Positions 1 through 64,000 of a DNA stretch of 64,000 bases are shown in pieces (position 1 is the stretch's first letter; every line of letters begins with the position of its first letter). The DNA is from Sphingorhabdus sp. SMR4y (GTDB lineage Bacteria; Pseudomonadota; Alphaproteobacteria; Sphingomonadales; Sphingomonadaceae): assembly GCF_002218195.1 (NCBI RefSeq), contig NZ_CP022336.1, positions 3,033,001-3,097,000 of the forward strand, in the 5' to 3' direction. The position numbers were made by a program, and so were the translations under genes. The notes beneath the pieces were generated by a model. The model saw nothing but the letters and a program-made list of their open reading frames with translations, had not been told where the DNA came from and did not search any database.

Positions 1-1352
1 TAATAAAATCCGCCATCGCCAGTGAAGGCGAATACCGGTCTGTCCGGATGACCGCATTTTGCACCAAGGGCGGCCGGGAAGCCCCAGCCGAGTGAGCCGG
101 CGGCGCGAATGAATATCTGGTCATCGCTCTTCAGTTCGAGAAATTGGGCGCACCACATTCCAGCATGGCCAGTGTCGCAAACGACAACAGCGTTGTCCGG
201 AAGATATTCGCTGAGGGTCGTAAGAGCGCGCTCCGGACGGATTGGCTGCTCACTCGACGCTTTGGCCTGCGTATATTTTTCGGCCCAATCACTCTTGATC
301 GAGCTAATCCTAGCAAGCCATCCGGATTTCGGTGCTATCGGGCCGGAGGCATCGAGTAGCTGTTGCAGCACTGTCTTCGCATCCCCGCATAGCGACGCGA
401 CATTCGGGTAGTTTCGCCCAATGCCGTGCGGATCAATATCAAGCTGCACGACGCGTTTGCCTGGGAAGGGTGCCGTCCAGTTATTGGTTACCTGTGCGGC
501 AGTCATGCTTCCGATATAGAATACGAGGTCGGCTTCATGGATTGCGCGGTTTGCGGTTTCCTTCGAATACAGGCCTACGACACCAACTGATAGCGGATGC
601 GCGTCGAGGATTGCCGCCTTCGCGTTAAGAGAGGTTGCAACCGGAATTTGGTGCTTTTCTGCAAAGGCCTGCAATTCCTTCTGACCGCGCGACATCATCA
701 GACCGCCGCCTGCAACGATCAACGGACGCTCAGAGGAGCGCAATGCGGCGAGGACCGACTCTATATCATGAGTTTCCGCAGCTGGACGGAAGGACGGCAC
801 GGCGGCGAAACGAGGCTCGACTACATCGTCATCATCCATTTTACCCATAGTGATATTGCCCAGCATGCCTGCAATTTCGAGATGCACCGGCGCGGGGCAG
901 CCGCTTGTCGCTTCCCTGAATGCCTGCCGCAGCAAATCCGGCAAGCGATCGAGTTGCTCGACAACAGCATTGAACTTTGTTGCCGTCGGAAAGGCGGACT
1001 GGTCTTCCAGTTCCTGGTAAGCACCCCTGTACCGAAATTCAGGCAAGCTTCCCCCTGTCAGCGCGATGACAGGGGAGCGCGCCAAATACGCGTCGCGCAG
1101 GCCGGCGAGCAGATTGCTTCTTCCGATTGCTTGTGAACCGCAGATGCCCGGCTTTCCTGTAGCTCGTGCATAGCCATCGGCCATATATGCCGCTGCTTTT
1201 TCTGCATGGGCAGCAATAGGTTTCACACCATGCTCTGGCGCTTCCATTTGCCGCAACGCACCGGGCGTAATTAGTGGTGCATGGAAAAAAAAGTCTACAT
1301 CATATGCAGAGAGTGTCTTCGCAAGATAGCTATCGCCGGTGATGTTGTTCAC
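1..1352 (-). CDS. ThDP-dependent enzyme (acetolactate synthase/benzoylformate decarboxylase-like), 3' end outside window
   Basis: Translating the minus strand from a GTG at 1352 gives an open frame that runs off the left edge. The N-terminal pyrimidine-binding domain carries 'HAEKAAAYMADGYAR', whose Glu is the usual cofactor-activating residue. A central Rossmann-like domain contains 'RPLIVAGGGLMMSRGQ'. The PP-binding domain begins with 'GSLGWGFPAALGAK' and 'FTGDGGFY', the GDG cofactor motif. About 450 residues are visible out of a usual 550. This superfamily forms or breaks C-C bonds next to a 2-keto group; the substrate cannot be read from sequence. An in-frame TGA at 1362-1364 lies just upstream, so the GTG is the only evident start. 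The neighbouring broken FAH-family gene suggests a 2-oxo-acid or aromatic pathway, but the IS separates them. Confidence 0.85.
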   Translation of the reverse strand, partial: MNNITGDSYLAKTLSAYDVDFFFHAPLITPGALRQMEAPEHGVKPIAAHAEKAAAYMADGYARATGKPGICGSQAIGRSNLLAGLRDAYLARSPVIALTGGSLPEFRYRGAYQELEDQSAFPTATKFNAVVEQLDRLPDLLRQAFREATSGCPAPVHLEIAGMLGNITMGKMDDDDVVEPRFAAVPSFRPAAETHDIESVLAALRSSERPLIVAGGGLMMSRGQKELQAFAEKHQIPVATSLNAKAAILDAHPLSVGVVGLYSKETANRAIHEADLVFYIGSMTAAQVTNNWTAPFPGKRVVQLDIDPHGIGRNYPNVASLCGDAKTVLQQLLDASGPIAPKSGWLARISSIKSDWAEKYTQAKASSEQPIRPERALTTLSEYLPDNAVVVCDTGHAGMWCAQFLELKSDDQIFIRAAGSLGWGFPAALGAKCGHPDRPVFAFTGDGGFY

Positions 1353-1731
1353 AGGCTTAGCTCAGGTCTTTTTGGCATGAGGCACGATTGAATGAGGTCG
1401 CTGTGGGAAAGACTTGTTCATTGGTATTAGCCCGATTTTTACCAAAAGCCTTACATGCGACGCCAGCCATTCCACTATCCTCTCAACTGGTGCTCACGAA
1501 TTATCGCAATCGCGGTAAGCCCCTGAGCCCTTGTTTTACAGCTCAACGATAACAAACTAAGTTTGCCTGTCAACACACAATGGCACTCAATATTTGCTCA
1601 TTGACAAAAAAAGTTCTCAGTTGAGAGATGCTTCGATAAGGGGCGCTTCGTCGCACAGAGATACGAAGTAGAAACGACACCCTTTCCGAAAATTAGCCAA
1701 AATGTGTAAGAAGGCAAAAAATTGCTGATAT
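1353..1731. other. Gap between ThDP enzyme and IS element
   Basis: No convincing gene. A 37-codon minus-strand frame (1357-1470, ATG start) ends just before the GTG of the ThDP enzyme and could be a leader peptide or chance. The stretch is AT-richer than its surroundings. It shows no trace of the missing half of the FAH-family gene that is cut on the other side of the IS. Confidence 0.5.
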
Positions 1732-1760
1732 TGTCCGTCGTCAGAACATTTGGCACTGAA
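1732..1760. repeat. IS3 terminal inverted repeat, left
   Basis: Begins TGTCCGTCGTCAG and pairs with the reverse complement of 3216-3244 (TGTTCCCCGTCAG), identical at 20 of 29 positions by eye. The TGT...ACA ends suit the IS3 family. Confidence 0.6.
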
Positions 1761-1806
1761 GGCTGCGTAAATTAACGGAGCATTGGTTCCATCTGGTTGG
1801 TTGATA

Positions 1807-2787
1807 TTAAGCGGCAAGCTTGCGGTGTAGCAAGCGCCGATGTTCGATGGTTTGTTTTTTGATCCTTTCTCGTTTTTTGATGATGGCGAGTGCTCTGCCG
1901 AAGTAGGCATCGGCAGGCGTAACGTTGCCCAGGCTTTCGTGATAGCGCTGGTGATTATAATGTTCGACGAACGCCTCGATCTGCGTTTCCAAGTCCCCTG
2001 GCAGGAAGTAGTTTTCCAGCAGGATGCGGTTCTTCAAAGTCTGGTGCCAGCGTTCGATCTTGCCCTGTGTTTGCGGATGGAAGGGGGCGCCGCGTACATG
2101 GCTCATCTTCTGTGCTTCGATATATTCTACCAGTTCACCCGCAATGTAACTCGGGCCATTGTCAGAGAGCAGCCGTGGCTTGTGCATAACTGCTGCCTGG
2201 TCGCAGCCTGAAGCTTCCAGAGCCATGTCCAGCGTGTCGGTGACGTCCTCGGCCCGCATGGTGCTGCAAAGCTTCCAGGCGATGATGTAGCGCGAGTAAT
2301 CGTCCAGCACCGTCGATAGATACATCCACCCCCAGCCAATGATCTTGAAGTAGGTAAAATCTGTCTGCCACATCTCGTTGGGCCGCACGGTCGGTGTGTG
2401 GAATCGATCAGCAGCTTTGATCACGACATAGGCGGGGCTGGTGATCAGGTCGTGGGCCTTCAGAAGCCTGTAAACCGTGGCTTCTGACACGAAGTAGCGC
2501 TGTTCATCGGTGAACGTCACCGCCAGTTCGCGTGGACTGAGCTCCGAACGTTCCAGCGCCAGATCGATGATCTGGTCATGCACTTCGGCAGGGATCCGGT
2601 TCCACACCCGGCTTGGAGCCGATGGCCGGTCAGCCAGCGCTTCAGGCCCCCCTTCCAGATACCGATCATACCAGCGGTAAAAGGTTCGGTGCGGGATCCC
2701 CAACTTATCCAGCGTCTTGCGCGCTGACAGATGTGATTGCTCGACGATCCTGATGATCTCAAGCTTCTCCGATGCCGGATATCTCAT
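1807..2787 (-). CDS. IS3-family transposase OrfB
   Basis: A 326-residue DDE transposase catalysing strand cleavage and transfer. The N-terminal HTH_21-like part ('KLGIPHRTFYRWYDRY') is followed by the rve integrase core. The catalytic triad is visible as 'WQTDFTYF', 'LLSDNGPSY' and 'GKIERWHQTLKNRI'. The ATG at 2785-2787 overlaps the OrfA stop as ATGA, so OrfB can be made by translational coupling, or as an OrfAB fusion by frameshifting, since its frame stays open upstream to 2859. The frame is intact, so the element may still be active. Confidence 0.9.
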   Translation of the reverse strand: MRYPASEKLEIIRIVEQSHLSARKTLDKLGIPHRTFYRWYDRYLEGGPEALADRPSAPSRVWNRIPAEVHDQIIDLALERSELSPRELAVTFTDEQRYFVSEATVYRLLKAHDLITSPAYVVIKAADRFHTPTVRPNEMWQTDFTYFKIIGWGWMYLSTVLDDYSRYIIAWKLCSTMRAEDVTDTLDMALEASGCDQAAVMHKPRLLSDNGPSYIAGELVEYIEAQKMSHVRGAPFHPQTQGKIERWHQTLKNRILLENYFLPGDLETQIEAFVEHYNHQRYHESLGNVTPADAYFGRALAIIKKRERIKKQTIEHRRLLHRKLAA

Positions 2788-3158
2788 GCGTCGTCGTCCC
2801 CATCCGCGATCATGCTTTTTTTGAGCAGACGGTTCTCGAGGGTCAGGTCGGCCACGCATTCCTTCAGATCACGCGACTCCCGCCGCAGGTCTTTCACTTC
2901 ATCGCTGGTTGCAGCACGGGCCGTGTCACCGGCCAGCCGACGTTTGCCGGCTTCCATGAACTCCTTCGACCAAGTGTAATACAGGCTCTGCGCTATGCCC
3001 TCCTTGCGGCACAGCTCGGCAATGCTGTCATCACCGCGCAGGCCGTCGATCACGATCCGTATCTTGTCTTCTGCTGAGAAATGCCGGCGGGTCGCACGGC
3101 GGATATCTTTAACCACCCGCTCTGCGGGCTTTTTTGCGGTGGAGTGTTTTGGTTTCAT
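2784..3158 (-). CDS. IS3-family transposase OrfA
   Basis: 124 residues with the Tnp_1-type helix-turn-helix ('DDSIAELCRKEGIAQSLYYT') that binds the IS ends, and a C-terminal coiled coil ('DLRRESRDLKECVADLTLEN') for multimerisation. The ATG at 3158 is preferred over the GTG at 3176 because AAGGAA lies six bases before it. The family's catalytic partner OrfB follows with a 4-bp overlap. Confidence 0.88.
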   Translation of the reverse strand: MKPKHSTAKKPAERVVKDIRRATRRHFSAEDKIRIVIDGLRGDDSIAELCRKEGIAQSLYYTWSKEFMEAGKRRLAGDTARAATSDEVKDLRRESRDLKECVADLTLENRLLKKSMIADGDDDA

Positions 3159-3215
3159 GCTTCGTTCCTTCGTCACTACGATGAAACCAAAACACTCCTT
3201 AATTCACAACATCAA

Positions 3216-3244
3216 TTTGGTGACATAGGTGCTGACGGGGAACA
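3216..3244. repeat. IS3 terminal inverted repeat, right
   Basis: The partner of 1732-1760. It lies directly against the truncated FAH-family codons (...Asn-Asp-Val-Thr-Ile-Arg), so the outermost base of the IS is about 3244. Confidence 0.6.
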
Positions 3245-3760
3245 GCGAATGGTGACATCGTTGAGGATCGTATAACCAGCGATGACGCTGAGCGCGTCTG
3301 CTTCGCTGACTCGACGGCAAGTCTTGCCGATAATTACGGCCAGTTCGGCTTCGTAATCCATCTGGAGCGATTCCGGTGGCAGTACGATGTCGCCATAGGG
3401 GGCGTTCATTGAGGTAACTTGCTTGTTAAAAACCACCGGAACGGTGGGCATGGTAAGATTGCGTTCCTTGCGAATATGTTCCGGCACTTCCATCAAATGG
3501 TCTTCGTAATTGATGCCGATTGCGAGGATTTTGGATGGGTTGGGTATCGGGCTTTCCAGGGTCACATCGTCCAATGACAAAGTGGCGCTACCGCTTTGCG
3601 CCGCTGCCTTGGCCGTTGCCATTGCTGCATCTCCGCTGCGCAGAAGCGCGAGCATATCAGCAGGCAAGCTTGGGTCGGTCGCGTTGAGATCAACAATACC
3701 GCCGTCAGTAAGCGCGCCGATGCGGGTGGTGCCACCATGGGTAAACGTGACCAATTTCAT
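3245..3760 (-). pseudogene. Fumarylacetoacetate hydrolase-family gene, 3' half lost at IS
   Basis: The first ~172 codons of an FAH-fold hydrolase/isomerase are intact. They include an N-terminal FAH domain ('MKLVTFTHGGTTRIGAL'), 'KILAIGINYEDHLME', and the metal-site region with 'MDYEAELAVIIGK' and 'GYTILNDVTIR'. The reading frame then enters the IS and stops after ten foreign codons (TGA near 3212). Family members need about 280 residues, including the rest of the active site, so this is probably non-functional. The missing 3' part is not on the far side of the IS. FAH-family enzymes hydrolyse acylpyruvates or decarboxylate and isomerise ring-cleavage products. Confidence 0.85.
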
Positions 3761-4306
3761 AAATTGCTGTCCTCTGGATCTGTTCAGGCTTCTTAAGAGC
3801 GATTTAAGATATGCGACACATCACATGCGCAATATCCAGTTCATCGATAGGTTAAAATGTGCACGTGTTCAAATATTAAATATTCAAACTGACATAAGCC
3901 TCTGAATTTTAATGAGTTTCTATTGCGGTTCAACCCTGGCAGAAGGACGGACAAGATGAAGTGAGCGAGGTTTGCTTAAGAGTAGATCGTCCTCCTGCTT
4001 TGCCTTCAATACCGTTCTTAGGTTTTTCCATAAGTTTTCGTCCCAAGACCGGCATGCACGGCGGCTCTAGCCGTCTCGAGTCTGCGCGATCAGTTTATGT
4101 ATTCAGTCGTAGGTTTTCCGGCAGAAACTTTGGATGCGAGGCGAGCTGTAAAGCATGGCGAGGGGGCGCTTGGCCCGTAAAACTTACCCTTTGGCCACAC
4201 GGCCGCGGTCAACTACGGTGTCATCACCCTCGGTCCGTCGCGCAAATTTTCCTCCACCAGTTGCGAGCCGGCCACCTTGGGCGCCGCCATTTTTTTGCGG
4301 GTATAA
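3761..4306. other. Non-coding stretch upstream of the MBL-fold gene
   Basis: No gene with recognisable homology. The AT-rich part near 3850-3930 looks like a promoter region for the FAH remnant. On the minus strand at about 4213-4292 a short frame begins 'MAAPKVAGSQLVEENLRD' and soon stops. It could be the surviving 5' end of a gene once divergent from the MBL gene, but this is weak. Confidence 0.4.
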
Positions 4307-4362
4307 ACCACGATTGCCCTTGCAATAGTTGCGATACCAACTATTGCAAGGGCAATCGTGGT
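4307..4362. promoter_or_regulatory. Long perfect palindrome with MarR-type operator core
   Basis: Two perfectly complementary 24-bp arms (4307-4330 and 4339-4362) flank the 8-base loop GCGATACC. The centre (4328-4341) reads GTTGCGATACCAAC and matches 11 of 14 bases of the dyad beside the marR gene (GTTGCAATCGCAAC, 6283-6296). A nested alternative pairing exists between GCGATACC (4331-4338) and GGTATCGC (4360-4367). It lies 47 bp before the MBL gene start, where an operator would sit. Confidence 0.6.
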
Positions 4363-4409
4363 ATCGCACTTATCGGGGCGGGACCACTCGACCATTCAGA
4401 GAGGACGAC

Positions 4410-5369
4410 ATGCCCAAGCCATTTGCATCATCGCAGGATCTTGAAGAAAAAACCGAAACCCTCGAGGTTCTCGCGGATGGCGTTTTCGCCCTTACCGCCG
4501 AGGGGGACCCCAATGTGGGCGCAATCGAGGGCGAAGATTTTATTGTGGCCATTGAGGCTCGCGCCACTCCGGCCGCTGCACGCGACTGGTTGAAGCAGCT
4601 CCGCGAACATACGGACAAGCCAGTCAAATATCTCATTCTGACCCATTATCATGCCGTCCGCGTCCTGGGGGCGAGCGCCTTTGATGCCGAGGTCATTGTA
4701 ACGTCGGACACCACGCGCAAGCTTATCGAAGAGCGTGGGAAACAAGACTGGGATAGCGAATTCGGACGGATGCCGCGCCTGTTCAAAGAGCCAGAGGAAA
4801 TTCCGGGTCTGACGCATCCCGATGTGACCTTTGCGGACAATATGCGGATCGAGCTGGGCGGAGACCGTGGTCATATCGAACTCGATTTCTGTGGTCGCGG
4901 TCATACGGCGGGTGATATTTCTGTGTGGCATCCGGGGTCAAAAACCTTGTTCGCCGGTGACCTAGTCGAGGCGCAGGCTGCGCTCTATACCGGTGACGCC
5001 TTTCACATGGATTGGTCCAGTGGAACGCTCGACCGGATCAAGGCCTATGGGGCGGATAAGCTTGTGGGCGGGCGCGGCGCAGTTGCCCGTGGCACAGATG
5101 AAGTCAACGCAGCGATTGAGCAAACCCGCGGTTTCCTGACCGGCATGATCGAGAACGTAAAGCCAGTTCACGCGGCTGGCGGGACTCTCAAGGAAGCGTT
5201 TGAGCGCACGCACACGGCACTTGAGCCCAAGTTTGGCGCGTGGCCGATATTTGAACACTGTCTGCCATTCAATGTTCAGCGGCTCTGGGACGAGTTCGAT
5301 GGCATCGACTGGCCGCGCATCTGGACGATGGAGCGCGACCGCGAAGTGTGGGACCAGTTGCAGGACTAA
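4410..5369 (+). CDS. MBL-fold metallohydrolase with altered metal motif
   Basis: 319 residues of metallo-beta-lactamase fold. The first motif reads 'LTHYHAVRVLGASAF' instead of HxHxDH, so the Asp and second-site His are replaced by Val and Arg. A later His ('GRGHTAGDISVWHP') and Asp ('LFAGDLVEAQ') are kept, so a single metal may still bind. The C-terminal ~100 residues form an alpha-helical extension. The ATG at 4410 follows GAGAGGA. A SnoaL-like gene follows 22 bp later, then the convergent marR. By context it is a lactone- or ester-cleaving enzyme of a phenolic pathway; the reaction is not known. Confidence 0.8.
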   Translation: MPKPFASSQDLEEKTETLEVLADGVFALTAEGDPNVGAIEGEDFIVAIEARATPAAARDWLKQLREHTDKPVKYLILTHYHAVRVLGASAFDAEVIVTSDTTRKLIEERGKQDWDSEFGRMPRLFKEPEEIPGLTHPDVTFADNMRIELGGDRGHIELDFCGRGHTAGDISVWHPGSKTLFAGDLVEAQAALYTGDAFHMDWSSGTLDRIKAYGADKLVGGRGAVARGTDEVNAAIEQTRGFLTGMIENVKPVHAAGGTLKEAFERTHTALEPKFGAWPIFEHCLPFNVQRLWDEFDGIDWPRIWTMERDREVWDQLQD

Positions 5370-5391
5370 GAACACAGCTAGGAGACGCAGA

Positions 5392-5814
5392 ATGGCAACC
5401 GGATCAAACACAACGGGCGAAGATTGTGCCCTTATTTCCGATCTGATTGCTCGCATCGCGCTTTATTCCGACACCGGTTCTGTGGATGATTACGCCGGGC
5501 TGTTTACAGCTGATGCGATATGGGAGTTGCGCGACACGCCGAAAATCGAAGGGATCGACGCGATTATTGCCGCTTCAAAAGAGCGGCGTGCGCAAAAGGT
5601 AACGGGCCCGGGAAGTGACACAAGGCATGTCGTGCTTTCATCGGTGATCGACCGGAAAGACAACAAGGCTCAAGCGGTCTCGATATTTCAATTTTACACC
5701 GGATTCAGCCAAAGCCCCAAATTACATGCGATGGGGATCTACAAAGATCGATTTCAGTATCGCGAAGGTCAATGGTTTCTCTCCCATCGCCTCATTGATT
5801 TCAACATGGTTTAG
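5392..5814 (+). CDS. SnoaL/NTF2-like small protein
   Basis: 140 residues with the cone-shaped NTF2-like fold pattern: an N-terminal helix 'ISDLIARIALYSDTGSVDDY', 'LFTADAIWEL', and a C-terminal beta-sheet ending 'GQWFLSHRLIDFNM'. Families of this fold include dehydratases, cyclases, isomerases and small subunits of ring hydroxylases. The start follows AGGAG. It is 22 bp behind the MBL gene, probably cotranscribed, and its last four bases overlap the end of marR on the other strand. Confidence 0.75.
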   Translation: MATGSNTTGEDCALISDLIARIALYSDTGSVDDYAGLFTADAIWELRDTPKIEGIDAIIAASKERRAQKVTGPGSDTRHVVLSSVIDRKDNKAQAVSIFQFYTGFSQSPKLHAMGIYKDRFQYREGQWFLSHRLIDFNMV

Positions 5815-6278
5815 TCTGCCTCTGGCAGTTGGTTGATCCGATCCTCGAGCGACCGAAGCTGTTCGAGAATCTTCTTCATCTCGCCTTTGCCAAGATGCTC
5901 CTCAAGCATGTCATTGAATTGCGCTGCCATCTCGGCAAGCGCCTGGAACGTCTCGGTCCCATTGTGCGTCAGCAGCAAGTCATGGCTGCGGCGGTGTCCC
6001 TGTGAATAGCTGCGCTCAACCCAGCCGCGTTCCTCAAGCTTGGTAATCGCGCGCGATATCTTGGATTTTTCAAGCCGTGACATGCGCGAAATACGATTGG
6101 CAGTTATTGGGCCGTGCTGGCCTATGTGGAAGAACACACGCCACTCCGTCCGATTGATCTTAAAGACGTCGCGATACTGCGGGTAAAATCTCTGGCTGGT
6201 GCTCTCGGCTGCAAGGTGAAGCCTGAAAGGCAGGAAATCATCTAGGTCAAAAATGAGAAGTACCTCCCGATTGCACAC
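5811..6278 (-). CDS. MarR-family transcriptional regulator
   Basis: 155 residues. The winged-helix core reads 'WRVFFHIGQHGPITANRISR', a recognition helix 'LEKSKISRAITKLEERGWVE', and a wing with 'SQGHRRSHDLLLT'. A C-terminal dimerisation helix follows. MarR proteins of this type usually release DNA on binding an aromatic acid or its CoA ester. The GTG at 6278 is the longest start. A strong GGGAGG at 6260-6265 suggests translation may begin later, near codon 9. A dyad at 6283-6296 sits directly upstream, suggesting autorepression and joint control of the MBL operon. Confidence 0.85.
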   Translation of the reverse strand: MCNREVLLIFDLDDFLPFRLHLAAESTSQRFYPQYRDVFKINRTEWRVFFHIGQHGPITANRISRMSRLEKSKISRAITKLEERGWVERSYSQGHRRSHDLLLTHNGTETFQALAEMAAQFNDMLEEHLGKGEMKKILEQLRSLEDRINQLPEAD

Positions 6279-6282
6279 AACT

Positions 6283-6296
6283 GTTGCAATCGCAAC
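6283..6296. promoter_or_regulatory. Probable MarR operator
   Basis: GTTGCAATCGCAAC, a 5-bp inverted repeat around AATC, located between marR and the divergent flavin hydroxylase gene. A related copy lies at the centre of the palindrome 4307-4362. Confidence 0.55.
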
Positions 6297-6447
6297 TTTG
6301 GTGTGTCTATAAGTTGCAGTCTATGAGGTGGTGCCCGAAACACGTCAAGGTTCGCTAAGCAGAGCCATCGGATTTGTCGCGGCGCGTCATCAGGCCAAGG
6401 CTGAACTGATTGTCATTCAGCGCACTTGAAGCTTGAAGGTTGTATCG

Positions 6448-8001
6448 ATGACTGTCTCGAAATTCGCGGATATACCCGTCCACAAGCGCAAGACTCCGAC
6501 TGCCTGCGACGCGCCTGCTGAACGGGCACCGGTCGTTCTTATCGGCGGCGGTCCCGTGGGCCTTACAGCGGCTCTCGATCTGGGAAGGCGCGGTCATGAT
6601 GTCGTGGTTTTGAACCAGTTTGACTTCATCCCTGCCGGGTCAAAGGCCATCTGCTACGCAAAACGCACTTTGGACATCTGGAACCGGCTCGGCGTGGTCG
6701 ATCGCATTCTCAAAAAGGGCGTGATCTGGAATGTCGGCAAAGTCTTTTACGGTGCCGATCCCGATCCGATTTATGAATTCGATATGCTGCCGGACAAAGG
6801 ACAGCAGATGCCCGGTTTCATCAACATTCAGCAATATTGGGTCGAAGATTTTCTGGTCGACGAACTCGAGCGCATGGACAATGTCGATCTGCGCTGGGGG
6901 CATGAAGTTGTCGGGTTTGACGGTGAAACCAATATGATCACTGTCGATGCAGCGCTGGGCGGGAGCTACACGATAGCGGCGGATTGGCTGCTGGCATGCG
7001 ATGGCGCGCGATCGGTGATGCGTGAATTCCTGGGCCTGGAATTCACGACGCGGGTATTTGAAGACAATTTCTTGATCGCCGATGTGAAATTCGAAGATCA
7101 GCGACCGTCGGAGCGCTGGTTCTGGTTTGACCCTCCATGGGGCGGGGCATCGGCCCTGCTGCACAAGCAGCCCGATGATGTGTGGAGGCTGGATTTCCAG
7201 CTCGGCTGGGATGTTGACAAAGCCGAGGCAGTCAAGCCCGAGAATGTCGAGCCCTATGTCAAAGGTATGATTGGGGATGATCTGAAATTCGATCAGGAAT
7301 GGTATTCGATCTACACCTTCCAGTGCGGTCGATTGGAGAAGTTCGTTCATGACCGGGTGATCTTCCTCGGCGATAGCGCGCAACTTGTTTCGCCCTTTGG
7401 AGCCAGAGGTTTCAACGGAGGGATTGCCGAGGCTGATAATTTGGCATGGAAGCTGGATGCGGTTTTGTCTGGCAAGGCAGACTGGAGCTTGCTTGAGACC
7501 TACAATGAGGAAGCGATCGCAATTGCCGATGAGAACATTCTCAATTCGACAAGGTCCACCGACTTCCTGACGCCCAAGAGCACCGCCAGCCGGTCGATCC
7601 GCAATGCTGTCCTCGAACTGGCCCGCGACCATGAATTTGCGCGGCCCTTCGTGAATTCAGGTCGGCTCTCGACGCCAGTGTCGCTGCCCGCTGGCCACCT
7701 GATTTTTCCTGACAGCGAAGACTGGGAAGGGGGGATCCCGCCAGGTCGACCCGTTACTGACATGCAGACCGAAGAGGGCTGGCTGCTTCAACGCTTGAAC
7801 GGAGGGTGGAGCCTGCTTTGTGCCGGCCCGATCGAGGATGCTCCCGTACCCGTGATTGAACTTGACAAAGCGGTTGCCAAGCAAAGGTTCGGCCTTGTGA
7901 ATGACGGCGCCTATCTTATCCGTCCAGATCGTTATGTGGCGTCGCGCTGGAAGCACTTTGATGCCAAACGAGACCTGGAAGGATTGTCCCTATGGGCCTG
8001 A
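6448..8001 (+). CDS. Class A FAD-dependent aromatic hydroxylase (MhpA/PheA-like)
   Basis: 517 residues. The FAD-binding GxGxxG is 'LIGGGPVGLTAALDL' near residues 31-45, the DG motif is in 'LLACDGARSVMREFLG', and the second FAD motif is 'FLGDSAQLVSPFGARGFNGG' around residues 305-325. A thioredoxin-like C-terminal domain follows. Enzymes of this group use NAD(P)H and O2 to hydroxylate phenolic rings, as in 3-(3-hydroxyphenyl)propionate or 3-hydroxybenzoate hydroxylation. The ATG at 6448 has GAAGG upstream and is preferred to the TTG at 6433. Its end overlaps the DUF2783 gene by 10 bp, indicating an operon under MarR control. Confidence 0.9.
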   Translation: MTVSKFADIPVHKRKTPTACDAPAERAPVVLIGGGPVGLTAALDLGRRGHDVVVLNQFDFIPAGSKAICYAKRTLDIWNRLGVVDRILKKGVIWNVGKVFYGADPDPIYEFDMLPDKGQQMPGFINIQQYWVEDFLVDELERMDNVDLRWGHEVVGFDGETNMITVDAALGGSYTIAADWLLACDGARSVMREFLGLEFTTRVFEDNFLIADVKFEDQRPSERWFWFDPPWGGASALLHKQPDDVWRLDFQLGWDVDKAEAVKPENVEPYVKGMIGDDLKFDQEWYSIYTFQCGRLEKFVHDRVIFLGDSAQLVSPFGARGFNGGIAEADNLAWKLDAVLSGKADWSLLETYNEEAIAIADENILNSTRSTDFLTPKSTASRSIRNAVLELARDHEFARPFVNSGRLSTPVSLPAGHLIFPDSEDWEGGIPPGRPVTDMQTEEGWLLQRLNGGWSLLCAGPIEDAPVPVIELDKAVAKQRFGLVNDGAYLIRPDRYVASRWKHFDAKRDLEGLSLWA

Positions 8002-8177
8002 TGAAATCACCCAACCTTGCCCGCCCGGATGATGTCTATGAAGCGCTTATCGCATTGCAAGAAGGGTGCGATGAGGCGGAAGCGCTGAAGCGCTATGGCA
8101 AGCTGATCGTCTGCCTCGCCAATCACATCGGCGATGAAGGGGTTGTGTTCGAAGCTTTGGACATCGCCAAAGGCTGA
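7992..8177 (+). CDS. DUF2783-family small protein
   Basis: 61 residues, acidic and helical ('DVYEALIALQEGCDEAEALK', 'CLANHIGDEGVVFEALDIAK'). The pattern matches DUF2783, a family of unknown function that often follows class A flavin hydroxylase genes. It begins 10 bp before the hydroxylase stop, so the two are translationally coupled. It could be a small accessory subunit or chaperone of the hydroxylase; that is inference. Confidence 0.75.
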   Translation: MGLMKSPNLARPDDVYEALIALQEGCDEAEALKRYGKLIVCLANHIGDEGVVFEALDIAKG

Positions 8178-8193
8178 TGGGGGTCTTGCAGAG

Positions 8194-8592
8194 ATGACAG
8201 ACACGATCCCAGATAACCTCGCAAAACTCATCGAGGCCGATCAAGCGCCGTTGGAAAGACTTGGCATCACATTTGTCCGTGCGGAGCCTGGAATCGTCAT
8301 ACTGGCAATGACGGTCGAAGACTCCATGACCAACAGTCACGGTAATTGTCATGGCGGGTTCCTATTCGCACTGGCGGATACGGCCTTCGCCTATGTTCTT
8401 GCCGACGAAAGCCGGCCGCCAGCGACCTTGCAGGCGAGTATATCTTTTACAAGCGCCGCCCGCCTCGGCGAAACGGTCAAGGCGATGGCCTCGATTTCGC
8501 GTAGTGGGCGCAGGGCCGGTTTCGCAGAGGTCAGGCTGAACGGAGCCGATGATCGCCTGATTGCACATTTTCAGGGTGCGGGCATTCGGTAG
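8194..8592 (+). CDS. PaaI-type hotdog thioesterase
   Basis: 132 residues with the hotdog-fold signature 'HGNCHGGFLFALADTAFAYV': the HGG and the catalytic Asp of PaaI/HGG thioesterases. These cleave aryl- or acyl-CoA thioesters, often as a proofreading or CoA-release step in phenylacetate-like catabolism. It is 16 bp after the DUF2783 gene and last in the operon. Its presence hints that a CoA thioester occurs in the pathway, although no ligase is present in this cluster. Confidence 0.85.
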   Translation: MTDTIPDNLAKLIEADQAPLERLGITFVRAEPGIVILAMTVEDSMTNSHGNCHGGFLFALADTAFAYVLADESRPPATLQASISFTSAARLGETVKAMASISRSGRRAGFAEVRLNGADDRLIAHFQGAGIR

Positions 8593-8748
8593 GGCATTTC
8601 TCTGCCGTAATGCGTTCTGCCGCGAAGGATCGCTATGCCAGCGCGAAGGGCTAATGGAGCTCGCTATGCTCCTGCACCGGTTGCAACAGAAGTCATCTTG
8701 CTTGGATCAGGAGACGAATTAGGCGACCGGTAAAAACACTTAATATTT

Positions 8749-8764
8749 TTGAATGATTGTTCAA
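8749..8764. promoter_or_regulatory. Possible TetR operator dyad
   Basis: TTGAA-N6-TTCAA in an AT-rich stretch 113 bp before the tetR start. Its size and location suit a TetR autoregulatory operator. Confidence 0.4.
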
Positions 8765-8877
8765 ATTATTCTAGTGCGCCATATGTGTAAGGCTTGCCCG
8801 GTCTGGGTTGGATAGCCCGAATAGTGGAGGCGGTTGCGTGCGTTAACCGTGAGGCATTTGGAAGGACCCGCTGGGGT

Positions 8878-9570
8878 ATGAACGATTCGCAAAAAGGAAA
8901 GAGTCTCGCGAAAGGCGCCAAAAAGCGCACAAGCTGGGGCGAAGATGTCGACAGCTCGAAAGGCATGCGCGGCGAGCGCGAGCGCCTGCTATTCGAGACC
9001 GCAGCGAAACTGTTCAATAGCCATGGTTTCCACGGCACCAGCATGAGTCAACTCACCAGCGAACTTGGGTTAACCAAGGGTGCAATCTATTACTATGTCA
9101 CCGACAAAAGCGACCTGCTTTACAAACTCCACCTGAAATCGATCGAGGCTACACAGCGGGCCAATACGCGTGGGATAGCCGAAGGCCGCAATGGACTTGA
9201 GCGGGTTAAGCTGATCATCCGTTACTATGTCGAGGCCCTCACCAGGTCGCAAACAGAGACCTTCATTCTTCTGGAAAAAGGTGCGTTGAATGAAGAACAA
9301 ACTCGCGACATCAAGAAGCGGCGAAAACAGCTGGAGAACGAACTGCGCGACCAGATCGTGACGGGTTTTGAAGATGGTTCGATGACATCTTGCGATCCGA
9401 AGCTGGCGACCTTCAATCTTGTCGGGGCTATGGCATGGGTCTCGAAATGGTATGATCCTGAAGGAGAGTGGAACCCTGAACAGGTGGCGCAATCTATGGC
9501 TGATATGCTGATCAGATCTATCGCTGCAAAACCAGTGGACGCCCTTACCACTGATGTGTCCAAGGTTTAG
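8878..9570 (+). CDS. TetR-family transcriptional regulator
   Basis: 230 residues. A Lys/Arg-rich N-terminal extension precedes the TetR HTH 'RERLLFETAAKLFNSHGFHG', 'SELGLTKGAIYYYVTDKSDL'. The C-terminal ligand domain matches the fatty-acid/aromatic-CoA regulator type ('ERVKLIIRYYVEALTRSQTE'). The ATG at 8878 was chosen because the sequence before it is not TetR-like; an upstream frame reaches 8794. It follows the thioesterase gene by 285 bp with its own dyad and probably has its own promoter. Target genes are unknown. Confidence 0.85.
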   Translation: MNDSQKGKSLAKGAKKRTSWGEDVDSSKGMRGERERLLFETAAKLFNSHGFHGTSMSQLTSELGLTKGAIYYYVTDKSDLLYKLHLKSIEATQRANTRGIAEGRNGLERVKLIIRYYVEALTRSQTETFILLEKGALNEEQTRDIKKRRKQLENELRDQIVTGFEDGSMTSCDPKLATFNLVGAMAWVSKWYDPEGEWNPEQVAQSMADMLIRSIAAKPVDALTTDVSKV

Positions 9571-9874
9571 CTTTCAAATCGGCGCGTTGTTGCAAGAGGT
9601 ATAGTTCACTCACTGCGACGGCACCGATCGCTTGTAGCAGAGTTTGATCCCCGAAGCCTTTGCGCCGCATTGACCGCTTCTGTGTCTCTTTTAAAAGTCT
9701 TAGTGTTCTCTAGCGGTTTTTTGGATCCGATTCTATGAAATACTTAAACATTTCAGAAGCTTTCTCCATATGTTTTGTGTCTCGTCCGACACCAGATATA
9801 TGATCGCAAGAGCTTCGTTGCAGTAGCGAAGTTCGTCCTGAGACAGCTTGTCTCGTACTGTGTTCCGGCTCGGG
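9571..9874. other. Degenerate intergenic DNA
   Basis: No intact gene. A minus-strand frame (9733-10014) has no recognisable domain. It may be decayed C-terminal sequence of the recombinase remnant next to it, or of another mobile-element gene. Confidence 0.4.
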
Positions 9875-10417
9875 TCAGGCTTTGCGGATGGCATTCGGAT
9901 AATAGGAATCATCCCAATCGTAAACGTCCGCGCCTGGGATTTGCGCGCGCACATTGGGGCAGCTCTTTTGATCAGAATCAGTGCCGGGCTTGTTTCCAAT
10001 TCCTCTCGGGTCAAATCCCTTCCATATCCGGCCGCAACGCGCCGCTAGTGCTCTGGCAAGCCGCCACAACCAAGTTGAATGCACCGGCACAATACGGTTC
10101 TCTCCCGCTGTTTTACGCCAGGAATTTCGAGTAAATGAACCAACTTTCCAATATTGGTCGTGTCTGAAATCACGTCCGTCCCCAGTCCGAGATGCGATTT
10201 CGTTGTGTCGGATGCCTGTAAACATGGCGACGATCACGACTTCGCTTAGATTGCTGCACTTCGGAGATGGGAAAACAGCTTTAAGAGCTCTTCCTGCCCC
10301 TGAAAGATGTAGTGGATTAATATATACCCGGTTTGATTGTTTTCGGACTTTCTCAAATGGATTTCGCCTTGACAATTTCCCCGTATTGAGCGCCGTAATG
10401 GGCGCAAATTGCTCCAA
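9875..10417 (-). pseudogene. Decayed tyrosine recombinase (phage-type integrase)
   Basis: The frame contains 'VVIVAMFTGIRHNEIASRTGD', which matches the start of the integrase catalytic domain (first catalytic Arg in 'TG-R-EI'), and 'GENRIVPVHSTWLWRL', which matches the RxVPVH box. A possible N-terminal piece ('QGQEELLKLFSHL', 10246-10479) is in another frame. The HxxR and Tyr boxes cannot be found. The gene therefore looks frameshifted and dead. It lies between the TetR island and ligI and suggests that the flanking DNA arrived by site-specific integration. Confidence 0.45.
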
Positions 10418-10475
10418 AAGTGCAGAACGAGCGGCCCAAATTGCGCATGAATTGATTTACTACCGCTCGCGATTG

Positions 10476-12392
<1,917 letters not shown>

Positions 12393-12400
<8 letters not shown>

Positions 12401-13067
12401 ATTTCAGGCCTTCTTTCTCCAGTCGCTCGCGCATCTTGTACATATCGAGGCCAAGCTCACCGCTCGCCAGCCGCTGCCGTTTTTCTTCTTCATTGGCTTC
12501 GCGTTCCTGCGCTTTCCGAAGCACGCTGGCGGCCTCCTCCCGTTTAACGACGCAGACGCCGTCGTCATCAGAAACGATTACGTCGCCCGGGTTTACCGAA
12601 GCTCCGGCGCAAACCACCGGAACGTTGACCGAACCCAGCGTGTTCTTGACCGTTCCCTGGGCAAATATCGCTTTCGACCAGACGGGGAATTTCATTTCCT
12701 GCAAGTCGCGGACATCCCGCACCCCGGCATTGATGATCAGCCCCCGGCATCCGCGCGCTTGGGCCGATGTTGCGAGGAGGTCACCAAAATATCCATCCTC
12801 GCACGGGCTGGTTGGTTCCAGCACCAGCACATCGCCGTCTTTCAATTGCTCGATCGCGACATGCACCATCCAGTTGTCGCCCGGTGCGGCCGAGATGGTC
12901 ACCGCTGTTCCCGCTATTCTGGCGCCACTATAAATCGGCCGCATGTCGCTCGCCATCAGGCCGGTTCGGCCTTGCGCTTCGTGCACTGTCGCGACGCCGC
13001 ATTTGGCGAGGCCGTCGACCACGGAGCGTTCGGCTCGCTCGATATTCTGGACTACGATATTGGACAT
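12393..13067 (-). CDS. ligK: 4-carboxy-4-hydroxy-2-oxoadipate aldolase LigK
   Basis: 224 residues, RraA-like class II aldolase. '[15 protein letters not shown]', '[20 protein letters not shown]' and '[12 protein letters not shown]' (the Arg-Asp pair for substrate and Mg binding) match LigK/GalC/HMG aldolases. It splits 4-carboxy-4-hydroxy-2-oxoadipate into pyruvate and oxaloacetate, the last step of the 4,5-cleavage pathway; relatives also decarboxylate oxaloacetate. It is the first gene of the minus-strand unit and faces the LysR regulator across a dyad-containing intergenic region. Confidence 0.94.
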
Positions 13068-13139
13068 GGCGGATTCCTTTTTGATTTTGCAAAGGTTACG
13101 AAGTTTGGGCGGAACGAGGCAAGTTGGAACTATGCATTG

Positions 13140-13164
13140 GGTATAATATTATGCTAATTATACC
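13140..13164. promoter_or_regulatory. Candidate LysR operator between ligK and lysR
   Basis: Perfect 8-bp arms GGTATAAT and ATTATACC separated by 9 bp, with an inner TATTAT segment. The size and T-N-A character fit a LysR-type box. It overlaps the possible ATG at 13151, which argues for the later GTG start of lysR. A related half (GTATAATCTTAT) occurs at 14322-14333. Confidence 0.6.
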
Positions 13165-13168
13165 GGAA

Positions 13169-14317
13169 GTGGAGATCTGGAATTTCAACCTGCGCCACCT
13201 GCGCGCTGCTGTCGCTATCGGGCGTTCAGGCAGCATTTCCGCGGCAGCGCAGGGGATCCACATCAGCCAGCCGGCGATCACCCAGGGGATTGCAAAACTG
13301 GAAGCGCAGCTGGGACAGCCGCTGTTCGAGCGAAGAACCGACGGGATGATCCCGACCGAGGCGGGAAAGCTGTTTTTTCCGCGGATAGAAGCGGCATTGG
13401 CGCAGATCGCATCCCCCCGCGTGACCATGACACAGCTTCGCGCATTGGTTGCGGTTGCCCGTGCCGGCAGCTATTCCGAGGCATCGGCGATGACCGGACT
13501 GGCGCAGCCATCCTTGCATCGCGCGGTCGGCGACCTGACGGTAGCATTGAAACGAAAACTGGTCGAAAGGCGCGGCAAGGGCGTGGCGCTGACCGAACAG
13601 GGCCGGCGCACCGCCCGTCGCTTCCGGCTCGCCCGGGCCGAACTCGAGGCGGGTCTGAGCGAATTGACCGCCTTGCTGGGACGCGAGACGGGACAGATCA
13701 CCGTCGGCGCCATGCCCTTGTCCCGCGCCCGTATCCTGCCGGCGGCGGTGGCCGCCTTTCACCGCTCGCATCCCGATATCAAGATCAACATTGTCGAGGG
13801 CGCGTTCCACGAGCTGATCGAGCCGCTGCGCGACGGCGATATCGACCTGATGATAGGGGCGCTGCGTGATCCGTCGCCCGGGCCGGACATCCGCCAGCAG
13901 CCCCTGTTCGAAGATCGCCCGGTCGTGATCGGCCGGAAAGATCATCCAGCCGCCAATCACGAAGCGTCGCTGGAGACGCTCGCGCAATTCCCCTGGATCA
14001 TTCCGGCAGCCGGCACGCCCTTGCGCGATGGCTGGAGGCACATGTTCGAAGCCCGCTCGATTCCGTTACCCGAGGTGCCGATCGAATGCGGTTCGGTTAT
14101 CACCATCCGGCAGATATTGATCGAAAGCGATTTCCTGACATTATTGTCGCCGGATCAGGTGGCGGTGGAGCTGGAAGCAGGATGGCTCGCCAAAATTGCC
14201 GAAATTCCCAAAGGGTTTATCCGTAATATCGGGATGACCACCCGTACAGACTGGCGACCAACGGCCATGCAGGCAAGCTTTGTCGCACTTCTGGAGCCGC
14301 TATCCAAATCAGCCTGA
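13169..14317 (+). CDS. LysR-family regulator with two tandem HTH domains (LigR-like by position)
   Basis: 382 residues from the GTG at 13169, or up to 397 from upstream starts at 13151 or 13124. Two consecutive LysR-type winged-helix domains are visible. The first has 'SISAAAQGIHISQPAITQ' and 'LFERRTDGMIPTEAGKLF'. The second has 'SYSEASAMTGLAQPSLHR' and 'LVERRGKGVALTEQGRRT'. A usual effector-binding domain follows ('ITVGAMPLSRARILPAAV...'). Ordinary LysR proteins have one HTH and about 300 residues. It sits between the two lig operons and probably activates both with a pathway intermediate as ligand, as LigR does in SYK-6; the orthology is inferred from position. Confidence 0.85.
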   Translation: MEIWNFNLRHLRAAVAIGRSGSISAAAQGIHISQPAITQGIAKLEAQLGQPLFERRTDGMIPTEAGKLFFPRIEAALAQIASPRVTMTQLRALVAVARAGSYSEASAMTGLAQPSLHRAVGDLTVALKRKLVERRGKGVALTEQGRRTARRFRLARAELEAGLSELTALLGRETGQITVGAMPLSRARILPAAVAAFHRSHPDIKINIVEGAFHELIEPLRDGDIDLMIGALRDPSPGPDIRQQPLFEDRPVVIGRKDHPAANHEASLETLAQFPWIIPAAGTPLRDGWRHMFEARSIPLPEVPIECGSVITIRQILIESDFLTLLSPDQVAVELEAGWLAKIAEIPKGFIRNIGMTTRTDWRPTAMQASFVALLEPLSKSA

Positions 14318-14321
14318 ATTC

Positions 14322-14334
14322 GTATAATCTTATA
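14322..14334. promoter_or_regulatory. Possible second LysR half-site before the ligJABC unit
   Basis: GTATAATCTTATA, 56 bp before the first gene of the plus-strand lig unit. It matches 11 of 13 bases with the left half of the dyad at 13140-13164 (GTATAATATTATG). Confidence 0.4.
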
Positions 14335-14389
14335 GCGGGTTCAAGCTTTCAATTGGCGCGAACAGAATGGCCGGGATAGCTTGCTGTCC

Positions 14390-15211
14390 ATGGATCAACC
14401 CGTCACCCTTATCGGCTATGGTGAAGCCGGACGGACATTTGCGCAAGCCGCGGGCTGGCGGTCAGGCGCGCGTGCGTTCGACGTGCAGGATCTGGACGAT
14501 CTGTTTGCCGAAGACGGGATTAGCGGCTTCCCTACGCTGGCGGAAGCGCTGGCCAACAGCCGATTGGCCATCAGCCTGGTCACGGCTGATCAGGCGCTGG
14601 TTGTTGCGCAGGATGTTGCAAAGACGATCGCGCCGGGGACGCTGTTCTTTGACATGAACAGCGTTGCGCCCGACACCAAGCGCGCTGCCGCGAAATCTAT
14701 CGAGGCCGCTGGTGGTCGCTATGTCGATGTCGCCATCATGTCACCGGTCAATCCGGCCAATATCGCGGTTCCGCTGCTCGTCTCCGGCCTGCATTGCGAA
14801 GCGGGAATGACGGCGCTGGACGCACTCGGATTTACCAATGTCCGGATCGCAGGCGATGATGTCGGTCGCGCGTCAACCATCAAGATGCTGCGTTCGGTCA
14901 TGTATAAAGGGGTCGAGGCGCTGACCGCCGAATGTCTAATGGCCTGCGAAAAGGCAGGCGTGACCGATGAGGTTTTGGACAGCTTTAACAACGACTGGTC
15001 GGCCCAGGCGGATTACCGGCTCGACCGGATGCTGGTTCACGGCACCCGGAGATCCGCTGAAATGGCGGAAGCCGTCAAGACGCTCGAAAGTCTGGGCATC
15101 GAGCCGCTGTTAACGCGTGGAACCGTGACGAGACAGGCCGCGCTTGGTGGCCTCAAGCTCGGGCCTCCACCATCAGGATTGGACGCGAAATTGAAGGCGA
15201 TTGCAAAATGA
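14390..15211 (+). CDS. NAD(P)-dependent dehydrogenase with DUF1932 C-terminus
   Basis: 273 residues, 3-hydroxyisobutyrate-dehydrogenase-like. The N-terminal Rossmann motif is 'LIGYGEAGRTFAQAAG', followed by 'LFFDMNSVAPDTKR' and 'YVDVAIMSPVNPA'. The C-terminal helical part 'GRASTIKMLRSVMYKGVEAL' fits DUF1932. It probably oxidises or reduces a hydroxy- or oxo-acid. Its position directly before ligJ, with ATGA overlap, makes it part of the protocatechuate operon, yet the canonical pathway has no step for it. The start is taken at the ATG at 14390 rather than the TTG at 14381. Confidence 0.85.
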   Translation: MDQPVTLIGYGEAGRTFAQAAGWRSGARAFDVQDLDDLFAEDGISGFPTLAEALANSRLAISLVTADQALVVAQDVAKTIAPGTLFFDMNSVAPDTKRAAAKSIEAAGGRYVDVAIMSPVNPANIAVPLLVSGLHCEAGMTALDALGFTNVRIAGDDVGRASTIKMLRSVMYKGVEALTAECLMACEKAGVTDEVLDSFNNDWSAQADYRLDRMLVHGTRRSAEMAEAVKTLESLGIEPLLTRGTVTRQAALGGLKLGPPPSGLDAKLKAIAK

Positions 15212-16226
15212 CCATGATTATCGACTGTCACGGCCACTATACGGTTCTGCCAAAGGCGCATGACGAATGGCGCGAGGCGCAGAAGGCCGCCTTTGCGGCC
15301 GGCGAGAGCGCGCCGCCCTATCCGGAAATTTCGGATGATGAAATCCGCGAAACGATCGAAGCGAACCAGCTCCGTCTGCTGAAAGAACGCGGCGCGGATA
15401 TGACGATCTTCTCTCCCCGTGCCTCTGCCATGGCGCCGCATGTCGGCGACCAGAGCGTCGCGGTGAAATGGGCGCAGGTCTGCAATGACCTGATTGGACG
15501 GGTGGTCGGGCTCTATCCCGAAACCTTTGCTGGCGTATGCATGCTGCCGCAATCGCCGGAAGCCGATATGACATCGAGTATCGCCGAGCTCGAACGTTGC
15601 GTCGACATGGGCTTTATCGGTTGTAATCTCAATCCCGATCCGGGCGGCGGCAAGTTTGAGCACCCGCCGCTGACCGACAAATATTGGTATCCGTTTTACG
15701 AGAAAATGTGCGAGCTGGACGTCCCCGCCATGATTCACGTGTCGGGGAGTTGCAACCCGGCGATGCACGCCACCGGGGCCTACTATATTGCCGCCGACAC
15801 GATTGCCTTCATGCAATTGATCCAGGGCAATTTGTTCAAGGATTTCCCGTCATTGCGCCTGATCATACCGCATGGCGGCGGCGCGGTGCCCTATCACTGG
15901 GGACGCTATCGCGGTCTTGCCGATATGCTCAAACAACCGGATCTGGCAGGTCACGTGATGAACAATGTCTATTTCGATACCTGTGTCTATCACCAGCCGG
16001 GTATCAATCTGCTGGCCGACGTGATCGAGAACAAGAATATCCTTTTCGGCAGCGAGATGGTCGGCGCGGTGCGCGGAATCGATCCGCAAACCGGTCATTA
16101 TTTTGATGACACCAAACGCTATGTCGATGCGCTCGATCTGACCGATGCGGAGCGCCATGCGATTTTCGAAGGCAATGCGCGGCGGGTCTATCCCCGGCTG
16201 GATGCGCAATTGCAGGAGCGCGGACT

Positions 16227-16230
<4 letters not shown>
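15208..16230 (+). CDS. ligJ: 4-oxalomesaconate hydratase LigJ
   Basis: 340 residues, amidohydrolase-2 fold. 'IIDCHGHYTVLPKAHDEWR' carries the first His pair. 'SPRASAMAPHVGD', 'GCNLNPDPGGG', 'IPHGGGAVPYHWGRYRGL' and 'ILFGSEMVGAVRGID' are characteristic of LigJ. It adds water to 4-oxalomesaconate to give 4-carboxy-4-hydroxy-2-oxoadipate for LigK. It overlaps its neighbours on both sides by ATGA. Confidence 0.95.
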
Positions 16231-17478
<1,248 letters not shown>

Positions 17479-17493
17479 GACTGGAGAAAACCC

Positions 17494-18432
17494 ATGAAAA
17501 TCGCACTCGCAGGCGGCGGCGCCTTTGGTGAAAAACATCTGGACGGCTTGAAGAACATCGAGGGCGTGGAAGTCACCGCCCTGGTTGGTCGGCGGCAGGA
17601 GCCGACCCAGGCTATGGCAGACAAATATGGCGTCGGTTTCGCGACCACCAATTATGAGGAAATGCTCCAACGCGACGACGTGGACGCGGTTATCCTCGCA
17701 ACGCCGACGCAGATGCATGCGGCGCAGTCGATCGCGGCCATGGACGCGGGCAAGCATGTCGAGGTGGAAATCCCGCTCGCCGACAGCTGGGCCGACAGCG
17801 AGGCGGTGATGGCAAAGCAGCAAGAGACCGGCCTTGTCTGCATGGTCGGTCACACCCGCCGGTTCAATCCCTCGCACCAATGGGTGCACAATCAGATCGC
17901 GGCGGGCGAATTCAACATCCAGCAGATGGACGTGCAGACCTATTTCTTCCGGCGGCAGAATATCAATGCCAAGGGTGAAGCGCGGTCCTGGACCGATCAT
18001 CTGCTCTGGCATCATGCGGCGCACACCGTTGACCTGTTTGCCTATCAGGCCGGGCCCATTGTCCAGGCCAATGCCGTTCAGGGCCCGATTCATCCCGAAC
18101 TGGGGATCGCGATGGACATGTCGATCCAGTTGAAGGCGGAAAGCGGTGCCATCTGCACCTTGTCCCTGAGCTTCAACAATGACGGACCGCTCGGCACATT
18201 CTTCCGTTATATCGGTGATACCGGCACCTATATCGCTCGCTATGACGATCTGGTGAACGGCAAGGAAGAGCCGATTGATGTGTCAAAGGTCGATGTGTCG
18301 ATGAACGGGATCGAATTGCAGGACCGCGAATTCATTGCCGCCATCCGCGAGGGGCGCGAGCCCAATTCCAGTGTTGCGCAGGTGCTGCCTTGCTACAAGG
18401 TCCTGCATGATCTCGAAAAGCAGTTGGGGTAG
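17494..18432 (+). CDS. ligC: 4-carboxy-2-hydroxymuconate-6-semialdehyde dehydrogenase LigC
   Basis: 312 residues, Gfo/Idh/MocA fold. The NAD(P) motif is 'IALAGGGAFGEKHLDGL'. 'VGHTRRFNPSHQWVHNQI' and 'RSWTDHLLWHHAAHTVDLF' match LigC. It oxidises the hemiacetal form of the LigAB product to 2-pyrone-4,6-dicarboxylate, which LigI then opens. It is 15 bp downstream of ligB in the same operon. Confidence 0.94.
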   Translation: MKIALAGGGAFGEKHLDGLKNIEGVEVTALVGRRQEPTQAMADKYGVGFATTNYEEMLQRDDVDAVILATPTQMHAAQSIAAMDAGKHVEVEIPLADSWADSEAVMAKQQETGLVCMVGHTRRFNPSHQWVHNQIAAGEFNIQQMDVQTYFFRRQNINAKGEARSWTDHLLWHHAAHTVDLFAYQAGPIVQANAVQGPIHPELGIAMDMSIQLKAESGAICTLSLSFNNDGPLGTFFRYIGDTGTYIARYDDLVNGKEEPIDVSKVDVSMNGIELQDREFIAAIREGREPNSSVAQVLPCYKVLHDLEKQLG

Positions 18433-18437
18433 ATCGG

Positions 18438-19445
18438 ATGACTATTCACCAGCGCCAGATCGGGCCGTTCAACCTTTCAGCCGTCGTGCTGGGATGCATG
18501 AATCTCAACCATGCCTATGGTATTGCACCGCCCGAAGAAGAGGCCGGAAAGTTGCTGAACCATGCGCTCGATCTGGGCGTCAATATGCTCGATACCGCAG
18601 CGCTCTATGGTTTCGGCAAAAACGAACCCTTGCTGGCAAAATATGTCGGCCACCGGCGCGAGGAATATATATTGGCGAGCAAATGCGTGCTCGATGTCTA
18701 CGACGGCGAACGCGGCCTGAACGGGCACCCGGACGCAATTGCAGGAACACTCGACCGGGCGCTGAAACGTCTGAATACCGATCATATCGATCTCTATTAT
18801 CTGCACCGTCTGGACAAGAATGTTCCGGTTGAAGAATCGGTCGGGGCGCTGGCCCGGGCGAAGGAGGCTGGAAAGATCGGCCATATCGGGCTGTCCGAAA
18901 TGTCAGCCGCGACCATCCGGCGGGCGCACGCGGAACATCCTGTGGCGATGATCCAGAGCGAATATAGTCCGTGCGTGCGCAATCCCGAAATCGCGGTTCT
19001 GGATCTGTGTGCCGAACTGGATATCGGTTTTCTCGCCTTCTCGCCAACGGCTCGCGGATTCCTTGCCGATGCTGTCCATGATGCGGACTATGAAAAGGGC
19101 GATATTCGTTCGTTCATGCCGCGCTTTGTCGAGCCGGATCTCAGCCACAATCTGAAGGCAGCCGCCCGGTTCAATGCGCTGGCGGCCGACATCGGTCTGC
19201 CGCCCGCCCAGCTGGCGATCGCATGGGTTCTTGCGCGGCGACCGTTCATCGGGGCCTTGCCGGGCACCCGCTCGATCGCACATCTGGAAGAAGATATCGG
19301 TGCGGCCGCGGTCACGCTGAGCGCGGAAACAATCGCGACGGTCGAGGAGATTTTCTCCGGCGACGCAATCAGCGGACCGCGCTATTCGGCTGCGATGCAG
19401 AAGCATATCGACACGGAAACCTTCGCCGACGAACAACTGGCGTGA
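18438..19445 (+). CDS. Aldo-keto reductase
   Basis: 335 residues. The AKR barrel is marked by 'LDTAALYGFGKNEPLLAK' (catalytic Asp and Tyr), 'ILASKCVLDVYDG' (Lys), 'HIDLYYLHRLDKN' (His) and the NADPH segment 'GALPGTRSIAHLEED'. It is five bases after ligC, so it belongs to the lig operon, although the known pathway does not need it. It may reduce an aromatic aldehyde such as vanillin or protocatechualdehyde, or a semialdehyde intermediate; this is inference. Confidence 0.88.
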   Translation: MTIHQRQIGPFNLSAVVLGCMNLNHAYGIAPPEEEAGKLLNHALDLGVNMLDTAALYGFGKNEPLLAKYVGHRREEYILASKCVLDVYDGERGLNGHPDAIAGTLDRALKRLNTDHIDLYYLHRLDKNVPVEESVGALARAKEAGKIGHIGLSEMSAATIRRAHAEHPVAMIQSEYSPCVRNPEIAVLDLCAELDIGFLAFSPTARGFLADAVHDADYEKGDIRSFMPRFVEPDLSHNLKAAARFNALAADIGLPPAQLAIAWVLARRPFIGALPGTRSIAHLEEDIGAAAVTLSAETIATVEEIFSGDAISGPRYSAAMQKHIDTETFADEQLA

Positions 19446-19482
19446 GCGCCAGGACGCAGGTTGCCATTATCGGCGCGTCGGC

Positions 19483-20451
19483 TCAGGCCTGAACCACTTT
19501 CTGGTCGATCACGCCGAACGGCGAGGAACCGTCGACGCCGCGACCTTCCATCCGGATGCGGTCGCCAAAGCCCATGAAACCTGTGGTTGCCGGCCCCTTG
19601 TCGCGGATCATCTCGATCGCGCGAAGCTCCGAGATACAGCTGGACCCGACCTCGGCATAGTCCGGATTGGAGACCGTGCCCGATCCGATGACCGTTCCGG
19701 CCACCAGATCGCGGGTCAGGGCGGCGTGGGCCACGAGTTCGTGAAATCCGAAATCCATTGCCGCGCCGTTGGCGGCGCCGAAGCGCTTGCCATTCCAGTC
19801 GATCTCCAGGTCGAGACAGACCCGTCCGTCTTTCCAGCCGTCGCCCAGTTCATCGGGAGTCACCGCAAAGGGTGCCATTGAACAGGCCGGCTTGGCCTGG
19901 ACCCAGCCAAAACCGGTCTTCATCTCGACGGGCGCAATGGCGCGCAGCGACCAGTCGTTGATCTGGACGATCAGCCTGATGTGATCCATGGCCTCGGCGG
20001 CGCTGGTTCCCATCGGGACGAAATCGACGATCACGCCAAATTCGCCCTCGAAATCAATGCCATGCTCGGTGGCGGGAAGGGCGACATCTTCGCCCGGCCC
20101 ATAGAAGCGGTCGGACATGCCCTGATACATCAGCGGGCGATCGCTGTCGATCGGATCCATGCCGAAGGCAACCTGCATCAGATCGCCGTGGGTTGAAAAG
20201 GCCGAGCCGTCGAGCCACTGCCAGCTGCGCGGCATGGGAGCGGCGCATGCATCTGCTGTGGCAGGCTCGCCCTGTCCGGAAGCCAGCTTCTGCCGCGCTT
20301 CGGCGAGAATCGCCTGGCCGGCATCCCAGTCTTCCATCAGCTGCAGCAAATTTGGCAGGCTGTCCCCGATTTTCAGAAAGCGCGTGCCGTCGTCCGAAAC
20401 GACCGCGAGAGCGCCGTCGGGCGTGCCGTCTTTGAGGGTTGCCAGTCTCAT
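19483..20451 (-). CDS. Fumarylacetoacetate hydrolase-family protein
   Basis: 322 residues with an N-terminal FAH domain and the catalytic core 'HGIDFEGEFGVIVDFVPMG', 'QINDWSLRAI', 'GSGTVSNPDY'. The metal-binding Glu-x-Glu in 'FEGEFGVIV' is present. Family members hydrolyse acylpyruvates such as fumarylpyruvate, or hydrate and decarboxylate ring-cleavage products. It is the last gene of the 12-kb minus-strand cluster and overlaps the cupin gene by ATGA. It would suit the final carbon-carbon cleavage of the pathway. Confidence 0.88.
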   Translation of the reverse strand: MRLATLKDGTPDGALAVVSDDGTRFLKIGDSLPNLLQLMEDWDAGQAILAEARQKLASGQGEPATADACAAPMPRSWQWLDGSAFSTHGDLMQVAFGMDPIDSDRPLMYQGMSDRFYGPGEDVALPATEHGIDFEGEFGVIVDFVPMGTSAAEAMDHIRLIVQINDWSLRAIAPVEMKTGFGWVQAKPACSMAPFAVTPDELGDGWKDGRVCLDLEIDWNGKRFGAANGAAMDFGFHELVAHAALTRDLVAGTVIGSGTVSNPDYAEVGSSCISELRAIEMIRDKGPATTGFMGFGDRIRMEGRGVDGSSPFGVIDQKVVQA

Positions 20452-21017
20452 TGTTTCAAACTCTCATCAAATTTTCCGTCGATCAGGATGAAGGCGATCC
20501 GGCAATTTTCACTGCTGCGGTTGGCCCAGCCATGGTTGGTGCCGCGCTGAACGACGATATCGCCAGCGCGCACGGTGGTTTCGCCTTCGTCCATGATGAG
20601 GACCAGCTCGCCTTCGAGCACGATTCCGTAATCGATGGTTTCGGTGCGGTGCATATGGGCATGGCGCGAGCCTTCTCCTTCAAAGGAGGAAGCGTCCGCC
20701 GCCCCGATTTCGGCAAAATGGGCTTTTGCCTGTTCGGGAGTCATTTCCGAGAAGCTGTCGTCATCGGGCGGAATATCGAGAACGCGTATTCTCGTGCCGT
20801 TTGCCGGCGGGGCGAGGATGATCCCTTCTTCCGGAGGTTCTCCCGAAGCGGCGTCAATCGGCGCGGGCGTCGCGCGGGTGTTCCAGACTTCGTGGAACAG
20901 CGGTCCGGTTTCGCCGCCAATTTTCTGGGTGCGCGGCACGCTGCCGTCTTCCTGTATGATCGCCTGACCTTGCGCATTATGGCCGGTAACAACGCGGCGG
21001 ACGGGTCTCTCGCTCAT
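20448..21017 (-). CDS. Cupin-domain protein
   Basis: 189 residues. The single cupin barrel spans about residues 110-180: 'SRHAHMHRTETIDYGIVLEG' supplies the first His/Glu set, and 'GDIVVQRGTNHGWANRS' the last His. The N-terminal ~100 residues are an extension. It could be a metal-dependent isomerase or dioxygenase-like enzyme, or a binding protein. It is not long enough for gentisate dioxygenase, which has two cupins in about 350 residues. It is coupled to the FAH gene. Confidence 0.82.
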   Translation of the reverse strand: MSERPVRRVVTGHNAQGQAIIQEDGSVPRTQKIGGETGPLFHEVWNTRATPAPIDAASGEPPEEGIILAPPANGTRIRVLDIPPDDDSFSEMTPEQAKAHFAEIGAADASSFEGEGSRHAHMHRTETIDYGIVLEGELVLIMDEGETTVRAGDIVVQRGTNHGWANRSSENCRIAFILIDGKFDESLKQ

Positions 21018-21050
21018 AATCTCATTTCCTTCGTTTCAATTGCTTGTCAT

Positions 21051-21737
21051 TCAGAGCTTTGGCGGCGTGAATGCCAGCCCGCGCTCGGTAAGGTCTTGCT
21101 GCGCCCGCGCTTCGGTTTGGAGCGCGGCCCGGGCTGAGGGACGCGCGCTCGCCCGGTCATAATGATCGGCAATGGCGGGGAAGGTCGCCGGATCGAAACC
21201 GGCTCCGGTGATCCGGAACCATATCCAGGCCAGATAGGCGTCGAGGATCGACCAGCGCTCTCCCAGATACCAGGGCTGCTTGCCCAGTTGGGTTGCAATG
21301 GGCTCCAGTTGCAGCTTCAAAACTTCTTCGGCTTTTGCGCGCACATGCGCGGAAGATGCCGGGTCGGAGAGGATCATGCCTGGGATAACGAAACGCGTCA
21401 CCAGGGGGTGCAAGTCAGCCGACATGCGGAACAATGAGGACAGGACGGACGCATCGGCCTGGGGATCACCGGACAGCGGCAACAGCCCTGCTTCGGGATA
21501 TGTCTGCGCCAGATAGAAGAGGATCGCTCCGTTTTGGGTCAGGACGCCTGTTTTGGTTTGCAGCGCCGGCACCTTGCCCGCGGGATTGATCGCCAGATAT
21601 TCCGGCTTGCGATGCTCACCTGCCATGAAAGCGATCAGCCGCGTTTCAAAGGGTTCCCCGATTTCCTCCAGCGCAGTGAGCGTAACCCGCGCGCAGGTTG
21701 ACGGAGCAAAATAGAGAATGGACCTGTCTTCGGTCAT
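21051..21737 (-). CDS. Glutathione S-transferase
   Basis: 228 residues. The thioredoxin-like N-domain starts 'ILYFAPSTCARVTLTALEE' (Ser/Cys at the active-site turn) and has the cis-Pro region 'INPAGKVPALQTKTG' and 'LTQNGAILFYLAQTYPEAG'. The helical C-domain follows. It probably performs glutathione-dependent isomerisation (maleylpyruvate type), ether cleavage (LigE/LigF type) or conjugation; sequence alone cannot choose. Its start overlaps the P450 stop, and the cupin gene lies 33 bp downstream. Confidence 0.88.
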   Translation of the reverse strand: MTEDRSILYFAPSTCARVTLTALEEIGEPFETRLIAFMAGEHRKPEYLAINPAGKVPALQTKTGVLTQNGAILFYLAQTYPEAGLLPLSGDPQADASVLSSLFRMSADLHPLVTRFVIPGMILSDPASSAHVRAKAEEVLKLQLEPIATQLGKQPWYLGERWSILDAYLAWIWFRITGAGFDPATFPAIADHYDRASARPSARAALQTEARAQQDLTERGLAFTPPKL

Positions 21738-22927
21738 GCCGCGGTCATTTCCACCGGCAGCGAAGCCAGTGCATGGAGCGTGTTGTTAAGCCGCCGTTCC
21801 GGTTTTCCGGTCAGGCGAATAGAGGAAACCTGGCGGGCCAGAGCAGTCCCGATCAGTTCGCCTTCGAGACGCGCGACCATTTGGCCAAGGCACTGGTGGA
21901 TACCAAAGCCGAAACCGACATGGCCGCTGACATTGCGGTCTATCCGGAACTGATCGGGATCATCCCATTTGCGCGGGTCGCGATTGGCGGAGGCCAAGAA
22001 CAGCAGAACCTTTGACCCTTCGGGAATATGGATTCCGGCAACTTCGGTATCCTTTGACGCCGTACGAAAGAAGGTCTGCACGGTTGAATCCCACCGCAGA
22101 CTTTCTTCAAAGGCGCGCAGTGCAAGTTTGGGATTTTCACGAAGCTTTTGAAATTCATCCGGATTTTCAGCCAGCGCCAGCGCCATATGGGCGATACCGT
22201 TCACTGTCGTGTCGACGCCGGCGGACAGAAATGATCGTACCAGTCGCTCGGCTTCGTCCGCAGTACACTCGCCGCGATCCGCGGCCTCATACAAGGCCGC
22301 ACCCCAGCCACCGGGCTTCAGATTCTCTCGCTTGCAGACCTCACCCACCCATTCGATCGCCGCTTCCTTGCCAGCATTGCCTTCTTCGAACACACGATTG
22401 CGAGGGCCAAAGGCGTTGAACACGATCGTTGCATAATCGATCAAATGCTCGCGCCCTTCGTCGGGCAGGCCGATCGTGTCGGGAAAGATCATCAGCGGAA
22501 AGGCTTCTGACAGATCAGAGACGGCGTCAAAGCGCCCTTTCGCGGCCAAAGACGCAACCAGTGCATCCGCCTTTTCCTGCCAGAGCGGACGCAGTTCCTT
22601 CAGCGCTTTTATCGAAACAATCTTGTTGACGATGGCCCGCGTCCGATCGTGCAACGGAGGGTCCGCCTCGAGCAGCAGCGACGGCGGACGGAACGGTTCT
22701 TCTTTCGAGAAATCGGCCAGACCAACTCCGCGCGAGGAACAGAATGTTTCATGATCGCGCAGCGCGCTTTGTACTTCATCAAAGCGGGCCATTGCATAGA
22801 CGCCCAAAGATTCCAGCCATAGCACCGGACCGGCATCGCGCAGCGCGGCATGATAGGCATAGGGATCGGCGAGAAACTCTTCGGCGAACGGGTCTATGTC
22901 CATTTTGGTTATTTGATTTGACATCAT
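21734..22927 (-). CDS. Cytochrome P450, CYP199-like
   Basis: 397 residues. The heme loop 'VGFGFGIHQCLGQMVARLEG' has Cys346; the I-helix is 'AGVDTT' (236-241) and the ExxR is Glu275-Arg278. 'TVQTFFRTA' and the heme loop resemble the CYP199 group, soluble enzymes that O-demethylate para-substituted benzoates such as 4-methoxybenzoate. No ferredoxin or reductase gene is adjacent, so it must borrow redox partners. It overlaps MFS upstream and GST downstream by 4 bp each. Confidence 0.88.
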   Translation of the reverse strand: MMSNQITKMDIDPFAEEFLADPYAYHAALRDAGPVLWLESLGVYAMARFDEVQSALRDHETFCSSRGVGLADFSKEEPFRPPSLLLEADPPLHDRTRAIVNKIVSIKALKELRPLWQEKADALVASLAAKGRFDAVSDLSEAFPLMIFPDTIGLPDEGREHLIDYATIVFNAFGPRNRVFEEGNAGKEAAIEWVGEVCKRENLKPGGWGAALYEAADRGECTADEAERLVRSFLSAGVDTTVNGIAHMALALAENPDEFQKLRENPKLALRAFEESLRWDSTVQTFFRTASKDTEVAGIHIPEGSKVLLFLASANRDPRKWDDPDQFRIDRNVSGHVGFGFGIHQCLGQMVARLEGELIGTALARQVSSIRLTGKPERRLNNTLHALASLPVEMTAA

Positions 22928-24120
22928 GTTGTTGCCTCAAAGGTTGGTTTACGCGCAAACAGCAGTGCAGCGATGGCGGCAATTGCGATGAGCCCCGCAT
23001 AGACGGTCAGTGCCTTTGCGAGCCCGCCTGTTGCCTGCATAGCCGAGGTGGCGACGATCGGGGCGAGAAACTGCCCCAGGAAAAATGCGCCTGTCCACAT
23101 TCCGGTGCCCCGGCCCCGCATTTCGGCGGGTAGACGGCGCATGGTCCAGGTCAGCATATTGGGCAACAGGATCCCGCTGCCGATACAAGCCAGAATTGCG
23201 AAGGCTGCAATTATTGTCAGGACTGACGATAGTCCTATGCCGATGTAACCGATGGCTGCGACGGCCAGACCCAGCGCCAGCAGCATCGGGCCCGCCTTGC
23301 TTTTCAGCCTGTCAAACACGAATGTTCCCAGACCCACACCCAAATTGGTTCCGGCACCGATCAATCCGATGATACCGGGCGAGACAGCACCAGACAGTTC
23401 CAGGATCGGTCCCAGTTGCACGATTATGGTATAGAAGACTATTCCCACGCCCAATGTTGTGACAACCAGCGGGAGAATGACGCCATAGGGAAAGCCGGTC
23501 TTCGTGGGCCCGGCTTCATTCGGCTTCACCTCCGGTTCGAACAGGATCGCGGCTGCGGCGAGCGCGATCGGTATGGCGACAAGGTACAGCAGAAACGGTC
23601 CGCGCGAGCCGAACAGTTCACCAAGCCCGCCGCCGATGGCGATCAGCGCGATGGCGGCGATGCTGCCCACGGCAACCTGCAGCGCAATCCACTTCTCGCG
23701 CCGCTCACCGACGAAATAATCGCCGATGAGAGCGGTCGCGACCGTCATGATGATGGCTTCGACAATACCGAGAGCAACCCGCGCACCGATAATCTGGAAA
23801 AGATCGTCGAGAAACCAAGGGATGATACCGAATGCGGCATAAAGCAGCAGCGCTGTCACCAGCAAATTCTTTCGGCCCAGCCGGTCGGACAGCCAGCCCG
23901 CCACCGGTGAAAAAAGCGCCACGCAAAGAGCGGGAATGGTGAGCGCCATCGGCACCAGGAATTCGCTGCCGGTGACGGGTGCGAATTCGCGCATGAGCAA
24001 GGGCAAGACCGGCACGAGCGATATGATCGCCATGATCGGCATGACCGACGCAGCCAATATGATGATGCCCTGTCGCGTGCCGGCCTGAGGCGCAATATTA
24101 TCAACACCTGTTTCGGTCAT
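22924..24120 (-). CDS. Major facilitator superfamily transporter
   Basis: 398 residues with about 12 hydrophobic segments. The loop 2-3 signature is 'AGWLSDRLGRKNLLV'. In the second half 'GLGTFVFDRLKSKAG' is the counterpart. Located at the inner membrane, it probably imports the aromatic substrate after TonB-dependent outer-membrane uptake, or exports a product. It starts 54 bp after the DUF2218 gene, the largest gap in the cluster apart from the ends, so an internal promoter is possible. Confidence 0.87.
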   Translation of the reverse strand: MTETGVDNIAPQAGTRQGIIILAASVMPIMAIISLVPVLPLLMREFAPVTGSEFLVPMALTIPALCVALFSPVAGWLSDRLGRKNLLVTALLLYAAFGIIPWFLDDLFQIIGARVALGIVEAIIMTVATALIGDYFVGERREKWIALQVAVGSIAAIALIAIGGGLGELFGSRGPFLLYLVAIPIALAAAAILFEPEVKPNEAGPTKTGFPYGVILPLVVTTLGVGIVFYTIIVQLGPILELSGAVSPGIIGLIGAGTNLGVGLGTFVFDRLKSKAGPMLLALGLAVAAIGYIGIGLSSVLTIIAAFAILACIGSGILLPNMLTWTMRRLPAEMRGRGTGMWTGAFFLGQFLAPIVATSAMQATGGLAKALTVYAGLIAIAAIAALLFARKPTFEATT

Positions 24121-24174
24121 GCTTGCGTCCCCTCCTAAGTTCGCGGCCCACTTTTGTCAGGTCCGTTATATGTT

Positions 24175-24495
24175 TTAGCTATCCCGCCATTCATTAGCCA
24201 GCGGCGCTTCGCGCAAGGCGAAACGATCAGCATGCCGTTCCAAAGCAGTCTTCAATCTATCCCGCTGTTCCTTCGCCGTTGGCTCGATATGGCAACGCAC
24301 GCCACCATTGGTCGGCTGCACAGTTACAAGCGTATCGTCGGGCCGGTCCGCGCCACACGCATCTTTCGGAAAAGAGATGCGAAACGCCTTGCCCTCGTCT
24401 GCTACGGAAAGATTATGAGGCCAATGTCTACCGAGCTGTTTAGCAGGTTTTCCTGCATTGTTGATCGGGACGAAGGATCCGGCAGTAAATGTCAC
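24175..24495 (-). CDS. DUF2218-family protein
   Basis: 106 residues. 'AKQLGRHWPHNLSVADEGKA' and 'RLKTALERHADRFALRE' fit the DUF2218 pattern, a small alpha/beta domain often linked to siderophore-interacting or iron-related genes. It starts with GTG overlapping the hydrolase stop (GTGA). Its role here is unknown; an iron-handling function for the non-heme dioxygenase would be speculative. Confidence 0.72.
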   Translation of the reverse strand: MTFTAGSFVPINNAGKPAKQLGRHWPHNLSVADEGKAFRISFPKDACGADRPDDTLVTVQPTNGGVRCHIEPTAKEQRDRLKTALERHADRFALREAPLANEWRDS

Positions 24496-25649
24496 CCGGC
24501 AATCCCGCCCAAAGTTTCGGCAAACCAGTCGGACATCAGATCCCGGCCATAGGCCATGTTGTCGGCTCCGACATGCTCGACTCCGCCCTCGCGTGCGGTG
24601 AAGATCACCTTTTCGCGACGGGGTGAGTTGACGAGCTGGTCGTAGAGGTCATCGGCATAGCTGACGCTGATCTGGCGGTCATTGGCACCATGGGTGACCA
24701 GGAACGGTACCTTGATCCTGTCCATGTGGCCATTGAGGTTCATATCCGCCGATTTCTCGAGGAAATCTTCCTGGCCGTCGGCGCCAAACGCCCAGTGTAC
24801 ATGCGCCCAGTAATGGGGAACGGGGTTTTCCCCTTCGCGTTCCATGCGCTTGTCCTGCACTTCGCGCCAATTGTGATTGGCACCCCATACAGCACCGCTG
24901 GCGAAACGCGGTTCATAAGCTACTGCACGCGGCGCAAAATGGCCGCCGAGCGAAATACCGGTCATGCCGAGTTTTGATGCATCGACATTGTCCCGGGTTT
25001 CGAGCCAGTCGACGGCCCTGGAGGCCCAGCTTTCGCTATGGGGGTCGACGGGCAGGCCCTGAAGCCGCAAAGCCTCGCCAGAACCCGGCTGGTCAACACA
25101 GAGTGTGGAGATGCCGCGCCGCGCCAGTTCTTCGGGCAGCCGCGTCCAGTAGAGCAGCTCCTTGTTGCTGTCGAGACCGTTGCAGAACACGACGGCAGGC
25201 TTGCGCCCTTCGCCCGGAGCGCGGGTCCAGAGCGCCGGCATGGTTCCCGTTTCGAGCGGAATTTCCACCCGCTCGCGATTGAGTTTGCCAAGTTTGGTCG
25301 AACGATCGAAGGCGTCACGCGCCTTGGCGAATGTTTCGGTGCGGCCCGGATGGCCATGCCCCTGCATCCGTTCCGCCGTGACGAGATATAGAGACGCCCG
25401 TTCCAGCTTGTTCGACGCGGAGAAATTGCGACCCTTTGCTTCGTCCTCAGCCGCGAGTTCGAGCAATTTTTCGCCCATTGCCGCCCATTGTTTCATGAAT
25501 TGCGGCGTGCCCGCATCGGCGCCGCTGTCGGCCGCATCCCTGATCGGCTGGCACATGTCGATGATCTCGCCGATCTGCCCGCCGCTTTCCATGGCGATAG
25601 CGACCGACAGGTTCCAGATATAATTGGGAAAATATTCGAATAACGCCAT
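24492..25649 (-). CDS. Alpha/beta hydrolase (FrsA/DHPON-hydrolase-like)
   Basis: 385 residues. A helical N-terminal half is followed by an alpha/beta-hydrolase domain. The oxyanion region is 'PAVVFCNGLDSNKEL', the nucleophile elbow 'MTGISLGGHFAPR', an Asp lies near 'LVTHGANDRQISVS', and a His in 'GVEHVGADNMAYG'. This resembles 2,6-dihydroxypseudooxynicotine hydrolase and FrsA-type enzymes that cleave C-C bonds. The ATG at 25649 was chosen; upstream codons overlap the dioxygenase gene. Directly after the ring-cleavage enzyme, it is the natural candidate for hydrolysing the cleavage product. Confidence 0.85.
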   Translation of the reverse strand: MALFEYFPNYIWNLSVAIAMESGGQIGEIIDMCQPIRDAADSGADAGTPQFMKQWAAMGEKLLELAAEDEAKGRNFSASNKLERASLYLVTAERMQGHGHPGRTETFAKARDAFDRSTKLGKLNRERVEIPLETGTMPALWTRAPGEGRKPAVVFCNGLDSNKELLYWTRLPEELARRGISTLCVDQPGSGEALRLQGLPVDPHSESWASRAVDWLETRDNVDASKLGMTGISLGGHFAPRAVAYEPRFASGAVWGANHNWREVQDKRMEREGENPVPHYWAHVHWAFGADGQEDFLEKSADMNLNGHMDRIKVPFLVTHGANDRQISVSYADDLYDQLVNSPRREKVIFTAREGGVEHVGADNMAYGRDLMSDWFAETLGGIAG

Positions 25650-25653
25650 CTGG

Positions 25654-26556
25654 TTAAATCTCCGATGCTTGGAACAGGCAGGGGTCGGGTTCGGCTTTGG
25701 GCATAGTCTGAGGACCGCCCGTGCCAACGCCCCACTGGTCCATGATCTGCGGGCCCGGCTCGTGCACCTTGGCCTCGTGCGTTTCGAAATCGACCACGTC
25801 CAACTCGGAAGTATATTCCACGGCAAAGCCGCCCGGCGTGCAGAAATAGCTGAAAGTGTTGTTACCCGCCGTGTGCCGGCCCGGTCCCCAGCGAATATCG
25901 GTGCCGCGCTTGCGCAACCGGCTGGTACCGCGCATCATATCGTCCAGTGTCAGCATGTCATAAGCAACATGGTTCAGGCAGGGCGGTCCGGGAAGCAAGG
26001 CAATCCGGTGATGCGCTCCGTTGCAACGCAGAAAGCACATGAAGTCGCCCAGCCAGTCGCTGATCTTGAAGCCGAGCACTTCGGTGAAGAATTTCACTGC
26101 GGCCTGGTGATCGGGAGAATGCAGCACGATGTGGCTGATCTTGACCGGCATGCCCTCCCAGCGCTCCATGGGACGTGATTCACCGCGAGCGACATCCGAT
26201 GAAATTTCGAACGGCAGGCCATCGGGCGAAAAGAAGCGGAAACCATAGCCACCGCCTGGCGAATCCAGCTCGCGGGGCTCGTGAATGATCTTGCAGCCGG
26301 CATCGCCGATTTTCGCGCGCATGGTGTCGACATCGTCGCGGCTGTCGGCTGCGAGCGCTATCACCTCCACGCAATTGCTCTCGCGCTTGTGGACGCGGAC
26401 AACATGATGCTCATCGTGACCATGGGTTTTGAACCAGGCGACGTCGTCGGAGGCCTCCACTTCGACGAGACCCCAGTCGTCTGCATAGAATTTGCGCTCT
26501 GCGTCAAAGTCTTCGACGCCGTATCCGACATAGCGAATTTCGGTAACTCGGCTCAT
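25654..26556 (-). CDS. Type I (VOC-fold) extradiol dioxygenase
   Basis: 300 residues with two vicinal-oxygen-chelate modules. In the second module the Fe(II) triad can be traced as His in 'ISHIVLHSPDH', His in 'LNHVAYDMLTLDDM' and Glu in 'FAVEYTSELD'. 'GPGRHTAGNNTFSYFCTPGG' carries the active-site His and Tyr of catechol 2,3-dioxygenase-like enzymes. It probably opens a catechol- or hydroquinone-type ring made by the upstream flavin hydroxylase. Confidence 0.88.
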   Translation of the reverse strand: MSRVTEIRYVGYGVEDFDAERKFYADDWGLVEVEASDDVAWFKTHGHDEHHVVRVHKRESNCVEVIALAADSRDDVDTMRAKIGDAGCKIIHEPRELDSPGGGYGFRFFSPDGLPFEISSDVARGESRPMERWEGMPVKISHIVLHSPDHQAAVKFFTEVLGFKISDWLGDFMCFLRCNGAHHRIALLPGPPCLNHVAYDMLTLDDMMRGTSRLRKRGTDIRWGPGRHTAGNNTFSYFCTPGGFAVEYTSELDVVDFETHEAKVHEPGPQIMDQWGVGTGGPQTMPKAEPDPCLFQASEI

Positions 26557-26580
26557 TACTCAGTCCTCAATCTTGATGTA

Positions 26581-27696
26581 TCAAATGGGTTTGGAGACGA
26601 TCGCGAACATCTCGCGGGTGGCTTCCGCATTGTCGACCGGCGGGCCCTTGCCGAGCTGGCCGTGACAGATCGCCAGGGACTTTTCGACGATGAACTTGCA
26701 GCGGTCGAAGCGACGGTCGCGATAAGCCTGAAAAGCGGCTTCCGGTCTGTCATGCGTGGTCAGCTCGTCGGCCAGAACAAGGCTGTCTTCGATTGCCATG
26801 CCGGCGCCCTGGCCGAGATGCGGCGTGGTGGCGTGGACGGCATCACCGAGTAGCACGACCCGGCCCTGATGCCATTGGCCATAGAGCATCATCTGCTCGA
26901 GCGGCCGGTAGACGACGCCTTCGTCATCGGTAATCTCAGCCGCCAGCTTCTGAATTTGTGGCGGTGCGGCGGACAATTTTCCGCGCATGGTCTGGGCCAT
27001 GCCCGTTGTCTCATAGACCGGCTTGTCCGGTTCCGGCGTCGTGACATACATGTACATCAGCTCTTTGCTGATCGGCACCAGACCGATGCCGGTCGGGCCG
27101 TTATAGACATGCAGCGCATTGAGGTCGTCGGGACGCTGGAAATTATAGCGCCAGACCGATTGGCCGGTAAATTCCGGTTTCTCGGCATCCGGCATGATTT
27201 TCCGGCGGGTGTCGGAATAGACTCCGTCTGCGCCGACCACGATGTCAAATTCCTCGGTCTTCCCGTCGGAAAAGCTGACGCGTACCGTGTCGCCCAAATC
27301 GTCTATTGCATCGGCAACAACGCCGAGGCGGATTTCCGCGCCCGATGCCTTGGTCCGGTCCCCCAGAACCCGGTGCAGGGCGGGTCTGCCGATGCCGACA
27401 TTGGCCGGATAATTTTCAGCGAGGCGAGGGGCCGGAATTTCAGCCACTCTGGTGCCGTCGGGCATATGGATGGCGATCGTGTCGAACGGTACACCGGCGC
27501 TCAGATAATCTTCGAGCAGGCCCAGTTCCGACATTGCCCGGATGACATTGGACTGCTGGATGATGCCGACACCGTAGACCGACCAGTCGGGGTCTTTCTC
27601 GATGACCGTGACCCGGTGGCCTTTCTGGCGCAGGGCAATTGCCGCAGTCAGTCCGCCTATGCCGCCGCCGATGACAAGAATATTGAGATCGTTCAT
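26581..27696 (-). CDS. FAD-dependent hydroxylase (salicylate/3-hydroxybenzoate hydroxylase-like)
   Basis: 371 residues, class A flavoprotein. GxGxxG is in 'ILVIGGGIGGLTAAIALRQK', the DG motif in 'DIVVGADGVYSDTRRKI', and the GD motif in 'RVVLLGDAVHATTPHLGQGA'. These enzymes hydroxylate, sometimes with decarboxylation, a phenolic acid using NAD(P)H. It lies 24 bp before the dioxygenase gene and would provide its diphenolic substrate. Confidence 0.9.
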   Translation of the reverse strand: MNDLNILVIGGGIGGLTAAIALRQKGHRVTVIEKDPDWSVYGVGIIQQSNVIRAMSELGLLEDYLSAGVPFDTIAIHMPDGTRVAEIPAPRLAENYPANVGIGRPALHRVLGDRTKASGAEIRLGVVADAIDDLGDTVRVSFSDGKTEEFDIVVGADGVYSDTRRKIMPDAEKPEFTGQSVWRYNFQRPDDLNALHVYNGPTGIGLVPISKELMYMYVTTPEPDKPVYETTGMAQTMRGKLSAAPPQIQKLAAEITDDEGVVYRPLEQMMLYGQWHQGRVVLLGDAVHATTPHLGQGAGMAIEDSLVLADELTTHDRPEAAFQAYRDRRFDRCKFIVEKSLAICHGQLGKGPPVDNAEATREMFAIVSKPI

Positions 27697-27698
27697 GG

Positions 27699-28697
27699 CT
27701 AGAATACATCCATGTCATTGGCGACAACCACGGGACCGTCATAATGGTCAGCGATATCGCGCAGATATTCGAAATGCTTCGGGTCGCCCCGTTCACGACC
27801 AGCGAAGTGGGTCACGATAACAGACTCCACGCCCGCCCTTGCCGCCATCTCGCCAACATCCTTCGGCAAGAGGTGGTGGTTGCGAAGGTGCTGCTCGATT
27901 CCTCTCGCAACGGCCTCCGGAATATTCGGGTTTGCCTGACGGATAGTCATGATGGTGTCGTCAACATCCATCATCTCGGCCACGAGCAAATCTGCGCCAG
28001 CAGCCAGTTCCTCGACCGCTGTGCTTGGGCCCGTATCGCCGGTATAGACAATGGACCGTCCAGGCAAATCGAACCGGAATGCCAGCGACTCAAAACGGCG
28101 GGCTAAATCACTGTTCGCCTCGAAACTGTAGTGCGAATTTTTTCTTACGCTTACTTTCATGCCTGCAATTTCGACGCTGCCAAGGTCGCGCAGTTCGGTA
28201 ACTTCGGTAAGCTCGTTCAAATCGGTCTTGGGCGCTCCGGGCACGCCATAGCCTGCCGTTGCTCCCGGGATCATGGATGCGAGCAAACCCGCAACCAGTT
28301 CCTTGGTGCCCGGGGGACCGTAAATCCGCAGGCGCGGGGGCGAATTCGTCTGGGCGCGCAGGCCGAGGAGCGCCCCGAGCCCGCCTGTATGGTCCCAGTG
28401 CAGATGGCTTAAAAAGACAGCGTCGACTTGCGCTGTGCGGAGGCCGAACTTGGCAAGCTGTCCGGAGGTACCGTCACCGACGTCAACCAGAATGTTCTGC
28501 CCCGCTGCGATGAGAAGGTTGGCCGGCTGCGATCTGGTGGGACTCGCTACCGGACCGGCTACCGTGCCCAGCGTTACCCATTGACCGGCATCGGCGACTT
28601 CTGCGGTTGCCGAAGGCGCTGCCTCTGGCTTCTGAGCGTGGAGAGGGGCGCTGGCAAGCGTGAATGCGCCAGCCAGTGCAATTGCAGATCTAATCAT
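27699..28697 (-). CDS. Secreted MBL-fold hydrolase
   Basis: 332 residues. The Sec signal 'MIRSAIALAGAFTLASAPLHA' ends in AxA-like LHA before Gln. The metal motif 'SHLHWDHTGG' is canonical, followed by 'NSHYSF', 'YTGDTGPS' and 'VTHFAGR'. The layout resembles arylsulfatase/RNase Z-like MBL enzymes. It probably hydrolyses an ester, sulfate or lactone of the substrate in the periplasm before uptake. The ATG at 28697 is the signal-peptide start; a longer frame reaches 28709. Confidence 0.85.
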   Translation of the reverse strand: MIRSAIALAGAFTLASAPLHAQKPEAAPSATAEVADAGQWVTLGTVAGPVASPTRSQPANLLIAAGQNILVDVGDGTSGQLAKFGLRTAQVDAVFLSHLHWDHTGGLGALLGLRAQTNSPPRLRIYGPPGTKELVAGLLASMIPGATAGYGVPGAPKTDLNELTEVTELRDLGSVEIAGMKVSVRKNSHYSFEANSDLARRFESLAFRFDLPGRSIVYTGDTGPSTAVEELAAGADLLVAEMMDVDDTIMTIRQANPNIPEAVARGIEQHLRNHHLLPKDVGEMAARAGVESVIVTHFAGRERGDPKHFEYLRDIADHYDGPVVVANDMDVF

Positions 28698-28709
28698 GAT
28701 TCTCTCCAA

Positions 28710-31235
28710 TCAAAACTCGACCTTGGCCCGCACGCCATACTGGCGACGAGGGTTGTGTTCGCCATAAAACGCACCGGAGCTGCCAACATTGCTGTTTACC
28801 AAATAGCGTTCGTTAAACGCATTGTTGACGAATGCAGAGATCGACCAATTTGCCTCGGTCGGCTCAAGCGTCAGCTGGAAATTGGCGGTAATATAGGCAT
28901 CCGAAACGGTCTGTGGCGTGAAGGACAAGTCGGTCTGCTGCTTACTGCGATAGGATGCATCAGCAAAGAAGGTGAGGTCGAAATCACCCAGTTCGAAGAC
29001 CTGCTCAAGCGCCAGATCAAGCGAAATTTCAGGCGAATAGAGCAGCTCGGTCCCACCACATTCAAAGTTCTGGAAGCCGTTGACGACCCCGACATTCTCA
29101 CATCCGAAGCGCCCGGTTGCAGGGTCTGAGATCAGCGTAAGCTGGTCAAGTGTTGCATCCAGATATTGGAACTTCAAACCAAGTTTGGTGGTCCCGGTTG
29201 GTGCCCATAGCACATCCAGATCGAGCCCCTTGATGGTGGAGTCGCCGTTGGCCGTGCCGAAGTTGGGGGCATCATCGATCGTTGAGAAATAGGTGATTTG
29301 CTGACCCTTATACTCCCAATAGAACGCCTCGACGTTAATCTGGAGCGTGTCGCCCAGGAACCGGTTCTTTGACCCGATCGTGAAGGCATCGATAAATTCA
29401 GGATCAAAGCTCAGGCCACCGCCGGCGCCTACAGCGCTAAGCTCGACCCCGCCTGCGCGGTATCCGCGTTCATAGGTGGCATAGAGAAGACTGTCAGGAG
29501 CCAAATCATATTCAAGACCCACGCGATAGGTCGGCTCTTTCCAGCTGTCGTTGCTAGTCAGCCCCTGCCCGGCACCGCCATCGACGATAAAGCCGGCAGA
29601 GCCGTTGATCAGCGGATAGAAACCATCGTTGATCGTGGAGTTGGGTGGAATGAAACCACCGGCGATGAGCCCGTCCACGTAAGCCTGCGGGTCTGTGGTT
29701 GGCGGCAGCGCTGGATAGTTCTGTGCCTGACAACCCGCAAAGTCAGGGATAGTGAAGGGCGCACCGGGGAATGGCTGTACCTCAAGCGGACAAATCGTCA
29801 GGAAGGTGAAATCATCACCTCTGACATATTTGCTGTCCTCGGTGTAACGGCCGCCAACGCTGATGCGGAACTCGTCCGTCACATCGAAGGTGAGCTGTGC
29901 AAATGCAGCCCAGGAGTCGCCGCCATTGGTCCAGTTCTGGATTGGCGCTACTGCCACCTGGTAGAAGTTAGCTGCAAAATCGACCTCTTCCTCGAAGTAG
30001 AACAGGCCAAATACGCCGTTGACGGGCCCGTCGAGATCGGTCGCGAAGCGCGCTTCGATAGAAAACTGGTCGCCGCTTTCCTGCGTCGGGGCGGGGGCGA
30101 AGCCCGGCCCAACAAAGGCGTAGTCCTGAGAATATTCCCGATATGCCGGAATGATCGTAATCGTACCGGCATCAAGCTCGAAATTGATCTCGGCATTTAC
30201 ACCGGTGTAGGAAAGATCCTGAAAAACGTCTTCGGTTCTGATTGGCGGTAGCAGCGCAAACGATGGACCCTGAAAGGTGTTCACCCGGAACGCATTGGAG
30301 GCCGCGCTCGTTGAGCCGCTGTCGATGTCGACACCCGTGGGCGTGAAATCGGTCTGCGAGCCCGGCGTGTTGCTAAAGAAGCCCAGCAGCGCGCCCGTAT
30401 TGCCTTTGCCACCAATATCTGTGTGGTCCACTCCAACCCGAAGACTGATACGGTCGGTCGGCTCAACCAGCAACTGCGCCCGCACCGACGTGGCATCGAG
30501 ATCGGATGTACCATCATCGTTGAAACCATCGCGCTGCTGATGGCTGCCGGCGACACGCAGCGCCGCAATATCACCCAGCGGCACGTTCAGAGCGCCCTGA
30601 ATTCCGAATTTGTCGAAATTGCCATATTCGGCCTGGACATATCCCGTTGTATCGCCAAGCTTGGGCGCGTTGGGGATGTAGTTGACCACACCGCCCGTTG
30701 CATTTCGGCCATATAAGGTGCCTTGCGGACCTTTCAGGACCTCGACGCGTGCCATGTCGTAGAAATTGAGCCCGGCAGCGGAGCTCGCGCGGCCCAAATA
30801 AACGCCATCATAGTTCTGCGCGACGCCTGAATCCTGAAGCGGGTTTACGGTCAATGCGCCGACGCCGCGGATGAACAGGCTGGTCAGCGGGCCACCGCCG
30901 GGGTTAACCCCGAGCGAAGGCGAAATTCGACCCAGATCCTTGGCGCTCTCGACATTAAAGCGCGTGAGCTGTTCTGAGGAGATGGCATCGATTGCCACCG
31001 CCGCGTCCTGCAGGCTTTCCTCGCGGCGTTGCGCAGTCACGACGATTACGTCCAGTCCACCGGTCTGCTCTGCTTCACCTGCAGACTGCGAGTCACCACC
31101 CGTTTGCGCTGACTCAGCCGCTGCTGCTATATCTGCGACTTCTTCTGCATAAGCTGGTGTCGCTGCAATCGCGGCGACGCAGGCTACTGACAGTGCAATC
31201 CTTGAAATGGTGGCTTGATTGAAATTACGACGCAT
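28710..31235 (-). CDS. TonB-dependent outer-membrane receptor
   Basis: 841 residues. Signal peptide 'IALSVACVAAIAATPAYA'; a TonB box near 'LDVIVVTAQRREESLQDA'; the plug domain contains 'RVEVLKGPQGTLYGRNATGG'. A beta-barrel follows and ends 'QYGVRAKVEF' with terminal Phe. Sphingomonads use such receptors for aromatic substrates as well as siderophores. The ATG at 31235 follows GGGAGAGGAC. It is first in the 12-kb cluster and divergent from a LysR gene, so it is probably the substrate importer. Confidence 0.93.
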   Translation of the reverse strand: MRRNFNQATISRIALSVACVAAIAATPAYAEEVADIAAAAESAQTGGDSQSAGEAEQTGGLDVIVVTAQRREESLQDAAVAIDAISSEQLTRFNVESAKDLGRISPSLGVNPGGGPLTSLFIRGVGALTVNPLQDSGVAQNYDGVYLGRASSAAGLNFYDMARVEVLKGPQGTLYGRNATGGVVNYIPNAPKLGDTTGYVQAEYGNFDKFGIQGALNVPLGDIAALRVAGSHQQRDGFNDDGTSDLDATSVRAQLLVEPTDRISLRVGVDHTDIGGKGNTGALLGFFSNTPGSQTDFTPTGVDIDSGSTSAASNAFRVNTFQGPSFALLPPIRTEDVFQDLSYTGVNAEINFELDAGTITIIPAYREYSQDYAFVGPGFAPAPTQESGDQFSIEARFATDLDGPVNGVFGLFYFEEEVDFAANFYQVAVAPIQNWTNGGDSWAAFAQLTFDVTDEFRISVGGRYTEDSKYVRGDDFTFLTICPLEVQPFPGAPFTIPDFAGCQAQNYPALPPTTDPQAYVDGLIAGGFIPPNSTINDGFYPLINGSAGFIVDGGAGQGLTSNDSWKEPTYRVGLEYDLAPDSLLYATYERGYRAGGVELSAVGAGGGLSFDPEFIDAFTIGSKNRFLGDTLQINVEAFYWEYKGQQITYFSTIDDAPNFGTANGDSTIKGLDLDVLWAPTGTTKLGLKFQYLDATLDQLTLISDPATGRFGCENVGVVNGFQNFECGGTELLYSPEISLDLALEQVFELGDFDLTFFADASYRSKQQTDLSFTPQTVSDAYITANFQLTLEPTEANWSISAFVNNAFNERYLVNSNVGSSGAFYGEHNPRRQYGVRAKVEF

Positions 31236-31333
31236 AGGTCCTCTCCCATAAACATGTGCCCGGATTTCCCGGTGCCTCTGGAAATGAGATAGAACCAGTC
31301 CTTCGAAAGATATAACTTTTTGTTTTTGTTGTA

Positions 31334-31356
31334 ATGCATAAATTATGGTTATACAT
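31334..31356. promoter_or_regulatory. Candidate LysR operator between TonB receptor and lysR
   Basis: ATGCATAA-N7-TTATACAT, an imperfect dyad (7 of 8 pairs) in the 172-bp divergent intergenic region, 52 bp before the lysR start. Confidence 0.45.
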
Positions 31357-31407
31357 TGATGGCGCGGGCTGAACCGCCTGCAAGATGGCTCAGGGATAGA
31401 GAAAAAG

Positions 31408-32307
31408 ATGCGGCTGGACAATTTCGATCTCAATTTGCTCGTGGCTTTCGACATCCTGCTACAGGAAAAAAATGTCACCAAGGCAGCAGCCAGAGCGCAT
31501 GTGACGCAAGCAGCAATGAGCGCACAACTGAAGCGCCTTCGGGAAGCTTTTCAGGACGAGATACTGGCGCAACAGGGCAAGAAAATGGTGCCGACTCCCT
31601 ATGCGCTGGCGATGCATCCCGAGATTACCGAAACCATCGCGGCGCTGCGCTCCCTTATCGCACGCAAAGGCAGATTTGATCCGACAACGTCCGAGCGCGA
31701 GTTCAAGATCGCTGCCTCGGATTATATAACGACCGTGTTGCTGGTCCCCCTGCTGGGTGCAATCGCAAAAATTGCTCCCTTCGTGAAACTGAATATTTCC
31801 CTGCCCTATACCAATACCAACAAATCGATGGCCGACGGCGAGCTCGACATGTTCCTCGGTCCCGAATCCTTCGCGCACCCCGACCATCCGTGTGAACTGA
31901 TATTCGAAGAGCGGCACGTCCTTGTGGGCTGGTCGGGAAATCCTCACATGGAAGGAACAATGTCCGCCAAGCGCCTGGCCGCGCTCGGCCACGTGGGAGT
32001 CACAATCTCAGGCAGCGACACGTTCATTGATGCATGGATGCGCGAGACCGGTATCGAGCGCCGGATAGAGGTGCGCGCGCCCTCCTTTCTGCAGGCCCCC
32101 TTTCTGGTGCTGGAAACCAATCGTGTCTGCATCATGCACGAGCGACTGGCCCAGTCGCTGGCCGGGCGCCTCCCTCTGAGCATCGCGGAACTGCCCTTTG
32201 ATGTCCCGCCCATGCGCGAGATGCTGCAGTTTCATGCAACACGGGACAAGGATCCCGGCCTCACCTGGCTGCGGGAGCAGATCAAGACTCTGGCGTCGCT
32301 CAGCTAG
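31408..32307 (+). CDS. LysR-family regulator (NodD/NahR-like)
   Basis: 299 residues. The HTH is 'NVTKAAARAHVTQAAMSAQL' with start 'MRLDNFDLNLLVAFDILLQE', typical of the NodD/NahR branch. The effector domain has 'ISLPYTNTNKSMADGELDMF'. It is divergent from the TonB-receptor cluster and probably activates it in response to an aromatic inducer; the intergenic dyad would be its site. Confidence 0.9.
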   Translation: MRLDNFDLNLLVAFDILLQEKNVTKAAARAHVTQAAMSAQLKRLREAFQDEILAQQGKKMVPTPYALAMHPEITETIAALRSLIARKGRFDPTTSEREFKIAASDYITTVLLVPLLGAIAKIAPFVKLNISLPYTNTNKSMADGELDMFLGPESFAHPDHPCELIFEERHVLVGWSGNPHMEGTMSAKRLAALGHVGVTISGSDTFIDAWMRETGIERRIEVRAPSFLQAPFLVLETNRVCIMHERLAQSLAGRLPLSIAELPFDVPPMREMLQFHATRDKDPGLTWLREQIKTLASLS

Positions 32308-32700
32308 CAAAAGAAACGGTCAAGACGGCTGCTGTAAGCGGTCAAAAACAGCCGAGTTTGTTAAGTCCGCACGGGATATTGTCGCGAACAGGGCACCGTC
32401 GGAAATCCATGCGCGATAACCACATTATGAACATGCGCTTTTTTATATAGCGAGATTTCGTTTAAACAGTGGTCGCACTGATCGAGTGGTGGACAGGATG
32501 GATGTCCATTGCTCGCGATCCGGCCGCCCCGCGCTAATCTGGTCACTGCCGAACTCGATCGCCAAGGAAAGCACCGGTTTTGACCATTTTATAGTGCAAA
32601 GGACAGGGGCTGGCTTCGGGAGCGAAAGGCGGGCTTGGCCGGATAGTGTGTCCGCAATGGCTGCTTTGAGCCATAAATCGGGTGGCCGATGAAGATTTAC
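32308..32700. other. Intergenic stretch without recognisable gene
   Basis: Short frames on both strands show no domain, no ribosome-binding site and no compositional support. I see nothing definite in it. Confidence 0.4.
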
Positions 32701-32714
32701 GCAAGAAGCGATTA

Positions 32715-32774
32715 TGTAAATCGTTGTAAATAGACAGCCAAAGCTCTGGTAAAGCTTCTGTAAATGATAGTAAA
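32715..32774. promoter_or_regulatory. Phased TGTAAA-type repeats upstream of the OmpR-family gene
   Basis: TGTAAA at 32715 and 32725, then GGTAAA, TGTAAA and AGTAAA at about 32748, 32759 and 32769. Steps of 10-11 bp fit direct-repeat binding by OmpR-family regulators, suggesting autoregulation. Confidence 0.45.
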
Positions 32775-32775
32775 A

Positions 32776-32845
32776 CTATGATCCTAAACGAAGATCATAG
32801 GCGATGTTAAACCATAGTCCTAAACGAAAATTACAGGCGATGTTA
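32776..32845. repeat. Imperfect 36-bp tandem repeat
   Basis: Two units with a 36-bp step share CCTAAACGAA (32783 and 32819) and GGCGATGTTA (32800 and 32836). The right end is about 37 bp before the response-regulator start, so it may be operator or leader sequence. Confidence 0.6.
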
Positions 32846-32882
32846 CCGTATCAAGGGCCAGTTGGCCGCCGGGGGAATTGAA

Positions 32883-33578
32883 ATGCGTATAGCGATAGCA
32901 GACGATGATTCGGAGATCATCGAATTTTTGGGAAAGATCGTTGAAGCACAAGGCTATGTCTATGCGGGCTATCCGGATGGAACCGCACTTTCCAATGCCT
33001 TACTGCGTGACACGTTCGATCTCGTCATCCTCGACTGGAACATGCCCGGGAAAAATGGCCTGGAAATATTGCAGTGGATGGAAGAGGCGGTGGAAGACCG
33101 CCCGCCAGTGATCATGATGACCAGCCGTTCTGCCAAACAGGATATCAGCGATGCACTGAACGCGGGTGCCGATGATTATATCACCAAGCCCGAAGACAAG
33201 AATGTCATCGCCGCCCGTGTCAATGCGCTGCTGCGCAGGAACAGCGGCGCATCGGCCATGGAAACCACGGCCCAATATGGTGACTATCTGTTCAATCGAA
33301 TCGAACAGACGGTCAGGCACGGCGACAAGGAAATTGCCCTGACAGCAAAAGAATTCGAACTGACCGATCTTATGTTCCGCAATCGCGACCGGACTTTGTC
33401 GCGGCGTTATATAATGGAGACGGTCTGGCGGACGAATGCGCATCTCGCGACACGTACCCTCGACATGCATGTTTCGCGAATCCGGTCCAAGCTTGCGCTG
33501 AAACCGGAAAACGGGTTTCGGATTTTTACGGTTTTCGGCTATGGCTACAGATTGGAGACGTTCAGTAACGGAGGGTAA
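32883..33578 (+). CDS. OmpR-family response regulator
   Basis: 231 residues. The receiver domain has acidic residues at 8-9 and phospho-acceptor Asp51 ('VILDWNMPG'), Thr in 'MMTSRSA' and Lys in 'YITKPEDKN'. The C-terminal winged helix is 'ALTAKEFELTDLMFRNRDRT', 'TLDMHVSRIRSKL', 'IFTVFGYGYRLE'. ATG at 32883 follows GGGGGA. The two downstream genes, a LysM/FecR protein and a CHASE2 kinase, almost certainly form its operon and signalling partners. Confidence 0.93.
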   Translation: MRIAIADDDSEIIEFLGKIVEAQGYVYAGYPDGTALSNALLRDTFDLVILDWNMPGKNGLEILQWMEEAVEDRPPVIMMTSRSAKQDISDALNAGADDYITKPEDKNVIAARVNALLRRNSGASAMETTAQYGDYLFNRIEQTVRHGDKEIALTAKEFELTDLMFRNRDRTLSRRYIMETVWRTNAHLATRTLDMHVSRIRSKLALKPENGFRIFTVFGYGYRLETFSNGG

Positions 33579-33580
33579 TA

Positions 33581-34948
33581 GTGTTTGAGGAATCCAGGAG
33601 CTGGATGCCGCCGTCGGGCCTTCGCCTGTTGCTCGCATTGCTCATTGGCGCTTTGGCCGTTGCCCCCGGTGAAGCCGTTGCCCAGAAGCAACCGGATTCG
33701 GAGCCAGTCACCTATGTCTTCAAGCGTGGCGACACGCTGTTCGGCCTCGCCAATGACTATCTGCGGAAATTGTCCGACTATCGCACAGTGCAGCGGCTTA
33801 ACCGTATTGCCGATCCCCATCATATGCCGGTTGGAACATCCCTCCGGATCCCGGTTGCCCTGCTGAAATATCGCCCGAGCGAGGCCAGGCTGAGCGCGTT
33901 TCGTGGAAATATTGCCATCGTTTCGAATGGCCAGAACCGGACGGCGGTGGCGGGGATGACTATCGGGGAGGGCAGCAACATCAAGACGGCTGCGCGCAGT
34001 TTCCTGACGCTGCAGCTGGAAGACGGGTCGCGCGTTTCCCTGCCATCGAACAGCCATGTCCGGATTACCCGCCTGCGGCATATTCTGCTGACCGACAGCA
34101 TTGATTATGAACTGGCCGTCGACAAGGGCCGGATGCGCTCGAAAGTCGCGCCGCTGGAAAGAAAGGCTGACCGTTATCGCGTCCGCACTCCGGTTGCGGT
34201 TTCCGCCGTGCGCGGGACGGATTATCGGACCAGAGTGGATGAAATGTCCGGCACGGCCTTTTCCGAAACGGTTGAGGGCGAAGTGGTTGTGGCGGCGGGC
34301 GAAAGCCTGAGCGGGGCGACATTGCTGTCCATCCCCGCCGGTACCGGCGCCGCAGCGACGGTGACCGGAGCGCTTGCGAAAGCGGAACTGCTGCCGCCAC
34401 CGGAACTTCTGGATCCCGCAAAATTGCAGTCCGAGGCGGAATTGCAATTCGCAGTCGAACCGAGCGAACCCGCCGTCGGCCATCGAATCAGCATCGCATC
34501 GGATGCCGGCTTTGTCGATATCGTCGCGGAAACAATGGTGCAGGGCACGCTGCTGGAGCTGCCGACGATTCCCAACGGTCGCTATTTCGCCAAGATCACG
34601 GCGCTGGCGGCAGACGGTTTCGAGGGCATGCCCGCCACCTATAGTTTCAAACGCCAGCTCAGCACCTTGGGCGGCAGCGCCGATGCCGGTGATTTCGGGT
34701 ATCGCTTCAAATGGTTCGGCGAAGGCGAGGGAACGCGATATTATCGGCTGCAGGTCCTGAAAGACAGCAAGACATCGGTGCCGATCATCGACGAAACCGG
34801 GCTTTCGACCGATACGGTCACGCTGTCGGATCTGGCGGACGGGGAATATTTCTGGCGCGTCGGCGTGATCCAGTTTTCGAGTGATCCCGATGATCCGGAA
34901 GCGATAGAAAAATGGACCGACTTCGAAAAAATGACCGTGGCCAACTAG
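33581..34948 (+). CDS. LysM and FecR-domain secreted protein
   Basis: 455 residues with a GTG start two bases after the regulator's stop. A signal peptide ends near 'GEAVAQ'. A LysM motif follows ('YVFKRGDTLFGLANDYLRKL' about residues 45-95), then a FecR domain ('GNIAIVSNGQ', 'RSFLTLQLEDGSRVSLPSNS', 'VRTPVAVSAVRGTDYRTRVD') and C-terminal fibronectin-like segments ('DGEYFWRVGVIQ'). It should lie in the periplasm or outer envelope, where LysM can hold peptidoglycan. It may be a sensor or scaffold for the CHASE2 kinase. Confidence 0.85.
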   Translation: MFEESRSWMPPSGLRLLLALLIGALAVAPGEAVAQKQPDSEPVTYVFKRGDTLFGLANDYLRKLSDYRTVQRLNRIADPHHMPVGTSLRIPVALLKYRPSEARLSAFRGNIAIVSNGQNRTAVAGMTIGEGSNIKTAARSFLTLQLEDGSRVSLPSNSHVRITRLRHILLTDSIDYELAVDKGRMRSKVAPLERKADRYRVRTPVAVSAVRGTDYRTRVDEMSGTAFSETVEGEVVVAAGESLSGATLLSIPAGTGAAATVTGALAKAELLPPPELLDPAKLQSEAELQFAVEPSEPAVGHRISIASDAGFVDIVAETMVQGTLLELPTIPNGRYFAKITALAADGFEGMPATYSFKRQLSTLGGSADAGDFGYRFKWFGEGEGTRYYRLQVLKDSKTSVPIIDETGLSTDTVTLSDLADGEYFWRVGVIQFSSDPDDPEAIEKWTDFEKMTVAN

Positions 34949-34997
34949 CGGTCCGAGTCCGGCTTTTGACCGAAGCTTCGCCAAGGCCTTTGCGCCG

Positions 34998-37271
34998 ATG
35001 AGACTGCGCCAGCGCCTGGTGGCGGAATGGCTGGCCGTGGCATTGCTGGCCTCCGGGATGGTGGCGGCACTGGGCTATTGGGACAGTCTGTCGCGCTTCG
35101 ACAATCTGGTTTATGACCAGCTCGCCGGCATCGATCGCCCGGACGCGTCTCCGGATATACTGATCGTCGAGATCGATGAAGAGAGCCTTGCCGCTTATGG
35201 CAAATGGCCATGGCCACGCCAGCGGCATGCGCAGCTTTTCGAGCAGCTGGTTGCCGGCAAACCGAAGGCGACCGGTTTCGATGTTCTGCTCAGCGAACCG
35301 GGGGACTCCGAGGATGATCAGCAACTGGCGCAAGCGATGGCGAGGGTGACGAACCTGTTCCTGCCGCTGCACTTCGTCTTTCCCGGCAGCAACGGCGCAG
35401 AATTTGATGTCAGACAGCCGATCGCCCCTTTTACGGCCGTGGCAACCGGTCTCGGGCATGTCAATCTGCTGTTTGATCCCGACGGCGTGGTTCGTCGCGC
35501 CAATCTCTGCTTTGGCGAGAAGCATTCGGGGGCGGAATGGCCGCATCTGATGGAGAGAATCTACCAGAACGTCGAAGGCGGTTCTTCTGCTGCCTATGAC
35601 CGGCTGGACAATTGTGAGCAAAAGCTGCTGCTGCCCTTCGCCGAGCGTGGTGGTTATCAATCGATATCCTATGCGGCCCTGGCCAGCGGAGAGGTGCCGC
35701 CCGCGTTTGTCGAGGACAAGATCATCCTGATCGGCGCGACGGCCAACGGCATGGGCGATCAATATCCGGTGCCCCTCGGGGATGGCGGTACGCTCGCCGG
35801 AGTCGAGATCATGGCGAATCTCTACAGCGCGATCGTGCGCGATAATTTCATCCGGCCGGTCACGTTTACCCAGCATTTGTTGCTGTCGCTGCTGCCGGTC
35901 TGGATATTGCTGCTCGGTTTCTGGCGCTGGCGGCCGCGGACCACGATCATGATATCCTTTGCCCTGATAGCAACGATATTGCTGGCGAGCGCCGCGTTGA
36001 TGCAATTTTCCCTGTGGTTCGCGCCGGGAATCGCCTTGCTCGGGGTGTTGATCGTCTACCCGGTCTGGGGCTGGCGCCGATTGCAGGCGACGAGCGATTT
36101 CATGGATGGCGAACTGGAGCGTTTCGGCCGGTCGAAGGTCGACATACCGATCATGCGGACGGAGCTCGGACCTGTCGATGTGATCACCGGACAGGCGGAA
36201 CAGCTGACCCACGCGATTTCCCATGTCCGTGACTTGCGGCGGTTTATCAGCGATGCGCTCAGGAACCTGCCGGATCCGATGTTCATCACCGATCTGCGCG
36301 GCAAGGTGACTTTCGTCAACCGGCTGGCCCAGACCGGAATGGAAGATGGCGCCCAGAATCTGGCGCTCGATGACATGCTGAACCGCTTTGTCTCGGCCGA
36401 GGACCTGCAGGACGTGAAGGATTATCTCAACCAGAAGAGCAGGCCGACCAGGCAGGATTATGTCGAATTCACCTCGAGCGACGGGCGGATTTTCGCCATG
36501 CGCCGTGCGCCGGTGGCGTCGGACGAGGGCTTGCTGCGGGGCTATATCCATTATCTGGCGGATATCACGGAAGTGGCCAATGCGGCGCAGCAACGGGAGG
36601 AAGTGTTGCAATTGCTGTCGCATGACATGCGGGCACCGCAGGCCGCCATTCTGGCTCTTCTCGATGGCCGGGAAGCCGACGAAACCACCGGCCGGATCGA
36701 GAGTCATGCGCGTCGCACGCTGGCACTGGCCGACAATTTTGTCGGACTGGCCCGAATCGATGCCAGCGAGTTTTCCGGCGAGGATATCTTGCTCGCGGAG
36801 CTGGTCGAGGAAGCCAATGACAGTCTCTGGCCGCTCGGGCAGGCGCGCGGCATCCGTTGTGACGTCGATGACCAGTCGGATGGCGCCTTTGTCCATGTCG
36901 AGCCTTCGAGCCTCTACCGCTCCTTCGTCAACCTGATCGACAATGCCATCAAATATAGCCCGGATGGCGGCGTTGTGACGATACGGATCCGGGTGACGGA
37001 TCTGGATGGCCAGCCCTTCGTCTCGGTAGCCATATCCGATCAGGGCGAGGGCATATCCGAAGCCGTGATCGGTCAGCTTTTCGAGCGCTTTGCCAGCGAT
37101 GACACAACGGCCCATTCATCCATCAAGGGCGCCGGTCTGGGGCTGAATTTCGTTGCCAAGGTGATCGCCAGACACGGCGGTCATATCAGGGGCGAAAACC
37201 CGCGCGATGGCGGCGCCTGTTTCACCGTGCTGTTACCCATGGCTCCCGATCTCGAGGATCAGGCGGGCTGA
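34998..37271 (+). CDS. CHASE2-domain sensor histidine kinase
   Basis: 757 residues. An N-terminal TM precedes the extracytoplasmic CHASE2 domain ('RFDNLVYDQLAG', 'DILIVEIDEESLAAYGKWPW'). A TM cluster lies around residues 290-355. A PAS domain follows ('LPDPMFITDLRGKVTFVNRL'), then HisKA with His542 ('LLSHDMRAPQ') and HATPase with 'NLIDNAIKYSPDGG' and 'GAGLGLNFVAKVIARHGG'. It probably phosphorylates the OmpR-type regulator two genes upstream. Confidence 0.9.
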   Translation: MRLRQRLVAEWLAVALLASGMVAALGYWDSLSRFDNLVYDQLAGIDRPDASPDILIVEIDEESLAAYGKWPWPRQRHAQLFEQLVAGKPKATGFDVLLSEPGDSEDDQQLAQAMARVTNLFLPLHFVFPGSNGAEFDVRQPIAPFTAVATGLGHVNLLFDPDGVVRRANLCFGEKHSGAEWPHLMERIYQNVEGGSSAAYDRLDNCEQKLLLPFAERGGYQSISYAALASGEVPPAFVEDKIILIGATANGMGDQYPVPLGDGGTLAGVEIMANLYSAIVRDNFIRPVTFTQHLLLSLLPVWILLLGFWRWRPRTTIMISFALIATILLASAALMQFSLWFAPGIALLGVLIVYPVWGWRRLQATSDFMDGELERFGRSKVDIPIMRTELGPVDVITGQAEQLTHAISHVRDLRRFISDALRNLPDPMFITDLRGKVTFVNRLAQTGMEDGAQNLALDDMLNRFVSAEDLQDVKDYLNQKSRPTRQDYVEFTSSDGRIFAMRRAPVASDEGLLRGYIHYLADITEVANAAQQREEVLQLLSHDMRAPQAAILALLDGREADETTGRIESHARRTLALADNFVGLARIDASEFSGEDILLAELVEEANDSLWPLGQARGIRCDVDDQSDGAFVHVEPSSLYRSFVNLIDNAIKYSPDGGVVTIRIRVTDLDGQPFVSVAISDQGEGISEAVIGQLFERFASDDTTAHSSIKGAGLGLNFVAKVIARHGGHIRGENPRDGGACFTVLLPMAPDLEDQAG

Positions 37272-37272
37272 G

Positions 37273-37824
37273 TCACTCGATGCCCTGACGGGTGCGGACG
37301 CTGCTCCGCGGGCCGGCCGTGGGCTCCTTGTCCAGCCCCGAGAGAGCGGAATCGATCAGGTGGGGCAGGGACTGGGCGATTGTGCCCTTGCAATGATATT
37401 CCGCGGCGCTGCCGGAGTAGAGCTTGCGTCCGCGGACCTGGTCGAAAAGACTCACCGTCAGCCGATGCTCGCGATCCTTGCAGGACTGGAATCTTTTCTG
37501 CTTTTTCGCCGGCGTGATCGACTGTGCGGCTTTGTCGGTGCCAGCCTCGACGGCGATATCGGCCGGCCGGTCGGCCAGCGCGACATGGACCAATATCGAT
37601 GCGTTCGAAGAGGATATATATCCCCTCCGTTCCAGCGATTGCGTGACCAGATCGCGGGCATCGACCAGATCGCGGTTGGCCACGGCATCGACCGGCGAGG
37701 TGGTGAATGTCTTCTGTTCGGACGGGGCAACCAGCTGGTGGGTCTGGACGCGGGTCTGGATCGGTCCGGCACAGCCGGAAACCGCCAGTGCGCTTGCCAA
37801 TATCCATGAGACTGTCCGGATCAT
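37273..37824 (-). CDS. Putative lipoprotein (DUF4136-like)
   Basis: 183 residues. The lipobox 'LAVSGC' predicts an outer-membrane lipoprotein. 'LVTQSLERRGYISSSNASIL' followed by 'LTVSLFDQVRGRKLYSGSA' resembles DUF4136-type proteins, but the match is by eye. ATG at 37824 follows GGAGAAG and is preferred to the one at 37845. It is convergent with the CHASE2 kinase, with one base between stops. Confidence 0.65.
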   Translation of the reverse strand: MIRTVSWILASALAVSGCAGPIQTRVQTHQLVAPSEQKTFTTSPVDAVANRDLVDARDLVTQSLERRGYISSSNASILVHVALADRPADIAVEAGTDKAAQSITPAKKQKRFQSCKDREHRLTVSLFDQVRGRKLYSGSAAEYHCKGTIAQSLPHLIDSALSGLDKEPTAGPRSSVRTRQGIE

Positions 37825-37909
37825 CGACTTCTCCGCAGGTTGCATTCAAAGGGAATTGATAATCCGCCGGGCCGGAAAAGTCACGCAGATTGGCATGACC
37901 CTTTCGGGT

Positions 37910-38143
37910 CTATCGGGTCAGCGCGTAGTAGAGCACATAGAGCCAGGAGAAGAAGCCATGGATGATCGCCCAGAGGATCGACTTGTGCGTGGTGAAGCTG
38001 ATCGCGATCGCAAGCGCACTGCCAAAGCCGACACCTTTGCTGACGATTTCCTTGCGGACATATGTGGCTCCTCTGCTCATCGGCGATTCTCCAGGGGCAT
38101 AATCTTCAGGACGCATCCGCTCGGGCTTGGTCTTGCCGGCCAT
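37910..38143 (-). CDS. Small membrane protein
   Basis: 77 residues. A charged N-terminus is followed by two hydrophobic stretches ('GFGSALAIAISFT' and 'ILWAIIHGFFSWLYVLYYAL'). No family recognised. It starts two bases after the stop of the DAHP synthase gene on the same strand and is probably cotranscribed. Confidence 0.6.
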   Translation of the reverse strand: MAGKTKPERMRPEDYAPGESPMSRGATYVRKEIVSKGVGFGSALAIAISFTTHKSILWAIIHGFFSWLYVLYYALTR

Positions 38144-38145
38144 GA

Positions 38146-39519
38146 TCAGGCCGCTTCCCGGGCCCGGTCGGACAATTCCTGATTGAGCATTTCGGCGAGC
38201 AGGAAGGCCAGTTCCAGCGATTGCGCGGCGTTCAGACGCGGATCGCAATGGGTATGGTAACGGTCACCGAGCGATGCATCGGTGATGGCCACACCGCCGC
38301 CGGTGCATTCGGTCACATTCTGGCCGGTCATTTCGCAATGGATGCCGCCGGCAAAAGTGCCCTCGGCCCGGTGGACAGCGAAAAAGCCGCGTACTTCGCT
38401 CAGGATACGGTCGAACGGCCGCGTCTTGTACCCGCTTTCCGCCTTGATCACATTGCCGTGCATAGGATCGCAGGACCAGATCACCGGATGACCCGATTTT
38501 TTGACAGCGCGTACCAGAGGCGGCAGCCCGCTTTCGATCTTGTCGTGGCCAAAGCGCGTGATCAAAGTGATCCGGCCGGGTTCGCGCGCCGGATTGAGCG
38601 TGTCGAGCATTTTCAGCAAAGCATCGGGAGTCAACGATGGCCCGCATTTCAGCCCGATCGGGTTGCCGATGCCGCGCAGGAACTCGACATGGGCAGAGCC
38701 CTCGAACCGGGTCCGGTCGCCGATCCACAGGAAATGTGCGCTGGTGTCAAACCAGTCGCCGGTCAGGCTGTCCTGACGGGTCAGGCATTGCTCATAGGGC
38801 AGCAGCAGGGCTTCGTGACTGGTATAGAAAGATGTGGCCTTCAACTGCGGAACCGTGTCCGGATTGATGCCGCAGGCTTCCATGAAGGCCAAGGCTTCGC
38901 CGATCCGGTCCGCCATTTCCTCGAATTTCTTCGCCCACGGGCTGCGTGCCATGAAATCATGGGTCCAGCCGTGCACCTGCTTGAGATTGGCATAGCCGCC
39001 GGTCGAAAAGGCCCGGAGCAGGTTGAGCGTCGCCGCGGCCTGGTTATAGGCACGGATCATCCGCTCGGGATCGGGATCCCGGCGGCTGCTGTCAAATTCG
39101 ATGCCGTTGATGATATCGCCGCGATAGCTGGGAAGCTCGACGCCATCCTGCACTTCGACATTGGACGAGCGCGGCTTGGCAAATTGCCCTGCCATGCGAC
39201 CGACCTTTACGATGGGCAGCTTTGACGCATAGGTCAGGACCACCGCCATTTGCAGAATGACGCGAAATGTATCGCGAATATTGTTCGGATGAAATTCCGC
39301 GAAGCTTTCGGCACAGTCTCCGCCCTGCAGCAGGAACGCCTTGCCAGCCGCCACTTCTGCCAGATCCTGTTTCAGGCTGCGGGCTTCACCGGCAAACACC
39401 AGCGGCGGATAGCTGCCGAGCAGCTCTTCCGTTTCCGCGAGTTTTGTGGCGTCCTTATATTCGGGCATGTGCAGCCCTTCAAAATCCCGCCAGCTATCTG
39501 CCGTCCAATTTGTCGCCAT
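38146..39519 (-). CDS. aroG: Class II 3-deoxy-7-phosphoheptulonate synthase
   Basis: 457 residues, the plant/bacterial type II DAHP synthase. '[20 protein letters not shown]', '[15 protein letters not shown]', '[13 protein letters not shown]', 'WSCDPMHGN' and '[18 protein letters not shown]' are family landmarks. It condenses phosphoenolpyruvate and erythrose 4-phosphate, the first step of aromatic amino-acid synthesis, using a divalent metal. The ATG at 39519 ('[10 protein letters not shown]') is the usual N-terminus. Confidence 0.95.
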
Positions 39520-39638
39520 TCGAGCGCTCCGCTTCATTTCCAATAAAATCGAGAGCCTTTAGGCGGGAGTCAAGGGCAATGGCAAGGGAAACCCAGTGTT
39601 GGTTGCCCGCGAAACTATCGGGGGAACGGGGCTGCCGG

Positions 39639-40961
39639 CTAGCCCCCGGGCTTTTTCTTCCAGCTGCCACTGTCGCGGAACTCGGGTTTGATTTGGCCAG
39701 CATCCGGCAATCTCTGTCCGGCATAGGCCTGATCACCGCCTCTGGCCCTTGCCTGAGCGCTATAATCGGGCGCCTTGTAGGTTCGGGGTATCTGCACATC
39801 CGGCGCCAGGCCGGAGCGGTTATTGCGAAGGGCATGATCGGCAGCAAGCGCGGCGGCCCTGTCAGCTTGCGCGGCTTCCGTTTCGGCCTTGCGGCGGGCT
39901 GCCTCATAGGCCTGTTCCAGTGCAATCGGATCGAGCGCTGTAGCAGAACCACCGTCGCGGACGGCATTCTCGCGACGGGGCTTTGGTGCCGGTAAAGGCT
40001 CTCCGCCCGCATATTTCTGGCTGAAGGCGCTGGCTTTCCCCGCATTGCCTTTCCAACTGTAGAAGCGATGAGCTCCGACCGTTCCGAGAAACCGCAGGCT
40101 TGGAGCCCAATATGGATAGACATAGCTTGCATGATAATGGGTGGCCGTGCCGACGGTGGTGTAGCTTTTCCCCGCCAGTGCTTCCGCTGCGACCTTCTTG
40201 GCGCGGTTCCAGTGAAAGCTTGCAGCCTTGCGGCGCAGCGAACCGTCGCATGTATAGGTAAACTGACAACCGGTCGCCCGCTCGCTGCCCTGATAGATCA
40301 CGCCGCATATCGTGCCGGGATAGCTCGGGTGACGGACCCGGTTCAATATCACCTGGGCAACGGCGCGCTGGCCGGCATCGGGTTCCATCCCGGCTTCATA
40401 ATAGATCGCCTGCGTCAGGCAATATAACGCCCGGCTGTCATCTGTCGTCGAGCCGCGGAAGGCGATCGGGCGGATCAGATGCGCTGTCATCGCCCGGTCC
40501 GTATCGTTGCCGATGCTATCGGGTAAACCGTCAATCGCTCCGGTTTCGGCGAGCGGATCGGCACCAAATCCCCCGTAATTGCGAGGAATCGCATAATTGG
40601 GATCGAGAAAATAAAAGGCGGAGCCGGCAAAATTTTCTTCCGCGCGTTCGACCGGTTGCAATTGTGAACTGCTGGCGCGGAACTGCTGCGCATCGACGCT
40701 CGATTGCGGCAGGGTTGCCGGAATCAGGAGCAGGCTGCACAGAAACAGCACCGTCAATATTCGTTCGCGGATCGATAGCCTGGCAAGGGACCCGGCCCAC
40801 TGGCCCGATTGTGACGGGCGGGAGTCGATAGCGGGCCGGTCGACCTGAGGTTCGACTGGCCCCTGTTCTGCTCTGGTCAGCCGCTCCGGACACGCGCGAC
40901 CCTGCCCGTAATCGGGAATATTGTTGCTCAGAGGCGGAACATAGGGTGGAGGTACGCGCAC
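39639..40961 (-). CDS. SleB-type cell wall hydrolase
   Basis: 440 residues from a GTG. A Pro-rich N-terminus precedes a single TM ('ILTVLFLCSLLLIPATL'). The Hydrolase_2/SleB domain follows ('LYCLTQAIYYEAGMEPDAGQ', 'GTICGVIYQGSE', 'CQFTYTCDGS', 'ATHYHASYVYPYWA'), then a low-complexity Ala/Arg-rich tail. Alphaproteobacterial homologues are periplasmic muramidase-like enzymes active in peptidoglycan remodelling; there is no sporulation here. The true start could be downstream of the GTG. Confidence 0.85.
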   Translation of the reverse strand: MRVPPPYVPPLSNNIPDYGQGRACPERLTRAEQGPVEPQVDRPAIDSRPSQSGQWAGSLARLSIRERILTVLFLCSLLLIPATLPQSSVDAQQFRASSSQLQPVERAEENFAGSAFYFLDPNYAIPRNYGGFGADPLAETGAIDGLPDSIGNDTDRAMTAHLIRPIAFRGSTTDDSRALYCLTQAIYYEAGMEPDAGQRAVAQVILNRVRHPSYPGTICGVIYQGSERATGCQFTYTCDGSLRRKAASFHWNRAKKVAAEALAGKSYTTVGTATHYHASYVYPYWAPSLRFLGTVGAHRFYSWKGNAGKASAFSQKYAGGEPLPAPKPRRENAVRDGGSATALDPIALEQAYEAARRKAETEAAQADRAAALAADHALRNNRSGLAPDVQIPRTYKAPDYSAQARARGGDQAYAGQRLPDAGQIKPEFRDSGSWKKKPGG

Positions 40962-41082
40962 GTGTTTTCTAATGCCTGATTTGGCCCAGCAGGGCAGATG
41001 GCGCGGAATATAGCCGTCTGTGACGGCTGATGCGCGCTGCTTGAATATGCTGTTTCAACATGGGACGCGTTTGTCTGGAATA

Positions 41083-42516
41083 TTAAACGGTTAACGCAAT
41101 ATTCTGCGCCTGCCTGCGAACCAGATACTGCGCGAGAAAATAACCGGCTATGCCGAATATTACCCCGCCAATGGCCGGGGCGACTATGATGCCGTCCAGC
41201 CCGTAATATTCGCGGCCGAGCCAGAGAAAGGGAAGGATTCCCAGCGTATTGCGCAGCCAGTTCATCAGAGTAGACCAGCCGGGATGGCCGAGATTGTTGC
41301 AGGCGGCGTTGCTGATGAACAGCATGCCGTTGAAGAAGAATAGGGGAGTCAGCAAGACGGCAAATAGCCAGAACACGTGTCGGCCGTCCCCGACCAAATG
41401 AAAGGCATCGCTGATCGTGCTGCTGAGCAGATAGAGGATCGGCCAGATCAGGAGGGTGTAAGCAAGGGCGAACAGCGTGGCCTGCCGGATCGTCGTGCGG
41501 ACCCGATCATATTGCAGTGCGCCGAAATTCTGGCCGATGATCGGTCCGACCGCGCCGGACAGCGAAAACATCAGGCAGAATGCCACCGGTACGACCCGGC
41601 TCACGACCGCGAAGCCGGCGATCACGTCATCGGAATAGTCGGCGATGAAGCGATAGGAGATGAAACCCCCAATCGGCGTCGCGACATTGGTCAGGACCGC
41701 CGGAAACAGAATCGCCGTGATCGGCCGGATGTCGGCACGAAAGCCGGGCAGGGTGAAGCGCTCGAAGCCGCCGTAATTTCTGATAATCGTCCGGATCGCA
41801 TAGAGTGCCGAAACGACGACTGCACAGGCGCTGGCGACCGCCGCGCCGTTGATCCCCCAGTCAAAGCCAAAGATGAAAATCGGGTCGAGAATTGCATTGG
41901 TGATGCCCATGCTGAGCGTGACATGCATCGATCGGCGGGCCGCGCCATGGGCGCGCAGGAAGCCGGAGCAGACCATCGCGGCCGCGCTGGCCGGCATGAA
42001 TGGTGCGACGATCCGGATATAACCCGTTGCCGCCTGATTGGCCGCACCGTCGGCGCCTGCCAATTCCAGAATTCCGGGGGCGAACTGAAACAAGAGCAGC
42101 GCCAGGGGAATCATCATCAGCATGCTGAGCACCAGGATGTTCGTCAGGTAACGGCGTGCCTGATCCGGATCACCCCGGCCGATATGGCGACTGGCCAGCG
42201 CGCTGGTGGCGATCATCAGGCCGATATGGAAAGCCGTGCCGAAGAACAGGATCGTGGCGGCAAAGCCCATTGCCGCGGTCAGCGAGCTGTCGGCCAGTTG
42301 CGCGATGTAGAACAGATCGGCAAAATCCACGAGAAATATGGTCAGCGTGCCGATGCTGGCGGTCAGCGTCATGCTGGTGATATGCCGTAACAGACTGCCG
42401 GTCAGGAATATGGCGGGTCGGGTCGCGATAATACTGTTCCACTGCAGATCGCCTTGGCCGGAACTGGCAATGGCGGAAAAGATAATTTGCCCTATAGTCT
42501 TTTGCCAAGGGGTCAA
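41083..42516 (-). CDS. MATE-family efflux transporter
   Basis: About 477 residues with 12 predicted membrane spans. 'RPAIFLTGSLLRHITSMTL', 'LVDFADLFYIAQLADSSLTA' and the second-half 'LFSLSGAVGPIIGQNFGALQ' match MATE exporters, which expel cationic drugs using Na+ or H+. The start is unclear: the only ATG, at 42597, lies inside the divergent lipoprotein gene. I give the in-frame TTG at 42516, which precedes the first span, as the likeliest, without a good ribosome-binding site. Confidence 0.8.
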   Translation of the reverse strand: MTPWQKTIGQIIFSAIASSGQGDLQWNSIIATRPAIFLTGSLLRHITSMTLTASIGTLTIFLVDFADLFYIAQLADSSLTAAMGFAATILFFGTAFHIGLMIATSALASRHIGRGDPDQARRYLTNILVLSMLMMIPLALLLFQFAPGILELAGADGAANQAATGYIRIVAPFMPASAAAMVCSGFLRAHGAARRSMHVTLSMGITNAILDPIFIFGFDWGINGAAVASACAVVVSALYAIRTIIRNYGGFERFTLPGFRADIRPITAILFPAVLTNVATPIGGFISYRFIADYSDDVIAGFAVVSRVVPVAFCLMFSLSGAVGPIIGQNFGALQYDRVRTTIRQATLFALAYTLLIWPILYLLSSTISDAFHLVGDGRHVFWLFAVLLTPLFFFNGMLFISNAACNNLGHPGWSTLMNWLRNTLGILPFLWLGREYYGLDGIIVAPAIGGVIFGIAGYFLAQYLVRRQAQNIALTV

Positions 42517-42554
42517 TTCCTCTCTATTGGAAAATGATCTTTGGAGAGGGGCAA

Positions 42555-43760
42555 ATGGTCTATCGAAAAGCACTGGTCGCGCTGATGATTGCGACATTGG
42601 CAGGTTGTTCTGCAGCGGAGGAGGAGAATATATCCTCGTCGCCGGACCGCGATGTTTTCGAGCGTCGCAACACCGCGCCTGACCCGGCGGACAATACCCT
42701 GGAACCGCGGCGGGCCGAACAGGCCTATGCCCGAATCGCGCTCAATTGCATCAACAAGCAATATCCCAACAAGATCAGCCATGTCCTCAACAGCGCTGCC
42801 GATGTCGCCGAGCCGGCAAAGCTGACACCGATATTCTATGGCTGTTTCGACTGGCACAGCGCTGTTCACGGCCATTGGCTGCTCACCCGACTCTGGGGAC
42901 AGGATCTGGTGCCGGAGATGGACGAGGAAATCGCGGCCGCGCTGAAGGCAAATTTTACCGCAGAGAAGGTCGCCGGTGAACTGGCCTATTTCCAGGGTGC
43001 GGACCGGACGGCGTTCGAGCGGCCTTATGGTATCGCATGGTTTCTGCAACTGACGGCCGAATTGCGCGATATCGCGAATGGCACGGGCGGAAAGGCCGAG
43101 CAGGCGAAGCTATGGCTGGCCCGGCTGCAACCGCTGGAAACCCTGATCGTCGGCAATATCAAGGACTGGCTGCCGAAACTGGCCTATCCCGTCCGGCTGG
43201 GGACACACAACCAGTCCGCCTTCGCCTTTGGCCTGTTCCTCGACTGGGCCGCGCGCAGCGGCGACCGGGAGCTGGCCGCTCTGGTGCGTGAGAAAAGCCT
43301 GAGTTTTCATCGCCAGGACCGCGATTGTCCAATGGCTTATGAACCTTCGGGAGAGGATTTTCTGTCTTCTTGCCTGATGGTGGCCGACCTGATGCGGCGG
43401 GTGATGGATGGCGATGAATATGCCCGCTGGCTGTCCGCTTTCCTGCCCAATATCCCCGAGGATGGCAGCGGTGACTGGCTGGCGGTCGGCATTGTCAACG
43501 ATCCGACGGACGGGAAGCTGGTTCATCTCGACGGGCTCAACCTGTCGCGAGCGTGGGCGCTGGAAGGCATGGCTTCCGCGCTTCCGGCCGGTGACGCGCG
43601 CCGCGCATCGCTTCTCGCATCTGCCAGGCTGCACGGCGATTCGGGAGAACAGGCCGTGCGGACGCCGCATTATTCCGGTAGCCACTGGCTTGCCAGTTTC
43701 GCGACTTACTGGCGGACCCGGCGGGGAATTGATGCAACCGGCAGCAATCCGGATTCGTGA
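42555..43760 (+). CDS. DUF2891 lipoprotein
   Basis: 401 residues. Lipobox 'LAGC' after 'MVYRKALVALMIAT'. The body matches DUF2891: 'RIALNCINKQYPNKISHVLN', 'FYGCFDWHSAVHGHWLL', 'RPYGIAWFLQL', 'GTHNQSAFAFGLFLDWA' and 'PHYSGSHWLASFA'. The fold suggests an alpha/alpha toroid like glycosidases; the activity is unknown. It is first in an operon with a LytS-type kinase, which overlaps its stop (GTGA), and a LytTR regulator. Confidence 0.85.
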   Translation: MVYRKALVALMIATLAGCSAAEEENISSSPDRDVFERRNTAPDPADNTLEPRRAEQAYARIALNCINKQYPNKISHVLNSAADVAEPAKLTPIFYGCFDWHSAVHGHWLLTRLWGQDLVPEMDEEIAAALKANFTAEKVAGELAYFQGADRTAFERPYGIAWFLQLTAELRDIANGTGGKAEQAKLWLARLQPLETLIVGNIKDWLPKLAYPVRLGTHNQSAFAFGLFLDWAARSGDRELAALVREKSLSFHRQDRDCPMAYEPSGEDFLSSCLMVADLMRRVMDGDEYARWLSAFLPNIPEDGSGDWLAVGIVNDPTDGKLVHLDGLNLSRAWALEGMASALPAGDARRASLLASARLHGDSGEQAVRTPHYSGSHWLASFATYWRTRRGIDATGSNPDS

Positions 43761-44932
43761 AGCCAAGTCCGTCCATCCGACCGGCGCGCATCGTCGAGAG
43801 CCGAACGCCAAGTCTGTTTTACCGGCTGTTTCCCGTCAATCGCGATCTCGCGATCAAGTCGATTTTTGGCGTGTGGGGTGCCTATTTCCTGTTTGTCACC
43901 AGCCGTGTCCTATATGTGCCGCAGAGCAATCCAGACGCCCTGTTCGTGCAGCGCATCCTGATGACCAGCATTTGCATTACCGTCACCTGGCTGCTCTATC
44001 GCCTGCTGGTCATGGTGCGTTGCAAAGGCATGGGGGCGGCGATTTTCATGCTCAGCCTGCCGACCATGGTCCTGGCCAATTATATCGCGCTCGTCGACCA
44101 GATCGTTTTTAATCATGACGCCGGCTTGTTCGACTTTTCCTATCTGCTCAATCCAGTCGATTTCGCAGCATTCGACTGGGCCTATGTCCTGGACGAAGCA
44201 TTTACCCGCTATTTCATTCTGGTCAGCTGGGGAGCCTTGTATCTGGCTCTGTCGCACAGCAAGAACGTACAGCGGATGATGGTGCACAGCCGTGAACTAG
44301 AGCGGGTCAACCGGTCGAGTGAATTGCGGGCTCTGCGTTACCAGTTGAATCCGCATTTTGTCTTTAATGCGCTGAACTCGGTCAGCAGCCTGATTATCGA
44401 CCGGCAAAACGAGCAGGCGGAAAAGCTGGTCGATGACCTGGCCGACTATATGCGGGCGGTTCTGACCGGTGGTGCGCAGGACATGATTACCGTGGAGCAG
44501 GAAATTGCCCAGCAGGTGCGCTATCTTGAAATCGAGCGCATGCGTTTTCCGCAGCGGCTGCTCTATTTTGTCGATGTTGAACCGGCGGCAAATGACTGGA
44601 GCATTCCGGCGCTGATCATCCAGCCGCTGATCGAGAATGCCGTTAAATTCGGCGTGTCAGCGGCGGACCAGCCGCTCAATATCATCATATCCGCGCGCGT
44701 GGAGGAGGATCGGTTGCGGATCAGTGTCGCCAATGACGGCAGAGTGGAAATCCCGCCGACGCAACCGCATGACCGGGCGGCGGGGACCGGGACCGGACTG
44801 ACCAATATCCAGAGCCGGTTGCGGGCGTTATACGGGCAGAATGCGTCGCTGCTTTTGGCGAATAGCAGGGACGGCATGGCGATTGCGACCATCGTCCTGC
44901 CCGATCCCTCCCTGATCTTCGAGGATCTGTAA
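43757..44932 (+). CDS. LytS/AlgZ-type sensor histidine kinase
   Basis: 391 residues with a GTG start overlapping the previous stop. About four to five TM segments in the first 170 residues are followed by the His_kinase domain, with His200 in 'YQLNPHFVFNALNSVSSLI'. The ATPase part has 'IIQPLIENAVKFGVSAAD' and 'GTGLTNIQSRLRALYG'. It probably phosphorylates the LytTR regulator that starts two bases later. Confidence 0.9.
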   Translation: MKPSPSIRPARIVESRTPSLFYRLFPVNRDLAIKSIFGVWGAYFLFVTSRVLYVPQSNPDALFVQRILMTSICITVTWLLYRLLVMVRCKGMGAAIFMLSLPTMVLANYIALVDQIVFNHDAGLFDFSYLLNPVDFAAFDWAYVLDEAFTRYFILVSWGALYLALSHSKNVQRMMVHSRELERVNRSSELRALRYQLNPHFVFNALNSVSSLIIDRQNEQAEKLVDDLADYMRAVLTGGAQDMITVEQEIAQQVRYLEIERMRFPQRLLYFVDVEPAANDWSIPALIIQPLIENAVKFGVSAADQPLNIIISARVEEDRLRISVANDGRVEIPPTQPHDRAAGTGTGLTNIQSRLRALYGQNASLLLANSRDGMAIATIVLPDPSLIFEDL

Positions 44933-44934
44933 AC

Positions 44935-45696
44935 ATGGACCAGCCGCCGCCATCGGTGCTGATTGTCGATGACGAGCCGCTTGCCCGCACGCGGCTGAAA
45001 GCATTGTGCGAACGAATCCGGCTTTTCGGCGAGATTGCACTGGCCAATAGCGGCCGCCAGGCAGTCGAGAAAATCAGGCTGAAGCAGCCGGATATCCTGC
45101 TGCTTGATGTCGATATGCCTGATTTCTCCGGACTCAAGGTTGCGGAATTCTGCCAGGCGCTCGGCCATATGCCGGAGATTATCTTTACCACGGCGCACAG
45201 CACTTATGCGGTGCAGGCCTTTCGTCTGGAAGCCACTGACTATTTGCTGAAACCGGTGAAGGAGTTGCTGCTGCGCGAAGCGGTGGAGCGCGCCATTGCC
45301 AATCGGGCACGCGCTGTAAACAACGGGGAGGCGGATGCCGTCGGGCGGCTGTGGGTGCAGGACGGGGCCGGGGCGCTGCAACTGATGGTTTCGGATATCG
45401 AATGGGTCGAGGCGGAGCGCGACTATATGCGGCTATATCTGCCCGATCGCAGCTTTCTCGTGCATCAGTCGATGCGCTCGCTGGAACGACTGTTGCCCGA
45501 CGAGCTGTTCGTGCGCGTGCACCGGTCCGCCATCGTGCGAAGGGATTGCATCGCCGAGGTCCGCCGCAAGGGGCGCAAGCGATATGTCATCTTGCAGGAC
45601 GGCAAACAGCTGCCGATAGGCCCCCGCTATGCCGAGAGAATAGCCGGGTCCGGTCAGGCCGGGCGTTTGGGCGGATCCAGAACGGTCACCGAGTAA
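44935..45696 (+). CDS. LytTR-family response regulator
   Basis: 253 residues. Receiver domain with Asp58 ('DILLLDVDMPDFSG'), and LytTR DNA-binding domain from about residue 135 ('DIEWVEAERDYMRLYLPDRS', 'FVRVHRSAIVRRDCIAEV'). It pairs with the LytS-type kinase upstream. Its last 43 bases overlap the 3' end of the CaiB-family gene on the opposite strand. Confidence 0.92.
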   Translation: MDQPPPSVLIVDDEPLARTRLKALCERIRLFGEIALANSGRQAVEKIRLKQPDILLLDVDMPDFSGLKVAEFCQALGHMPEIIFTTAHSTYAVQAFRLEATDYLLKPVKELLLREAVERAIANRARAVNNGEADAVGRLWVQDGAGALQLMVSDIEWVEAERDYMRLYLPDRSFLVHQSMRSLERLLPDELFVRVHRSAIVRRDCIAEVRRKGRKRYVILQDGKQLPIGPRYAERIAGSGQAGRLGGSRTVTE

Positions 45697-46694
45697 CGCG
45701 GCGCCGGTGCCGGCTGTTGCAATCCGCCGACGTCTACGAATGTCTGCCTTTCGACATTATGGGGATGTTCCTTGGCCTCCGCCAGCGACAGGACAGGGGC
45801 AAAGCATATATCCGTTCCCTCCATCAGCGCGCACCATTGGTCGCGGGTCCTGGTCTTGAACAGCGCGGTCAGCTTTTCCTTCAGCACCGGCCATTGCCGG
45901 GGATTCATCTGGGCGTCGAAATCGGCATCGTCGGTCAGGCCGGCGACTTGCCGAAGCTCTGCGTAAAATTGCGGCTCGATCGACCCGATCGAGATAAATT
46001 TGCCATCGGACGTCTCGTAGCTGTCATAGAAATGCGCGCCGGTATCGAGCAAATTGACACCCCGTTCGTCCTGCCACTGGCCGATATTGTGAAAATCGAA
46101 AATCATTGCCATCAATGCGGCCGAGCCATCGGTCATCGCGCAGTCCACAACCTGACCGGTGCCGCCTGTTTTCGCGTGCAGCAGGGCGGAAACCATACCG
46201 AACGCCAGCATCATGCCGCCGCCGCCGAAATCGCCCACCATATTGATCGGCGGCGTCGGCTTTTCGCCGGCCCGCCCGAAAGCATGCAGGGCGCCGGAAA
46301 TGGAAATATAGTTGATATCATGGCCCGCTGCGGAGGCGAGCGGTCCATATTGGCCCCAGCCGGTCATCCGGCCGTAAACAAGCTTGGGATTGTCGGCGAG
46401 CAGGATGTCGGGTCCCAGACCAAGCCGCTCCATCACGCCCGGGCGGAAGCCTTCGATCAGACCATCGGCATTTTTCACCAGCTCGCGGGCCGTCCTGATG
46501 CCTTCTTCGGATTTCAGGTCGATCTCGACCAGATTGCGGGACCGGGAAAGGGCAAGGCGCGGATCCGGGGCGGCCCCCGGACGGTGCAGAACGGTGACGG
46601 TCGCGCCCTGGTCGGCCAGCATCATGCCGCAGAAGGGGCCGGGGCCGATTCCTGCAAATTCGATGATGTTGATACCCGTAAGTGGTCCCGCCAT
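45654..46694 (-). CDS. CaiB/BaiF CoA-transferase family (alpha-methylacyl-CoA racemase-like)
   Basis: 346 residues. 'IEFAGIGPGPFCGMMLADQG', 'GFRPGVMERLGLGPD', 'GRMTGWGQYGPLASAAGHDI' (active-site His) and 'VVDCAMTDGSAALM' (Asp) match alpha-methylacyl-CoA racemase within the class III CoA-transferase family. It inverts the 2-methyl centre of branched acyl-CoAs for beta-oxidation, as in sterol side chains or phytanate. It is monocistronic here. Confidence 0.9.
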   Translation of the reverse strand: MAGPLTGINIIEFAGIGPGPFCGMMLADQGATVTVLHRPGAAPDPRLALSRSRNLVEIDLKSEEGIRTARELVKNADGLIEGFRPGVMERLGLGPDILLADNPKLVYGRMTGWGQYGPLASAAGHDINYISISGALHAFGRAGEKPTPPINMVGDFGGGGMMLAFGMVSALLHAKTGGTGQVVDCAMTDGSAALMAMIFDFHNIGQWQDERGVNLLDTGAHFYDSYETSDGKFISIGSIEPQFYAELRQVAGLTDDADFDAQMNPRQWPVLKEKLTALFKTRTRDQWCALMEGTDICFAPVLSLAEAKEHPHNVERQTFVDVGGLQQPAPAPRYSVTVLDPPKRPA

Positions 46695-46782
46695 GTCCTG
46701 CTCCTGTTTAATCGAATGATTAAACTGTCCTATGCAGGGAGGTTTCCCTAATCAAGCTTAATTTTGAGCCTTGATTCGCGGG

Positions 46783-47193
46783 TCAGCGCGTGCGTTGTCC
46801 CTTGCGCAATGGCGGAACCTTTTTTGTCTGCTGACGCAGATAGCGGGGCAATTCCATCTTCTTTTGTCCGACCGGCTGTCTCGCGAGCTTGGGGTCGATA
46901 GGATGATCGAAGGCCACGCCGAATCTGCCCTGCGCGACCCATGCCACACGACCGGTCACCTGACCGATATTGCGCAATTCCAGCTGAACCTTGTCGCCGC
47001 GCTTGGCGAGAACCTGTGCTTCAGCCATCAGGCCACCGGCCGACAGGTTGCGAATCCGGACTTCACCGCAATCATCGCCATCCACGAAGTTCAATGCAGC
47101 CTTGAGAAACAGGCTGTCGCGATCCAGCTGCCGCTTCGGTTGGTCAAGCGCCTGGCTGTTCATTTTCAGACTATCGTCAAAGGGCTCGTTCAT
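46783..47193 (-). CDS. PilZ-domain protein
   Basis: 136 residues. A single PilZ barrel shows the start of the c-di-GMP motif as 'LDQPKRQLDRDSL' and the second motif as 'IRNLSAGGLMAEAQVL' (D/NxSxxG type), then 'GRVAWVAQGRFGVAFDHPID'. The RxxxR is recognisable but loose, so ligand binding is likely rather than certain. ATG at 47193 chosen. It could regulate motility or polysaccharide output. Confidence 0.8.
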   Translation of the reverse strand: MNEPFDDSLKMNSQALDQPKRQLDRDSLFLKAALNFVDGDDCGEVRIRNLSAGGLMAEAQVLAKRGDKVQLELRNIGQVTGRVAWVAQGRFGVAFDHPIDPKLARQPVGQKKMELPRYLRQQTKKVPPLRKGQRTR

Positions 47194-47385
47194 GGGCTTC
47201 CCGTGGTCGGTAAATGTAAATACATGTCTCGCATAGCCAGTAGTAAGGCGAAATTGGTGCAAATTTCGTTAATTGTAATGACTGTTTCTTGCAGCGAATA
47301 TGTGCAGTTCAACGGACCAGACACGTCGGCGCCGGCGACGAAATGTTGAGAATGCCTGGGCTTTCCGCCGAAGCAGAGGGGTAAG

Positions 47386-47853
47386 TCACTGGTCGCGCGA
47401 GATTTTCTCGTTCCGTTCATGCGCTTCCTGCGCTTCGACGGTCATGGTCGCGATTGGCCGGGCTTTCAGCCGATCGAGCGAAATCGGTTCGCCGGTGACC
47501 TGGCAGTAACCATATTCGCCCTCGTCGATCCGCCTCAGGGCCGCATCGATTTTGGAAGTCAGCTTGCGCTGGCGGTCGCGGGTCCGCAGTTCAAGGCCCC
47601 AGTCCGTCTCACTCGACGCCCGGTCATTGAGATCGGCTTCCTGAATCGGGCCGTCCTGTAAATGCGCCAGAGTCTCCTTGGATTCGTCGATGATTTCCTG
47701 TTTCCACTTTTTCAGAGCCCGTTTGAAATAGGCGAGCTGGCGCTCGTTCATGAACTCTTCGTCCTCGCTCGGTTCATAGCCGTTCGGGAGGACCTGCTCT
47801 GCGCCATTTTCTGTGGATGCTTTTTTTACCGAGGATGCCAACATACTCTCCAA
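47386..47853 (-). CDS. dksA: RNA polymerase-binding transcription factor DksA
   Basis: 155 residues. An N-terminal coiled-coil ('YFKRALKKWKQEIIDESKET', 'LNDRASSETDWGLELRTRDR') carries the Asp-x-Ala tip (ASSETD region), and a C-terminal zinc-finger-like fold reads 'GEYGYCQVTGEPISLDRLKA'. Only one Cys remains, as is common in alphaproteobacterial DksA. With ppGpp it alters initiation at stable-RNA and amino-acid promoters. Confidence 0.92.
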   Translation of the reverse strand: MESMLASSVKKASTENGAEQVLPNGYEPSEDEEFMNERQLAYFKRALKKWKQEIIDESKETLAHLQDGPIQEADLNDRASSETDWGLELRTRDRQRKLTSKIDAALRRIDEGEYGYCQVTGEPISLDRLKARPIATMTVEAQEAHERNEKISRDQ

Positions 47854-48297
47854 ACATCATGCCTGACCCGAACTTCGGAAGGCGGGACCATTTACAGGGC
47901 GGGCCTATACCCAGCGGAGTCACTGGAAACAAGGCGCAAAATCGCTATCCACCCAATAATCCGCTTATTGTAAAATTTTGCGCCAAAATTTGATTGGGCT
48001 TTATATATTTTTGCGTGATTGAATAAGGGGAATGCTGCTGCAATTGCGACGCAAAATGCGCTTTTCTTTCGGGATATCGTAAGAAAGCTGTCGGCATGAG
48101 TTCCAATTCGGGACATTAACCCTGAACGGGTACGATCTGTTAACCTATTTTTGCGTTTCGCACTCGAAAACAGCGTTAAAGCAATTGTTATTTACCAATT
48201 CTTCTGTCTTTCTTGCGCATGTCGAGGCCGCGATCAGTGGTGCTGCCTTCGAGAGGCAGGCTGATTGATGCGGTCCACAGCGGAAGAGAGATAGATT
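47854..48297. other. Long intergenic region with inverted repeats
   Basis: AT-rich and without a gene. It contains AAATTTTG-CGC-CAAAATTT (47973-47991), a perfect 8-bp dyad, and a short CTGCCT/AGGCAG hairpin near 48244-48260 in the probable leader of the Ser-rich gene. Confidence 0.5.
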
Positions 48298-49266
48298 ATG
48301 TCGGTACGTATGGCTTTGGCAAAATTATGCGCCTGCACTTGCGGGGGGGCACTCATTGGTGGTGGCGCAGTGCATGTTTCAGAGGCGCCAGCGGCCCCTT
48401 ACGTCAAAAAGATGTCGAAAAAGAAACCGGTCCGGGCTCGGACGATCAGGAAGGGTGAGCCTGCCCGCAAGATCAAACGGACAAGACGCACGGTGACCAA
48501 GACCACGACGTCCTGTCAGCCATCGGTTGTCACGATCGCCCAGACGCCGGCACCACAGCCGATTCCTCTGCCTCCCTATATTCCGCCGGCTCCGCCTGTC
48601 AGCAGCAGCGGCGGTTCAATCCCGGTCGTGATCGGCGGCAGCGGCGGCGTTGGCGGCGGCGGATTTTTCGGAGGTTTCTTCGGTGGTGGCAGCACCGGTG
48701 GCGGAACAGTGGTGATTTCCTCGACCAGCAGCGGTGGTTCGACCAGCACATCGACAGGTGGTGTAACAAGCACCGGCGGTTCAACCAGTACATCGACGGG
48801 CGGCAGCTCTTCTTCGTCCAGTTCTTCCTCCTCCTCCAGCTCGTCCAGCAGCTCTTCGAGCAGCTCATCCGGTTCGAGTGGCGGAAAACCCGGCAAGCCG
48901 GGGCATGGTTCCAGCGGAGGCTCGGGCTCCTCAGGTTCTTCGGGCTCCTCAGGTTCTTCGGGCTCTTCGGGCTCTTCCTCGTCCAGCAGTTCGTCCTCGT
49001 CCAGTTCGAGCGGCAGCTCCACCAGCAGTTCGTCTGGTGCAACCGGCGGATCTTCCAGCTTCGGCGGGACGTCGAGCGGCTCTTCGAGCAGCTCTTCCAG
49101 CTCCAGTTCGTCGAGCAGCAGTTCCAGTTCGTCTTCGGGCGGCAGCACCGGTGGATCGACCGGTGGCACGGATGTTCCGGCACCGCCCGTTGTGTTGCTT
49201 TTTGGTGCCGCTGCAGCGGCCCTGTTTGCCCGCCGTCGCAAAGCGAAAAAGGCAGTTGTTGCCTGA
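48298..49266 (+). CDS. Ser/Gly-rich surface protein with PEP-CTERM-like tail
   Basis: 322 residues. The N-terminus ('MALAKLCACTCGGALIGGGA') may be a signal or anchor segment, followed by a basic region, a Pro-rich linker and about 170 residues dominated by Ser and Gly. The C-terminus has 'VPAPPVVLLFGAAAAALFAR' then RRK: a short VPxPP motif, a hydrophobic helix and an Arg cluster, the plan of PEP-CTERM exosortase substrates. The Ser tracts are probable glycosylation sites. An intrinsic terminator follows. Confidence 0.7.
   Translation: MSVRMALAKLCACTCGGALIGGGAVHVSEAPAAPYVKKMSKKKPVRARTIRKGEPARKIKRTRRTVTKTTTSCQPSVVTIAQTPAPQPIPLPPYIPPAPPVSSSGGSIPVVIGGSGGVGGGGFFGGFFGGGSTGGGTVVISSTSSGGSTSTSTGGVTSTGGSTSTSTGGSSSSSSSSSSSSSSSSSSSSSSGSSGGKPGKPGHGSSGGSGSSGSSGSSGSSGSSGSSSSSSSSSSSSSGSSTSSSSGATGGSSSFGGTSSGSSSSSSSSSSSSSSSSSSSGGSTGGSTGGTDVPAPPVVLLFGAAAAALFARRRKAKKAVVA
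48918..48974. repeat. In-frame coding microrepeats in the Ser-rich gene
   Basis: Units of 9-18 bases of type GGCTCCTCAGGTTCTTC repeat in tandem and encode Gly-Ser-Ser. Such tracts can change length by slippage without shifting the frame. Confidence 0.6.
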
Positions 49267-49288
49267 GCAGTCTGAGCCAGAGAAAACA

Positions 49289-49323
49289 GAAAAAGCGGCT
49301 GGAGCGATCCGGCCGCTTTTTTC
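49289..49323 (+). terminator. Rho-independent terminator
   Basis: AAAAGCGGC, loop, GCCGCTTTTTTC. The stem lies 23 bp after the Ser-rich gene stop and ahead of serS. Confidence 0.8.
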
Positions 49324-49369
49324 TTTGCAGTCTTGCAAGTGAAACAGACGCTCGGCATAGGCATTGGCC

Positions 49370-50650
49370 ATGCATGATATAAAATATATTCGCGAAAATC
49401 CCGACGAATTCGATGCTGCGCTGGCGAAGCGTGGAGTGGAAGCCGTAGCGCAAGACATTCTGGCGCTGGACGAACAGAGTCGCGGCCTGAAAACCGAGAT
49501 GCAAGACGGGCAGGCGCGTCGCAACGAGGCCTCCCGGGCGATTGGCAAGGCAAAGAGTCAGGGCGACGAGGAGACAGCGCAGGCGCTTATGGCAGAAGTT
49601 GCCGAGCTGAAAAGCAAATTGCCGGCAATTGAAGAAAAGGAGAGGGATGTCTCCGCCCGGCTACAGGACATGCTGGCGGCGCTGCCAAACCTGCCGGCCG
49701 AGGGCGTCCCGCCCGGTGAAGACGAAGACAGCAATGTCGAGGTCGAGCGCTGGGGCGAACCGCGCAAATTTGATTTCGACCCGAAGGAGCACAGCGATAT
49801 TGGTCCGGCTCTCGGTCTTGATTTCGAAACGGCTGCAGCAATGTCCGGTTCGCGCTTTGCTTTTCTGCGCGGGCAGATCGCGCGTCTGCAACGGGCAATC
49901 GGGCAGTTCATGCTCGACCAGCAGACCGTCGAAAACGGTTTCGAGGAATGCGCACCGCCGGTGCTGGTTCGCGATCAGGCGATGTTCGGAACAGGGCAGC
50001 TGCCCAAATTCTCAGAAGATTCCTTCCAGACCACAAATGGTCACTGGCTGATCCCGACCGCGGAGGTCAGCCTGACCAACAGTGTAAGTGGCGAAATATT
50101 GGATGAGACCCGGCTGCCGATCCGGCTGACTGCGCTTACTCTCTGTTTTCGCAGCGAAGCCGGGTCTGCCGGCAAGGATACCAAGGGGCTGATTCGCCAG
50201 CATCAGTTCGAAAAGGTGGAAATGGTGGCCATTTCCCATCCTGACAACAGCGACGCCGAGCATGAACGGATGACCGAAGCCGCGGAATCGATTTTGAAAG
50301 CACTCGAACTGCCCTACCGCAAGATGTTGCTCTGCGCCGGCGATATGGGCGCAACAGCTCGCAAAACCTACGATCTGGAAGTCTGGTTGCCCGGACAGGA
50401 CACGTATCGCGAAATTTCGAGTATATCGACTTGTGGCGAATATCAGGCGCGGCGCATGAATGCCCGTTTCCGGCCGGAGGGAGAAGAAAAGGGTACGCGA
50501 TTTGTCCATACTCTCAACGGTTCGGGCCTTGCTGTCGGCAGGACCCTGGTCGCTATTCTCGAAAATTATCAGCAGGCGGACGGTTCTGTGACGATTCCAT
50601 CGGCCTTGCTCCCCTATATGGGCGGGATCGACAAGCTGGAGCCAGTGTAA
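49370..50650 (+). CDS. serS: Seryl-tRNA synthetase
   Basis: 426 residues, class II synthetase. The N-terminal tRNA-binding coiled coil spans about residues 1-110. Motif 2 is '[20 protein letters not shown]' and motif 3 is '[20 protein letters not shown]' with ATP-binding Arg. It charges tRNA-Ser (and tRNA-Sec). ATG at 49370 is taken; a TTG two codons earlier is in frame. Its TAA shares a base with the surE start. Confidence 0.97.
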
Positions 50651-51414
50651 TGCGTATATTGCTGACAAATGATGATGGTTTCGATGCGCCCGGGATGAAA
50701 ATCCTGTTTGATATCGCTTCGCATTTTTCCAACGATATCTGGATTGTCGCGCCGTCTGACGAGAATTCCGGTGCCGGTCATTCGCTGACCATCACCCGGC
50801 CACTGCGTATTCGCAAACGCGGTGACCAGCAATATTCCGTTGATGGAACACCAACCGACAGCGTGATGATGGCGGTTGCCAAAATCATGAAGGACGGGCC
50901 ACCCGACCTGATTCTGTCCGGGGTCAATCGGGGCGCCAATCTCGGTGAGGATGTTACCTATTCGGGGACGGTGTCGGCTGCCATGGAAGGTGCGCTGGCC
51001 GGCATCCCGTCAATCGCCCTTAGCCAGGATTATGCCCGCGGAGATATGGGCGCTGACGTGCCGTTTGATGCCGCCGTGCATTGGGGCGAACGCGTGCTGC
51101 GGCCCCTGATCAAGCAACGCATGGACCACCGGACACTGGTCAATATCAATTTTCCGGCGCTCCCGGCGAGCGATGTCAAGGGCGTACAGGTCGTGTCGCA
51201 GGGCATTCGAGACTATGGACGGTTGCAGATCGTCAGCAACCGGGACCCGCGCGGGTTCGAATATCACTGGTTCGGTCTCGGGCCGATGGTGGAGACGCCG
51301 GCCCATAGTACCGATCTGGAAGCCATTGCCGATGGCTATGTCTCGGTTACGCCGCTGCATCTGGATCTTACGCATTATCAGTCCATGGATGGTTTGAAAA
51401 AACTTTACCCCTGA
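50650..51414 (+). CDS. surE: 5'/3'-nucleotidase SurE
   Basis: 254 residues. The metal-binding Asp8-Asp9 lie in '[15 protein letters not shown]', and 'SDENSGAGHSLT' and 'LSGVNRGANLGEDVTYSGTV' complete the site. It dephosphorylates nucleotides and short polyphosphate. It is translationally coupled to serS (TAATG). Confidence 0.95.
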   Translation: MRILLTNDDGFDAPGMKILFDIASHFSNDIWIVAPSDENSGAGHSLTITRPLRIRKRGDQQYSVDGTPTDSVMMAVAKIMKDGPPDLILSGVNRGANLGEDVTYSGTVSAAMEGALAGIPSIALSQDYARGDMGADVPFDAAVHWGERVLRPLIKQRMDHRTLVNINFPALPASDVKGVQVVSQGIRDYGRLQIVSNRDPRGFEYHWFGLGPMVETPAHSTDLEAIADGYVSVTPLHLDLTHYQSMDGLKKLYP

Positions 51415-51514
51415 TCGCGATCCACCCGCCCGAGATTTTACTAGGCTTTGGCCTGCGGGGCTGGCAAGCTGCGCTTTTGTTGCTAATAGCGTTTCCGTAG
51501 GGAGGGGCTGGCGA

Positions 51515-52579
51515 ATGGGAGCCTATATGCGTGATATTGCGATCCTGACACTGCTTGTCGCAGTAACGGCCTGCATTCCGCCGGGGCGTACCGACTATAC
51601 CTCGCCTCCGCCTCCTCCTCCTCAATTGCCTGTGGAATCTGTTGATTTCGGTACCGCGCCTGAACAAGCACCGCTATCCACCTGGCAGGCGAGTCCCGTA
51701 ACGGCGAATGCGCAACGGGTGGAAACGGGAACATATATCGTTCAGCCCGGCGATACGCTGCGCGGGATAGCCAACAAGACGGGGGCAGGTTCGCAGATCA
51801 TTGCCGCGGCCAATGGCCTGGTTGAGCCCTATGTCATTCATCCCGGTCAGCAATTGAAAATCACGGGCGGCCGCTATCATGCGGTCAAATCCGGTGAGAC
51901 CGGTATTGCCATTGCCCGGGCCTATGGCGCGCCATGGCGCGATGTTGTGGCGCTGAACCAATTGGAAGAGCCCTATATTTTGCGCGTCGGACAGAAGCTG
52001 CTGCTGCCCGCCAGTGCCCCGAGTGACCCGGCCAGTCTGAGCATCGAGCAGCGCGCGGCGGCCTTTGATCTGGACATTGACGATATTGTCACCGGCAGCC
52101 AGCCGGCGCTCGCCGATGGTGCCGTTGCGGGAGAGGAATCCGAGTGGCGAAAAGCCGTCACGCCCAATGTCACGATCGCTACGCCGACGAATTTTGCCGG
52201 TCGATTTCGCTGGCCGGTCGATGGTCGCATCCTTTCCGGCTTCGGAAGCAAGGGCGGTGGCAAGGTGAATGACGGTCTGAATATCGCTGTTCCCAAGGGA
52301 ACGCCCATCCGGGCGGCGGCAGACGGCGTGATTGCCTATAGCGGTGACGAGATTGGCGTATTTGGCGGGCTGATTCTGATCAACCATGGCGCCGGCTGGG
52401 TGACCGCTTACGGTCATGCCGACAAGCTTGATGTCACGCGCGGCCAGACTGTCAAGGCCGGCGAAATCATCGGTCTGGCCGGTGAAAGCGGCTATGTTCA
52501 GGAACCCCAGCTGCATTTCGAGATTCGCAAGGATCGCAAGCCGGTCGATCCGAACATGCATCTTCCGAAACGCGGCTGA
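51515..52579 (+). CDS. NlpD-like LysM/LytM lipoprotein
   Basis: About 350-354 residues. The lipobox ends 'VAVTAC'. Two LysM modules are visible ('YIVQPGDTLRGIANKTGAGS' and 'YHAVKSGETGIAIARAYGAP'), then a C-terminal M23/LytM domain. In the domain the zinc motif HxxxD is replaced by Asn residues ('VNDGLNIAVPKGTP'), although 'YGH' and 'LHFEIR' remain. That is the NlpD/EnvC state: no peptidase activity, activation of septal amidases. The position after surE resembles surE-pcm-nlpD, without pcm. Confidence 0.85.
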   Translation: MGAYMRDIAILTLLVAVTACIPPGRTDYTSPPPPPPQLPVESVDFGTAPEQAPLSTWQASPVTANAQRVETGTYIVQPGDTLRGIANKTGAGSQIIAAANGLVEPYVIHPGQQLKITGGRYHAVKSGETGIAIARAYGAPWRDVVALNQLEEPYILRVGQKLLLPASAPSDPASLSIEQRAAAFDLDIDDIVTGSQPALADGAVAGEESEWRKAVTPNVTIATPTNFAGRFRWPVDGRILSGFGSKGGGKVNDGLNIAVPKGTPIRAAADGVIAYSGDEIGVFGGLILINHGAGWVTAYGHADKLDVTRGQTVKAGEIIGLAGESGYVQEPQLHFEIRKDRKPVDPNMHLPKRG

Positions 52580-52586
52580 ACCGGTC

Positions 52587-53645
52587 ATGGCAGACAGCAA
52601 TCGCAAGATTTCCGATTATTTTACCCTCCGGCGGCGACCCAGCTTGCCGGTCTGGGCCGATATTGCGTGGCGTGTAACCTTTGTTCTCGCCCTGATCGGC
52701 ATGGCTGTGGCGGTACATTATTTCGACCGAAATGGTCTGCAGGACAGCTATGACGGGGATGTCAGCTTTCTCGATGTCGTCTATTTCACGATGATCTCGA
52801 TCACCACCACCGGCTATGGCGACATCGCTCCGGTGACGGAAAGGGCGCGCATGTTCGATGCGCTCGTTGTGACTCCTATCCGTATCTTCGTCGTGCTAAT
52901 CTTTGTCGGTACGGCCTATAATTTTGTTTTCAAACGAACCTGGGACAATTGGCGCATGAAACTGATTCAAAGCAATTTGCACGACCATATCGTGATCGCC
53001 GGCTTTGGTACGAGTGGCAGCGAAGCTGTGCACGAACTGCTCGCGCGCGGGACCGATCCGGAGGAAATTGTCGTTATCGACTCTTCCGACGAAGCCTTGT
53101 CGCAAGCTGAAAAACTGGGCTGTGCGGTGATCAACGGCGATGCCACGCGCGACAATGCCCTGATGAACGTGAAAATTTCGCGCGCACGGTCGCTGATCGT
53201 ATCGGCCGGACGGGACGATACCAGCATCCTGATCGTGCTGACAGCGCGCCATCTGGCCTATCATTTGCCGATCAGCGTATCGATCAAGGCAGCGGACAAT
53301 GAGCTGTTGGCGCGGCAGGCGGGCGCGACTACGGTCATCAACCCGGTCAGCTTTGCCGGCCTGCTGCTCGCCGGCAGTTGCGAAGGAGCCAAGATTTCCG
53401 ACTATCTCAGCGATCTTGCTTCTGCCACTGGCCGGGTCAAACTGGTCCAGCGGTCCGTGTCCGAGGATGAAGTCGGCATGGCGATGAGCGAAGTCGTCGG
53501 CAATGGTCTGGGCGTGCGCATCTATCGCGGGGACGCGGTAATCGGGTTCTGGGAGCCGGAAGCAAAGCAGTTGGAAGCCGGTGATGTCATCGTCGAGATC
53601 ATTCCCGGCAACGGTGCCGAGACGCCGGAGAAGGAAGAAGCCTGA
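52587..53645 (+). CDS. Two-TM potassium channel with TrkA-N domain
   Basis: 352 residues. TM1 is near residues 25-45, the pore helix and selectivity filter 'TTTGYGD' are at 73-79, and TM2 at about 95-115. A cytoplasmic RCK/TrkA-N domain starts 'HIVIAGFGTSGSEAVHELLA' and a TrkA-C-like end follows. It resembles Kch/MthK-type channels gated by nucleotides or ions. It starts 7 bp after the nlpD-like gene and may be cotranscribed. Confidence 0.92.
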   Translation: MADSNRKISDYFTLRRRPSLPVWADIAWRVTFVLALIGMAVAVHYFDRNGLQDSYDGDVSFLDVVYFTMISITTTGYGDIAPVTERARMFDALVVTPIRIFVVLIFVGTAYNFVFKRTWDNWRMKLIQSNLHDHIVIAGFGTSGSEAVHELLARGTDPEEIVVIDSSDEALSQAEKLGCAVINGDATRDNALMNVKISRARSLIVSAGRDDTSILIVLTARHLAYHLPISVSIKAADNELLARQAGATTVINPVSFAGLLLAGSCEGAKISDYLSDLASATGRVKLVQRSVSEDEVGMAMSEVVGNGLGVRIYRGDAVIGFWEPEAKQLEAGDVIVEIIPGNGAETPEKEEA

Positions 53646-53721
53646 ACCGGTGTGTACCTTGGTTCATGTTGCACCTGCGAAATAAGCCACTATCTAGGCA
53701 GCTCACTGACGGAGCTTGCTG

Positions 53722-54441
53722 ATGGCCGACACGATAGACATGCCCACCGGACTCCGTCCGCCGCACAGGCTGGCGCAACTGGGGGAGCTGACCCTGCCGC
53801 TTGATCTCATGCGCTTTGGCTTGCAGTGGCCGCGGCTGGTAACGGCACCGCGTGGCGACGGCCGGCCGGTCTATCTGATCCCCGGCTATGGCGGCAGCGA
53901 ATTGTCGATGCGCCCGCTGGAGGGCTTTCTCAGGCGGATCAACTATGATGTTGTCGACTGGTCGCTGGGCCGCAACAAGGGGGCGGTGGACCGCGATGTG
54001 GCACGCTTTACAGCGGTCGCGGAAGAGCGGTTTGCCGCCAATGGCGAGCAGGCCTTCACCCTGATCGGCTGGTCGCTGGGCGGGATCATCGCCCGGGAGA
54101 CTGCGCGCCTGTCCCCCCATCTGGTGCGCGAGGTGATTACCATGGGCACACCAGTCATCGGCGGTCCCAAATATACTACGCCCGGCCAGCGCTTTGCCAA
54201 AGCCAATGATCTGCGCCTCGACCAGTTTGAGCGCGAAGTGCATCAGCGCAACAGTATCGGCATCGACCAGCCGCTGACCGTGCTCTATTCCAATCGCGAC
54301 GGCATTGTCGGGCCGGATATCGCAAGGGATATCTACAATCCGCAGGCCCGCAATATCCGCGTCGATGGCGGGCATATGGGGCTGGGCTTCAACCCCAGGG
54401 TCTGGCGGATCATCGCCGACACGCTCGCCGGGCGGGGCTGA
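53722..54441 (+). CDS. Alpha/beta hydrolase
   Basis: 239 residues. Oxyanion strand 'PVYLIPGYGGSELSMRPLEG', nucleophile elbow 'IGWSLGGIIARE', acid near 'LYSNRDGIVG', and His in 'DGGHMGLGFNP'. It is lipase- or esterase-like, cytoplasmic, with no signal peptide. Substrate unknown. ATG at 53722 follows GGAG. Confidence 0.82.
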   Translation: MADTIDMPTGLRPPHRLAQLGELTLPLDLMRFGLQWPRLVTAPRGDGRPVYLIPGYGGSELSMRPLEGFLRRINYDVVDWSLGRNKGAVDRDVARFTAVAEERFAANGEQAFTLIGWSLGGIIARETARLSPHLVREVITMGTPVIGGPKYTTPGQRFAKANDLRLDQFEREVHQRNSIGIDQPLTVLYSNRDGIVGPDIARDIYNPQARNIRVDGGHMGLGFNPRVWRIIADTLAGRG

Positions 54442-54454
54442 GCGGTGCGCCGGT

Positions 54455-54715
54455 TCAGTCCGCCGCCGTCTCCTTCGGCTTGCGCCACAGATAGCGGTAG
54501 ACGCCAAACAGGTTTATCCCGAGCAACACGACATTCTGGATCGCCAGCGGGTTGTTGCCGTCGAGCAGCGAGGCGGCGATCCAGACGACCGACGAGCCGC
54601 AGAACAGGACGAATCCATAGCCGCTGACCTTGGCGCCCGCGTTGAGCGAGACCATCGCGGCGGCGATCATGCCGCTGATACTCGCGGACCACCGCAATAT
54701 GTCGACCAGTTCCAT
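54455..54715 (-). CDS. Small three-TM membrane protein
   Basis: 86 residues with hydrophobic runs 'SISGMIAAAMVSL', 'GFVLFCGSSVVWIAASLL' and 'AIQNVVLLGINLFGVYRYLW', then a basic tail. The pattern recalls small PnuC/SemiSWEET-like half-transporters, but I cannot assign a family. Confidence 0.6.
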   Translation of the reverse strand: MELVDILRWSASISGMIAAAMVSLNAGAKVSGYGFVLFCGSSVVWIAASLLDGNNPLAIQNVVLLGINLFGVYRYLWRKPKETAAD

Positions 54716-54935
54716 TCTGTTGCTCCCGCTGTTGCATCGGATGTTGATGCAGGGGCTACGCATGGAGAAGGGTGCTGGTTCAATTGACGGGCATTTTTTT
54801 GACCGGGGCGGGAACTTTTCTGCCGGCCAGCCATTGGTGTAGCAAGCCGGGCGTTGCCTCTCCCTCCCACTTGTTGGCGACCCCGGCGTCTTCATGCCCG
54901 TTCGATATCCGGAGCCCTGTGCCAACGCTCTCTAT

Positions 54936-55349
54936 TCATTGCCCAAACCAGGCGTGGACAACGCCCATGGCGGTGTAGAAGAGCAGCCAGTAGCCGGCAT
55001 CGATGAAGAACAATGTCTTGCTCTTCTGCGAGAAGAGATAGTTGGTGCCGATCGCCGGTACGATGAAGCCCAGCGCGACGCCAAAGGCGGTCAGAACCTT
55101 CACCCCGAAATCCAGATCCGCGGCATAGGTCGCGAATGTATGGGCGAGGGTCCACGAGGCGACCAGGCTGAAGGCAAAGGCGCCGCCATAGATCATGCCC
55201 ATATTGCCGTCCTTGATCTGCTCTTCGGTCAGCCCGACAGCGCCCATCCACTTCCTGCCCATCACCGGCCCGTACCAGATGCCGCCGACCAGAAAACCGG
55301 CCAGCGCGGCGACAATGACCGCAATCCAGTTCACATCGAAAATGTTCAT
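54936..55349 (-). CDS. DUF1761 membrane protein
   Basis: 137 residues with four hydrophobic segments. 'GFLVGGIWYGPVMGRKWMGA' (the WYGP...W feature) fits DUF1761, a membrane family of unknown function. Monocistronic and divergent from rimO. Confidence 0.8.
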   Translation of the reverse strand: MNIFDVNWIAVIVAALAGFLVGGIWYGPVMGRKWMGAVGLTEEQIKDGNMGMIYGGAFAFSLVASWTLAHTFATYAADLDFGVKVLTAFGVALGFIVPAIGTNYLFSQKSKTLFFIDAGYWLLFYTAMGVVHAWFGQ

Positions 55350-55524
55350 ATCATCCTCCCTGTCATGCCCGCGAAGTCCAGGTTTTCCCGACCATGCCGC
55401 GCGGATCGGGGCCGTTTATACGCCGCCAGCGGCTTTTCGACAAGTTCGCGGGAAGTGGTGACGGCAGCGGCGATTGCATATCTGGCGTGACTCGCGGGGC
55501 AATTGCGCCTAAAGGCCGCGCCCT

Positions 55525-56907
55525 ATGGCTACCCAAATCCCTTCTCCGCCCAAAGTGGGCATGGTTTCGCTCGGCTGCCCCAAGGCGCTGGTCGACAGCG
55601 AACGCATCCTGACGCAGCTCAGAAGCGACGGCTATGACATGTCGGCCGACTATGCCGGCGCCGATGTCGTGCTGGTCAACACCTGCGGCTTTCTCGACAG
55701 CGCCAAGGAAGAGAGCCTCGAGGCGATCGGCGAGGCGATGGCCGAGAACGGCCGGGTGATCGTCACCGGCTGCATGGGCAATGAGGCCGACCTGATCATG
55801 GAACGCTTCCCCGATGTGCTCGCCGTCACCGGCGCGCATCAGTACGAGGACGTTGTCACCGCGGTCCACGCTGCGGCCCCGGCAGCCCGCGGCGCGTTCG
55901 TCGATCTCGTCCCCGACGCCGGTCTCAAGCTGACGCCCCGCCATTACAGCTATCTCAAGATTTCCGAAGGCTGCAACCACCGCTGTTCCTTCTGCATCAT
56001 CCCCAGCCTGCGCGGCGATCTGGTCAGCCGCCGCCCGGACGCGATCCTGCGCGAGGCGGAGAAGCTGGTCGCGGCCGGCACGAAAGAGCTGCTCGTCATC
56101 AGCCAGGACACTTCTGCCTACGGCGTCGATATCCGCCATGAACCGCGCGTCTGGAACGGCCCGACCGGACAGGGCCGCGAAGTCCGCGCCCATATGACCG
56201 ATCTCGCTGCTGCTCTTGGCGAACTGCGGACACCGGAAGGGCAGGGCGTGTGGACCCGGCTCCACTATGTCTATCCCTATCCGCATGTCGACAAGGTCAT
56301 CCCGCTGATGGCCGAGCGCAAGATCACGCCCTATCTCGACATCCCGTTCCAGCACGCCGCGCCCAATGTTCTCAAACGCATGAAGCGCCCGGCCAACGAG
56401 GCCAAGGTGCTGCAGCGGGTCAAGAGCTGGCGCGACATCTGCCCCGATCTCACGATCCGCTCGACCTTCGTCGTCGGCTTCCCCGGCGAGACGGAAGAGG
56501 ACTTCCAATATCTGCTCGACTGGCTCGAGGAAGCGCAGCTCGACCGGGTCGGCGCTTTCCGTTTTGAGCCTGTAGAGGGCGCGGCGGCCAATCTGCTCGA
56601 CGGCGCCGTGCCCGAAGAGGTCAAGGAAGAGCGATACCAGCGGATCATGGACGTCACCGCCCGGATCAGCGCCGCCAAGCTGCAGGCCAAGGTCGGCCGT
56701 ACGCTCCCCGTGATCATCGACGAGATCGGCGAAGCCGACGAGGATGGCGACATCGGTGCCACCGCGCGGAGTGAGGCCGATGCGCCGGAGATCGATGGCA
56801 ATGTGTTCCTGCGCAATGTGAGCGCGGGCCTTGCGGTCGGCGATATCATCGACGCGGTGATCGAAGATGCCGACGAGCATGACCTGTTCGGGGTTGCTGC
56901 GGGTTAG
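55525..56907 (+). CDS. rimO: Ribosomal protein S12 methylthiotransferase RimO
   Basis: 460 residues. The UPF0004 domain has three Cys for an auxiliary 4Fe-4S cluster ('[12 protein letters not shown]', '[14 protein letters not shown]', '[10 protein letters not shown]'). The radical SAM motif CxxxCxxC is at Cys150, 154 and 157. A C-terminal TRAM domain follows ('[13 protein letters not shown]...'). It methylthiolates an Asp of ribosomal protein S12. [12 protein letters not shown] distinguishes it from MiaB. Confidence 0.96.
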
Positions 56908-56922
56908 GGGCATGCTGTCCCG

Positions 56923-56994
56923 CCGTTCGTCCTGAGCCTGTCGAAGGACAGTGTTCAGACGAGAGGCGTCCTTCGACAAGCTCAGGACAAACGG
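56923..56994. repeat. Sphingomonad palindromic repeat, copy A
   Basis: Inverted arms 56923-56949 and 56968-56994 contain CCTGAGCCTGTCGAAGGAC and its near complement. The element lies in the gap after rimO; the rest of the gap (56995-57124) holds nothing recognised. Confidence 0.75.
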
Positions 56995-57124
56995 GTATAT
57001 CTTCACCGTCATTCCGAACGGATGTGCTTTCGATCAGGAAGCAGCGGTTCAGGATGATGAGGGTGCTGTTGCGGATGCCGAGTGCGCTGCATCATTCCAC
57101 CCGAACTTTACACACTTTACACGG

Positions 57125-58261
57125 TTATAGATAAATTCCCTTCTCCGCCGCGTCGCCCCCGCCTTCGAACGTCGCTTCCAGGTGCCAGGGCAGCGCGTTG
57201 ATTTCCGCTTCGCGGCGGATGCCGGTGGGGGTGGCGGTGACGCCGGGACAGTCGCGCTCTATTTCTGCAGCTTCCTCGGGGGGCATGCGGTAATAGCAGG
57301 GCGCGTCGTCATGGTCGGGATCGCAGACCGCGTAAAATTCCGGCAGGTCGTCTTCCTCATCCGGTCCCGGCCCCGTCCCCGGAAGCGCCTCCGCCGCGCC
57401 GGCCAGCGTCGCCAGCTCCTCCTCGGTCGGGGTGGCGATCAGCGGCGCGGTGTCCTCGCCCTTGCCAATGGCCTCGAGCATTGCGCCAAAGCGGGCGGCG
57501 CCGCGCTGGGCCGGGATCTGCTCGGCTAAACGATCGAGCCGCGCCAGATGCGCGAGCAGCAGGCGGCTGTCGTAGCGGCGGCGCATGCCCACCACCTCGC
57601 CATGATAATAGACCGGCTCCTCGATGCCCTCGATCGCCCGCTCCTGCAACCTGTCCTGCGCCTCCTCCCGCGCCAGCACCAGCGCCGCCAGCCAGGCGCG
57701 GGCAAAATCCAGATCGCGCCGCTTCAGGTCATAGGCCGACTGGCGGCTGCGCTGGACAAAATAGGCCGACGCTTGGACATTGCCGGTGCGGGCGAGGGCT
57801 TCGAGGAATTTCACGCGCAGTTCGGGGTGCCAGCCGTCGTGGCGGGTTGTTGGGGAGGGGTGTGTGTCCGTTAGCCCTGAGCCTGTCGAACCACGCTCCT
57901 CGTCCGATAGGCGCCCTTCGACAGGCTCAGGGCTAACGGAATCTGAAAGCCCCTCCTTTTCAAAGGAGGGGTTAGGGTGGTTTCTCTCGGCCGGGTGGCG
58001 TTGCTGAGGCTCCAGTCCCGTCTCCTCGGCACCACCCCCATTCGCTGACGCGAGCGATGCATCCGCATCGCCACCACCCCTTATGTCCCCTCCTCTGAAG
58101 AGGAGGGGCTTGTTCTGGTCTTCACCCGCGCCTTCGCCATCACCGGTCTCTCGACTGCGCTCGAGACGAACGGATTTATCTCGAGCATCCTCCCCACCAT
58201 CCCCCGCAGCCTCACCCCGCACCACCCGCAGGCGGTGAATAAATTCATCCTGAAATGTCAT
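57125..58261 (-). CDS. Terminase-small-subunit-like/HTH protein with repeat-invaded N-terminal half
   Basis: 378 residues. The C-terminal ~230 residues begin 'GWHPELRVKFLEALARTGNV' and continue 'YFVQRSRQSAYDLKRRD', a helix-turn-helix protein type seen in sphingomonads and somewhat like phage terminase small subunits. Residues ~30-140 are low-complexity and come from intergenic-type repeats read in frame (57868-57939, 57950-57971, 58087-58108, 58144-58172). One encodes 'SVSPEPVEGRLSDEERGSTG'. The insertions keep the frame open. Function unknown. Confidence 0.65.
   Translation of the reverse strand: MTFQDEFIHRLRVVRGEAAGDGGEDARDKSVRLERSRETGDGEGAGEDQNKPLLFRGGDIRGGGDADASLASANGGGAEETGLEPQQRHPAERNHPNPSFEKEGLSDSVSPEPVEGRLSDEERGSTGSGLTDTHPSPTTRHDGWHPELRVKFLEALARTGNVQASAYFVQRSRQSAYDLKRRDLDFARAWLAALVLAREEAQDRLQERAIEGIEEPVYYHGEVVGMRRRYDSRLLLAHLARLDRLAEQIPAQRGAARFGAMLEAIGKGEDTAPLIATPTEEELATLAGAAEALPGTGPGPDEEDDLPEFYAVCDPDHDDAPCYYRMPPEEAAEIERDCPGVTATPTGIRREAEINALPWHLEATFEGGGDAAEKGIYL
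57868..57939. repeat. Sphingomonad palindromic repeat, copy B (inside a CDS)
   Basis: Perfect 23-bp arms at 57868-57890 and 57917-57939 share CCTGAGCCTGTCGAA with copies A and C. Read through in frame by the gene on the minus strand. Confidence 0.8.
57950..57971. repeat. Hairpin repeat CCCCTCCTTT/AAAGGAGGGG
   Basis: A 10-bp perfect stem with a 2-base loop inside the coding frame. A similar element (CCCCTCCTC-TGAA-GAGGAGGGG) is at 58087-58108. Confidence 0.7.
58087..58108. repeat. Hairpin repeat CCCCTCCTC/GAGGAGGGG
   Basis: A 9-bp stem with a TGAA loop, the second relative of 57950-57971 within the same gene. Confidence 0.7.
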
Positions 58262-58378
58262 AGGTTTTACTCCTTATAAGGGACCATCCTGACCGCAGCA
58301 CAGAGGTACGGCGGGGTAGGGATGGTTTGTTAAAGGGAGTTAAAATAACCTATTTGGCTTGTTGTAGGAAAGGGTCAT

Positions 58379-59599
58379 TTACTCAATTCTAGTTACTAAA
58401 ATGTGTGGAAGAAAACCATTCTTGTGCTCATAGTTAGGATTGAATCTTGAATCCGAAACTTCCAGTGCTTTGTCTATGCCATGTGCCGCTGTTCGCTTAA
58501 TATGGGTGATATCCACAGTTTTCAGGCGTTCGTTTTCTTTGTTCGTGTACGATTGCTGAAAAACATCTAACCCAAAATCTACCGCCCCTGGATTAACTAT
58601 GATCATTTTTGCCTTATTCCGCGAGGCCACCCATCTACGCAGGATAGAATTAATGTGGGCATCACTAAAAGAATAACCGATAATTATTAGTCTGTTGGAT
58701 TTGTTGAGAGATTTTTCAAATTCATATCGTAGATTTAGAAATGGCCCATCTACTCGCAACTTTCCGTCTTGACCTCCGAATATCATCGAAGCGTTTGACC
58801 GATGCCACTTAGAAATTTCTGGTGGGGTATCGTGGACTATTATGTCGTCTAAAGTGCCACTCCAATTGATAGAGCCGTGCAACTTTATCAGGTTAATCGA
58901 CTGCTTTTTGAAGCCGACAAATTGCCGACTACTCCATTCATCCAGCCCGTAATCCCAAGTACAATTGTTTGAAACGCAAGAATTTTCGACGAGCATATCG
59001 TAGTTTAAAGTTCCCACAATCGCATTCCTTCTATCGGACCAGCTAACAAGTTTATCTAAGTATTTGATAGAATGTGGAGGATTCGAAAGTATTTTCACCA
59101 AAATATCGATATACATTGCAGCAGTTTGAGAAGAATCATCGATATTTTTATCCGAGTTCACTGCCTCAGAAATTGATTTTGCGGCTTCATGGAGTCGATG
59201 CTGGTTGACGTGAACAAGTCCATGGGATCGGTTCCGAGATTGATCCTGAATGGCCTCAATTATGCCTTTCATGAATTTTTTCTCATTAAATTTGGGCTTG
59301 ATGTGGTCCAGGATTGGATCCCAGCTATAAACAAATTCTGACAGGGGATCACTATTTCGGCTGAGAAGACGTAAGATTGCATCGTATGCGTCTTCAATAT
59401 TGACCTTGTTAAACGGTGAACCCCCGGAAAGAACTTGTCTTGCTTGCAGCTTTGAAATTACGTAGCCGAAGAGAATTCGTTGGCTTCCATACTCGGGTTT
59501 ATGCAGTTCGTCATAAACGACTTCAGTTAACCCGAGCGCATCAGGCAGGCCGGCATCCATTGATGCGCCTGCTCCTAGAAGAATGACCGGTCTGTTCAA
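58379..59599 (-). CDS. SIR2-domain protein, candidate defence NADase
   Basis: 406 residues, distinctly AT-richer than the neighbouring genes. 'VILLGAGASMDAGLPDALGL' holds GAGAS (9-13), the NAD pocket of SIR2-like proteins. 'GTLNYDMLVE' (196-201) has the Asn-x-Asp motif, 'LIKLHGSINW' the catalytic His241, and 'LIIIGYSFSDAHINSIL' (about 304-320) the C-terminal SIR2_2 strand. No zinc-binding Cys pairs are present, so it is not a protein deacetylase of Sir2 type. Relatives in phage defence (SIR2-HerA, Thoeris, DSR) destroy NAD on infection. No helicase or sensor gene is adjacent. Confidence 0.8.
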   Translation of the reverse strand: MNRPVILLGAGASMDAGLPDALGLTEVVYDELHKPEYGSQRILFGYVISKLQARQVLSGGSPFNKVNIEDAYDAILRLLSRNSDPLSEFVYSWDPILDHIKPKFNEKKFMKGIIEAIQDQSRNRSHGLVHVNQHRLHEAAKSISEAVNSDKNIDDSSQTAAMYIDILVKILSNPPHSIKYLDKLVSWSDRRNAIVGTLNYDMLVENSCVSNNCTWDYGLDEWSSRQFVGFKKQSINLIKLHGSINWSGTLDDIIVHDTPPEISKWHRSNASMIFGGQDGKLRVDGPFLNLRYEFEKSLNKSNRLIIIGYSFSDAHINSILRRWVASRNKAKMIIVNPGAVDFGLDVFQQSYTNKENERLKTVDITHIKRTAAHGIDKALEVSDSRFNPNYEHKNGFLPHILVTRIE

Positions 59600-59659
59600 A
59601 AGTTTAATATCCTCAATCAGATTTGAAATACGATGATAGCCGCAATTGTCCCCCGTCCC

Positions 59660-59860
59660 CTAATTAGCAGACCAACTTTTCCCGGTCGCCTCAATCGCCT
59701 TCAAAAGCGCCCTCTTGCTATCGGTCCGGCACTTGCCAGAACTTTGCGGCAGATCGGTTATCCCGGACAGCGTTATGCGGCGCGCGACATCGCGTGCGAA
59801 TGTCGCTAGCGGCACAGGCTTGCATTCATTCTTCAATATTTTCGATGCCATAGGCGCCAT
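59660..59860 (-). CDS. Short hypothetical protein upstream of SIR2 gene
   Basis: 66 residues ('MAPMASKILKNECKPVPLAT' to 'KRALLKAIEATGKSWSAN'), basic, no family recognised. Same strand, 60 bp before the SIR2-gene start, so a shared transcript is possible. No good ribosome-binding site precedes either ATG. It may be the frameshifted continuation of the 30-codon ORF that overlaps its start. Confidence 0.4.
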   Translation of the reverse strand: MAPMASKILKNECKPVPLATFARDVARRITLSGITDLPQSSGKCRTDSKRALLKAIEATGKSWSAN

Positions 59861-59918
59861 CCGTTTCCTGTCTGATCCGTTGCTCCATATAGGCCTTGTC
59901 GGCGTCGGGATAAAGCAT
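59826..59918 (-). CDS. 30-codon ORF with strong ribosome-binding site
   Basis: Begins 'MLYPDADKAYMEQRIRQETD' and ends 'GIENIEE'. GGAGGG lies five bases before its ATG, the best start signal in this gap. It overlaps the next small ORF out of frame. Either a genuine microprotein or the front of a ~95-residue gene broken by a frameshift. Confidence 0.45.
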   Translation of the reverse strand: MLYPDADKAYMEQRIRQETDGAYGIENIEE

Positions 59919-59948
59919 AGTAGCCCTCCTCTCGCACGAGCAAACCCC

Positions 59949-60278
59949 TCACCCCAACCCCGTAACCCCCAACAGACACACCACAAACCCATAGCCCAGC
60001 ACGCCATAAACCCCCGCCCGGAACCACGGATAGGGGATGCGGGCCTTTGCCGGGTAGCCGGTCGGGTGGACGACGGTGAGGCGCTCGCCGATCACCGGGG
60101 TGGGGAAGGGCGTGGTCAGCGGGTCGCGGACCTCGATAAAGCCGCCGCGTCCATCGGGCACCAGCAGCACCGCGCTGTACAGCGTCGCGCCGCCGCGCCG
60201 CTGGATCTGGTGACGGACGATCTGCGCCGGCACGCGCCGGGTGCCGCCGCGGATATACAGCAGGTCGCTGCGGATCAT
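59949..60278 (-). CDS. DUF3592-like membrane protein, start uncertain
   Basis: 109 residues from the ATG at 60278. 'RRGGATLYSAVLLVPDGRGG' with 'PYPWFRAGVYGVLGYGFVVC' fits DUF3592-type proteins, which have a TM at each end. The expected first TM ('LALLIGLALAACGLTLM') is encoded just upstream in frame, but no ATG, GTG or TTG exists before a stop near 60337. The start codon is therefore unusual or the gene is damaged. Confidence 0.55.
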   Translation of the reverse strand: MIRSDLLYIRGGTRRVPAQIVRHQIQRRGGATLYSAVLLVPDGRGGFIEVRDPLTTPFPTPVIGERLTVVHPTGYPAKARIPYPWFRAGVYGVLGYGFVVCLLGVTGLG

Positions 60279-60430
60279 CAGCGTCAGGCCGCAGGCCGCG
60301 AGGGCCAGGCCGATCAGGAGGGCAAGCGTTTCGATGGCGCGGCGCTATCATGCTTTGCGGAGGCTGTTAAGGGGTGGCTTCCTTCTCCCTTCAGGGAGTT
60401 GGGAGCGGCTGGACAATCCCGAAGGCAATC

Positions 60431-60500
60431 CACTAGTCCCGAGCTTGTCGAAGGGCGGCTGGCGACGCGAGGCGTGGTTCGACAGGCTCACCACTAACGG
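60431..60500. repeat. Sphingomonad palindromic repeat, copy C
   Basis: Imperfect arms at 60431-60452 and 60478-60500 around GAGCTTGTCGAA and TTCGACAGGCTC, in the gap (60279-60525) between the DUF3592-like and GNAT genes. Nothing else is seen in that gap. Confidence 0.7.
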
Positions 60501-60525
60501 GCCAGGCTGTTGAATCCTTCAGCCT

Positions 60526-61152
60526 TTACCCCTCGCCATCGAGCCACAGGCGCTGCCACTCGGCGCGGGTGATTTCCCAGACCAGCGAGGGGCGGGTGCT
60601 GCCGTCGGCGCGCTGGCTGACGATCTCGCCCCTGCGGGTGAAGCCGAGGCCGTCGAGCAGGTGCGCGGTGCGGATATTGTCGGGGGCGGCGGTTTCGCAG
60701 ATCAGGTCGAGGCCCAGGCATTCGAACATCCAGGCAAAGCTCTGCCGCGCGCCCTCGACGCCGCGGCGCTGGCCCTGGCGGTCGGGGTGGAGCGCGCCGC
60801 CGAGCTCGCCGGCCGCCCATTCGGGCCAGACGCAGATATCGCTATAGCCGGCAATGCGGCCCTGTTCGTCGAAGCTGAGAAACAGCAGCCCGCTGCCCTG
60901 TTCGTGCTGTGCCTGATGGTCGGCGATGAAGGCGCGCACCGACTCCACGGTCAGCGGGCGGGGCAGGGTGTAGATCGGCGCGTGGATCTGCGGGTCGTCG
61001 AGAAAGGCGTGGAAGGCGGCGGCGTCATCGGCCGTGGCGAGGCGCGACGAGTCGCCGTCCGCGGCAAGGCTGGTGGCGCTGGCGACGGCGGCGCGGATGG
61101 CGGCGGCCTTGGCTTCCGGAACCGGGCTGCGAGTGATCGGAATGCGGTTCAT
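60526..61152 (-). CDS. GNAT-family acetyltransferase
   Basis: 208 residues. The GNAT fold is recognised from 'ATADDAAAFHAFLDDPQIHA', 'GELGGALHPDRQGQRRGVEG' (acetyl-CoA loop) and 'AAPDNIRTAHLLDGLGFTRR'. It resembles RimJ/RimL-type enzymes acting on protein N-termini or small amines. The N-terminal 30 residues are low-complexity. Confidence 0.82.
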   Translation of the reverse strand: MNRIPITRSPVPEAKAAAIRAAVASATSLAADGDSSRLATADDAAAFHAFLDDPQIHAPIYTLPRPLTVESVRAFIADHQAQHEQGSGLLFLSFDEQGRIAGYSDICVWPEWAAGELGGALHPDRQGQRRGVEGARQSFAWMFECLGLDLICETAAPDNIRTAHLLDGLGFTRRGEIVSQRADGSTRPSLVWEITRAEWQRLWLDGEG

Positions 61153-61272
61153 TGCGCCACTTTAGCGGTTTTTGCCGCAGAGGAACAGAGAGTCTTAACC
61201 GGCCAATTAAATCTCTAATTGCAACTCGTTCCCGCCAATGGCATAAGGTGGAAAAAAGCTGGGAGAGACGGC

Positions 61273-62817
61273 ATGACTGAAGTGACTGGGACGACCCGGA
61301 TCGTGAACGAAGGCAGTGCAGCAGCAGAATCGGTCGACGTGCTGATCGTCGGCGCGGGCATTTCCGGGATCGGCATGGCGGTGCATCTGCGCGACAAATG
61401 TCCGGGCAAGAGCTTTGCCATTGTCGAGCGGCGCGACGAGATCGGGGGAACGTGGAACCTGTTCCAGTATCCCGGCATCCGCAGCGACAGCGACATGCAC
61501 ACATTGGGCTTCAATTTCGAACCGTGGACCGAGCAGAAGGCGATTGCCGACGGCCCCTCGATCATCAAATATCTCCACCGGATCAAGGCCAAGCATGATC
61601 TGGAGAAACATATCCGTTTCGGCCACAAGGTGCTGTCGGCGAGCTGGTCGAGCGAGGAGGCGCGCTGGACGGTGACGGCGGAGAAAGCCGACGGCAGCCA
61701 GGTCACGATGCACGCCAATTTCGTCTATATGGGCGCCGGCTATTATGATTATGACCATCCCTATGACGCGCAGATCGAGGGCTTGCAGAATTTCAGGGGC
61801 GAGGTCGTCCACCCGCAATTCTGGCCCAAGGATCTCGACTATGCGGGCAAGAAGGTGGTGATCATCGGCAGCGGCGCGACGGCGGTGACGATTGTCCCGG
61901 TGGTCGCGGAAAAGGCCAGCCATGTGACGATGCTGCAGCGCACGCCGACCTGGTATGCGGCGCGCCCGGCGAAGGACGCTCTGGCCAATTTCCTGCGCAA
62001 GATCATGCCGGAGAAATGGGCCTATGCGATCATCCGCAAGAAGAATGTGTGGATGCAGGACATCACTTTCCGCACCTCGCGCGACAATCCGGAAAAGGTC
62101 ATCCGCAAGCTGGAAAAGCCGCTCAAGAAAGAGCTGGGCGACAAATATGTGAAGGAAGATTACACGCCGCCTTACGGTCCGTGGGAGCAACGGCTGTGCC
62201 TGGTGCCCGACAGCGACATGTTCAAGGCGATTGCCGCGGGCCGGGCGGATCTGAAGACCGGCCATATCGACACGGTCACCGAAAGCGGCATCAGGCTGAA
62301 ATCCGGCGAGACGCTGGACGCGGATATCATCGTCACCGCGACCGGGCTGAAACTGGCGGTGGCCGGCAAGGTCGCCTTCGAAGTGGACGGCAAGCCGGTG
62401 CACTGGCCCGACCATTATTATTACAAGGGCTGCATGTTCTCCGACATTCCCAATCTGGCGATCGTCTTCGGCTATCTGAACGCGAGCTGGACGCTGAAGG
62501 CGGATATCGTGTCGGAATTTACCTGCCGCGTGCTCAACCACATGGACGCGACCGCGACGCGGATCGCCAATCCGGTGCTCGACACGGAGCTGGAGCAGGA
62601 GCAATTGTTCGATTTCTCGTCCGGCTATATCCAGCGGTCGATCGATGAATTGCCGCGCAACAGCACCGCCATGCCGTGGAAGCTCAACCAGGACTATCTC
62701 TTCGACAAGAAAATCCTGCGCAACGATCCGGTCGATGACGGGGTGCTCCGCTTTTACGGCCCCAATTCGCAACAGGGGGCGGAGGCGGGCGAGCCGGCTC
62801 TCGAAGCCGCCGAATAA
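61273..62817 (+). CDS. Baeyer-Villiger-type flavin monooxygenase 1
   Basis: 514 residues. FAD motif 'VLIVGAGISGIGMAVHLRDK', NADPH motif 'VVIIGSGATAVTIVPVVAEK', and between them 'FRGEVVHPQFWP', which satisfies the type I BVMO fingerprint FxGxxxHxxxW. 'IGGTWNLFQYPGIRSDSDM' is also conserved. Such enzymes turn ketones into esters or lactones, or oxidise sulfur and nitrogen. ATG at 61273 follows GGGAGAG. It is a close paralogue of the gene at 63304. Confidence 0.92.
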   Translation: MTEVTGTTRIVNEGSAAAESVDVLIVGAGISGIGMAVHLRDKCPGKSFAIVERRDEIGGTWNLFQYPGIRSDSDMHTLGFNFEPWTEQKAIADGPSIIKYLHRIKAKHDLEKHIRFGHKVLSASWSSEEARWTVTAEKADGSQVTMHANFVYMGAGYYDYDHPYDAQIEGLQNFRGEVVHPQFWPKDLDYAGKKVVIIGSGATAVTIVPVVAEKASHVTMLQRTPTWYAARPAKDALANFLRKIMPEKWAYAIIRKKNVWMQDITFRTSRDNPEKVIRKLEKPLKKELGDKYVKEDYTPPYGPWEQRLCLVPDSDMFKAIAAGRADLKTGHIDTVTESGIRLKSGETLDADIIVTATGLKLAVAGKVAFEVDGKPVHWPDHYYYKGCMFSDIPNLAIVFGYLNASWTLKADIVSEFTCRVLNHMDATATRIANPVLDTELEQEQLFDFSSGYIQRSIDELPRNSTAMPWKLNQDYLFDKKILRNDPVDDGVLRFYGPNSQQGAEAGEPALEAAE

Positions 62818-62906
62818 GCGCCCCGGCCGCCACGGCGGGCAGCGCCGGCGGATGCTTAACCATTTGTTGAGCAACATCCTCTAGTCAATCCCGCGGGGGA
62901 TTGGGC

Positions 62907-63239
62907 ATGGGTTATATGAATTCGCAATTTCGCACGGTTGAACCGGCGCTGATCGAACAGCGCAAGGCGTTCCGTCATCCGGTGCAGATCCAGCGAACCG
63001 CGATCCGGCAACATGGCAAAACCGCCAGGCAGGGCGAGCTGGTCGATCTCTCGATCTACGGTTGCCGGGTTGCCAGCGACAGCATGATTGCCGAGGGCAG
63101 CCGGATCTGGCTGCGCTTTGCAGACAGCAATCCGATCTCCGCGACCGCGATCTGGTGCCGGGATGGCCATGTCGGCTGCCGCTTCGACGAGACCCTCGAC
63201 CAGAAGCTGTTCCGGCGGCTGACACTGATCTGCGAATAG
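62907..63239 (+). CDS. PilZ-domain protein
   Basis: 110 residues. RxxxR is seen in 'EQRKAFRHPVQIQR', and the D/NxSxxG-type motif in 'ELVDLSIYGCRVAS'; 'ISATAIWCRDGHVGCRFDET' completes the barrel. Probable c-di-GMP receptor, stand-alone. It lies between the two BVMO genes; a common function with them is not evident. Confidence 0.82.
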   Translation: MGYMNSQFRTVEPALIEQRKAFRHPVQIQRTAIRQHGKTARQGELVDLSIYGCRVASDSMIAEGSRIWLRFADSNPISATAIWCRDGHVGCRFDETLDQKLFRRLTLICE

Positions 63240-63303
63240 CGGCATTCTGCCTGCCCACAATCCGCCGCTTGCCAACTGACAATCATGTCAGTAAGATGGA
63301 ATC

Positions 63304-64000
63304 ATGGAAAACAAGATCTTTGACGTTCTGATTGTCGGTGCCGGTCTGTCCGGTATCGGCGCGGCGGTTCACCTGACCAAAAGATGCCCGGGCAAAAGCT
63401 TTGCCATCGTCGAGGCGCGGGAGCGGCTGGGCGGGACCTGGGACCTGTTCAAATATCCCGGCATCCGCTCGGATAGCGACATGTATACTCTGGGCTATAA
63501 TTTCAAACCCTGGACCGCGCGCCGGGCGATTGCCGACGCGCCGTCAATTCTCGAATATCTCAACGAAACCGTCGCGGAATATGGTCTGCGGGACAAGATC
63601 CGGTTCAACCACAAGGTTGTCGATGCCAACTGGTCGAGCGCCGAGGCGTTGTGGACGGTCAGCCTGCAGCGCGGCGACGGATCGATCGACACCGTGCAGT
63701 GCAATTTCCTGCACATGTGTTCGGGCTATTACAGCTATGAGGAAGGGCATGATCCCGACTTCCCGGGCAAAGCCGATTTCGCCGGACCGATTGTCCATCC
63801 GCAATTCTGGCCGGAAGATCTGGATTATTCCGGCAAGAAGGTGGTGGTGATCGGCAGCGGCGCGACCGCCGTGACCCTGGTCCCCTCGATGGCGGAAACG
63901 GCCGCGCATGTAACCATGTTGCAGCGGTCGCCGACCTATATCGTATCGCGGCCGGGTGAAGACAAATGGGCGCTGCGGATGCGCAAATTCCTGCCGGGCA
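63304..64000 (+). CDS. Baeyer-Villiger-type flavin monooxygenase 2, 3' end outside window
   Basis: 232 residues visible of about 500. 'VLIVGAGLSGIGAAVHLTKR', 'FAGPIVHPQFWP' (BVMO fingerprint) and 'VVVIGSGATAVTLVPSMAET' parallel the upstream BVMO, with substantial identity throughout. The ATG at 63304 follows 64 bp after the PilZ gene. The pair probably arose by duplication. Confidence 0.9.
   Translation, partial: MENKIFDVLIVGAGLSGIGAAVHLTKRCPGKSFAIVEARERLGGTWDLFKYPGIRSDSDMYTLGYNFKPWTARRAIADAPSILEYLNETVAEYGLRDKIRFNHKVVDANWSSAEALWTVSLQRGDGSIDTVQCNFLHMCSGYYSYEEGHDPDFPGKADFAGPIVHPQFWPEDLDYSGKKVVVIGSGATAVTLVPSMAETAAHVTMLQRSPTYIVSRPGEDKWALRMRKFLPG

Follow-up and report, generated by a model that had tools for sequence, protein, structure and literature searches.

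A probable flavonoid A-ring catabolism cluster in the sphingomonad Sphingorhabdus sp. SMR4y

Eleven contiguous, co-oriented genes of Sphingorhabdus sp. SMR4y (19483-31235, minus strand, of the window, by which we mean the whole 64,000-nucleotide stretch analysed) probably encode an oxidative catabolism of the flavonoid A-ring, as a third, sphingomonad version of the way of working of the fde (naringenin) and ifc (isoflavone) clusters. This reading is favoured because the FAD monooxygenase (FMO), the C-C hydrolase (ABH), the cupin, the FAH-family hydrolase and the LysR regulator are homologues of those in fde- or ifc-type clusters. The original prediction held that the cluster matches no catabolic operon familiar to its author and left the substrate open. 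Neither view stands beside these homologues, which make a flavonoid the most likely, and a well supported, substrate class.

All eleven genes lie at the coordinates in Table 1, with the ATG at 25649 taken as the start of the ABH and that at 31235 as the start of the TonB receptor. Pfam recognises ten of the eleven proteins (FAH, cupin, GST, P450, MFS, DUF2218, alpha/beta hydrolase, VOC dioxygenase, FAD monooxygenase and MBL hydrolase), and the TonB receptor is named through homology to annotated TonB receptors, so the gene content first described is confirmed. The description of the genes as mostly overlapping was an overstatement: neighbours overlap by a few bases at four of the ten junctions (FAH/cupin, GST/P450, P450/MFS and DUF2218/hydrolase) and are separated by at most 54 bp at the others. 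A divergent LysR gene and a set of protocatechuate 4,5-cleavage genes (11345-18432), both absent from the original prediction, lie on either side.

Table 1. Genes of the cluster and its surroundings, with the basis for each name
Feature	Position	Strand	Basis
4-Oxalomesaconate tautomerase (LigU-type)	11345..12400	-	NF033377 above cut-off
4-Carboxy-4-hydroxy-2-oxoadipate aldolase (LigK)	12393..13067	-	TIGR02798 above cut-off
LysR regulator of PcaQ/LigR kind	13124..14317	+	TIGR02424 below cut-off
Amidohydrolase at place of LigJ	15208..16230	+	PF04909
Protocatechuate 4,5-dioxygenase LigA and LigB	16227..17478	+	TIGR02792 and NF009903 above cut-off
LigC-like dehydrogenase	17494..18432	+	PF01408 and PF19858
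FAH-family hydrolase, late C-C cleavage of a putative substrate (beta-diketone/acylpyruvate type)	19483..20451	-	PF01557 and PF18288; 3lzk best solved relative
IfcD-like cupin	20448..21017	-	PF07883; 3es1 and 8x0u
Glutathione S-transferase (GST), maleylacetoacetate-isomerase-like, accessory	21051..21737	-	PF02798; TIGR01262 below cut-off
CYP199A-like P450, probable 4-methoxybenzoate/isovanillate O-demethylase (predicted)	21734..22927	-	CYP199A2/A4 and PbdA-type relatives
MFS transporter	22924..24120	-	PF07690
DUF2218 protein	24175..24495	-	PF09981
Alpha/beta C-C hydrolase (ABH), 385 aa	24492..25649	-	Best solved relatives 2jbw, 8qd7 (Ayg1-like)
Class I extradiol (VOC) ring-cleavage dioxygenase	25654..26556	-	3b59 full length; alignment with 1han
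Group A FAD monooxygenase (FMO), proposed flavonoid A-ring hydroxylase	26581..27696	-	PRK06847 above cut-off; identity to fde/ifc-type; tree
Probably secreted MBL-fold hydrolase (MBL), arylsulfatase-like	27699..28697	-	8gyg; HLHWDH; hydrophobic N-terminus
TonB-dependent receptor (TBDR)	28710..31235	-	Homology to annotated TonB receptors
Divergent LysR-type regulator (FdeR position)	31408..32307	+	PF00126/PF03466

The likeness to flavonoid clusters is spread over several proteins. The ABH is 52-53% identical to the ABH of two fde-type clusters, those of B. anthina and Diaphorobacter; the FAH is 53-55%, the cupin 45-50%, the FMO 36-40% and the LysR 34-37% identical to their counterparts in two fde-type clusters. 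In a further comparison the cupin is 42-48% identical to four others, which come from loci of fde/ifc type or from legume-root Variovorax, and the FMO is 35-41% identical to fde-type FMOs and 37% to the ifc-type enzyme of B. elkanii, used as a stand-in for Variovorax sp. V35. In a tree of 66 rows, thinned at 80% identity and carrying a single support measure, the FMO falls in a 25-row clade of its own (SH-aLRT 99), whose sister group is gammaproteobacterial, with the ifc-type row very long-branched. Clusters of other named bacteria were classed as fde- or ifc-type on their gene content, not by reference to the original strains, and no Herbaspirillum seropedicae title appeared among the best 80 of 583 relatives in a scan of genome contigs. 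P. hospita has two clusters, one fde-type and the other nearer ifc-type, and identities between the types (31-40% for FMO, 59-69% for VOC) bracket the 36.3% and 65.8% given in a passage of PMC11069340.

As far as the sections of PMC11069340 describe it, the inducible ifc cluster of V35 shares with the window an FAD monooxygenase, a VOC protein, a DHPON-hydrolase-like ABH and a cupin, and the A-ring is hydroxylated and then cleaved, as proposed here. Knock-outs and enzyme work place 8-hydroxylation first and the dioxygenase second, and cupins follow with an aryl-pyranone as their substrate; deletion of the ABH counterpart in Variovorax was without effect on daidzein degradation, and Sphingopyxis is named among the holders of IfcA homologues (same sections). 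The window differs in having no Rieske gene and in adding the TonB receptor, the MBL, the P450 and the GST. The fde naringenin operon of H. seropedicae SmR1, in the portions of PMC10799723, PMC8552027 and PMC11303751 that treat it, has in common with the window the divergent LysR, an FAD monooxygenase (FdeE), A-ring opening and a proposed exit via protocatechuate, but FdeE is partnered by a Rieske protein, FdeD, which is missing at the window.

The divergent LysR and, by homology, the DHPON-hydrolase-like ABH and the IfcD-type cupin of fde/ifc clusters are found here, and two further features, an FdeC/IfcB-type VOC and an FdeD-type Rieske partner, are not. The window VOC is 26-32% identical to nine fde/ifc-type VOC proteins (27% to that of B. 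elkanii), which are 54-86% identical to each other, and it is not orthologous to the FdeC/IfcB type, nor to the fde-type VOC of other named bacteria. Its catalytic residues are intact: His, His, Glu and further His/Tyr residues align with those of 1han. An FdeD-type Rieske ferredoxin was found in none of 45 related loci and in 76 of the 80 loci brought in by the fde-type ABH (best 80 of 583 relatives); a Haliea MAG has an FMO of the window type (65%) together with a VOC of the fde type and a Rieske protein. No ifc-type FMO was found at E <= 1e-20 in two Variovorax plasmids with a matching cupin and FAH. Since 0/34 Pseudomonas-titled ABH-module loci had a cupin or FAH match in the stretch examined, the module can in part be put to other uses.

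The linkage of these genes is not chance, because the VOC-FMO-hydrolase linkage recurs in relatives and one of them (L133) has the identical order, LysR-TBDR-MBL-FMO-VOC-ABH-DUF2218-MFS-P450-GST-cupin-FAH. Gene order in related genomes, the comparison proposed at the outset, therefore bears out the idea that the eleven genes are one functional unit. The VOC occurs in 45 of 396 genomes of the same taxonomic order. Forty of its 48 places outside the SMR4y genome entered the locus comparison, the other eight being six at 47-49% identity, one partial match and one (G372) that coincides in its match coordinates with the Sphingomonas sp. R1 plasmid (L005) already in the comparison. An MFS homologue above 50 bits was present in 14/45 loci and DUF2218 in 5/45. 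Among 23 other genomes with the MBL, 18 also have the VOC (p = 4e-15), and 11 of 27 MBL places are within 15 kb of it. Such genome-wide association may come in part from a common plant-polymer lifestyle.

A further, independent association supports the flavonoid reading. The beta subunit of C-glycoside deglycosidases (PF19906; CarBC, DgpBC, PurBC) is encoded in 23 of the 396 genomes of the order. Each of these 23 also has the VOC, and in 14 the two lie within 15 kb (p = 2e-25); this holds for 17 of 46 places of the subunit, all in those 14 genomes, and 15 of 53 sphingomonad loci have the subunit close to the module. It was not found in the window or in the SMR4y genome, so this evidence comes from relatives. 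CarBC, a characterised member, has as its substrate the oxidised form of carminic acid (an anthraquinone C-glycoside), which would suit the same chemistry applied to another polyketide-type polyphenol: a xanthone, anthraquinone, chromone or acylphloroglucinol. The unusual VOC is consistent with this, as is the resemblance of the ABH to Ayg1-like 8qd7 and to AntI, which belong to polyketide metabolism. The relationship of the ABH to 8qd7 and to 2,6-dihydroxypseudooxynicotine hydrolase (2jbw) is one of kind, C-C bond hydrolases with an aligned GxSxGG serine, but overall similarity is weak (52-60 bits) and their physiological substrates are other. We consider such a substrate unlikely, since the FMO, cupin, FAH and LysR have their homologues in flavonoid-type clusters, and the CYP199A-like P450, PobA and Lig genes close to the module suggest that the product is a 4-substituted benzoate, which a flavonoid B-ring would simply give.

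The P450 has CYP199A2/A4 and PbdA-type entries as its best solved relatives (E 1e-141 to 1e-132), with similarity to CYP199A4/PbdA over its full length. Nine CYP199A4 active-site residues named in part of the published description (Arg92, Ser95, Leu98, Phe182, Phe185, Arg243, Ser244, Ala248 and Cys358) are all present at an offset of 12, found by fit (the range ends of the structure match give 13 in chain numbering), against 2/9 at the next best offset; the carboxylate-binding Arg, Ser, Ser and the pocket residues are thus intact. In contrast to CYP199A4/PbdA, it sits inside a flavonoid-type cluster, and none of the eleven genes encodes a redox partner. CYP199A enzymes are O-demethylases of p-methoxybenzoate and in some cases also of veratrate. 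With the Lig genes close by, this would fit a pathway for lignin-derived or methoxybenzoate substrates, in which the P450 would supply substrate for protocatechuate cleavage and a lignin dimer or other methoxylated phenol would go through the VOC/ABH arm. That pathway is improbable: methoxybenzoate needs no VOC, ABH, cupin or FAH besides LigAB, the sole GST is MaiA/GstA-like, and the P450 is ruled out as a core enzyme because it is near the module in only 2/45 loci. Its co-occurrence with the VOC is only 5/11 genomes (p = 0.004). Four P450 places of about 45% identity were left aside.

LigA, LigB, LigK and the tautomerase score above curated cut-offs, the LigC- and LigJ-like proteins are recognised by Pfam only, and PobA is encoded elsewhere in the genome. 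PobA and/or Lig genes are also close to the module in L005, L133/L187, L137, L145, L150 and the Halieaceae MAG L090. A gentisate-type pathway (cupin dioxygenase, glutathione-dependent isomerase and fumarylpyruvate hydrolase, with unrelated neighbours), suggested by the adjoining cupin, MaiA-like GST and FAH, is rejected as highly improbable on the cupin's kin, since this 189 aa protein with one Cupin_2 match has no gentisate dioxygenase model among its listed matches and has cupins of ifc- and fde-type loci among its relatives, and the GST is in only 7/45 related loci (also in the Halieaceae-type loci L090 and L103). The cupin is instead of the IfcD kind, as compared with cupins of fde/ifc-type loci other than those of V35.

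Residues 38-332 of the MBL match 8gyg ('Arysulfatase', E 2e-86), with HLHWDH at residues 98-103; RNase Z models also match, below cut-off. The protein shares an RNase-Z-like MBL fold and the HxHxDH motif with family S4 zinc-dependent arylsulfatases (AtsA), a likeness that rests on 8gyg, deposited as an arylsulfatase, rather than on comparison with AtsA; the in vivo function of S4 arylsulfatases is unsettled. The TonB receptor is 34-39% identical to annotated TonB receptors adjoining the module in three named plasmids. The divergent LysR-TBDR pair is found at 18 of 47 other loci examined. An operator search over the window and these 18 intergenic regions gave an A-rich top common word in 8/18, above 29 of 30 shuffles, one shuffle reaching 9.

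For flavonoid breakdown we propose a route in which homology underlies every step. The secreted MBL hydrolase would unblock the 7-hydroxyl by stripping off its conjugating group, which is probably sulfate, and the aglycone would be imported via the TonB receptor and MFS. The FMO would hydroxylate the A-ring next to the 7-hydroxyl (C8) to give a catechol, which the VOC would open between C8 and C8a; the hydrolase would then cut the C4a-C5 bond (retro-Claisen), giving oxaloacetate from 5-hydroxyflavonoids and an aryl-pyranone. The cupin and FAH would turn the remainder into a 4-substituted benzoate, the P450 would remove a 4-methoxy group, and PobA and the neighbouring Lig genes would finish through protocatechuate 4,5-cleavage. 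The route first proposed fits the protein families in its periplasmic hydrolysis, import, hydroxylation, extradiol opening and C-C hydrolysis; the P450 is expected to come in at a late stage, with a para-substituted aromatic acid rather than the intact substrate as its target.

Our best guess for the substrate is a flavone with a 4'-O-methyl group and, for the conjugate, a sulfate. It is conceivable, though rather unlikely, that the locus by itself makes up a full route for flavones that are both sulfated and 4'-O-methylated, for example diosmetin 7-sulfate, with a periplasmic arylsulfatase freeing the 7-hydroxyl, a non-FdeC/IfcB dioxygenase opening the A-ring and the CYP199A enzyme demethylating the released B-ring acid. 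Diosmetin 7-sulfate makes up 85-93% of the flavonoids in the seagrass Zostera noltii at Arcachon, and a literature search found no genetic route for the breakdown of seagrass flavonoid sulfates. If true, the locus would supply such a route, and a non-orthologous protein would have taken the place of the key ring-opening enzyme.

Seagrass is rich in flavonoids, and these compounds also shape the microbiota of roots. In the portions of the literature drawn on here, A-ring breakdown genes are described from Herbaspirillum and Variovorax, and no sphingomonad A-ring flavonoid cluster was found in open-access work judged by titles and abstract openings. The sphingomonads thus gain a testable flavonoid locus, and a substrate class is suggested for the solved structure 3b59, so far named by family only. 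C-deglycosylation, desulfation, ring opening, O-demethylation and protocatechuate cleavage would be tied into one modular route.

The cluster is best filed as a variant of the fde (naringenin operon of H. seropedicae SmR1) and ifc (isoflavone cluster of Variovorax sp. V35) clusters, with a similar way of working but a different kind of VOC protein (extradiol dioxygenase) and no Rieske gene. The original prediction had described its genes as contiguous and mostly overlapping; they overlap at four of the ten junctions, and the gaps at the remaining six do not exceed 54 bp, so 'mostly' overstates it.

Positions in the window of the gene sets discussed here
Genes	Coordinates	Strand	Remark
FAH, cupin, GST, P450, MFS, DUF2218, ABH, VOC, FMO, MBL, TonB receptor	19483-31235	minus	eleven genes
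LysR	31408-32307		divergent from TonB gene
OMA tautomerase, LigK, PcaQ/LigR-like regulator, DUF1932 protein, LigJ-like amidohydrolase, LigA, LigB, LigC-like dehydrogenase	11345-18432		far side from LysR
aldo/keto reductase	18438-19445	plus	
rve transposase, FAH fragment, MBL protein, FAD monooxygenase	1807-8001		lower-GC DNA
SIR2_2-domain protein	58379-59599		47% GC dip amid 65% GC stretches

In H. seropedicae, naringenin is described as being hydroxylated at C8 by FdeE with the Rieske protein FdeD, and the LysR regulator FdeR adjoins fdeA (PMC10799723, PMC8552027, PMC11303751). In V35, isoflavones are reported to be 8-hydroxylated by the FAD monooxygenase (FMO) IfcA, with the VOC protein IfcB acting as the following enzyme and with 2-hydroxy-5-(4-hydroxyphenyl)-4H-pyran-4-one as the substrate of the cupins IfcD1/D2; the cluster includes an alpha/beta C-C hydrolase (ABH) resembling 2,6-dihydroxypseudooxynicotine hydrolase, whose deletion is reported to leave daidzein degradation unaffected (PMC11069340). 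Other clusters were typed by gene content. Burkholderia anthina and Diaphorobacter plasmids carry LysR, ABH, VOC, Rieske, FMO, MFS, cyclase, cupin, FAH and epimerase genes, and we call this set fde-type because genes 3, 4 and 5 of the B. anthina run (VOC, Rieske, FMO) would fit FdeC, FdeD and FdeE. The set that we name ifc-type lies on plasmids from a number of Bradyrhizobium, of which many were isolated from soybean nodules. P. hospita has two clusters, one fde-type and a second whose FMO is 43% identical to that of B. elkanii and 33-40% to fde-type FMOs. Between the types, FMOs are 31-40% and VOC proteins 59-69% identical, ranges that include the published 36.3% and 65.8% (PMC11069340).

The ifc-type FMO of Bradyrhizobium elkanii pUSDA76 (locus L188) is flanked by transposases on a plasmid typed as conjugative. 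Six plasmid records from several Bradyrhizobium species share this FMO at 99-100% identity and another ten have it at 80-94%; soybean nodules are the source of many of them.

Against two fde-type clusters, the window proteins show identities of 52-53% (ABH), 53-55% (FAH), 45-50% (cupin), 36-40% (FMO) and 34-37% (LysR), whereas its VOC protein is only 26-32% identical to nine VOC proteins of the fde and ifc types. The Rieske gene, lacking in the window cluster, is present in 76 of the 80 loci of an ABH scan (best 80 of 583 relatives). In the FMO tree, the window protein groups with sphingomonads and a single Haliea MAG in a clade of 25 rows (SH-aLRT 99), the sister clade being Pseudomonas and other gammaproteobacteria (96); the beta-type FMOs stand apart, and the ifc-type row has a very long branch and an unsure placement. 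The Haliea locus (L097) joins a window-type FMO (65%) to an fde-type VOC protein and a Rieske protein, which suggests that the two kinds of VOC protein are equivalent in job.

At E <= 1e-60, 45 of the 396 sampled genomes from this order have the window kind of VOC protein, six of them only as a 47-49% relative; a phylum-wide sample of 398 genomes gave it in 10 at E <= 1e-45. In 45 related loci (40 genome stretches and five named plasmids; homologues counted above 50 bits), homologues were found of ABH in 41, FMO in 39, FAH in 33, the cupin in 24, a cyclase-family protein in 22, MBL and an epimerase in 13 each, GST in 7, DUF2218 in 5, P450 in 2 and the Rieske protein in none; the counts for the TonB receptor (33), LysR (31) and MFS (14) may include paralogues. 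One locus (L133) has all twelve genes in the order of the window, followed by pobA, with lig genes further along (L187).

Among the 80 ABH-scan loci, FMO is found in 77 and VOC in 79, FAH in 37 and the cupin in 24, and this unevenness of cupin and FAH speaks against one substrate for the whole family. A minimal FMO-Rieske-VOC module, accompanied by LysR and ABH, is found in many Pseudomonas species (34 loci among L066-L129). Since neither cupin nor FAH has a match in the fetched stretches of these 34 Pseudomonas-titled loci, among the best 80 of 583 ABH relatives, the substrate of the Pseudomonas module may differ. A Roseomonas mucosa plasmid from a human isolate (L052) carries fde-like ABH, VOC and FMO genes.

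Independent evidence for a flavonoid substrate class comes from the beta subunit of C-glycoside deglycosidases (PF19906). Several of the named plasmids have the module in the midst of genes for glycosidases, GMC oxidoreductases and PF19906 proteins, and 15 of 53 sphingomonad loci have a PF19906 protein. All 23 of the 396 same-order genomes with PF19906 also have the VOC protein (Fisher p 1.9e-25, own genome left out), and of the 46 PF19906 places 17, spread over 14 genomes, are no more than 15 kb away from it; the Sphingorhabdus sp. SMR4y genome itself, a single contig of 3.48 Mb, has no PF19906 protein. Reported substrates of these deglycosidases are oxidised C-glycosyl flavonoids, including homoorientin, isovitexin, puerarin and orientin, and for CarBC oxidised carminic acid; the panel also contained mangiferin. 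On a Croceicoccus marinus plasmid (L198), the module is split, and between its parts lie genes for a TRAP transporter, glucuronate isomerase, mannonate dehydratase and glycosidases, a mix that suggests flavonoid glucuronides or glycosides.

A route can be proposed in which desulfation or other deconjugation and import would be followed by C8 hydroxylation and extradiol cleavage between C8 and C8a. The residues of the window VOC protein that we take to bind iron and to act in catalysis align with those of 1han. ABH, its serine aligned with 2jbw and the Ayg1-like 8qd7, would then hydrolyse C4a-C5 in a retro-Claisen reaction, giving oxaloacetate from 5-hydroxyflavonoids. By our arithmetic, loss of a C4 unit is compatible with the Variovorax intermediates reported at m/z 301.0352 and 203.0349, the latter the pyranone (PMC11069340). 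The cupin would open and decarboxylate the aryl-pyranone, and FAH would cut the resulting beta-diketone, releasing a benzoate in the case of a flavone.

O-demethylation by a CYP199A enzyme, PobA and protocatechuate 4,5-cleavage would complete the route. The closest solved structures to the window P450 are CYP199A enzymes, reported as O-demethylases of p-methoxybenzoates. Nine residues named in the CYP199A4 literature (Arg92, Ser95, Leu98, Phe182, Phe185, Arg243, Ser244, Ala248, Cys358) are all matched at an offset of 12, which was chosen by fit (next best among the offsets scanned, 2/9; the structure-alignment ends give 13, in chain numbering). The CYP199A pocket wants a carboxylate, and the P450 should therefore act on the released B-ring acid. 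An FAH gene lies in the fetched stretches of 9 of 11 P450 places outside the window (L133, L134, L176-L181, S. aliaeris L197, L090, L103), and was not found in that of L176 or on the short contig L181; the P450-VOC association is weak (5/11 genomes, p 0.004). The plus-strand LigJ-A-B-C run and the aldo/keto reductase lie tail to tail with the cluster; LigA, LigB, LigK and the OMA tautomerase pass curated cut-offs. A PobA relative (74%) is encoded away from the cluster, at 348365 of the same genome, and L005, L133/L187, L137, L145, L150 and Halieaceae L090 have PobA and/or Lig genes in the neighbourhood of the module.

Two other stretches of the window deserve mention. The lower-GC DNA has an rve transposase adjoining a short FAH fragment (182 aa, about half of the profile matched), a SoxH-related MBL protein (a match below cut-off) and an FAD monooxygenase of PRK08132 type, and may be what is left of another catabolic cluster. 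The SIR2_2 gene is possibly a recent acquisition, perhaps of a defence type.

The MBL protein (metallo-hydrolase) has an HLHWDH motif and a hydrophobic N-terminus, and its residues 38-332 align with 8gyg, deposited as an arylsulfatase. S4 sulfatases are described as members of the MBL superfamily near RNase Z, assayed on an artificial substrate only. The VOC protein is also present in 18 of 23 MBL genomes (p 4e-15) and missing from five, and 11 of 27 MBL places lie within 15 kb of it. At L182 and L184, in genomes that also have the module, LysR, the TonB receptor and MBL form their own unit on a contig other than the dioxygenase's, as if it were a movable uptake and desulfation unit. MBL and the module occur together in Croceicoccus marinus (marine sediment) and Novosphingobium pentaromativorans (Ulsan Bay mud). 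Marine and soil habitats do not separate the MBL carriers, because N. resinovorum, from soil, has both too. Diosmetin is a 4'-O-methyl flavone. In Zostera noltii, diosmetin 7-sulfate is reported as 85-93% of the flavonoids at Arcachon and apigenin 7-sulfate as dominant at Cadiz, and seagrass flavonoid sulfates are our guess at an ecological setting for the cluster.
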